IMG/VR virus record: IMGVR_UViG_3300025626_000101
Span: 1 to 28,680 of that record
DNA: 28,680 nucleotides
Source of the DNA: a virus
Direction: 5' to 3' (one strand)
Part shown: positions 1 to 28,680 of the stretch, in pieces
Position numbering within the stretch: the first letter of the stretch is position 1
How the letters are laid out: each line of letters begins with the position of its first letter
Translations under genes and position numbers: made by a program
Notes under the pieces: model-generated
The model's database searches: none
Told to the model about the DNA's origin: nothing
The model's input: only the letters and a program-made list of their open reading frames with translations

Positions 1-52
1 AAGACGAATGTTTTTACACACAACAAATAAATGTAATAAGAAAGGTATAACG

Positions 53-787
53 ATGAAATATTACATAACAGATGCTAACTTTAATGTCCTCTCAATACAT
101 CCTGACCGTGATTCAGCCAAAGCTGTATGGGATGTTAACTGGAAGGCAGGCGTGGATGTCTATCTTGAAAGTGAAGAGAATCATTTAAAGAACATCGAAT
201 GGGCTAAAGATTACAGGGAACGTAAAAAGAAACGTGAACAGTATGCTGTATCTGTAATGCTTAAAGAAGAAACAATTGAACGTGAGCATATTAAAGAGTT
301 AAATCGTAAGATTGGTGGAGGTAAGTCTGCTATATTAGAAGATATAGCTATAAAAGAATCTCTTAATGAGATAAAAGTTAACCATGAGCTATTCGAAAAT
401 GCTGAAAATAAAGCTATTAAAGATATGTCCTCTAAAGAAATATATGATGCTCTTGAAAGTAAAGAAATTAAAGAAGAAACAGAAGCTCTTTGGAAAGATA
501 TGAGTAAAGATATCATGGTTGAATTCAATGAAGATGATGTAAAACCTATGTCATTTTATTTTGAAGAAGCAGCTCAACGTGAAGCTATTGAAGATATAGC
601 TAAACAAAAAGACCTTGAGCTATTAAAACTGTTACAGAAAAATATAAAAAATAAAGAGGGAAAGGTAATAAATAATCTTTGGAATGAACCTACAGAAGAT
701 TGTGATGATTGTCTGTGGATAATTAAAGAAACAGACGGTGATATTACTGTCTGTAATGAATGTCTTGATGAAAGGAATAAATTATGA
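53..787 (+). CDS. Hypothetical protein, 244 aa, C-terminal paired CxxC motif
   Basis: I do not recognise this gene. The start at 53 is chosen because AAGAAAGG lies just upstream of it; an in-frame ATG at 8 has no such signal. The protein is highly charged and mostly helical, with a Lys/Glu-rich central region. Near the C-terminus are C217-x2-C220 and C234-x2-C237, spaced like a small zinc ribbon. The next gene starts inside its stop codon (ATGA overlap), so it heads a translationally coupled run of four small genes. Function is unknown; a DNA- or protein-binding role through the Cys pairs is only a guess. Confidence 0.8.
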   Translation: MKYYITDANFNVLSIHPDRDSAKAVWDVNWKAGVDVYLESEENHLKNIEWAKDYRERKKKREQYAVSVMLKEETIEREHIKELNRKIGGGKSAILEDIAIKESLNEIKVNHELFENAENKAIKDMSSKEIYDALESKEIKEETEALWKDMSKDIMVEFNEDDVKPMSFYFEEAAQREAIEDIAKQKDLELLKLLQKNIKNKEGKVINNLWNEPTEDCDDCLWIIKETDGDITVCNECLDERNKL

Positions 788-957
788 GTATAGAATTAAG
801 GGTAAATGAAACATGGGATACGCCAAGTTCATTAGCATCTTTAAGTGAATGGCTTAGAAAAGTTGATGATCCAATTGTAACTAAAAGTGTTATGCTTATG
901 CATAATTTCATTGCTGCTAATTATACTTTAACCCTTAAAGAAAGGAATAATAAATGA
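784..957 (+). CDS. Small hypothetical protein, 57 aa
   Basis: This short ORF starts with an ATG overlapping the upstream stop (ATGA at 784-787) and ends in another such overlap with the next ATG at 954, so it fits exactly in the coupled chain. The sequence begins MSIELRVNETWD and ends LTLKERNNK. A central helix-forming region contains SLSEWLRKVDDP. No domain is recognised. The perfect packing between neighbours is the main support. Confidence 0.65.
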   Translation: MSIELRVNETWDTPSSLASLSEWLRKVDDPIVTKSVMLMHNFIAANYTLTLKERNNK

Positions 958-1154
958 ACTACCGAGTAGAATTGTATGATGATTCTGGTGCTCAATGGTG
1001 TTATTATAACGCTAATGGTGACCGTAGGTTAGCTGAACATTGGGCTACAATGATGGTTAAAGTCGCTGGATCTCAGTCGTATCAGTTATCTTTCAAAGAG
1101 GAAGATGTATGTATATATAAAGTATATTCTAAACACTTTAAGGAAAAGTCATGA
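954..1154 (+). CDS. Small hypothetical protein, 66 aa
   Basis: An AAAGGAATAATAA ribosome-binding region precedes the ATG at 954, which overlaps the previous stop; the stop overlaps the next start at 1151. The protein begins MNYRVELYDDSG and alternates short beta-type stretches with one amphipathic helix (RRLAEHWATMMVKVA). No family is recognised. It is probably one of the small accessory proteins common in early phage operons. Confidence 0.7.
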   Translation: MNYRVELYDDSGAQWCYYNANGDRRLAEHWATMMVKVAGSQSYQLSFKEEDVCIYKVYSKHFKEKS

Positions 1155-1363
1155 AATACTTTTTAACTGATCATGCCTTTAAACGTGCTGAAGAAAGAGA
1201 AATAACTACGGATGATATTAACGCTTGTGTAACGTTAGGTAAGTGTTATAAATCCAAGATGCATGGTGGTCAATTAAGGTTTATGTATAATGGTGTTGTT
1301 GTTATAGTTAAGAATAAAACAAACAACATAATAACCTGTTATAGACTTAATCATATACGTTAA
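1151..1363 (+). CDS. DUF4258-like small protein, 70 aa
   Basis: The opening TDHAFKRAEEREITTDDI matches the pattern of DUF4258 proteins (helix with H-A-x-x-R-x-x-E-R followed by I-[ST]-x-x-[DE]-I), a small alpha/beta fold often compared with RelE-type toxins. The later strands FMYNGVVVIVKN and NNIITCYRLN complete the expected fold. It is the last gene of the coupled chain before the 188-base gap. Known members are often phage or toxin-antitoxin associated, but no catalytic role can be assigned here. Confidence 0.7.
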   Translation: MKYFLTDHAFKRAEEREITTDDINACVTLGKCYKSKMHGGQLRFMYNGVVVIVKNKTNNIITCYRLNHIR

Positions 1364-1369
1364 TAATAT

Positions 1370-1389
1370 GGGGCTATTCTATAGTCCCC
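1370..1389 (+). other. GGGG-CTAT hairpin after the first gene block
   Basis: GGGG and CTAT at 1370-1377 pair with ATAG and CCCC at 1381-1389, with a TCT loop and one bulged T. No T-run follows, so it is not a classical intrinsic terminator. Its right arm coincides with the left half of the promoter-like element at 1381, so it may be part of that element or an RNA-processing or attenuation structure. Confidence 0.45.
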
Positions 1390-1403
1390 TATTAAAAGGG
1401 AGC
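1381..1403 (+). promoter_or_regulatory. Candidate phage RNA polymerase promoter P1
   Basis: One of three copies of the core AGTCC-N2-TATTAAAAGGGA. With +1 at the first G of GGGA (1398), the element covers -17 to +6. The CCCT and AAA-GGGA positions match the T3 promoter. The initial GGGA is followed by GCA and TCCC, so the transcript would begin with a 5' hairpin. It lies upstream of the MoxR operon with a leader of about 150 bases. Recognition by the T7-type polymerase encoded in this window is inferred. Confidence 0.65.
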
Positions 1404-1420
1404 ATCCCTCTCCCCTTAGG

Positions 1421-1513
1421 TTATATATTATAATATAAGTATAACTTATAGGGTATAACGGGAGTAACCTGACAAGAGATATTACTGTGGTACATTACAA
1501 TGTTATTACAGTA
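1421..1513. promoter_or_regulatory. AT-rich palindromic intergenic region; possible origin or control region
   Basis: This part of the 1364-1551 gap contains a perfect 14-base AT palindrome at 1424-1437, a hairpin ATAAGT-ATA-ACTTAT at 1435-1449 (6-base stem, 3-base loop), and a nested stem-loop in which TACTGT (1483-1488) pairs with ACAGTA (1508-1513) around ACATT-AC-AATGT. A TATAAT at 1429-1434 has no convincing -35 partner. A phage promoter followed by an AT-rich stretch resembles the T7 primary origin layout. The 3-base-loop hairpin has the geometry of N4 vRNAP promoters. Both readings are inference. Confidence 0.4.
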
Positions 1514-1551
1514 CTATGTGAAGTAACTTTAATATATCGGAAGGATATAAA

Positions 1552-2577
1552 ATGGATATTAAAGAAACAAAAGAAATACTTGAGACTATACTTGAGTACA
1601 ATCTAACTAGTAATAAGACTGGGGACTTTGCTGACAACATTATACCTCACTTAGTATCGTTACCTGGGATTGGTAAAACAAGTATAGTTGAGGCTGTAAC
1701 TAAAGAGAAAGATTGGTATCTATATACTATACCTATAGCTTCTTATGATGCAGCTGAGATAGCTGGTTTCCCTATGTTAGATAAGGAGAATAAGAAGTAT
1801 GATAGGGCTAAGCCATTCTGGTTAGATACACCAACAGATAAGCCTGTAGTATTATTCTTTGATGAGATATCACAAGCACCTACAGCTAATGTTAATGTGT
1901 TAGCTATGTTAGTTAATGAGAGGAAGATAGGTGAGCATAAGCTTAACGATAATGTTATGATAGTGTGTGCGGGTAATGCTATGTCTCATAGGGCAGGTAC
2001 AAATCCTTTACCATCTCACTTTAAAGATAGGGTAACTTTCCTTGAAGTAGAGCCTGATCTAGAAGCCTTTATGAGTTATGCTAACAGTAAGAAGTTACAT
2101 GAGTATATTGTAGGGTTCTTAAGGAATAGACCATCATTCCTATCTATGTTTGATCCTAAGATAGATTCCTGTCCATCACCAAGATCATGGATGAGAGTTA
2201 ACACTATACTTAAAATGGATATGCCTTATAAGCTTAGAAATCAAACTATTAAGGGGCAAGTAGGGGAAGCAGCTCAAGCTGATTTCTTAGGTTATTTAAG
2301 AGTAGCTGATAAGATACCTGATCCACAACTAATACTATCAGGTGAATGTAAAGATATACCTGAAGATAATGTTGTTATGTATGCTTTGTGTGCGGCATTA
2401 TCTACGTTAGTAACTACTACAACTGCAAGACACTTTGTTAACTATCTTAGTATACTACCTAACAAGGAGTTTGCGGCATTCACTATCAGAGATGCTTTAC
2501 AGAGAGATAAGAAACTTAAGGCAGATAAACATATAACCTCCTGGTTTATGTCTGAAGGTAAAGCCTTATTACTCTAA
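1552..2577 (+). CDS. MoxR-like AAA+ ATPase, 341 aa
   Basis: A cytoplasmic ATPase of the MoxR/CbbQ/NorQ kind. The Walker A region is LPGIGKTS with K42 (the usual first Gly is replaced by Ser36). Walker B is VVLFFDEIS with D104-E105, sensor 1 is IVCAGNAMS around N142, and FKDRVTF with R160 is a candidate arginine finger. GGAAGGA six bases upstream of the ATG fixes the start. MoxR ATPases normally work with a VWA-domain partner as a chaperone or remodelling pair. Such a partner is encoded at 3925 in the same operon, separated by tiny ORFs. Its target in the infected cell is unknown. Candidate promoter P1 lies upstream. Confidence 0.9.
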   Translation: MDIKETKEILETILEYNLTSNKTGDFADNIIPHLVSLPGIGKTSIVEAVTKEKDWYLYTIPIASYDAAEIAGFPMLDKENKKYDRAKPFWLDTPTDKPVVLFFDEISQAPTANVNVLAMLVNERKIGEHKLNDNVMIVCAGNAMSHRAGTNPLPSHFKDRVTFLEVEPDLEAFMSYANSKKLHEYIVGFLRNRPSFLSMFDPKIDSCPSPRSWMRVNTILKMDMPYKLRNQTIKGQVGEAAQADFLGYLRVADKIPDPQLILSGECKDIPEDNVVMYALCAALSTLVTTTTARHFVNYLSILPNKEFAAFTIRDALQRDKKLKADKHITSWFMSEGKALLL

Positions 2578-2587
2578 TAAACTATAC

Positions 2588-2623
2588 AATAAGAATTAAG
2601 GAGGGCACGAGGTCCTTCTTATT
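2588..2623 (+). other. Intergenic stem-loop after the MoxR gene
   Basis: AATAAG and AAGGA on the left pair with TCCTT and CTTATT on the right, with an AATT bulge and a GC-rich 10-base loop. There is no clear T-run after it, so termination would be weak. It may be an mRNA stability or processing structure that sets different levels of the ATPase and the downstream genes. Confidence 0.4.
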
Positions 2624-2654
2624 AAGCCTATTAATAAAGAATAAAGGAAATGTT

Positions 2655-2825
2655 ATGGAAATATATTTACTTATGTATACTATAGCCTTGATTGTATTAG
2701 GAAAAATAATATATGATATGGCTAATAAAAGAAATCGTAATAAATGGGGGTGGACTTTAGGTTCTGTAGCTACCTCTCCTTTGGTAGGAATAATACTACT
2801 TTTAATTTTAAAAAATAAGGAATAA
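2655..2825 (+). CDS. Small two-helix membrane protein, 56 aa
   Basis: The ORF opens with ATG after AAAGGAAATGTT and ends five bases before the next gene. It has two hydrophobic stretches, about residues 3-20 (IYLLMYTIALIVLG) and 38-53 (GSVATSPLVGIILLLIL), joined by a basic loop (NKRNRNKWGW). It is probably an inner-membrane hairpin protein. Phages use such proteins for superinfection exclusion or membrane alteration, but nothing here identifies a specific role. Confidence 0.65.
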   Translation: MEIYLLMYTIALIVLGKIIYDMANKRNRNKWGWTLGSVATSPLVGIILLLILKNKE

Positions 2826-2829
2826 TACT

Positions 2830-3081
2830 ATGGCTAAATGGGGTGAAATACCTAATATAACTGCTAATCAAGAGCTTATTTCTCTTAATAAGAAGTTAGT
2901 TACTACATTAAAAGAATTAAAAGTTCTACAAAATAACTTATCAGAGTTAGCTGAACTATCTAAAGTAGATGTACATGCTAATGATCAGGCTATAATAGAG
3001 ATTGAGCAGTCAATTCAAGAATTAAATTCAATTAAAACTAAGAGACGTAGATTACTTAGCTTATTAAGTGGAGATGAATAA
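2830..3081 (+). CDS. Small coiled-coil protein, 83 aa
   Basis: From about residue 15 the protein is almost entirely predicted helix with regular Leu/Ile spacing (LNKKLVTTLKELKVLQNNL and IEIEQSIQELNSIK) and a basic KTKRRR stretch near the end. This suggests a two-helix coiled coil that dimerises or binds a partner. The stop shares its last base with the next start (TAATG at 3079-3083). No family is recognised. Confidence 0.7.
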   Translation: MAKWGEIPNITANQELISLNKKLVTTLKELKVLQNNLSELAELSKVDVHANDQAIIEIEQSIQELNSIKTKRRRLLSLLSGDE

Positions 3082-3287
3082 TGTTAGATGTAGAAGATAG
3101 ACTTAGATTAGCACATGAATCAGTGTGTAAGGCTGAAAATAAAAGGATGCGTGAAGTATTTAGTATACGTACTTATAAAGAAGGTGATCAGTGGACTGCA
3201 CAAAGAAATAGACAGACTACAGGAGCTAAAGGTGGTAGACAAAATAAACTTAAAAGACTTTGGGTTAAAGAAAGGACAGTTAGATGA
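3081..3287 (+). CDS. Small basic hypothetical protein, 68 aa
   Basis: The start is coupled to the upstream stop. An acidic N-terminal helix (DVEDRLRLAHESV) is followed by a strongly basic C-terminal half containing TTGAKGGRQNKLKRLWVKER. Such a basic tail could bind nucleic acid, but no domain is recognised. A shorter alternative ORF from 3115 in another frame was judged a shadow because it lacks coupling to its neighbours. Confidence 0.65.
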   Translation: MLDVEDRLRLAHESVCKAENKRMREVFSIRTYKEGDQWTAQRNRQTTGAKGGRQNKLKRLWVKERTVR

Positions 3288-3385
3288 GAGCAATATTAAA
3301 TAAGATATGTTGTTGGTGTAGGGAATATCCAAGTGATGAGCCTTGCTGTTGGTGTAATGATGAAGAGGATTATGATAATGACTGA
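3284..3385 (+). CDS. Cys-rich miniprotein, 33 aa, with two CCWC motifs
   Basis: The ATG at 3284 overlaps the upstream stop (ATGA), and the ORF ends eight bases into the next gene. The whole protein is essentially two copies of C-C-W-C (residues 9-12 and 21-24) separated by REYPSDEP, followed by an acidic tail. Cys10/Cys12 and Cys22/Cys24 could form a single zinc or other metal site like a minimal zinc ribbon. Its small size makes the call tentative, but the repeated motif and exact coupling argue against chance. Confidence 0.6.
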   Translation: MRAILNKICCWCREYPSDEPCCWCNDEEDYDND

Positions 3386-3539
3386 TAAATATTTTGATGT
3401 AGATAAACATAAACAAGAAATACAAAAGAAAGAAAAGCTTATGACACTTCTTACATGGTCAGTACTAGGTTTCTCTCTTATAAGCGCAATGTTTTGTGTT
3501 AGTGTTTTGATTAGTGGTATATGGAGATTAATACAATGA
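3378..3539 (+). CDS. Small single-pass membrane protein, 53 aa
   Basis: The start at 3378 (ATGACTGATAAA) is preferred over an in-frame ATG at 3333, which would overlap most of the CCWC miniprotein. A charged N-terminal segment (about 20 residues, Lys-rich) precedes one long hydrophobic helix, about residues 22-47 (MTLLTWSVLGFSLISAMF followed by CVSVLISGIW). It is likely a membrane-anchored small phage protein of unknown function. The stop overlaps the next ATG at 3536. Confidence 0.6.
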   Translation: MTDKYFDVDKHKQEIQKKEKLMTLLTWSVLGFSLISAMFCVSVLISGIWRLIQ

Positions 3540-3730
3540 CAGAAGAATTTAAAGATATAGATAATGATCCTATGCGTATGGCAGAGTATAAAGAAAGAGA
3601 AAGATTATCTAGAGTATTAGAAGAGTATTATAAACTTAAATCAGAGTATAAAGATATGAGTGAAGTAGAACTGTTTGTTTTAGCCCATGATATAGTTGGG
3701 CGTAAAGAGAAAGATATTGGTAGCAAGTGA
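3536..3730 (+). CDS. Small charged helical protein, 64 aa
   Basis: The ATG at 3536 is coupled to the upstream stop; an earlier ATG at 3521 lies inside the membrane-protein gene and has no ribosome-binding site. The protein is highly charged and helical (MAEYKERERLSRVLEEYYKL). No family is recognised. Confidence 0.6.
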   Translation: MTEEFKDIDNDPMRMAEYKERERLSRVLEEYYKLKSEYKDMSEVELFVLAHDIVGRKEKDIGSK

Positions 3731-3920
3731 TATAATAGCCTTTACACTCGATATGTTAATGCAAGAAGAATTGTTTTACATACCCGCTAATCAAGATGAA
3801 CCAACAGATAAGGAGATAGAATGGGCTAATAGATTAATAACTAACCGTATAGAGAATACTGACTTCATACCTACTGAAGCAGAACTCTATGAATTAATGC
3901 AACTCAAATTGAAAGTATAA
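3717..3920 (+). CDS. Small acidic protein, about 67 aa, start uncertain
   Basis: The frame is open from a TTG at 3696 to the stop at 3920. I place the start at the TTG at 3717, which follows AGAGAAAG at a suitable distance; ATGs at 3753 and 3759 are alternatives without a visible ribosome-binding site. The C-terminal part (EPTDKEIEWANRLITNRI and TEAELYELMQLKLKV) is a plausible two-helix protein. It ends four bases before the DUF2201/VWA gene. Function is unknown. Confidence 0.5.
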   Translation: MVASDIIAFTLDMLMQEELFYIPANQDEPTDKEIEWANRLITNRIENTDFIPTEAELYELMQLKLKV

Positions 3921-3924
3921 TACA

Positions 3925-5040
3925 ATGGATGCTCAAACAAAAGTAAGCAGAGCTATAATTAAACTTGTAGCTAACTACACTTTCTACGGTACATGTGCAC
4001 TTAGATTAAACGTCAGAGAAACTACTGACTATAAGACTATGTGTACTGATGGTATATCTATACTATGGAATCGAGAATTTGTAGATGAATGTAGTGAAGA
4101 AGAAGTAATGGGCACTATAGCACATGAGGTATGGCATGTTATATTCGGACATCATTTCCGCATGGGTAAACGTGAACATAAGAAATGGAATATAGCTACA
4201 GACTTCTCTATAAACAATAGTTTAAAGGAAGAAGGTTTTAGCCTACCTCCGGGTGCTTTAATGGATGATAAGTATATTAACATGAATGGAGAAAAGGTAT
4301 ATGATCTAATAGATGATGATGAATATAATCAAGCTCCTTCTTGGGGTGGTGTACTACCTATAACTGATGATCAAGGTAACCCTCTTACAGGTGAGGCGTT
4401 AGAGCAGGCTAAAGATGAAGTAGATCAGATGATAGCTTCAGCGGCTCAAGAAGCTAAGAAAGCTGGACAAGAAATTAGTGGTAAGTTATCTGATTTAATT
4501 CAGAGTATAAGAGAACCTCAAGTTAACTGGAAGTCTTATTTACCTACTTATCTTATGAATAGCAATCCTGATAGTCCTTCGTGGAAGAGACCTAATCGTA
4601 AGCTGTTATCTGAGTTTGACTTATATACTCCTGCTATGATATCTAATAATCTCGGCCCTGTAGCTGTAGTTATAGATACCTCTGCATCTGTATCTAAGGC
4701 CGAGAGAGAAGTGTTCTTATCAGAGTTACAATCAATAAACGAAACCTTAAAACCTAAATCAACTCATGTGATATGTGTAGACACTACTGTAGCTACATGT
4801 TATGACTTCGATCCTTACGATGATATAACAGAGTTAGCCCTTGTAGGGGGTGGTGGTACAGACATGTCACCAGGATTTAAGTATGTAGAAGAATGTCTTC
4901 CTGAAGTAGAAAATATACTTTGCTTCTCGGACTGTGAGTTCTGGGATTGGCCTCCAGAACCTGAAAAGCCTGTGTTATGGCTATCAACTGGTCAAAATAA
5001 AGAAAACCCTTATGGCACACTTGTGTCTGTAAAATTCTAA
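3925..5040 (+). CDS. DUF2201-type metallopeptidase-like / VWA-like protein, 371 aa
   Basis: Two parts are visible. The N-terminal domain contains H67-E-V-W-H71 followed by H76/H77, the HExxH zinc pattern of the putative metallopeptidase domain found in DUF2201 proteins. The C-terminal domain, from about residue 246, is VWA-like: D251-T-S-A-S255 is the MIDAS loop, GGGGTDMSPGF supplies the T312-D313 pair, and FSDCE follows. A charged linker with LNINGEK-type low-complexity separates them. This architecture is the usual partner of MoxR ATPases, and the ATPase lies upstream at 1552. The pair may form a chaperone or remodelling machine, or a protease-like activity acting on host proteins; the substrate is unknown. 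Confidence 0.85.
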   Translation: MDAQTKVSRAIIKLVANYTFYGTCALRLNVRETTDYKTMCTDGISILWNREFVDECSEEEVMGTIAHEVWHVIFGHHFRMGKREHKKWNIATDFSINNSLKEEGFSLPPGALMDDKYINMNGEKVYDLIDDDEYNQAPSWGGVLPITDDQGNPLTGEALEQAKDEVDQMIASAAQEAKKAGQEISGKLSDLIQSIREPQVNWKSYLPTYLMNSNPDSPSWKRPNRKLLSEFDLYTPAMISNNLGPVAVVIDTSASVSKAEREVFLSELQSINETLKPKSTHVICVDTTVATCYDFDPYDDITELALVGGGGTDMSPGFKYVEECLPEVENILCFSDCEFWDWPPEPEKPVLWLSTGQNKENPYGTLVSVKF

Positions 5041-5058
5041 GCACGAAAGGATATAACA

Positions 5059-6045
5059 ATGTTTAGTGATTATATAAGTATAGCAAGACAATACTATGAT
5101 GAGCCTGGTTATGAGAAGGATAAATCTTCTTTGCCTTATCAAGCTAATAGGTATTATTCTCTTATTAACTATCTGAAAACAATAACAAATAATATAGAGT
5201 ATGATTACAAAGATCTTTATGATGAAATTAAGTCTAGTATATTTGAAAAGTTTAATTCATCAATTAAGAACGGTAGTATTAATAGTGAGCTATGTGAATT
5301 GATTGAAGTCAGACCACCTAACCGTGACTTCTCGCATAGCTACTCTAATTATTCTCCTAGCTACAGTGCTAATCGTATGTATGAAAAACAAAGAGATAAA
5401 AGCGAAGATGATCTTGATGACATTAGTTATGGCATAAGTAATCATCTATCTTATGTTATGAGTTATATTGTAAGAAAGGAATGTTATCTTAACTATAAGA
5501 TTAATGAAACAGAAGACGACATTATTAAAGCAGAGTACAAAGATAAAGTATTAAAGCTTAATAGGAATATACAGCAGATAGGTTCTAACTATATGTATGG
5601 GTTACACTACACCTATGTAAATGATACATATAAGAAGTCAACCTTCAATAAAGAAATAACTCACATGGACCCTATAAGATATAAGCCTAATATAATAGTA
5701 GATAAGAATTGGTTTGATACTGTGGGTGATAAAGGTTTTCAGATACTAGAGTATCAAGGTAGCAGAGCCTTTACTATCTCAGCTGAAGAGTATTCTAAAG
5801 ACTCAAACAGAACACTGTACTTTGTTAAGACTCTACAAATGACTGGTACACGAGAGGAAATGCGAAATGCAAACTGGCATAACGTATTAGATAAGCTAGA
5901 TAAGATAGTTAAAGTAAGAGATTTAATATTATCTGTATCAAATCAAGACGATAAGATATGGGCGTTAGGTGCTGATGAAACATGGGCTGAACGTACCATG
6001 CGAGCAAGACAGAAACGTACTATGATGAAGGGACTTAACATCTAA
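5059..6045 (+). CDS. Hypothetical protein, 328 aa, third member of the MoxR/VWA operon
   Basis: The gene starts after GAAAGGATATAACA, a ribosome-binding region very like that of the MoxR gene, 18 bases after the VWA gene stops. The protein is rich in Tyr, Asn and Ser in the first 130 residues (SHSYSNYSPSYSANRMYEKQ) and more globular afterwards, ending in a basic helix (AERTMRARQKRTMMKG). I recognise no domain and no catalytic motif. Its position as the last gene before candidate promoter P2 suggests it works with the ATPase/VWA pair, perhaps as a substrate adaptor. That is inference from context only. Confidence 0.8.
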   Translation: MFSDYISIARQYYDEPGYEKDKSSLPYQANRYYSLINYLKTITNNIEYDYKDLYDEIKSSIFEKFNSSIKNGSINSELCELIEVRPPNRDFSHSYSNYSPSYSANRMYEKQRDKSEDDLDDISYGISNHLSYVMSYIVRKECYLNYKINETEDDIIKAEYKDKVLKLNRNIQQIGSNYMYGLHYTYVNDTYKKSTFNKEITHMDPIRYKPNIIVDKNWFDTVGDKGFQILEYQGSRAFTISAEEYSKDSNRTLYFVKTLQMTGTREEMRNANWHNVLDKLDKIVKVRDLILSVSNQDDKIWALGADETWAERTMRARQKRTMMKGLNI

Positions 6046-6049
6046 ATGT

Positions 6050-6072
6050 ATAGTCCATTATTAAAAGGGAAC
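6050..6072 (+). promoter_or_regulatory. Candidate phage RNA polymerase promoter P2
   Basis: Second copy of the AGTCC-N2-TATTAAAAGGGA element, -17 to +6 with +1 at 6067. It starts five bases after the stop of the upstream gene. The predicted leader GGGAACGCTATTTCCC folds into a 5' hairpin and is followed by TAGAAAGGAA and the ATG at 6098. This arrangement is very like the T7 gene 10 leader (GGGA...TTTCCC...AGAAA). It would drive the nucleotide-metabolism and replication genes. Confidence 0.7.
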
Positions 6073-6097
6073 GCTATTTCCCTAGAAAGGAACTCAA

Positions 6098-6517
6098 ATG
6101 AATCGTGCTAACATAGTACACAGATTAGCGCACGCTAGAACTGAGACAGAAAGAATGGATACTATGGATGAGTTAATAACTTATGATAGAGAGAAAGGAA
6201 GAGAACTAATGAGAGAAGAACCAACAGACTTTCATGGTGACTTTAAAGACATGAATGAAAGAGTTAAAGATAGTATTATAAATCCTGCTCACTACAAAGT
6301 AATACCCCCAGGTAATTACCCTGAAGGCTTAGAGTATATGGATCTAATGCAGTATATTTTATCACATCACAAAGGTATTGAGTCACACTTAGTAGGTCAG
6401 ATACTTAAGTATAGTATAAGACTAGGTAAGAAAGATGCTAAACAACAGGACGCATTAAAGATACAATGGTATGCTAATTACCTTGTTGATGTAATCAAAA
6501 AGCAAGATGAGGGATAA
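6098..6517 (+). CDS. DUF3310 protein (T7 gp1.7-like nucleotide kinase family), 139 aa
   Basis: The C-terminal half carries the DUF3310 pattern: N62-P-A-H-Y66, an acidic helix (GLEYMDLMQYIL), then GQILKYSIRLGKK (100-112) and a final helix QWYANYLVDVI. This family includes T7 gp1.7, a dGMP/dTMP kinase, although many members are untested. The first 50 residues are a charged helical extension. The start at 6098 follows AGAAAGGAACTCAA. As first gene behind P2 and next to DNA replication genes, a role in dNTP supply is plausible. Confidence 0.8.
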   Translation: MNRANIVHRLAHARTETERMDTMDELITYDREKGRELMREEPTDFHGDFKDMNERVKDSIINPAHYKVIPPGNYPEGLEYMDLMQYILSHHKGIESHLVGQILKYSIRLGKKDAKQQDALKIQWYANYLVDVIKKQDEG

Positions 6518-6731
6518 TGTAAGATTCCCCATAGCTAATTATAAGTATCTGTCAGTAAACGGATACCAAGATTTCCCAGTATTTTGGGATGTCTTTGAAG
6601 ATAAAACTAGCTTTGTAATGACAGAGCTATTCGAAATTAGTGTTAACAATGAGGTTAACTCTGATAATGTAGAAGAAATAGTACTACAAATAATTGTGGA
6701 ACTACATTCTGATACAATAACAATCCATTAG
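6507..6731 (+). CDS. Hypothetical protein, 74 aa
   Basis: The gene overlaps the DUF3310 gene by 11 bases and ends 15 bases before the ssDNA-binding protein gene. It is acidic with alternating beta-type stretches (YQDFPVFWDVFEDKTSF and EEIVLQIIVELHSDTITI). No family is recognised. Support comes from length, coupling and strand continuity. Confidence 0.65.
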   Translation: MRDNVRFPIANYKYLSVNGYQDFPVFWDVFEDKTSFVMTELFEISVNNEVNSDNVEEIVLQIIVELHSDTITIH

Positions 6732-6746
6732 AAAAGGAATAATATA

Positions 6747-7175
6747 ATGGCTAATCAAGTAATGGTAGTAAGAGACGTAACATTTAACTGGGCTAAACTA
6801 GTTGATAAACATTCTCCCTTCGGTACACTCCAGTGGGACGTACAAGTTGTTACAGATAATGAAGCAACTAAAGCTCAACTAGAGAGTAGCGGTATTAAGA
6901 TGAAGACAGGTGAGAACAAAACCTGGTATGCTAACATTAAACGTAAAGCGGTTAAGGCTAACGGAGAAGAACAAGATCCACCTAAAGTTATTGACTTAGA
7001 TAAAGAGGAAATGGCTCCAAGTAAAATAAAGAATATGGGTAATGGCACTAAAGGTCATATCAAATTATTCTCTTATGACTGGAATGTAGGTGGTAAGTCA
7101 GGTGTATCTGCTATGTTAGTAGCTCTACAAGTAACAGACTATGTTGCGTATGAAGGGGCAGGTGAAGACTTTTAA
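6747..7175 (+). CDS. ssDNA-binding protein, T7 gp2.5-like, 142 aa
   Basis: The start follows AAAAGGAATAATATA. The protein reads as a single OB-fold domain: strands VMVVRDVTFNWAKLV, LQWDVQVVTD and WYANIKRKAV, then GTKGHIKLFSYDW and SAMLVALQVTDYV. It ends in an acidic tail with a terminal aromatic (GAGEDF), the hallmark by which gp2.5-type proteins contact DNA polymerase and helicase. At 142 residues it is shorter than T7 gp2.5 (232). Its place just before the replication genes matches gene 2.5 in T7. It would coat single-stranded DNA and organise the replisome. Confidence 0.75.
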   Translation: MANQVMVVRDVTFNWAKLVDKHSPFGTLQWDVQVVTDNEATKAQLESSGIKMKTGENKTWYANIKRKAVKANGEEQDPPKVIDLDKEEMAPSKIKNMGNGTKGHIKLFSYDWNVGGKSGVSAMLVALQVTDYVAYEGAGEDF

Positions 7176-7318
7176 TGGATAGTAAATTAATTAGAGTTGA
7201 TACAAGGAATGGGTCTGTATGGATCCTTCCTTCGTATAACGTTAGTTACTACACTACTCAGTTGGCTCAGGTTCTCTGGGCTAACAGATTTACTTTAAGA
7301 AAGAAAGGTACTAAGTAA
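7175..7318 (+). CDS. Small hypothetical protein, 47 aa
   Basis: The ATG at 7175 uses the last base of the upstream stop (TAATG), and its own stop overlaps the next ATG in the same way at 7316-7320. The sequence (MDSKLIRVDTRNGSVWILPS at the start, a basic end LRKKGTK) has no recognised domain. Double coupling is the main evidence. Confidence 0.6.
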   Translation: MDSKLIRVDTRNGSVWILPSYNVSYYTTQLAQVLWANRFTLRKKGTK

Positions 7319-7761
7319 TGAAAGACGATTATGTTTATACCGCAGGTGCAATGGAGCACGTTAGTATTTCAGATATGAATAACTGGCGTGATTACGTAGA
7401 AAAATGTTTGGATGAATGTGACATTAAATGTTTACATCCTACAAGACGTACACCTATTCACGATCAAGAAGCGGATGATGGTATTTCTACTTACAATAAA
7501 CTTAAACGTATCACAGCTCAAGACTTGCTAGATATAAAGAGATCTCGAGTAATCCTAGCGGATTTAAGAGACTCTATGCCTGGAAAAAAATGGGGTACGG
7601 TTATGGAAGTAGCTCAAGCTTATCATTGGGATAAGGTTATAATAGCACTTGTAGATCCTGATCAGTTTAAACATCCATTCATTTACACTTATGCTACAGA
7701 AGTACATTATGATTTACAGGATGCAGTTGATTCTGTAATAGAGTACTACGATGGAGTATAA
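7318..7761 (+). CDS. Nucleoside 2-deoxyribosyltransferase-like protein, 147 aa
   Basis: The Rossmann-like pattern of this family is visible: a first strand leading to YTAGAM (7-12), a helix with IKRSRVILADL ending at D82, then W-G-T-V-M-E97-V in which the Glu is at the place of the catalytic nucleophile, followed by AYHWDKVIIALV. Such enzymes cleave or transfer the N-glycosidic bond of deoxynucleosides or deoxynucleotides and act in salvage or in clearing modified nucleotides. Length is typical. It overlaps the next gene by 11 bases. Substrate cannot be predicted. Confidence 0.75.
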   Translation: MKDDYVYTAGAMEHVSISDMNNWRDYVEKCLDECDIKCLHPTRRTPIHDQEADDGISTYNKLKRITAQDLLDIKRSRVILADLRDSMPGKKWGTVMEVAQAYHWDKVIIALVDPDQFKHPFIYTYATEVHYDLQDAVDSVIEYYDGV

Positions 7762-8236
7762 AGACCTAAAAGTTTTAATAGACTCGGGTAGTAACCATGA
7801 AGATCAAGGTCACTGGATTAGTAATAACCCTATTATTCCAGTGGGCCTTCATGGTTTTGTTTATGCTATACATAATATCCTTGATGACAAGTACTATGTA
7901 GGCAAGAAAAACTTTTTACACGGCGGTAAAAAGAATTATAAAAGAAAGGGGGTTAAAGTACCTAACTATAAGTATGGTACTGAAACTAATTGGAAGACCT
8001 ATACAGGTTCTTCAGCCGAACTTAACTTAGATATAGCTAGAAATGGTATGGATAACTTTTCATTCTTAGTATTAAGGTTATATCAAACTAGAGGCGGACT
8101 ATCTTATGGTGAAGCTAATCTACAACATAAGTTAGACGTATTAACAATGAAAGATGATGATAATAAAGCAAAATTTTATAATGGTAACATTGCTGGTATT
8201 AAATTCATCCCTAAAGAGACAGGAAAACCAACATGA
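7751..8236 (+). CDS. GIY-YIG-type endonuclease, 161 aa
   Basis: G35-F-V-Y38 and K47-Y-Y-V-G51-K-K give a degenerate GIY...YIG pair. WKTYTGSS and a helix lead to DNFSFLVLRLYQ and then SYGE121, matching the conserved catalytic Glu of this superfamily. It resembles stand-alone phage nucleases of the Seg type. It lies where T7 has its endonuclease I (between the ssDNA-binding protein and DNA polymerase genes), and no gp3-like resolvase is visible, so it could be either a homing-type nuclease or a functional replacement. A separately encoded HTH protein follows with an ATGA overlap. Confidence 0.75.
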   Translation: MEYKDLKVLIDSGSNHEDQGHWISNNPIIPVGLHGFVYAIHNILDDKYYVGKKNFLHGGKKNYKRKGVKVPNYKYGTETNWKTYTGSSAELNLDIARNGMDNFSFLVLRLYQTRGGLSYGEANLQHKLDVLTMKDDDNKAKFYNGNIAGIKFIPKETGKPT

Positions 8237-8391
8237 CTTATTGGAAACTAGATAACTATGATGTTAAAATGATAAGAAAATTATCGCAAGAAACTACTAT
8301 ACCTCAGAAAATACTTGCATACAGATTTAATATATCACAAACGATGGTATCATTCATAAAGAATAACCGTCGTAGAGTTAATGTCTCATAA
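8233..8391 (+). CDS. Small helix-turn-helix protein, 52 aa
   Basis: The ATG at 8233 overlaps the nuclease stop. The segment DVKMIRKLSQETTIPQKILA then YRFNISQTMVSFIKNNRRR is a textbook HTH: a first helix, a turn, then the recognition helix SQTMVSFIKN with a basic end. The same motif is common at the C-terminus of phage homing endonucleases. It may serve as a small repressor or as the detached DNA-binding part of the upstream GIY-YIG nuclease. Confidence 0.7.
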   Translation: MTYWKLDNYDVKMIRKLSQETTIPQKILAYRFNISQTMVSFIKNNRRRVNVS

Positions 8392-8689
8392 GAAAAGATT
8401 ATTGATTGCTTACGTTATAGTATTTGGTTTATATTTAATCTTATACTATAATAAAACAAATGATGATCTGACTACAGACAGTGTAGTAATCAATAAAGAA
8501 AAGGTTAAGCCTTATATAATGAAAGAAAATAAGGTTGAAACAAATAAATACTCTATTGAATTACCAGCTAAACGTAGATTTGGTTACAAGCTAGGGGATA
8601 ATCTTAATATAGTATTAACTCCTAGTTTAAGAAATAAAGATGATAGCGCTAATCATGGTGCTATTATTAAATTAGAACTATTATTTTAA
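8381..8689 (+). CDS. Membrane-anchored hypothetical protein, 102 aa
   Basis: The gene overlaps the HTH gene by 11 bases. A basic start (MSHKKR) and a single hydrophobic segment at about residues 7-23 (LLIAYVIVFGLYLILYY) form an uncleaved signal anchor, so the remaining 78 residues would face the periplasm. The soluble part has several beta-type stretches and ends LELLF. No family is recognised. Confidence 0.7.
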   Translation: MSHKKRLLIAYVIVFGLYLILYYNKTNDDLTTDSVVINKEKVKPYIMKENKVETNKYSIELPAKRRFGYKLGDNLNIVLTPSLRNKDDSANHGAIIKLELLF

Positions 8690-8699
8690 AGGAAACACT

Positions 8700-10538
8700 A
8701 TGACAATATATGCGTGGGACATCGAGGCGAATGGCTTCCAAGATGTAGCGGACACAATATGGGTTTCAGTAATGCGTAACTTAGAAACAAAAGAGTTACA
8801 TATATTCAGTGACTATGTTGAAGGTTATCCTGACTTATCTGAATCATTTAAATTATTAGATGAAGCTACAGGTATTATAGCACATAACGGTATGAGATAT
8901 GATCGTGTTGTGTTAGAAAAAGTAACTGGATACGCTATAGATCGTAACAAGATAATTGATACGGTAATATACTCAAGGTTAAATGACTTCCATCGTAAGA
9001 AAACATTTAGAAAACATAGTCTTAAGGCTCTTGCTATACAAGCAGGAGAAGAACAAAAGATGGATTATGATGGTGGCTTTGATAATTACTCTGATGAGAT
9101 GGTGAAATACTGTATAGCAGATGTTGATGCTAATATAGCAGTGTATAACATGCTTATGAAAGAGTATGATAAAATTAAAGAGACTAACCCTAACTACGAT
9201 GATGCTATTAATATCGAACATCAAATGGCTTACTGGTCTAGTGAGCAAATAAAAAATGGTTGGGAAATAAACGAAGAACTGCTGGACAGCACTCTAATTA
9301 AAATAAAAGGCGAACTAAATGAAATCGAAAAACGAGTTGAACCAGGACTTGGAACACTCACAATTACAATTGATAAAGAACCGAAGACAGCTAAATACAA
9401 GAAGAACGGAGAATACACCGCTGTTTCTGCAAGGCTACTCAGCGACTATCTTGGGCGCTATGTTGATGTGTCTGATGCTTTATCTGATAGTCCCCCAATA
9501 AAACCTGAAGAAGAGTTTCAACGTAAAGAAACAGTTGAAGCAAGACTAGGTAATCAAGAACATCTTAAAGAATTTCTGTATACTATAGGGTGGGAGCCAA
9601 CTCAGTGGAACTGGAAGAAAATAAACGGACAGTTTCATAAGGTAAGTCCTAAACTAACTACAGATAGCTTAATAAAACTAGGAGATGTAGGTAAAGATAT
9701 CGATAAGTACTTTACTCTTAGAGCTAGACACAGTATACTTACTGGCTGGAAAGAACATATACATAATGGAAGATTATATGGTGATGTAATTGATATTGGT
9801 GCTGCTACGGGTAGACAAACACACAAGATTATTGCTAATATACCTTCACCTAAAGCTACTTACGGTAGTGATATACGTTCTATGTTTATATCTGCTAAAG
9901 ATAAAGTACTAATCTCAGCTGATGGCGCAGGTTATCAAGCAAGAGTTGTAGCTCACTTTGGTAGAGATGAAGAGATGTCTAATGAAATATTGAAAGGAGA
10001 TATACACCAGAAAAACGCTGATGCTATACAGTGTACTCGCAATGAAGCTAAACCTTTCTTCTTTGCTTTCTTATTTGGTGCAGGTGGAGTTAAACTAGGT
10101 ACTATACTAGGTAGATCCTCTCATGCGGGTAATAAAGCTAAAGATGCTTTCTTAGCTCGATGGCCTGCTCTTGCAAGCTTAACAGAAAAAGTAAAGAACG
10201 TAGCTCAACAACGAGGGTATCTACGTGGCCTTGATGGTCGTCGTATTTATACTGAAGAAGCATATAAAGCATTCAACTACCTTATACAAGGTACTGAAGC
10301 TATACTAATGAAACGTACAATAGTACGTATCAATGAAGCCTTCGAAGCAGAAGGTATTAAAGCGAAGCAATTACTGTTCTATCACGATGAGTGTACTTGG
10401 GAGTTATCTCCTGAAGATGCTATCAAAGCTGAACCCATTATACGTAAGTGGTTTGTTGAAGCTCCTAAAGAATTAGGTGTAGATATAATGGAAGCAGGCG
10501 ATTGTAAAATAGGTAACGATTATTTAGAGGTGCACTAA
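8700..10538 (+). CDS. DNA polymerase, A family, with 3'-5' exonuclease (T7-type), 612 aa
   Basis: Exonuclease motifs are intact: D7-I-E9, N63...D68 in HNGMRYD, and YCIAD141. Polymerase motif A is S-A-D408-G-A-G-Y-Q413-A-R, motif B is R447...K451...F455 followed by FLFGAG, and motif C is H562-D563-E564. It copies the phage genome with the gp4-like helicase. Compared with T7, E480 is Gln413, Y526 is Phe455 (as in E. coli Pol I F762) and Y530 is Phe459. At 612 residues it is shorter than T7 gp5 (704). The DnaJ insert known from HMO-2011-type phages is absent. The start follows AAAGGAAACACT. Confidence 0.95.
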   Translation: MTIYAWDIEANGFQDVADTIWVSVMRNLETKELHIFSDYVEGYPDLSESFKLLDEATGIIAHNGMRYDRVVLEKVTGYAIDRNKIIDTVIYSRLNDFHRKKTFRKHSLKALAIQAGEEQKMDYDGGFDNYSDEMVKYCIADVDANIAVYNMLMKEYDKIKETNPNYDDAINIEHQMAYWSSEQIKNGWEINEELLDSTLIKIKGELNEIEKRVEPGLGTLTITIDKEPKTAKYKKNGEYTAVSARLLSDYLGRYVDVSDALSDSPPIKPEEEFQRKETVEARLGNQEHLKEFLYTIGWEPTQWNWKKINGQFHKVSPKLTTDSLIKLGDVGKDIDKYFTLRARHSILTGWKEHIHNGRLYGDVIDIGAATGRQTHKIIANIPSPKATYGSDIRSMFISAKDKVLISADGAGYQARVVAHFGRDEEMSNEILKGDIHQKNADAIQCTRNEAKPFFFAFLFGAGGVKLGTILGRSSHAGNKAKDAFLARWPALASLTEKVKNVAQQRGYLRGLDGRRIYTEEAYKAFNYLIQGTEAILMKRTIVRINEAFEAEGIKAKQLLFYHDECTWELSPEDAIKAEPIIRKWFVEAPKELGVDIMEAGDCKIGNDYLEVH

Positions 10539-10780
10539 TGCCATACATTGAAAGACAAAGAAGAGAAGAATTATTTGATGACTCACCTAAGACAGCAGGT
10601 GAAATACAATATTTAATAGCTGACATGATACAAGACTATCTTACAGACAAGGGTCCTTATAACTATCAAACACTTAATGATGTTATGGGTGCTTTAGCCG
10701 GAGCTCAAATGGAGTTTTATCGTAAGGTAGTAGCTCCGTATGAAAATAAAAAGGAGTTACTTAATGGATCCGTATATTAG
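10538..10780 (+). CDS. Conserved small phage protein (DUF6899-like), 80 aa
   Basis: MPYIERQRRE at the start, and NDVMGALAGAQMEFYRKVVA followed by PYENKK and NGSVY at the end, fit a widespread phage family of unknown function that I associate with DUF6899. The start shares a base with the DNA polymerase stop (TAATG) and has GAGGTG upstream. The end overlaps the glutaredoxin gene by 17 bases. Its conserved place beside DNA polymerase suggests a replication-linked role, not proven. Confidence 0.75.
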   Translation: MPYIERQRREELFDDSPKTAGEIQYLIADMIQDYLTDKGPYNYQTLNDVMGALAGAQMEFYRKVVAPYENKKELLNGSVY

Positions 10781-11015
10781 AACCCATGTGGTTACTATGT
10801 ATACTAAACCCGACTGTATATTTTGTGAGAAAGCAAAAAACTTATTGCATTCCCAAGATAATTGTGTTATAAATGAGGTTCGACTGGATAAAGAACCTCA
10901 GTTTATAGCTGATGTTAAAGAAAGGTTAGGTAATACTGTTCCACAAATAATAATAGATGGAGTTCACATAGGTGGCTATGATAACTTAGTTAATTATATA
11001 GAATCATGGAGATAG
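10764..11015 (+). CDS. Glutaredoxin, 83 aa
   Basis: A single thioredoxin-fold domain of the glutaredoxin type: MYTKPDCIFC with active-site C18-x2-C21, the cis-proline loop NTVP60QI, and the glutathione-side motif GGYDNL (70-75). The start at 10764 is chosen because AAAAAGGAG precedes it; an in-frame ATG at 10740 lies further inside the upstream gene. It would supply reducing power, classically to ribonucleotide reductase, which is not in this window. Confidence 0.9.
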   Translation: MDPYIRTHVVTMYTKPDCIFCEKAKNLLHSQDNCVINEVRLDKEPQFIADVKERLGNTVPQIIIDGVHIGGYDNLVNYIESWR

Positions 11016-11021
11016 TAGAAG

Positions 11022-11840
11022 ATGAGTACTAATATATACATTGATGGCGACATTTTAGTATACCAATCTATTTGGGGTGCTAAAAATAAAAAGGATATTA
11101 AAAAGAAACTAGACCAAACAATAGCTGGACTAATGTCAGACCTTGAAGGAGGTAACGGCATGATAGCTATTAAAGGTATAGGTAACTTTAGAAAAGATAT
11201 TTACCCTTTGTATAAAGGTAATAGAAAGAAAGAGTTAACTCAGGAAGAAAAAGATTTCTTTGAGTATGCTTATAATTATCTTAAAGATGACTGGAAGTCT
11301 GTAACCGCAGATGATATGGAAGCTGATGATTTATTAGCTATATGGCAGACAGAAGAACCTGGTATTATAGTTAGTATAGATAAAGATATGTTACAAGTAC
11401 CAGGATTACACTATAATACACGAAGAAAGGATTACACTAATATAACCAAAGAGGAAGCTTCATTATTACTACATACTCAAGTAATGATGGGTGACTCAAC
11501 AGACAACATACCTGGCCTTAAGGGTATAGGTAAAGTTAAAGCAGCAAAGGTATTAGAAGGAATACCTATGGATAGACACTTATCTACTGTAAGAGAGTTT
11601 TGGAAGAAACACTTTGGTAGAGGTTGGGAAGATAATATGCAACTCAACATGGATTTAATATACTTAAGGAGAACACTCAATGATCGCTATGATATCCGAA
11701 CAGGACGAAGAGCTATTAAAGAATTACAACATAAAGGTGGAAAGGAATTGGAATCACCCCGACGAGTATCAAGCGACGTTCGTGAAGGGTTGGGTGAATG
11801 TAATGACAACAGGGGAGACGAGAGAACAAGCAGTATATAG
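11022..11840 (+). CDS. 5'-3' exonuclease (T7 gp6-like, FEN/PIN fold), 272 aa
   Basis: Metal-binding acidic residues appear in family order: D8-G-D10, D97-D-M-E100-A-D102-D103, S-I-D120-K-D122 and G157-D158-S-T-D161-N-I-P-G, followed by the helix-hairpin-helix region LKGIGKVKAAKVLEG. It removes RNA primers and degrades host DNA in T7-type phages. The last 53 residues (220-272) overlap the next gene in another frame. They are Arg/Gly/Glu-rich with codons such as CGA, CCC and GGG that are rare in the rest of the gene, so this tail is probably not a folded conserved part. Confidence 0.9.
   Translation: MSTNIYIDGDILVYQSIWGAKNKKDIKKKLDQTIAGLMSDLEGGNGMIAIKGIGNFRKDIYPLYKGNRKKELTQEEKDFFEYAYNYLKDDWKSVTADDMEADDLLAIWQTEEPGIIVSIDKDMLQVPGLHYNTRRKDYTNITKEEASLLLHTQVMMGDSTDNIPGLKGIGKVKAAKVLEGIPMDRHLSTVREFWKKHFGRGWEDNMQLNMDLIYLRRTLNDRYDIRTGRRAIKELQHKGGKELESPRRVSSDVREGLGECNDNRGDERTSSI
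11665..11670 (+). promoter_or_regulatory. Ribosome-binding site inside the exonuclease gene
   Basis: AAGGAG lies eight bases upstream of the ATG at 11680, within the exonuclease coding region. It supports real translation of the out-of-frame ORF that overlaps the exonuclease end by 161 bases. Confidence 0.7.
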
Positions 11841-11943
11841 ACTGAAAGAAATGTTAGCAGGTGAAATCTTAATTAACAATCCTAAGTTAAGTGTTGAAGC
11901 TGCTTTCGAACAATTAATAATGTGTAACAAGCTAGGAGTATAG
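11680..11943 (+). CDS. HicB-like small protein, 87 aa, overlapping the exonuclease gene
   Basis: The region NYNIKVERNW...EYQATFVKGW...TTGETREQAVYRLKEML resembles the HicB antitoxin fold: strand, strand, then a turn with T-x-G-x-T-x-E/x-A and a helix. No HicA toxin is visible beside it. A strong AAGGAG supports the start; an ATG at 11689 is an alternative. Two thirds of the gene lies outside-frame within the exonuclease gene, and it stops two bases before the primase-helicase gene. Role unknown: orphan antitoxin, regulator or small replisome factor. Confidence 0.7.
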   Translation: MIAMISEQDEELLKNYNIKVERNWNHPDEYQATFVKGWVNVMTTGETREQAVYRLKEMLAGEILINNPKLSVEAAFEQLIMCNKLGV

Positions 11944-11945
11944 CG

Positions 11946-13544
11946 ATGGGTAGAATAATTAGAAAAACTAACTGTGATTCATGTGGTTCAACTAATAATA
12001 AATGTGAATACGATGACGGATCTACATGGTGTTTCACCCCAGACTGTGAAGGTAATAAAAAGGCATTTAATAATAAAGAAGAAAGTGTTGTTGTACCAAT
12101 AAAGTCTTTACCCTTTGGTACATCAGCTGAACGCAATATATCTAGTAAGATATGTGAGATGTTTGGTGTTAAGCGAGAGGTATCTTCATCAGGAGGTACT
12201 AGCGCAGTATACTACCCTTACTATGAAAACAATGTAGTAGTTGGTAGTAAGAAAAGATTGTTCCCTAAAGACTTTAGAGTAGAAGGTAAACTACCTCTTA
12301 CTTTGTTCGGTCAGAATATCTTTTCAGGTGGTGGCAAGCGTATTGTTATCACTGAAGGTGAAGAAGATACACTAGCAGTAGCTGAAGCATATAGTAAGTA
12401 TAGCACAGGTGTAGTCTATCCTGTAGTATCAATACCTTCTGCTTCTAATTTAAAGGCTGTGGTAGAGAACAGAGATTACTTAAGATCATTTGAAGAAGTA
12501 ATATTGTTTATAGATACAGACGAAGCAGGTAAAATAGCTGTGGATAAGTTGGCTAATGCTATTGGCTTTGATAAAGTAAAGGTAGCTAAGACACAACACA
12601 AAGATGCTTCAGAAGCTTTAACTGAATCAGGTCACATGATACTATTAAGAGGTATATGGGATGCCCAACAATATAGTCCTCAAGGTATTCTTACTGGTGA
12701 AGACTTATGGGGTAAACTAATAGAGTATAATGATATTGAATCTTTACCTTACCCGGAATGCTTCTCAGGTTTAAATGATAAGATTAAAGGTATGAGGCTA
12801 GGTGAAATAAGTCTATGGGTTTCAGGTACAGGTGCAGGTAAGTCTACTATGCTCAGAGAAATAGTATTAGATATTATTGATAAGACAAATGATAAAGTAG
12901 GTATTATAGCTTTGGAAGAAAGCCCCGCTGAAACCACACGTAAGCTTGCAGGTATGGTAATAAATAAAAATCCTGCTGCAGATAAAATAGAGTTAGATGA
13001 ACTCAGAGTAGGCTTTGATAAGTTTAAAGATAGAGTATTAGTGTTAGATCACTGTGGTTCTATGGCTAATGGTATTATATCTCAGCTAGAATACATGGCA
13101 CTATCTGGTTGTAAGTACTTGTTTATCGATCACATAACTATACTAGTATCTGAAGGTTCCGATGGACTAACGGGTAACGAAGCTATAGATAAAGTAATGA
13201 ATGATCTACTAAGAATAACTAAACAACATAACGTTTGGATAGGCTTAGTGTCTCACTTACGTAAGATGTCTACTACAGGTCAATCATTTGAAGAAGGTAG
13301 ATTACCTACTGTAGATGATATACGTGGTTCTGGTTCTATCAAACAAATATCACATGACATACTAGCATTTGCTCGTAATATAACTGCAGATCAAGAAGAA
13401 GAAAGAAACACAATTAAACTTTCAGTATTAAAATCAAGATATACTGGTAAGACAGGTCCAGCAGGTACTTGTAAGTTTGATTATGATACAGGTAGATTAC
13501 AAGATGGATTGTATGATGATATGTTGGACGGCCTTAATCTATAA
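11946..13544 (+). CDS. Primase-helicase, T7 gp4-like, 532 aa
   Basis: All gp4 parts are present. A zinc-binding domain has C10-x2-C13 and C29-x4-C34. The TOPRIM primase core has ITE137GEED and FID190TD192E. The RecA-like helicase has Walker A G294-TGAGK299-ST and Walker B YLFID395H, followed by WIGLVSHLRK and the C-terminal RGSGSIKQISHDILAFARN. It unwinds the fork and primes lagging-strand synthesis with the DNA polymerase encoded at 8700. Length is close to T7 gp4 (566). No clear internal start for a short helicase-only form was identified. Confidence 0.95.
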   Translation: MGRIIRKTNCDSCGSTNNKCEYDDGSTWCFTPDCEGNKKAFNNKEESVVVPIKSLPFGTSAERNISSKICEMFGVKREVSSSGGTSAVYYPYYENNVVVGSKKRLFPKDFRVEGKLPLTLFGQNIFSGGGKRIVITEGEEDTLAVAEAYSKYSTGVVYPVVSIPSASNLKAVVENRDYLRSFEEVILFIDTDEAGKIAVDKLANAIGFDKVKVAKTQHKDASEALTESGHMILLRGIWDAQQYSPQGILTGEDLWGKLIEYNDIESLPYPECFSGLNDKIKGMRLGEISLWVSGTGAGKSTMLREIVLDIIDKTNDKVGIIALEESPAETTRKLAGMVINKNPAADKIELDELRVGFDKFKDRVLVLDHCGSMANGIISQLEYMALSGCKYLFIDHITILVSEGSDGLTGNEAIDKVMNDLLRITKQHNVWIGLVSHLRKMSTTGQSFEEGRLPTVDDIRGSGSIKQISHDILAFARNITADQEEERNTIKLSVLKSRYTGKTGPAGTCKFDYDTGRLQDGLYDDMLDGLNL

Positions 13545-13546
13545 TT

Positions 13547-13569
13547 GAAGTCCATTATTAAAAGGGAAT
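13547..13569 (+). promoter_or_regulatory. Candidate phage RNA polymerase promoter P3
   Basis: Third copy of the AGTCC-N2-TATTAAAAGGGA element, beginning three bases after the primase-helicase stop; +1 would be 13564. GGGAATACCC gives a short 5' hairpin (GGG/CCC, AATA loop). The RNA polymerase start codon at 13575 follows after only 11 bases, so the leader is extremely short. It is placed to let the polymerase boost its own gene. Confidence 0.6.
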
Positions 13570-13574
13570 ACCCA

Positions 13575-16034
13575 ATGGAAGATAACATGAAAGACCCTCT
13601 GAATGAAGTGGTGGATTATCTAATAACTAAAGTTTCTAGTGTAAATATGAATAACCCTAAAGCAAATAAGGGTGCTCAGATATTACGTACTATAACTAGC
13701 TTTAAAGAAAGCTTACCTAATATAGTACAAGTAGCTTTCGATAAGATGTCCTCTAACTTTACAAGAGAATATCCTGAACAACCCATAGGTCTAGCTAAAG
13801 TTACACAAGTAAGTACGGGTATTGGTGAACATGTATTCACTAAATACTTTAACGCTAAGTGTAGCTTTCACCAGTCAATAAGAACAGGTGATCTCGTGCT
13901 AGAAGCCTATGTACAATCAGGTTTTATTACTGTTAAGAGAGCAGAAGGCTTTGGTGCATACAATGCACAAGCACCTTATATGATTGAACCAACTTCTCGT
14001 TGGGAAGAGATAGGTGAGTTTAAGCTTATCGAGAGTAAAGGATTACTCGTATATACAGTAGATGAAATACCTGAAGACATAAGTAATATAATGCAACCTA
14101 AGAATTATCCCTTAATAAAACGATGGGGTATCTCTGCCCCTCAAGAGCAGAAGGATGCATTCAATAATACTTATATTAACTCTGCCTTTGTTCGTGCAGT
14201 AAATAACTTACAACAAACTTCATGGAAAATAAATCCTAAAGTATTATCTGTATTAATAGATAAGCTTGAAGATATACTACCAGAAGATACTCCAATGTAT
14301 GAACATGCTATACCTAAGTCAGTGCTTAAGACTGCATATGAGAAGTATCAAAAGAAACCCTCATTTATTAATAAGCAAGCGTATAATACTATAGCTAAAG
14401 AATGGGAAAAGACGTTAAGACCTTTACAGGTAAGAGCTAAACGTGCAGAGATAAAGACTACTCTAGGTAAAGCTAAACAACTAGCTGAATGGCCTAAGTT
14501 TTACTCACTAGTAGATCTAGATTACAGAGGTAGAGTGTACTATAAAGAACCTTATATGAACTATCAAGGTAACGATATGGCTAGAGGCTTAATGTCCTTC
14601 AGTGAATCAAGACTAATAGATAGTGAAGGTAAGAGAGCTTTAGCTATACATACTGCTAACTCATATAATGAAAAGTATGACGTAGATAAGATACCTGGTT
14701 GGGTAGAAGAAGACTACTATAATATGTTAAACAAAGAAGGCATAGATACTATAAGTGTAGATAAGTTTTCACTTGAAGATAGAATAAACTGGTTTAATAA
14801 TAACTGGGATCTCATTGAAGACACTGCTAATAAAGGTATACTACATAATTGTGAAAAACCTGTGGTGTTCTTAGCTTGTTGTTTAGAATGGTGTGATATA
14901 GCAGACATGGAAGATGCAGGTGAAATGCCTACATCAAGTATACCTGTAGCTATTGATGGTACTTGTAACGGATATCAACACTCAGCTGCACTATCTAGAG
15001 ATAACAAGACAGGTAACTTAGTAGCACTACAAGATAGTGAAGTGCCACATGACTTGTATGTTAAGGTAGCTCAAAAGATAGTAGAGTTAGCACCTGAATT
15101 CTTTGTAAACAGACCTATGTCTTATGCAGAGATACGTAAGTTAATCTCTAAGAGAGCTACAATGACAAGAGCCTACTCTGCAGGTGCACAAACAATAGCG
15201 GAGTCTATGTACTCTGATTGTGTACAAGCTGGTGCTGATGAACAATATAATATAACTCAAATTGATTGTGATGAATTAGCTCCACATATACTTAAGGCTA
15301 TTGAACATGTATGTCCTGGGTCCCAGACAACAATGAAGTTCCTACAAGACTTAGCGCAATGGGAGCTAGGTACTTTCGAGTATCAAGACCCTGATGGTAA
15401 AAAGATATCTAACTCTGCTATAAGTAAGTTAAAGAAAGAAGCCCGACAAGCTAACAAAGAACAAAGAGCTAATCCTACTGTAGAAAACACACTAGCTTTA
15501 AACAAAATTAACTCTAAGTTAGCTGAATGTAAACTAGTGTTAGTCAAAGGTTATGCGGGTGATGATATTAGATGGATGACTAAGTCAGGATTCCCTGTAA
15601 TATACAAGGTTAATGCTACACGACAAGACACTTGTAAGTCTACCTTACGAGGAGTAATTGGTGGCGCATCTAAACAACCAGGACGTATTAACCATGTAGC
15701 TAAGATATACTTAGATACAACAAACAGAAGAGAAGCTAGCGCAGGTATCTCTCCTAACTACATTCATTCACAGGATGCTACTCACATGGCATTAGTGATA
15801 GATAAATTCGGTATCAACTTCGGAGCAGTACATGATAGCTTTAGTTGCCATGCCTCTGATGTTGAATTATTAAAACAAATAACACAAGAAAAATTCGTTG
15901 AGATGTACAGCAACGATAACCCCTTGGAAGCAGTTAAAGATTGTATAACACATAACAACTGCACCATAGAAGTACCAAAGCTCGGTGACCTAGATATATT
16001 CGAAGTCATTGGTTCACGTAACTTCTTTTCATAG
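13575..16034 (+). CDS. T7-type single-subunit RNA polymerase, 819 aa
   Basis: Numbered from the ATG at 13575, the hallmarks are: D316-Y-R-G-R320-V-Y, then MNYQGNDMARGLMSF; motif A VAID461GTCNGYQH; motif B K526-RATMTRA-Y534; HSQD734ATHM; motif C VHD754SF; and an aromatic C-terminus NFFS like the T7 FAFA foot. Length is near T7 gp1 (883). It would transcribe from the three promoter-like repeats and probably the late genes. Unlike T7, the gene lies after the replication genes, as in phiKMV-like phages. After Y534 it has Ser instead of the usual Gly. A TTG at 13545 in frame was rejected because it would sit inside P3. Confidence 0.95.
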   Translation: MEDNMKDPLNEVVDYLITKVSSVNMNNPKANKGAQILRTITSFKESLPNIVQVAFDKMSSNFTREYPEQPIGLAKVTQVSTGIGEHVFTKYFNAKCSFHQSIRTGDLVLEAYVQSGFITVKRAEGFGAYNAQAPYMIEPTSRWEEIGEFKLIESKGLLVYTVDEIPEDISNIMQPKNYPLIKRWGISAPQEQKDAFNNTYINSAFVRAVNNLQQTSWKINPKVLSVLIDKLEDILPEDTPMYEHAIPKSVLKTAYEKYQKKPSFINKQAYNTIAKEWEKTLRPLQVRAKRAEIKTTLGKAKQLAEWPKFYSLVDLDYRGRVYYKEPYMNYQGNDMARGLMSFSESRLIDSEGKRALAIHTANSYNEKYDVDKIPGWVEEDYYNMLNKEGIDTISVDKFSLEDRINWFNNNWDLIEDTANKGILHNCEKPVVFLACCLEWCDIADMEDAGEMPTSSIPVAIDGTCNGYQHSAALSRDNKTGNLVALQDSEVPHDLYVKVAQKIVELAPEFFVNRPMSYAEIRKLISKRATMTRAYSAGAQTIAESMYSDCVQAGADEQYNITQIDCDELAPHILKAIEHVCPGSQTTMKFLQDLAQWELGTFEYQDPDGKKISNSAISKLKKEARQANKEQRANPTVENTLALNKINSKLAECKLVLVKGYAGDDIRWMTKSGFPVIYKVNATRQDTCKSTLRGVIGGASKQPGRINHVAKIYLDTTNRREASAGISPNYIHSQDATHMALVIDKFGINFGAVHDSFSCHASDVELLKQITQEKFVEMYSNDNPLEAVKDCITHNNCTIEVPKLGDLDIFEVIGSRNFFS

Positions 16035-16041
16035 GTGAAAC

Positions 16042-16320
16042 ATGACAAACAAAACACATTACAATTGGTTTGCTTTGCGTGATCGGTACTTACTTAGTAA
16101 AAATAAACAACCACTAATGACTGATGAACGCTACTGTGAGATCGAAGGTATTGATCCAGATACCTACGCATACAACAGAGAAAACATGCGTAATTATTTT
16201 ATTAGTAAACAAGATGATGCCACTATAGGTGCAGAACAGTATGATCTATTCTTAGCACACAACGGTATCTTAGAAACAAAGGAAGAAGAACATGGAAAAC
16301 AAACCAAAGAAGTCTTATAA
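16042..16320 (+). CDS. Hypothetical protein, 92 aa
   Basis: The gene starts seven bases after the RNA polymerase stop, with AGGTGAAAC upstream. It is polar with several aromatic residues (THYNWFALRDRYLL and DPDTYAYNRENMRNYF). No family is recognised. It overlaps the last plus-strand gene by 29 bases. Confidence 0.7.
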   Translation: MTNKTHYNWFALRDRYLLSKNKQPLMTDERYCEIEGIDPDTYAYNRENMRNYFISKQDDATIGAEQYDLFLAHNGILETKEEEHGKQTKEVL

Positions 16321-16582
16321 TATCGGTGCAGAGATGTATAGACAAGGAATAATTCCTATGGAATCAGAAATGAATATGGATGATATGGAATTAGTAGAAG
16401 AGTTAGATTTAAGTCCTAGCTTAGCTTACACACCTAGTATTAACAAAGCTGCAGCTGAAGCACAACGTCAACGTAACATTAGAAACGGTATGACGGAAGG
16501 ACTTACTAAAAGCAAAGCAATAAAAGTAGCTGATAAAGCTTATAACGAAGCTAGAAAGCTAGCTAGAAAAATAATAAGATAA
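16292..16582 (+). CDS. Hypothetical protein, 96 aa, last plus-strand gene
   Basis: AAGGAAGAAGAAC precedes the ATG inside the upstream gene. The protein has an acidic middle (MNMDDMELVEELDL) and a basic, Ala/Lys/Arg-rich C-terminal half predicted to be helical (AEAQRQRNIRNG and KAYNEARKLARKIIR). That distribution suggests nucleic-acid or virion binding, but there is no known domain. It ends nine bases before the hairpin separating the two gene blocks. Confidence 0.7.
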   Translation: MENKPKKSYNIGAEMYRQGIIPMESEMNMDDMELVEELDLSPSLAYTPSINKAAAEAQRQRNIRNGMTEGLTKSKAIKVADKAYNEARKLARKIIR

Positions 16583-16590
16583 AATAAAAT

Positions 16591-16624
16591 TACCCCCAAA
16601 GTACTATTATGTACTATGGGGGTA
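16591..16624. terminator. Bidirectional intrinsic terminator between converging gene blocks
   Basis: A 14-base inverted repeat with one mismatch: TACCCCCA...AGTAC at 16591-16604 pairs with GTACT...TGGGGGTA at 16611-16624 around a TATTAT loop. On the plus strand it is followed by TATTTAAGTTT; on the minus strand by the more T-rich TAATTTTATTTTATC. It fills the only gap between the plus-strand replication block and the minus-strand late block. Confidence 0.85.
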
Positions 16625-16631
16625 TTTAAGT

Positions 16632-19600
16632 TTAAGCAGGCACCATATGAGTTATCTCATTAGATGCTCCTACTAATTGATTAATTACATTATTATCAGA
16701 TGAAGAATTTCTAGTCATAGTGTTAAGTAAACCACTTGTTGTTAAAGTAGATCCTTCACCATACTGAACATTATGTCTAGCCATACTATTTTTAGATGGT
16801 TTAATATCAAAAGGTAATTTTCTGTAAGCTGCTTTTAAAGATGGATGAGCTTGTTCACCTCTATATAATAAACCAGAACTACCTCTCATTATATCTACTA
16901 AAGCAAGAAGATCTTTCCCCTCAACTCTATTAAATTCCCTATCTTTAGCATTAGCTTCAGTAGGAGGTAACCAACCATGATTACCTGCAGCCTCTAATAT
17001 AGCTTTATTTCTTAGATTACCTTTAATAACACCTTTTCTTTTAGATTCACTTCTAGCTAACTGATAAGGTTCAAACATAGTAGAGGTTCTATTATTGTCT
17101 ATAGATAAATCAGGATCTTCTACTATAGCTTGAGAATCTGCACCATAAACATTATCATACATCTTATCAAAGTAACCAGTAAGCCCATGGAAAGAATTAT
17201 TATTGTTCTCTTCACCTAAGAATCTCGTTCCTATATTAGCTCCTGTTTTACCGTATTTATCTTTAACTTCATTTAATCTTTCGTTATAAGTGTTAACTAC
17301 TTTAGACATCATACTTGGAGCTTGTGCAGCAAAAGCTGGTATAGCTATGTTGTTATAAGCATTTATAGCTAACAAGTGACCTTCTGCTCCTGTTATTAAA
17401 GCATCATGTATAGCAATAGCTTGTACTGGGTTACCTTTAAATCCACCATCCGGACTATTCATAGCTAACATAGCTAAAGTCATTATAGTAGAGTCTCCAC
17501 CTTGTATAACATCAACAGGCCAGGAGTTTCTTTGTTTAGTTCCAGGTCTATACTGGTAAAGCTCTTCACCTTCTAACCTAGCATCAGCTGCTCCTGCGTA
17601 GTCTGTTTGAATAGTACCTCTAGGTATATTCATACCTGCTATTCTATCTGTTTTAATATTAAGGCCATCTACTACTTGATCATTAACACTTCTCTCTAAC
17701 TCTGGAGAAATATTACTTGCAGATAATTGTTGAGTACCTCCAAACATATTAGTTATAGTAGAAGGAGCATTAATAGCTGCCATAGCAGTACCTAAAGCTC
17801 TCATAGCAGTTTGATAACCATTAAGTTTACTCATGTGTTTTTCCATAGAGTAAGTATACAGGTCTGTCATATCATTAAGCATACGCATATTATCACCTGC
17901 ATACGTTGCTCTTACTTCAGCCCAAGCTTCATTTAATTTAGGATTATTAACTGCTGCTTTATTTATTTTGCTAAAGAAATCCTCGGCTTCTGAATACATT
18001 TTTTGAGCTATTTTACCATAAAGACCTGCCACAACAAGCCCTCTAGAATAATCTTTAGCAGCACCAACTTTTCCTCTTGCTTCAGTTAAAGAATTAAATA
18101 AATCAGCCCAAACTTGTTTATAAGGACCATCATCTACTGAAGAAAAAGTCAGTTCAATATCTTGATCTATACTGTTATATATCTGTTCACGTAAGCTTCC
18201 GTGCATTTCTTTATTATCATCTAATATATCTGGAATCAAACCTAAGATTTCTGCACTACCACTATCACCTATAATAATAGATATTAAACCTGCGTTAGAC
18301 TGTCTAGCATCAGACTCCATCATGTTTTGTAATCTAATATGTTGACCTTGAGGTGTAACTGATATTTGATATGCATCTATTAATACAGAACTTGGATATT
18401 GCCATTCACCTTTTTCTGTCATCCAAGGATTATTACTTGCAAAATCATCTAACGTATTATTGTTATTAGAATCTATTAATTGTTTACCTAAGACAGAGGC
18501 TTTACTTAAATTATTAGAACCAAAGTTAATATAATCTAAAGGAACCCATTTAGATAAAGGTTTATTATTTAAATTACTTCTAGAGAAATTTTTTGCAGAA
18601 GCAGGATCAATATGCTTTGCCATTTGTGCACCAAGATTATAATAGAAATTAAGAGCTTGATATTTAGCAGGATCACTAGACTTAAGGTTATACAACTTTC
18701 TTTGTATTGCTTGCCCACGAGAAATACCTTTAAGCCCTTTAGTTTCAAGGTATATTTTTCTAGCCTCACTAACTACTGCAGGTGCACCTAAAGACCACAA
18801 CCCTGAATTATTATCTATTCTAATAGGTTGTGTTCCTTCAAAATTAAAAGAAGTTCTTGTAGTACCTTTCTGATTCATAATACTAAGGTTATTAGATATA
18901 TGGAAGTATCTTAAGGTAGCAGGAGATTGTTTAGTTATTAAATAGCTAGGCATGTTTTCAGTAGACCTAACTTGTATATCATCCATTTCCTTTTTTAATT
19001 GACCCATTTTTTGCTGTATTATTTTTTGAGCCTTTTCATTTCCGTGTTTCTTAATTAACTTCTCTTTATAAACAGGGTCTAACTCAGATAGTGTGCTTTG
19101 AAAAGGACTATTATTATCAATTCCTTTTGTTAAACTACTATACATTTTTTGTTGCATAGAATAAAGTACAGGGTTAACACCAATAGGTATACTTCCTTGT
19201 AATTGCATAAAAGTCTCAGCAGCATTTGTAGATTTAACAGATCCTTTTTTATCCATAAAAACTTTTTTTACTGCATCACTTAATACGCTTTCAGTCATCG
19301 CAGGAAACTTAGGTGCTTTAAGACTAGTAATAACTGAACTTCTGCTAGACACATCATACACATTAGCTATTTTTGCAGCTGAAGCCATATTAAGAGTTAA
19401 TTGATCACCTAGTAAAGGTATTACTTTACCCTTTTTACTTCTAGCCCACTTAATTTGACCTTGATCTGTAAGATCTTTAATGAAGGTCATAGCGTTATCT
19501 CTAGTTCTTTGTACATCAAATGAACTAGGTGTTTGTCCTTCAGGTGTAGATAACCTAATCATATCATCAGTAACAGAAGTTACCATTTGATTTAACATAG

Positions 19601-20363
19601 GTTCTCCAGATTCAAATACTTCTTTAACTGGATTATCAATTCTATTTTTTAAAGGTATTTCTTTTTCTGCACCAATATCTGTATCATAATCATCCATAAA
19701 GTCTGTCTTAGCATCTTCTATGGTATTCATAGTATTTAAAAATTTTCTATTATTTATACCATGTAGTAAATTAGCACCAGCTACAGTAAGAATAGGTTGT
19801 GTAGATACTCTAGCTTCTTCTTGTAAAGGAGCAACATTACCTAATTGCTCTGCCCAAGCAGAACCTTTCACGTTAAATCTATTAACTAAAGTATTACCAA
19901 AATTAATAAGAGCAGCAGCATCATCTGCATCATAATTTATTTTTTGTAAATTATTTTCTGGAGCTGCTACAGACTCTACTTGTTCTTGTAAAGAAGTTTT
20001 TAAAATACCTTGACTTGGTTCTCCTCTTTCATTAAACATCGAAGGAGGGGTACTTGGTGTAGCTATTTGTGCCTCAGTAGATCTGTTATATTCTTGTTGA
20101 TTACTTATTATTTGTTCAGGAGTAAGTAAAGCTTGTTGTTCTACTCCTACATTATCTGTAGGTGTATTTGCAACCAAGGCACCTACTCCAGCACTTTGAG
20201 GTGCTACAGCAGGTACTTCATTACTAAGATTAATATTATCCATAATGTCATCTGTACTACCATATACTGGTTGTGCTAGATTTTGTTGTATATTAGGATT
20301 ATATTTTGGTTGTACGGGCTTTCCATCTGTCGGAAGCCCAACTTGTTGTTGTATATTCAACAT
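16632..20363 (-). CDS. Candidate virion RNA polymerase (N4 vRNAP-like), 1243 aa
   Basis: It lies at the 3' end of the late operon among internal virion proteins, so it is probably packaged. About the first 140 residues are Pro/Gln/Asn-rich and look disordered. Divergent single-subunit polymerase motifs then follow in order: MNQKG (496-500) with R503, like the stretch after DxxGR; motif A S-D685-ARQSN; motif B K770-x3-R774-x7-Y782-G783, with the T7 R627/K631/Y639 spacing but K and R exchanged; IQGGD957STIM, aligning with HSQDATHM of the T7-type polymerase in this window; and motif C IAIH986-D987-AL. D685 to R774 is 89 residues (T7: 94). The GR of DxxGR is not visible. Alternative: an unrelated ejection protein. 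Confidence 0.7.
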   Translation of the reverse strand: MLNIQQQVGLPTDGKPVQPKYNPNIQQNLAQPVYGSTDDIMDNINLSNEVPAVAPQSAGVGALVANTPTDNVGVEQQALLTPEQIISNQQEYNRSTEAQIATPSTPPSMFNERGEPSQGILKTSLQEQVESVAAPENNLQKINYDADDAAALINFGNTLVNRFNVKGSAWAEQLGNVAPLQEEARVSTQPILTVAGANLLHGINNRKFLNTMNTIEDAKTDFMDDYDTDIGAEKEIPLKNRIDNPVKEVFESGEPMLNQMVTSVTDDMIRLSTPEGQTPSSFDVQRTRDNAMTFIKDLTDQGQIKWARSKKGKVIPLLGDQLTLNMASAAKIANVYDVSSRSSVITSLKAPKFPAMTESVLSDAVKKVFMDKKGSVKSTNAAETFMQLQGSIPIGVNPVLYSMQQKMYSSLTKGIDNNSPFQSTLSELDPVYKEKLIKKHGNEKAQKIIQQKMGQLKKEMDDIQVRSTENMPSYLITKQSPATLRYFHISNNLSIMNQKGTTRTSFNFEGTQPIRIDNNSGLWSLGAPAVVSEARKIYLETKGLKGISRGQAIQRKLYNLKSSDPAKYQALNFYYNLGAQMAKHIDPASAKNFSRSNLNNKPLSKWVPLDYINFGSNNLSKASVLGKQLIDSNNNNTLDDFASNNPWMTEKGEWQYPSSVLIDAYQISVTPQGQHIRLQNMMESDARQSNAGLISIIIGDSGSAEILGLIPDILDDNKEMHGSLREQIYNSIDQDIELTFSSVDDGPYKQVWADLFNSLTEARGKVGAAKDYSRGLVVAGLYGKIAQKMYSEAEDFFSKINKAAVNNPKLNEAWAEVRATYAGDNMRMLNDMTDLYTYSMEKHMSKLNGYQTAMRALGTAMAAINAPSTITNMFGGTQQLSASNISPELERSVNDQVVDGLNIKTDRIAGMNIPRGTIQTDYAGAADARLEGEELYQYRPGTKQRNSWPVDVIQGGDSTIMTLAMLAMNSPDGGFKGNPVQAIAIHDALITGAEGHLLAINAYNNIAIPAFAAQAPSMMSKVVNTYNERLNEVKDKYGKTGANIGTRFLGEENNNNSFHGLTGYFDKMYDNVYGADSQAIVEDPDLSIDNNRTSTMFEPYQLARSESKRKGVIKGNLRNKAILEAAGNHGWLPPTEANAKDREFNRVEGKDLLALVDIMRGSSGLLYRGEQAHPSLKAAYRKLPFDIKPSKNSMARHNVQYGEGSTLTTSGLLNTMTRNSSSDNNVINQLVGASNEITHMVPA

Positions 20364-20369
20364 TTTATT

Positions 20370-23300
20370 TTATCTCTCTTTATTAGCTTTGTTTAACAAT
20401 TCTATTAATGGATCTTTAGTTACAGAAAGGCTACCTATAAACGGTAACATTCCTACTGCTCTTTCAGCAGATCTTTCCCCTCCAGCATTGAAGGCTTTTA
20501 TATCTGATTGCATAACACCTAATGAAGGTGCTATTCCAGCTGCTTCTAAGGTACTAGCCATTATAGCATTGTCCCCGTCTACTGCAGCTTTAGCTCCTTT
20601 ACTCCATATACTATTTAACTCTTCTAACAATAACTCAGGTGTACCTAAGAAACCAGTATAGTTAATTGCTCTATAAGTAGCTGATCTGAAAAATTCTTCA
20701 TCTTCATCTTCAATCCACTCAGGAGTCTCACCATAAGTAACCATATCTTTAAATGCTTGAGCTAAGTAAGCAGTCATAACAATAGTTATAACAGAACTAA
20801 AGGTATTATAAGAAGTACCTGGAGGTGCTGTCTTAATATAATTGTTCCATAGATTAGGGGTTATATTAGCTGTAACGTGAGCTAAAAACCTTTTAAATTG
20901 ACTGAAAGGTCTAAACACTTCAGATTCAAATATAGCTGGCGTAGAACCTGGTTGAGGTCTTGCTGAGAATTCATCAGTAAAGTTTATTTGAGCCAACCTT
21001 ATTTGTTCTGACAAGAAAGAAGCATCATCAATATTTTTACCTGTTGCTTCTATAATATCTTCGTTTAAGTCACCATACTTTTTAATCATAGTAATTAATT
21101 TATCTGGATCTAAACCGTAACTATTAAGTCTATCTCTAGACCAACGACCTGTGTCAGATATTGTACCTGCTTCTGTATCTACTCTTACTTTCTCTAATAA
21201 TTTACTTACAGAGTCTAAAGCAAAACTCATACGAGCTCCACGTATAGCATTAGTTTGTGCTGATACTAAGTTAAGCTTATAAAATATCTTCATAGTCTTT
21301 TGCATAAAAGGAGAAGAAGTGTTAACACCTTCTGTATACAAGATATCGTTAGCAGTAACAACATGACCTGATTCTATTAACCTAGCTAAATCTTTATTAC
21401 CTAGATCTCTAACATCTATAGGTGTATAAGGTAAACCTAGTTCTGCTGGAACAGAGTAATAGTCCGCAGTAACACCTTGTAAGAAAGCTTTAGTTGCTCT
21501 ACCTAAATATTTTACTTTATCTTTACCAGATAAACCTATCGTACCATAAAACATTTCACCCACGTTAGCAAAAGCATTCATGTCCATAAGTCTTAAAGTA
21601 GTAGTAGTAATTAAAGTGTTATTTACTGCTCTTAAATAAGGATTATCTACTTTCTGATAGCTCTTTTTATAGATAGACATAAGATTAGTTGACCAAGCTG
21701 TAAGATCGTTAAAAGTATTTTCATCAATTTCACCTTCAAACTTAGCTTGATTTAATAAATAAGCTATACTTGAACCATCTCTACCAAATCTATCTGTTAA
21801 AACAGAATCAGATATAATTCTATCTGCTGTATTTATTATTGCAGATAAAGTATTTTTTGTTTCATACTTATCTCTGAATGATTTAGTATTAGCTAAAGGT
21901 GTACTACGTAACATTTGTAAGTCTTGTAATTGAGAATTATTATTTTTAATCCCATCAGCAATAGTTGTTGCATACTCTCTACTTATATTAATTCTATTAG
22001 AACCTAGTTGAGCTGGCTGACCTATCAAGTCATTAATAAAAGATTCATCTATCGTTTTAGAGTCGAAAGAATTTAGTGCAAGTAAAGCACCTTCCTCTCT
22101 TATTTGTTTAGCAGTTATTAAACCACTATCACCTGCTTGTTCTACTAGTCCAGCAACCACATCAGATACATAATCTATATCGTCACTCAATTTTTGTTTA
22201 GCATCTACTTGTTCTTTAGTTAGTAAAGAATTATCTGTTTGTAATATAGTTTCAAACTCAGATATATTCTTAACATTTAAAGATTTAAATGCTGCATTAA
22301 GAGAAGGTAGTTTGTTAGTTATTTGTCCTCTTTGATAATCAATTTCAGAGTTAACATTAGTTCCTATAAATATAGCATCTCTATTTATTAAGCCCATAAT
22401 AGTTTGTATATTATTATTGGCCTCTCCATTTTCTTTAAATGCATACTTATTTAATTTTCTATCTGTAGCTCTAAAAGCAGACATAGGGTCTTTTAAAAAC
22501 CCTTTAAAACTTTTCTTAACATTTTGTTTAGTTGTTAAAGGAGTACTACTAAGTCCTTGTGTATTTTCTCCTTCTGCTTTCCTTCTTATTTCTTTAGATA
22601 CAGCCTGAACTGATTTTTTATCTCCACCTGATCTCTGTCGTTGATACTCTTCTATCTTACTAATAACATTACGTTTGTTAGTCTCAGGCGAATATTGAGC
22701 TATGATAGCATTAACATCATTTAATGTTTCTAATCCACCAGTAACTCTTCCTTGCATTGCAGCATCAAAAGTTCCACCAACAAGACCACCAGCTGCAGCG
22801 TTACGAGTAACATCTTTGGCTAACTCAGTCCAGTTAATTGTTTCAGAAGTTAATGCGGCTACACCACCTTGAGCTATTATTTCTTGTAAGCCTTCAGTAA
22901 CAGCCTCCCTGCCTGCAGCTCTAACAGAAGTTCTAACAAAGCTTTCAAAGCCTTGTCGTTGTAACATTTGTTTTTGTGCAAATTCTTGTAGTGTTTTACC
23001 AGTACTATTTAAAGTGTTAGCCATATGCTTCTTAAGTTGAGATTCAGCTAATTCTTTTGATATACCTTTTTCGTCTACTATAGACTGTACAAACAAGTCT
23101 TTACCTTCCTTAGTAAGAATATTTTTACCTGCAAGTCCAGCACCTTTTAAACCAAATGCATCTACAGTACCTACTGCAAGAGCTAATCCTGCTGCTTGGT
23201 GAGGATTCTTTTCTCCTTCAGGCATACTTTGATATATCTGTCCTACTGCTAAAGAGAAACCAACACCAATAGATCCTGTAATACCACCTACTACTGCTCC

Positions 23301-24461
23301 TGCTGGACCAGCTACAACAGCACCACCTGCTGCACCTGCTTTACCACCAGCATATATTAAAGCTAGTTGAGGTGCAAACTCTATTACTGTTTCTGTTGCC
23401 CATTTAAAAGCATCAGCAGGACCTCTTATATCAAAAAGATCTACTGAAGTATTTATACCATTGTATTTTTTATTAACATCATCAGCCCAATCTTCACTCC
23501 AATTTTGATAAGACTCACTATTAACTAGGTCACCAGACCATATATTAAAAGTAGCAGCAGAGCTTTCTAGATTAATTATAGAGCGTTTACTAGCATTAAC
23601 CCAACCAGCAAATGTACCAGGGTTTTCTCTAGCTCTTCTACCTACATTAGCTTCTATCTGTTGTTGTGAACCATAAAAAGGATTATCATAGTTAGTATTT
23701 ACCTGAAGCATTTCAGAAGCTTTTTTATGTTGTTCTTTAGCTAACTCTCTGGCTTCTTTATCCATGCTAGGATCATTAATAATTCTCTCTAAAGATTTAA
23801 GTTCAGCTTTAATAGCGTTACTATAACCTCTTGACCCGAATATTAATTCATCTGAAGTATCAGCCATAGTTCTAAACATAGTAGGGCTTTGAGATACAAT
23901 GCTTTCTACTACCTCACTTGCTTGCTGATAAGGAGTTAAGGCTTTCTCACTACCATTAAGCCAGGCCATGTCTCTGTTAATACCTCGCTTAAGAATAAGG
24001 TCATATTGTTTTTCTTGTACACCTTCACCCAAGTACATTGAAGGTTTAACTATATTTTCTGTTATTAACTTTTCAGAAAACCTTTGTCCAGCTGCATTTT
24101 CAAGATCACCTATTTGTCTACCATAAGGATCTTTCTCTCCTGTAATAACTATTTTATTAAAACCTTGAGATTGAGCTAGTTTATTTATTTCTTCAAATTG
24201 AGTTGATCCAGCATAAGACCCCGCAGAAAATGTTCCATCAGGAGTTATCTTAGCTGTTTCACCTGCATCTCCAAACCCAAATCTAACACTACCTTTATTA
24301 CCTGATGCATCAGTATAAGCTACAGTATCTCCATCAATAAGATTACCTGTAACTTCAGTACCATTTAAATCAAATGTAGTAGTGTTAGTTGGTTTGTTAA
24401 TTAAGTCTATACCTGTAGTAGAGACAACATCAGTTATTTCTGGATTCTTTAAGTCAATCAT
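20370..24461 (-). CDS. Internal virion protein with N-terminal SNase-like nuclease domain, 1363 aa
   Basis: Residues about 36-145 match a staphylococcal-nuclease fold with every active-site residue present: D43-G-D45-T46, V-R60-F, G-D65-A-G-E68 and D111-P-Y-G-R115, spaced nearly as D21, R35, D40, E43 and R87 of the enzyme. A long Gly/Ala-rich hydrophobic region follows (about 363-446) and another hydrophobic stretch lies near the C-terminus (SSVITIVMTAYLAQAFKDM). The rest is long and helical. Size, hydrophobic segments and position match T7-type ejection proteins that enter the host envelope. AAGGAG precedes the start. The nuclease could act on host DNA or RNA at entry; this is inferred. Confidence 0.8.
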   Translation of the reverse strand: MIDLKNPEITDVVSTTGIDLINKPTNTTTFDLNGTEVTGNLIDGDTVAYTDASGNKGSVRFGFGDAGETAKITPDGTFSAGSYAGSTQFEEINKLAQSQGFNKIVITGEKDPYGRQIGDLENAAGQRFSEKLITENIVKPSMYLGEGVQEKQYDLILKRGINRDMAWLNGSEKALTPYQQASEVVESIVSQSPTMFRTMADTSDELIFGSRGYSNAIKAELKSLERIINDPSMDKEARELAKEQHKKASEMLQVNTNYDNPFYGSQQQIEANVGRRARENPGTFAGWVNASKRSIINLESSAATFNIWSGDLVNSESYQNWSEDWADDVNKKYNGINTSVDLFDIRGPADAFKWATETVIEFAPQLALIYAGGKAGAAGGAVVAGPAGAVVGGITGSIGVGFSLAVGQIYQSMPEGEKNPHQAAGLALAVGTVDAFGLKGAGLAGKNILTKEGKDLFVQSIVDEKGISKELAESQLKKHMANTLNSTGKTLQEFAQKQMLQRQGFESFVRTSVRAAGREAVTEGLQEIIAQGGVAALTSETINWTELAKDVTRNAAAGGLVGGTFDAAMQGRVTGGLETLNDVNAIIAQYSPETNKRNVISKIEEYQRQRSGGDKKSVQAVSKEIRRKAEGENTQGLSSTPLTTKQNVKKSFKGFLKDPMSAFRATDRKLNKYAFKENGEANNNIQTIMGLINRDAIFIGTNVNSEIDYQRGQITNKLPSLNAAFKSLNVKNISEFETILQTDNSLLTKEQVDAKQKLSDDIDYVSDVVAGLVEQAGDSGLITAKQIREEGALLALNSFDSKTIDESFINDLIGQPAQLGSNRINISREYATTIADGIKNNNSQLQDLQMLRSTPLANTKSFRDKYETKNTLSAIINTADRIISDSVLTDRFGRDGSSIAYLLNQAKFEGEIDENTFNDLTAWSTNLMSIYKKSYQKVDNPYLRAVNNTLITTTTLRLMDMNAFANVGEMFYGTIGLSGKDKVKYLGRATKAFLQGVTADYYSVPAELGLPYTPIDVRDLGNKDLARLIESGHVVTANDILYTEGVNTSSPFMQKTMKIFYKLNLVSAQTNAIRGARMSFALDSVSKLLEKVRVDTEAGTISDTGRWSRDRLNSYGLDPDKLITMIKKYGDLNEDIIEATGKNIDDASFLSEQIRLAQINFTDEFSARPQPGSTPAIFESEVFRPFSQFKRFLAHVTANITPNLWNNYIKTAPPGTSYNTFSSVITIVMTAYLAQAFKDMVTYGETPEWIEDEDEEFFRSATYRAINYTGFLGTPELLLEELNSIWSKGAKAAVDGDNAIMASTLEAAGIAPSLGVMQSDIKAFNAGGERSAERAVGMLPFIGSLSVTKDPLIELLNKANKER

Positions 24462-24482
24462 AGTATGTTGTCTCCTTAGTTT

Positions 24483-27400
24483 TTATTTTGGTTTATTTGC
24501 ATAAGCAGTAAGCAATGATAATGCCATAAATGTTGATGGAGCAGAATCTACTTTAGCCTTTTGACTATCATTTAATTCACTATATAATGGTACAGCTTTA
24601 ATAGTATCTATAGTCATGTCAGGTGTAAACTGAGTTGCAGCTGTATTCATAGTAGTTGTAATTAAATTTCTATCGTTACCTAATATGTCTTGGAAGTCTG
24701 AAGTAAAAGATTTAATCTTAGAAGGAGCAACTAACTCTCCGTCTTTACTAATTTTATTTTGATCAAATAAAGTATCGCCACCTACAACTTGCATGTCAAT
24801 TATAGTTTCAGCATTAATTTTTGTAATACCCATTGACTCAGCTAACTCAGCACCTCTACCTACCATTTGCATTATATCAATTGGATCATCACGTAAACCA
24901 AGTTCTCTTTGTTTTCTAGCATAAGCCATAATATCAGCTGTTACACCTTCTTGGCTTCTACCTGAGAATATACCTGCTTCACGATATACATTCTCTTCTT
25001 TATCTATACCTTCTCTTTTAAACAATGCGGCAGGCATTTGTTCTACATAAGCTCTTACAGCAGATAAACGAGAAGTATCATCATCTTGGTCTCCTCTTAT
25101 TCTTAACTGACCCATTTCTGCTGAAGAAATAGGTTTGTAAGTTTCTACTTTCTTACCATCTTTTTCTGTAACAACTTTAGTATAACGATTACCACCAGCA
25201 CCCTCAAATACTTCTATAGCAGTAGTATAACCTGGTATCATATAAAAATCACCTGCTGCATTAGCATCAATACCTAGTTTACCTCTTGTAGTTTTACTAT
25301 CAGGTCTAGCCATAAGTGCCTGTGCTTCTACTAGCTTACCTTCTGTAAGTAACTTAGTTATCTTAGAACCTGCTTCAGGAGTATAGTTACCTCTCACTTT
25401 AGCAAATGCAGTAAGAGTAGCATCTGCTTTCTTAGAGTTAAGAATATTTCTATTTTCTGCTTGCTTAAGTACAGTTCTACCAGCCCAACGCATAGATCCT
25501 TCATGTGAATAACCTGCTGCTCTTGAGGCTAAATAAAAACCTATAGCACGAGTTACATCTGATGTTTCTAAACCAAAGAATGTTTGTAACATACCACCTA
25601 CTTGTTCTTTAACACTATTAGGTGTATTTTTATTTATCTCATTATTTTCTTGAGAATTAAGGTCTGTATTTTTTCCATTAGGTAAAATAGCTGTAGTATT
25701 ATCTTTAGGGTCTATTTCTTTAGATTCATCTGCAACAGTAACATTTTCTTTTATTATAGGTACTTCCTTATTAAGATCAAGATTAAGATTGTGTTCTTTA
25801 TATTTATTAAGATCTTTAGCATATGATTCTTCTGCTCTATTTTTATCTCTTATCTTTTTTCTGTTTTCCCAATCATCTTGAAACACTAAATTTGTTTCAA
25901 TTTCTTTTTGCCTAGCAATTTCTGTTTTTACATTGTCTAAAGTTTTTAAAGTTGAATTACTAACAGCACCATCTTTTTGTAATTCTTGGTTAGCCATATC
26001 TTGAGCATTAGTATAATCTTGGTTAACTCTTTTCATTATTTCTTTTTGAATCATAACAGAATCAACATCACCTTGAACATTGTTAACTAGTATTTTTAAT
26101 TGATCTATATCCATTTCATCTAAAGTTAATCCAGATGGTATATGAATACCTTTTGAGTCAAATAAACTAACAGTATTATTTTCAGGAACATACATTGAGT
26201 CATTACCTGGGGTTGGAAATTGCTCCGCTAAAGGTATAACTGAAGGTCCTGCATTATATCCAGGTGGCACAGCATTAACACTAGTTACCACAGGTCCTGC
26301 ATCGTATCCAGGAGGTACTGCATTAACACTAGTTCCTACTGGTCCAGAATCATATCCTGGTGGAGTTGCATTAACAACCATTGGTATTGGTTGTTGACTA
26401 TAACCTGCTTGAGGGTCTCCATAACTACCATCTGCTATACTATTATCTATAATAGACTGTTTTAAACGCCTAGCTTGTTCTACATCGGCATATTCTGTAG
26501 GTGGATTTAAGCTAATTCCTTGATTTGTATAATCATTTACACCTAGTTTTATAGGAGCAGATATTATTTTTTCATCAGGAAGTTTAGGTACAGCTGGAGC
26601 ATTTCTTTGTGCATTAATTTGTGCAGCTTCCATTATAGCTTTTTCTTTATTTTCTTGATCTAAAATATTTTTGTCTAAAACAGAATTAATAATTTCTTGT
26701 TCTTGTAGCATTTGATTTTGTTGCTTAACTACTTCTGGAGTAAAATACTTACTAAAGAAATTAGAAATAAAGTTAGACCCATCTTTATATCCAGGTACAC
26801 TAGTAGTACCGCTGTTAAATCCTAGTTCTTCCAATTTAATACCTTGAAAAGGAGGTACACCACTACGATCACCAGGAACGTCTGCAACTCTAGGGGGTAC
26901 TGTTGGAACGAACTCTTCTCTGGGAAACATTGGTTCAGCTACTGCTGGAACCTCTTTAGCAATATCAGTAGTATACTTATTACCATTCCATTCAAATACA
27001 CCACCATCACCACCATGTTGTTGTCTGGCTTGACTAAATGCTTGACCAAAACTTTGAGGTTGAGGTACTTCTTGTTCTTTAATAGATAAATTGTCTGGCC
27101 TTAACTGAGGAATATTTGGTTGTTGTAAATTTTCAGGTCTCATTTGAGGCACACTCTTAGTTAATGATAGAGGTGAGGGTTTAGAATAATTAACTAATTT
27201 CATTTTTAATTCTTCATTACCAAAAGCAGGTGTTTCAGTAAAGGCATCATAATATTTAGTTCCTAATGTGCCAAAACCATCTTTACCTTCTATTCCTGTG
27301 TTTAACCAATTACTTGCTCCACCGGCACCTTGGTTGTGTGCATAAGCTAACACACCCATTTGTTGATCTGTATTCATTTTAGCAAACTTAGGATTTTTCA

Positions 27401-27653
27401 TTAACCTTTTATAATTTAACTTAGTAAACTTAGTTAATGCTTTTTCTTGCGCTTTAGGATCATTTCTAAAAGATTCTCTTTCTTTAGGTGTGTGACCTAT
27501 TCCAATATCTTTTTTGGCTATTTCACCAAATTGATACTTACCATCATAGTCGTCATTAAAGCCACCTATAATATTGTAAGTATTACTGCTTTCAATATTA
27601 CCTAGTTTTTGTTTATAGGTTTCCCATAAGTTACCTTCAAATATACTACTCAT
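24483..27653 (-). CDS. Internal virion protein with N-terminal transglycosylase-like domain, 1056 aa
   Basis: The first 150 residues look like a lysozyme-fold muralytic domain: LGNIE21SSNTY, GGFNDDYDGKYQFG (30-43), then MGVLAYAHNQGAGGASNWL. E21 is the likely catalytic acid. A long Pro/Gln/Asn-rich middle contains a 16-residue tandem repeat (about 426-470) and coiled-coil stretches, and a helical region from about 690 (FFGLETSDVTRAIGFYLASR) begins the C-terminal domain. In T7 the transglycosylase is on gp16; here it is on a protein of similar role. It would open the peptidoglycan during DNA entry. The start has GGAG upstream. Confidence 0.75.
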   Translation of the reverse strand: MSSIFEGNLWETYKQKLGNIESSNTYNIIGGFNDDYDGKYQFGEIAKKDIGIGHTPKERESFRNDPKAQEKALTKFTKLNYKRLMKNPKFAKMNTDQQMGVLAYAHNQGAGGASNWLNTGIEGKDGFGTLGTKYYDAFTETPAFGNEELKMKLVNYSKPSPLSLTKSVPQMRPENLQQPNIPQLRPDNLSIKEQEVPQPQSFGQAFSQARQQHGGDGGVFEWNGNKYTTDIAKEVPAVAEPMFPREEFVPTVPPRVADVPGDRSGVPPFQGIKLEELGFNSGTTSVPGYKDGSNFISNFFSKYFTPEVVKQQNQMLQEQEIINSVLDKNILDQENKEKAIMEAAQINAQRNAPAVPKLPDEKIISAPIKLGVNDYTNQGISLNPPTEYADVEQARRLKQSIIDNSIADGSYGDPQAGYSQQPIPMVVNATPPGYDSGPVGTSVNAVPPGYDAGPVVTSVNAVPPGYNAGPSVIPLAEQFPTPGNDSMYVPENNTVSLFDSKGIHIPSGLTLDEMDIDQLKILVNNVQGDVDSVMIQKEIMKRVNQDYTNAQDMANQELQKDGAVSNSTLKTLDNVKTEIARQKEIETNLVFQDDWENRKKIRDKNRAEESYAKDLNKYKEHNLNLDLNKEVPIIKENVTVADESKEIDPKDNTTAILPNGKNTDLNSQENNEINKNTPNSVKEQVGGMLQTFFGLETSDVTRAIGFYLASRAAGYSHEGSMRWAGRTVLKQAENRNILNSKKADATLTAFAKVRGNYTPEAGSKITKLLTEGKLVEAQALMARPDSKTTRGKLGIDANAAGDFYMIPGYTTAIEVFEGAGGNRYTKVVTEKDGKKVETYKPISSAEMGQLRIRGDQDDDTSRLSAVRAYVEQMPAALFKREGIDKEENVYREAGIFSGRSQEGVTADIMAYARKQRELGLRDDPIDIMQMVGRGAELAESMGITKINAETIIDMQVVGGDTLFDQNKISKDGELVAPSKIKSFTSDFQDILGNDRNLITTTMNTAATQFTPDMTIDTIKAVPLYSELNDSQKAKVDSAPSTFMALSLLTAYANKPK
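26245..26378 (-). repeat. 48-base tandem repeat encoding a 16-residue Pro/Gly repeat
   Basis: Two full copies and a partial third of a 48-base unit within the 1056-aa protein gene. Each encodes VNA-[TV]-PPGY-[DN]-[SA]-GPV-x-TS. Copies differ mostly at silent or conservative positions, so the repeat is old enough to have drifted but keeps its peptide. It probably forms an extended flexible linker. Confidence 0.85.
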
Positions 27654-27662
27654 AATTAACTC

Positions 27663-28319
27663 CTATGACTGACTCATACTTAACATGGCTTTCATATCGT
27701 TATGAGTATACTTTTGTTCAAAAGCTTTTTGCTTCCTTGCTTCTTCTGCTTCCCAAGCTTTCTTTTTTAAAGACATATCTTGTAGCAATTTCATTTCTTC
27801 CCTCTGAGACTTACCTGACAAAGGACCCATCATAGGTTTTTGAGGCATTTCTTCTGTTAAATTATTAGCAACAGCATTAGCTTGTCTGCCTTCAGCAACC
27901 ATAGCGTTTATAGCTGGTTTATTATTAGGATTCTGTGCGGCTGCTGCTGGTATAACAGCTTCACCTGGAGTTAACATAGCAGGAACGCTATCAGTACCAC
28001 CAGCATAAGCCATGTTAGTACCTTGATTATAACCTACATAATTAGTTCCATTCATATAAGCTTGCAAAGGATCAGGACCATAGTCCATCTCAGGTACACC
28101 TGCTGTTCCATTGTTAAATAACATAGATACAAAGGGAGCTGCAGGACCTAGTGCTGTTCCAGCAAGAGCTTTGGTTGCCATACTGCTTATTGCTTTCTGC
28201 ATTAATTGATTAGTTAAGTTAGGACCTTGTTGAACACCTGGACCACCTCTAATGTAGTTAGGTCTAACATTCATTTCTTCTTCTGCCCTTCTTAAAGGGT
28301 CTTGAGATAAGAAGTTCAT
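27663..28319 (-). CDS. Virion protein with tape-measure-like motif (T7 gp14 position), 218 aa
   Basis: A hydrophobic Ala/Gly-rich helix (about 45-69, ISSMATKALAGTALGPAAPF) is followed by AYAGGTDSVPAMLTPGEAVI (104-123), a motif frequent in phage tape-measure and internal virion proteins, then NPNNKPAINAM. The C-terminus is a charged helix (REEMKLLQDMSLKKKAWEAE). It is the smallest of the core proteins and precedes the two very large ones, like T7 gene 14 before 15 and 16. The start overlaps the upstream stop (TAATG) and has a strong GGAGGT. Confidence 0.75.
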   Translation of the reverse strand: MNFLSQDPLRRAEEEMNVRPNYIRGGPGVQQGPNLTNQLMQKAISSMATKALAGTALGPAAPFVSMLFNNGTAGVPEMDYGPDPLQAYMNGTNYVGYNQGTNMAYAGGTDSVPAMLTPGEAVIPAAAAQNPNNKPAINAMVAEGRQANAVANNLTEEMPQKPMMGPLSGKSQREEMKLLQDMSLKKKAWEAEEARKQKAFEQKYTHNDMKAMLSMSQS

Positions 28320-28680
28320 TACTTACCTCCTCTAGCTGGGTCGTTTGATTTACTACTGCTGGCTTGGCTTCTTTTATTTTTATTAATCATATCTTGAGAA
28401 ACAGCTGAGTTACCAGAAACTATTGGTAATCCACTTGTTTTAGAAGTCCAATTGCCAGTAGAACTATTCCAATAAGTATCATTCATATTTGTGCCAACAG
28501 GAATTTCTTTGCGTGGGTTACCAAATCTATCTACATTATTATTATTAGTTAATACTGCACTACCATCTGAGGTGGTTAATCCTTTAACAGTAGCGGGGAT
28601 AGAAGCATATACTTGATTACTTACAGTATCATTTAATTGATAAGGCTCATATTTACCTGTACCAAAAATATAATTAGCTA
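28319..28680 (-). CDS. Unknown late (virion) protein, C-terminal part, truncated by the window
   Basis: The minus strand is open from the window edge to a TAA at 28321-28319, giving 120 codons without a stop. The visible sequence starts ANYIFGTGKYEPYQLNDTVS, contains TNNNNNVDRFGNPRKEIPVG and ends SKSNDPARGGK. It is Asn/Ser/Thr-rich with a polar disordered tail. It is coupled to the 218-aa protein by a TAATG overlap. It is probably a structural protein of the same operon; no domain can be assigned from this part. Confidence 0.75.
   Translation of the reverse strand, partial: ANYIFGTGKYEPYQLNDTVSNQVYASIPATVKGLTTSDGSAVLTNNNNVDRFGNPRKEIPVGTNMNDTYWNSSTGNWTSKTSGLPIVSGNSAVSQDMINKNKRSQASSSKSNDPARGGK

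Follow-up and report, generated by a model that had tools for sequence, protein, structure and literature searches.

Genome organization and repeats at operon starts

The DNA analysed here, called the window, is a 28,680-nt fragment of a CRP-7-type Roseobacter phage genome (CRP-7, MK613349, 58,106 bp). It aligns to CRP-7 with 78% DNA identity in joined pieces spanning 55% of a 20-kb query, and its RNA polymerase (RNAP) is 86.6% identical to the CRP-7 RNAP. The genes are arranged in two arms, one on the plus strand with the replication genes and the RNAP gene and the other on the minus strand with the structural genes, and the arms converge just past the RNAP operon. The plus-strand arm contains an operon at 1552..6045, encoding a MoxR-like AAA ATPase, small genes, a DUF2201/VWA-like protein, and a 328-aa protein, and an operon at 6098..13544, encoding a DUF3310 protein first, together with DNA polymerase A, a 5'-3' exonuclease, a primase-helicase, and small genes. 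The gene of a T7-like single-subunit RNAP of 819 aa lies at 13575..16034 on the plus strand, with the ATG at 13575 taken as its start. Left-facing late (structural) genes occupy 16632..28680 on the minus strand.

A repeat of the form AGTCC-NN-TATTAAAAGGGA is present in exactly three copies in the window, all on the plus strand. The pattern AGTCCNNTATTAAAAGGGA matches exactly at 1383-1401 (P1, AGTCCCCTATTAAAAGGGA), 6052-6070 (P2, AGTCCATTATTAAAAGGGA), and 13549-13567 (P3, AGTCCATTATTAAAAGGGA). All three sites are intergenic, in gaps at 1364-1551, 6046-6097, and 13545-13574 with co-directional flanking open reading frames. P1 is located 5' of the MoxR-like ATPase operon, P2 5' of the replication operon, and P3 immediately 5' of the RNAP gene, ending 8 nt before its ATG. 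An earlier sequence-only reading had described the repeats as intergenic plus-strand elements at operon starts, and their exact threefold occurrence is confirmed. Its coordinates of 1381, 6050, and 13547 are correct for a 23-nt element whose first base is -17, but AGTCC itself begins two bases later. With up to 4 mismatches allowed, no copy beyond these three is found in the window, minus strand included, in line with that reading.

At up to 3 mismatches on both strands of the window, three sites are observed versus 0.18 expected, and none of 100 dinucleotide shuffles reached three matches. A chance or compositional repeat would be a very improbable explanation, as the family genomes also hold zero matches to the reversed pattern and the element is invariant across relatives. 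Chance does produce the shorter 17-mer core AGTCCNNTATTAAAAGG in IMG/VR, where 36 unrelated loci carry it versus 83 stretches for the reversed pattern. The unrelated loci match the reversed-pattern expectation, and the core alone is thus not diagnostic outside the CRP-7-type family.

The purine-rich end of the element (AAAAGGGA) stands before start codons and could in principle be a Shine-Dalgarno sequence or leader element instead of part of a promoter. At P3, its distance to the RNAP ATG is 8-15 nt, and there it may double as a ribosome-binding site. At P1, however, the next open reading frame is 150 nt downstream, and P2 is followed by a separate AAGGAA. The purines are also preceded by the invariant AGTCC block, which has no function in ribosome binding. 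We consider a purely translational role highly unlikely.

Copies in close relatives

CRP-7 itself contains five copies of the motif, three on the plus strand at places syntenic with those in the window and two on the minus strand. One minus-strand copy, at 38278 (P4), precedes the ribonucleotide reductase genes, and the other, at 57228 (P5), stands where the late arm begins. Copies syntenic with P1 are found in CRP-7, G006, and G009, those of P2 in CRP-7 and many contigs, and P3 is exact in relatives. The exact motif is present in 38 of 38 viral contigs with an intact region upstream of the RNAP gene, and the flanks of the motif are variable. All sites in this family (lineage A) fall at five syntenic places, and each reads into the next gene. 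The late arm of the window carries no copy on its own strand, and the minus-strand copies of the relatives are located further to the right. The expectation that the late promoter should lie to the right of the window thus holds in relatives, in which minus-strand copies precede late genes (CRP-7 38278 and 57228).

The two variable bases after the AGTCC block differ between sites: AT is found at P2 and P3, and CC or CT at most P1, P4, and P5 sites. The pair may tune promoter strength.

We also considered whether the element generally includes a stem-loop in the leader and rejected this idea. A stem-loop is present at P1 and strong at P4 (z down to -6.5), but P3, P5, and several P2 variants lack it. 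We note that the stem-loops at the leader start of P1 and P4 (e.g. CRP-7 38278, minus strand, z down to -6.5) resemble the T7 phi10 leader.

In three contigs (L049, G006, and G007), the sequence runs across the two termini of the linear CRP-7 record, so that P1 and P5 stand back to back within a divergent early region. The CRP-7 record is therefore cut inside this region, through circular permutation or an arbitrary end.

The polymerase and its recognition hairpin

The 819-aa protein matches PF00940 with an E value of 2.1e-59 over residues 385-791, and its sequence relatives in the PDB are T7 and mitochondrial RNAPs. T7-type catalytic motifs are present, and the IDGTCNG, SKR..MTRAY, and AVHDSF motifs align to T7. 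The AlphaFold model (ma2d091cf644c, pLDDT 83.7) has as its best Foldseek match in the PDB the T7 RNAP-promoter complex 1cez, with a TM score of 0.71; the superposition covers 682 residues with a Z score of 33.0 and an rmsd of 3.6. The predicted fold is T7-like, with a promoter-binding N-terminal domain and a specificity hairpin. The hairpin corresponds to residues 680-716 (window 15612-15722), with strands at 680-692 and 702-716, and its tip at residues 697-700 has pLDDT below 50. This region is where T7 RNAP reads its promoter.

Among 24 distinct lineage A RNAPs, the longest invariant run of residues is 664-713, which holds the hairpin strands, and none of 5000 permutations reached an invariant run of 50. 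Codons 678-716 show 18 DNA variants in these RNAPs despite the invariant protein run. As far as these alignments indicate, an invariant recognition hairpin accompanies an invariant promoter.

The nearest RNAPs outside CRP-7 are 22-30% identical to that of the window. CRP-7 was described as representing a new podovirus group, with an RNAP that shares less than 25% identity with the RNAPs of T7-like phages (PMC6918029). That paper mentions no promoters and none are annotated in MK613349; a full-text search, with many journals outside its coverage, found no published description of them.

Diverged versions of the motif in distant relatives

A profile search gave RNAPs about 36% identical to that of the window, and two genome-size contigs each from groups B and C were read. 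De novo motif discovery, for which recovery of the CRP-7 motif served as the positive control, gave CTAAGTTCCTTATAG as the group B motif, and scans gave TTAAGTACCTTATAG for group C and CCGTCCCTTATAG for group E. These three motifs are at operon starts. The pattern AAGTNCCTTATAG has 27 matches versus 0 control matches (22 records). In an exact-match table, each lineage holds its own version only, and all reversed-pattern controls are zero. The versions of A, B, C, and E share a core, GT-N-C-NN-TA, which retains C-7, T-4, and A-3 of the T7 core CACTATA, and their -11 to -8 blocks read AGTC, AGTT, AGTA, and CGTC, respectively; the group E contig ends before RNAP. In every case where a contig of these distant relatives includes a gene downstream of the motif, gene and motif share a strand. 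The P4 place, after the gp49 homologue, is common to A and B (G014/G015), each with its own version.

In groups B and C, the RNAP gene is internal to an operon, and no motif copy is found immediately 5' of it. An autogenous P3 is therefore not general. In the relative G016 (RNAP about 34% identical), neither the de novo search nor the scan found a motif.

These comparisons also bear on a role of the sites as operators, through which a phage regulator would act on promoters of the host RNA polymerase. Short, invariant sites at operon starts are what such operators would look like. However, the strand of the sites always follows the downstream genes, the sites are not palindromic, and they end in a TATA/initiator-like element. 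The versions also shift with lineage in step with the promoter core. Furthermore, sigma-70-like sites number 58 versus 76 expected in shuffles, and no fixed host promoter stands beside the motif sites. We regard operators as improbable, though somewhat less so than a ribosome-binding or chance origin. A sigma-70-like site at 13516-13545, which ends just before P3, was considered and was not significant.

Two candidate comparisons were rejected. The contig G001, taken as a motif-free and RNAP-free control, has its own version of the motif and ends before the RNAP arm. The contigs L047, L051, and L117, with B-type late genes and an A-type promoter, looked like a natural promoter swap, but a B-type promoter is also present 80 bp downstream; with both promoter types, these contigs represent a mosaic junction and provide no test of specificity. 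The tandem A-type and B-type promoters, 80 bp apart (L047:11231-11311, L051:2844-2924, and L117:8419-8499), are upstream of a B-type 584-aa gene and form a recombination joint at the promoter. A different tandem arrangement is found before the terminase gene in group C, where two promoter copies are 34-47 bp apart (G017:C1:51494 and 51528; G018:C1:50152 and 50199). Covariation of specificity-loop residues with base -8 is not claimed, as the loop alignment is uncertain and covers three RNAPs only.

Start site and register

The elements of groups B, C, and E end in TATA|G followed by purines (CNNTATAG); the T7 pattern thus sets their +1, and they were used as the reference for lineage A. When the A motif was slid without gaps over the B, C, and E elements, the best alignment, at 6.1 bits, placed AGTCC with its A at -11. 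This score was reached by 42 of 2000 column permutations, so the support is moderate. In the register we favor, AGTC therefore probably occupies -11 to -8, C is at -7, the variable pair is at -6/-5, TATT is at -4 to -1, and +1 is the first A of AAAAGG. The predicted start sites would then be A1394 for P1, A6063 for P2, and A13560 for P3, the last with a leader of 15 nt. The core of C at -7, T at -4, and A at -3 with a purine start is unambiguous in B, C, and E, and depends on the register in the window.

The sequence-only reading had aligned the sites from -17 to +6 with a G at +1; the alignment with relatives places +1 four bases upstream, on an A, which makes the earlier register doubtful. 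The same promoters would in that case start at the first G of GGGA, with AGTCC at -15 to -11, at G1398 for P1, G6067 for P2, and G13564 for P3 (leader of 11 nt), and the spacing from element to start would be four bases longer than in relatives. A start at GGGA would be like those of T7 and T3, and the T3 promoter also has AAAGGGA. With the start on G, conservation would extend to +2, nearer to B, C, and E, which are conserved only to about +1, whereas a start on A puts the conserved block to +6. The leader stems at P1, P4, and some P2 sites also begin at GGG, as the group B stems begin at +1, which counts against the start on A. On the other hand, with A of AGTCC at -15 the gapless alignment scores -3.3 bits, 9.4 bits worse than the best register, and the spacing of T7-type polymerases is rigid. 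The AGTCCCTTAT of P5 is identical to the AGTCCCTTAT of a G015 site with a TATA|G start. In T7, positions -11 to -8 are read by N748, R756, and Q758 (PMC5937735), and a start on G would put the variable bases at -10/-9, which are contacted by N748 and R756 (PMC5937735). We therefore see the G start as a real but lesser possibility.

Resemblance to T3 promoters had served to set the sequence-only register. CCCT is indeed present at the first site, but the second and third sites read CATT.

If +1 is on A, the invariant AAAAGG at all sites raises the tentative idea, which we rate as less likely than not, that the lineage A polymerase natively starts on an AAAA run, with an ATP-initiating class of T7-type promoters in use across the genome, possibly with slippage that would give a 5' oligo-A head. 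Related lineages would then have switched between TATT|AAAA and TATA|G, with the GT-N-C core kept.

Predicted promoters of the phage polymerase

We believe, with a probability of roughly 93%, that the repeats are promoters of the phage's own T7-like single-subunit RNAP, since the sites are conserved exactly, their position and strand fit the downstream genes, their versions are lineage-specific, the polymerase has a predicted T7-like fold, and its hairpin is frozen. The sequence-only reading, which had assigned the repeats to the 819-aa T7-like polymerase, is thus supported by conservation, by syntenic positions at operon starts, by the lineage-specific versions, and by the RNAP fold.

By this reading, the host polymerase would make the first phage RNAP by transcribing the early region. 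The phage RNAP, presumed user of P1-P3, would bind each site via its specificity hairpin in the major groove, as in T7, and would transcribe the MoxR/VWA operon from P1 and the replication operon from P2. P3 would drive the gene of the RNAP itself and may form a positive feedback loop. P4 and P5, known from relatives and located beyond the window, would transcribe the late genes leftwards.

Comparison with known systems

Like T7-class promoters, the motif is short and directional, stands on the coding strand where operons begin, and is present in several copies per genome. From these sequence comparisons, it is well supported that the elements belong to a known kind, the promoters of T7-type phage RNAPs, for an undescribed polymerase lineage. 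The closest likeness in the favored register is to the T7 phi2.5 (class II) promoter (TAATACGACTCACTATTAGGG, CACTATT|AGG; PMC10175277), which is ATP-initiated (PMC7727699): both have C at -7, T at -4, A at -3, T at -1, and a start on A. However, positions -11 to -8 read AGTC in the window motif and GACT in phi2.5, and the window motif has AAAA before GGG, variable bases at -6/-5, and an upstream AT block reduced to TAT. The T3 promoter shares AAAGGGA around the start provided that +1 is G, but the window has CCCT at one site only, and the register needed is not the one supported by the homologues. EM1 RNAP, a T7-like polymerase derived from a metagenome, has its own promoter TCAGAAGTCACACTATAA, a sequence-based prediction that was confirmed in vitro (PMC9596486). 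It is similarly a divergent phage RNAP with a sequence-predicted promoter, but from another phage and with another consensus. Autographiviridae are delimited by genome relatedness, with the genes all on one strand, whereas here the genes form two arms that converge from opposite strands.

The sites would provide predicted promoters for a lineage of polymerases that share less than 30% identity with T7 RNAP relatives and come from marine phages reported to be widespread, and a predicted transcription map for a phage group that had none. With four diverged promoter versions and three polymerases in hand, cognate specificity is testable together. If transcription starts on A, the enzyme would be a polymerase that naturally initiates with ATP, which would make it practically useful for RNA synthesis.

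Further observations in the two arms

The MoxR-like AAA ATPase (1552-2577) and the DUF2201_N/VWA-like protein (3925-5040), which share the P1 operon, resemble cellular MoxR-VWA pairs. The three large late-arm genes nearest to RNAP (window 16632-27653; G009, G010) are swapped for very different versions in close relatives, and the gp34 homologue is 22-23% identical between close relatives whose RNAPs are 87-93% identical. Three tandem 48-nt units are found at 26244-26387, within the minus-strand gene at 24483-27653.

Follow-up and report, generated by a model that had tools for sequence, protein, structure and literature searches.

What does the large protein that closes the virion module of CRP-7-type marine phages do, and could it be an RNA polymerase carried into the cell with the genome? 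The window (the whole stretch of DNA analysed here, 28.7 kb) is part of such a phage genome, and a preliminary description had proposed that its last late gene encodes a virion-borne, divergent single-subunit RNA polymerase (RNAP) of the T7/N4 superfamily. Among isolates, only Roseobacter phage CRP-7 (MK613349, 58.1 kb) has a homologue of this 1243-aa protein; this podovirus infects a roseobacter of the RCA lineage (PMC6918029). Genes in the first 16.6 kb of the window run rightward and include a MoxR-like ATPase, PolA, a primase/helicase and a T7-type RNAP; those beyond 16.6 kb run leftward and form the virion module. The features of the region where the two modules meet are as follows.

13545-16034, plus strand: the phage's own T7-type RNAP (PF00940, 2e-59; phrog_414).
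16591-16624, no strand assigned: terminator-like hairpin, bidirectional, where the convergent modules meet; conserved in CRP-7.
16632-20363, minus strand: gene of the 1243-aa putative compact virion RNA polymerase, orthologue of CRP-7 gp33.
19614-20363, minus strand: N-terminal segment of that protein (residues 1-250), poorly conserved and rich in N, Q and P.
20370-24461, minus strand: 1363-aa late protein, probably an ejection or internal protein judging from its position.
24483-27653, minus strand: 1056-aa late protein with a lysozyme-like N-terminus (phrog_5867, 1.4e-26).
27663-28319, minus strand: 218-aa late protein, by position only a possible gp14-like ejection protein.

The open reading frame proposed for the 1243-aa protein was confirmed: it starts with ATG and runs through 1243 codons with no internal stop. 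Its place as the last late gene holds as well, since it ends the leftward module at the hairpin, across which the rightward module faces it, and the gene order around it is the same in CRP-7. The hairpin is strong and symmetric (-21.7 kcal/mol, z about -4.2 on either strand) and is probably a bidirectional terminator. The 1363-aa, 1056-aa and 218-aa products, encoded before the 1243-aa gene in the leftward operon, seem to resemble an ejection set. The T7-type RNAP, whose true start is likely the ATG at 13575, is presumed to be the second-stage enzyme.

Several other details of these genomes were seen on the way. The 1056-aa gene contains three tandem 48-nt repeats (26244-26387) coding for PPGYD-type repeats. 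A 161-aa protein encoded at 7751-8236 has a GIY-YIG-like stretch, GFVYAIHNILDDKYYVGKK, and its apparent counterpart, CRP-7 gp22, is annotated as an NAD synthetase, an annotation that looks doubtful. At 35552-38170 of CRP-7 (3397-6015 of L009), the annotation of a cobalamin-dependent ribonucleotide reductase is divided over gp44 and gp46, which the unrelated ORF gp45 separates; the gene may be split, or it may hold an intron carrying a homing-type insert.

The 1243-aa protein is conserved over its full length in CRP-7 and, at identities as low as 43%, in marine viral contigs. Repeated scans of viral collections returned the same family members each time, and scans of bacterial genomes for relatives found none. 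We aligned eight full-length sequences: the window protein, six relatives (67-96% identity) and the most distant member, L043 (IMGVR_UViG_3300024343_000955; 43%). CRP-7 gp33 (QBQ72826.1) is a full-length orthologue (69% identity) with the same gene order, but it is annotated only as a 'hypothetical protein', and CRP-7 has been described with a single RNA polymerase, ORF30 (PMC6918029). The N-terminal region looks disordered, and residues 1-250 may have a role in packaging or ejection. The four highest conservation peaks, at residues 955-971, 775-791, 941-957 and 680-696 in order of rank, are the blocks around the proposed polymerase motifs. In L043 the T7-type RNAP across the hairpin is 95% identical to that of the window whereas the virion protein is 43% identical, a contrast that suggests module exchange or fast evolution on the virion side.

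Profile searches of Pfam, PHROG and NCBIfam with the 1243-aa protein gave nothing significant, the PF00940 profile matched no family member at E values up to 10, and a sequence search of the PDB gave no match. One match to TIGR03007 (E 0.016) fell far under the cut-off of that profile and was taken as chance. AlphaFold2 reached a pLDDT of 34 on the single sequence and of 38 on an alignment of seven, too few homologues being available, and Foldseek of the latter low-confidence model against the PDB returned only E > 0.3. Because no library recognises the protein, we compared its family profile directly with two reference sets, 20 cores of N4-type virion RNA polymerases (vRNAPs) and six T7-type RNAPs. 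The motifs considered in this comparison are listed below.

18813-18908, minus strand: YFHISNNLSIMNQKGTTR...R515ID, residues 486-517, tentative counterpart of the DxxGR/TxxGR palm strand (R503).
18288-18317, minus strand: candidate motif A, E-S-D685-A-R-Q-S-N-A-G, residues 683-692, an E-x-D like E557-x-D559 of N4, on a conservation peak but weak in the position-specific scoring matrix (PSSM).
18015-18056, minus strand: candidate motif B (O-helix), K770-x3-R774-x7-Y782-G783, residues 770-783, with K and R exchanged, provisional.
17811-17837, minus strand: HMSKLNGYQ, residues 843-851, whose conserved HMSKLNG lines up with FSKxSG of divergent vRNAPs.
17481-17510, minus strand: first half of motif C, VIQGGD957STIM, residues 952-961 (18.3 bits on the vRNAP profile; hhalign match).
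17376-17420, minus strand: catalytic half of motif C, AIAIH986-D987-ALITG, residues 982-996 (PSSM, hhalign and pattern).

The best local profile alignment between the family core and the 20 vRNAPs falls on motif C, in register, with a score of 37.1; against the divergent vRNAP branch alone the score is 38.4, again at motif C. Column-shuffled family alignments reached at most 28.3 against the vRNAPs (mean 18.8, 250 trials; extrapolated p about 4e-4), and other protein families of the same phage scored 17-22 against the vRNAP profile. The genuine T7-type RNAP encoded here, combined with its CRP-7 orthologue and taken at like depth as a positive control, scored 31.5, also at motif C. In the PSSM analysis AIAIHDALITG scored 8.9-13.4 bits, and the two halves jointly gave p of about 2.5e-5 (extrapolated from 300 shuffles); the corresponding segments of L043 also score above every shuffle. 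The vRNAP pattern [QH][GS]xD...[HF]D[AG], including the candidate catalytic Asp, is thus present in the protein. By eye the closest motif C is that of Vibrio phage phi50-12, VQGMDATAMTLT...VHDAIGIG, next to IQGGDSTIMTLA...IHDALITG in the window protein. The motif C of the preliminary description (IQGGD957STIM and H986-D987) is therefore well supported, but it lies closer to the vRNAPs (27.2 bits) than to the T7-type enzymes (15.4 bits).

The eight residues singled out beforehand, D685, K770, R774, Y782, G783, D957, H986 and D987, are all present, and the spacings given for them, 89 from D685 to R774 and 205 from Y782 to D987, were borne out. The loss of D685, Y782 or D987 in homologues had been named as what would count against a polymerase, and all three are invariant in all eight sequences, L043 included. 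Four patterns are unique family-wide, ExD at 685, [RK]x3[RK]x7[YF][GSA] at 782, [QHG][GST]x[DE] at 957 and [HF]D[ASG] at 986, and they occur in the right order with spacings within the T7/N4 range. The motif-C pair (957 and 986) arose in none of 20,000 column shuffles, a figure that is indicative only, since we knew the protein when we composed the patterns.

For motif A, the single occurrence of E683-x-D685, its order and plausible spacing and its place on a conservation peak favour the proposed assignment, but the profile scores add no independent support (1.5 bits for the D685 block on the combined profile). A Glu two residues before the motif-A Asp is found in 20 of 20 vRNAPs and is absent from those T7-type enzymes whose motif A could be placed. 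Glu557 of N4 contacts the phosphates of the initiating nucleotide (PMC4496689), and E683 would be its counterpart.

Motif B is less clear. The candidate is unique, ordered and conserved, but neither the PSSM nor a forced global alignment supports it: Y782 scores -3.9 bits on the combined profile and also falls below zero on the vRNAP motif-B profile, and the forced alignment places Y782-G783 opposite a downstream FG segment of the vRNAPs. R-x3-K is invariant in the aligned vRNAPs and the family has K-x3-R; of the vRNAP form R-x3-K-x7-[YF]-[GSA], the protein holds only K770-x3-R774-x7-Y782-G783. The swap of Lys and Arg had been called unusual, and K-x3-R is indeed present, but half of the swap is not unusual because Lys likewise occupies the first position in the T7-type RNAP of the phage itself (RKLISKRATMTRAYS). 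Given the profile scores and the forced alignment, we therefore treat the exchange as a hypothesis, and a motif B read in this way seems to us evenly balanced between right and wrong. The T7-type RNAP itself has Lys for Arg at the first position of its motif B and Ser for Gly after the Tyr (RKLISKRATMTRAYSAG), and CRP-7 is identical there. We rejected an alternative motif B at residues 605-616 (PLDYINFGS), since L043 does not keep Lys605, the order with respect to motif A would be wrong and shuffles equal its score. The profiles do not support KGTTR503, the candidate for TxxGR/DxxGR, although it is invariant and falls on a conservation peak.

These comparisons make descent from a single-subunit RNA polymerase highly probable, and the N4 vRNAP lineage, not T7, would be the closer relative, because of the motif-C scores and because the candidate motif A has the E-x-D of the vRNAPs. 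In N4 the vRNAP is gp50, of 3500 aa, with a catalytic core (mini-vRNAP) at residues 998-2103. The 1243-aa protein shares with the vRNAPs of N4 and other Schitoviridae the two-part motif C, an E-x-D in its candidate motif A and an FSKxSG-like segment, and the nearest are those of a divergent branch, from Vibrio phage phi50-12 and Pseudoalteromonas phage pYD6-A. On the other hand, it has about one third of the length of N4 vRNAP and lacks the giant C-terminal part, it has K-x3-R for R-x3-K in the candidate motif B, its motif-C loop is 10 residues longer and TxxGR is not clearly seen. The phage, moreover, does not belong to the Schitoviridae and has a single-chain T7-type RNAP instead of N4 RNAPII. 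The large vRNAP has been called unique to the Schitoviridae and is giant, with about 3,500 residues (PMC12633501); at 1243 aa the present protein does not have that architecture with its N- and C-terminal parts. Because this architecture and the R-x3-K motif B are missing, we do not claim formal membership among the N4-type vRNAPs, and we regard the protein as a candidate relative of them, compact and divergent. T7-type RNAPs, including the phage's own, resemble it in motif order and overall spacing, and their HSQDA..HD parallels QGGDS..HD, but the protein has no PF00940 match and its gene is a late one of the virion module, not an early one.

The position of the gene resembles that in N4, where the vRNAP gene also ends a leftward virion operon, tail to tail with a rightward early operon, and shares its operon with two other ejection proteins (PMC12633501). 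Only this position points to packaging in the virion; polymerase activity, injection and an early-gene role are likewise proposed. On balance we consider it probable that the protein is an active, packaged, compact vRNAP of the N4 lineage outside the Schitoviridae. An unlikely reading, though the strongest competitor, is a large internal or ejection protein that plays a role like that of T7 gp16 and has no polymerase activity, its motif C being convergent or left over from a decayed polymerase. The gene does sit among large late proteins, one of them with a lysozyme-like domain, the invariant R-x3-K is missing from motif B, the profile scores of motifs A and B are close to zero or negative and the N-terminal region looks disordered. 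The protein is also similar to T7 gp16 and the podovirus ejection proteins in size and in its place among late internal proteins, and N4 vRNAP has itself been termed a gp16 analogue (PMC12633501). However, it has no transglycosylase domain, the lysozyme-like domain being in the neighbouring 1056-aa protein, and its motif C fits the vRNAPs better than does that of a genuine T7-type RNAP at like depth. Nor does the invariance of the candidate catalytic Asp, Lys, Arg, Tyr and His down to 43% identity suggest decay.

An active single-subunit RNAP that is made late, stays unpackaged and acts only within the infected cell would fit the failure to detect N4-type hairpin promoters in the early region, but its gene ends the virion operon beside ejection-type proteins, as in N4, and the T7-type RNAP already serves intracellular transcription, so that we regard this as quite improbable. 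Least probable of all is a family-A (PolA) DNA polymerase-like enzyme or another nucleotidyltransferase. IQGGDSTIM is superficially like IQGTEAILM of the phage's own DNA polymerase, and the motif C of PolA is also HD, but the HD of the 1243-aa protein is followed by Ala as in divergent vRNAPs and not by Glu (HDA versus HDE), and the phage already encodes a PolA polymerase. PolA as the source of the motif-C match was rejected, the profile comparison with four PolA enzymes giving a null-level score of 19.1 elsewhere in the protein.

The packaged polymerase favoured here would act before the T7-type RNAP, for which a likely set of promoters is visible.

1380-1401 and 6049-6070, plus strand: further copies of the 22-nt element TATAGTCCMYTATTAAAAGGRR.
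13546-13567, plus strand: the 22-nt promoter-like element TATAGTCCMYTATTAAAAGGRR, directly before the T7-type RNAP gene.

In CRP-7 the element occurs on the plus strand at 2028, 7149 and 14766 and on the minus strand near 57210 and 38260, one of the minus-strand copies lying near the head of the late module. It is conserved on both strands within otherwise unalignable intergenic DNA and is probably the promoter of the T7-type RNAP. CRP-7 positions 1-2028, left of the first copy, hold genes without the element, and these are therefore left to the host enzyme or to a vRNAP. Sigma-70-like matches in this segment were not above shuffles (5 found, 9.2 expected). N4-type hairpin promoters were sought as short G+C-containing hairpins, which were not enriched in the window, a stretch that ends short of the extreme left end.

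We propose that the 1243-aa protein would be a divergent single-subunit DNA-dependent RNAP, close in size to the N4 catalytic core plus a flexible N-terminal segment. The catalytic metals would be bound by D685 and D987, and the incoming NTP by K770, R774 and Y782 of the O-helix. Synthesised late, together with the proteins of the virion and of ejection, it would enter the particle in few copies, be injected into the cell along with the genome and there transcribe the left end so that the T7-type RNAP is made. With its own 22-nt promoters the latter would then replace it, and transcription from the AGTCCNNTATTAAAAGG sites would follow that of the left end. Taken as a whole, a scheme in which CRP-7-type phages start transcription with a packaged RNAP of one-third size and a Lys/Arg-exchanged O-helix, and go on with a T7-type enzyme that has its own promoters, is tentative and falls just short of an even chance.

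If the proposal is true, injected polymerases of the N4 type would be wider than one family and could be much smaller than thought, and the compact form in the cultivated phage CRP-7 would offer a natural minimal form for questions of packaging, ejection and activation. It would also give a function to CRP-7 gp33, annotated only as hypothetical, and would account for how transcription starts in these abundant marine phages.
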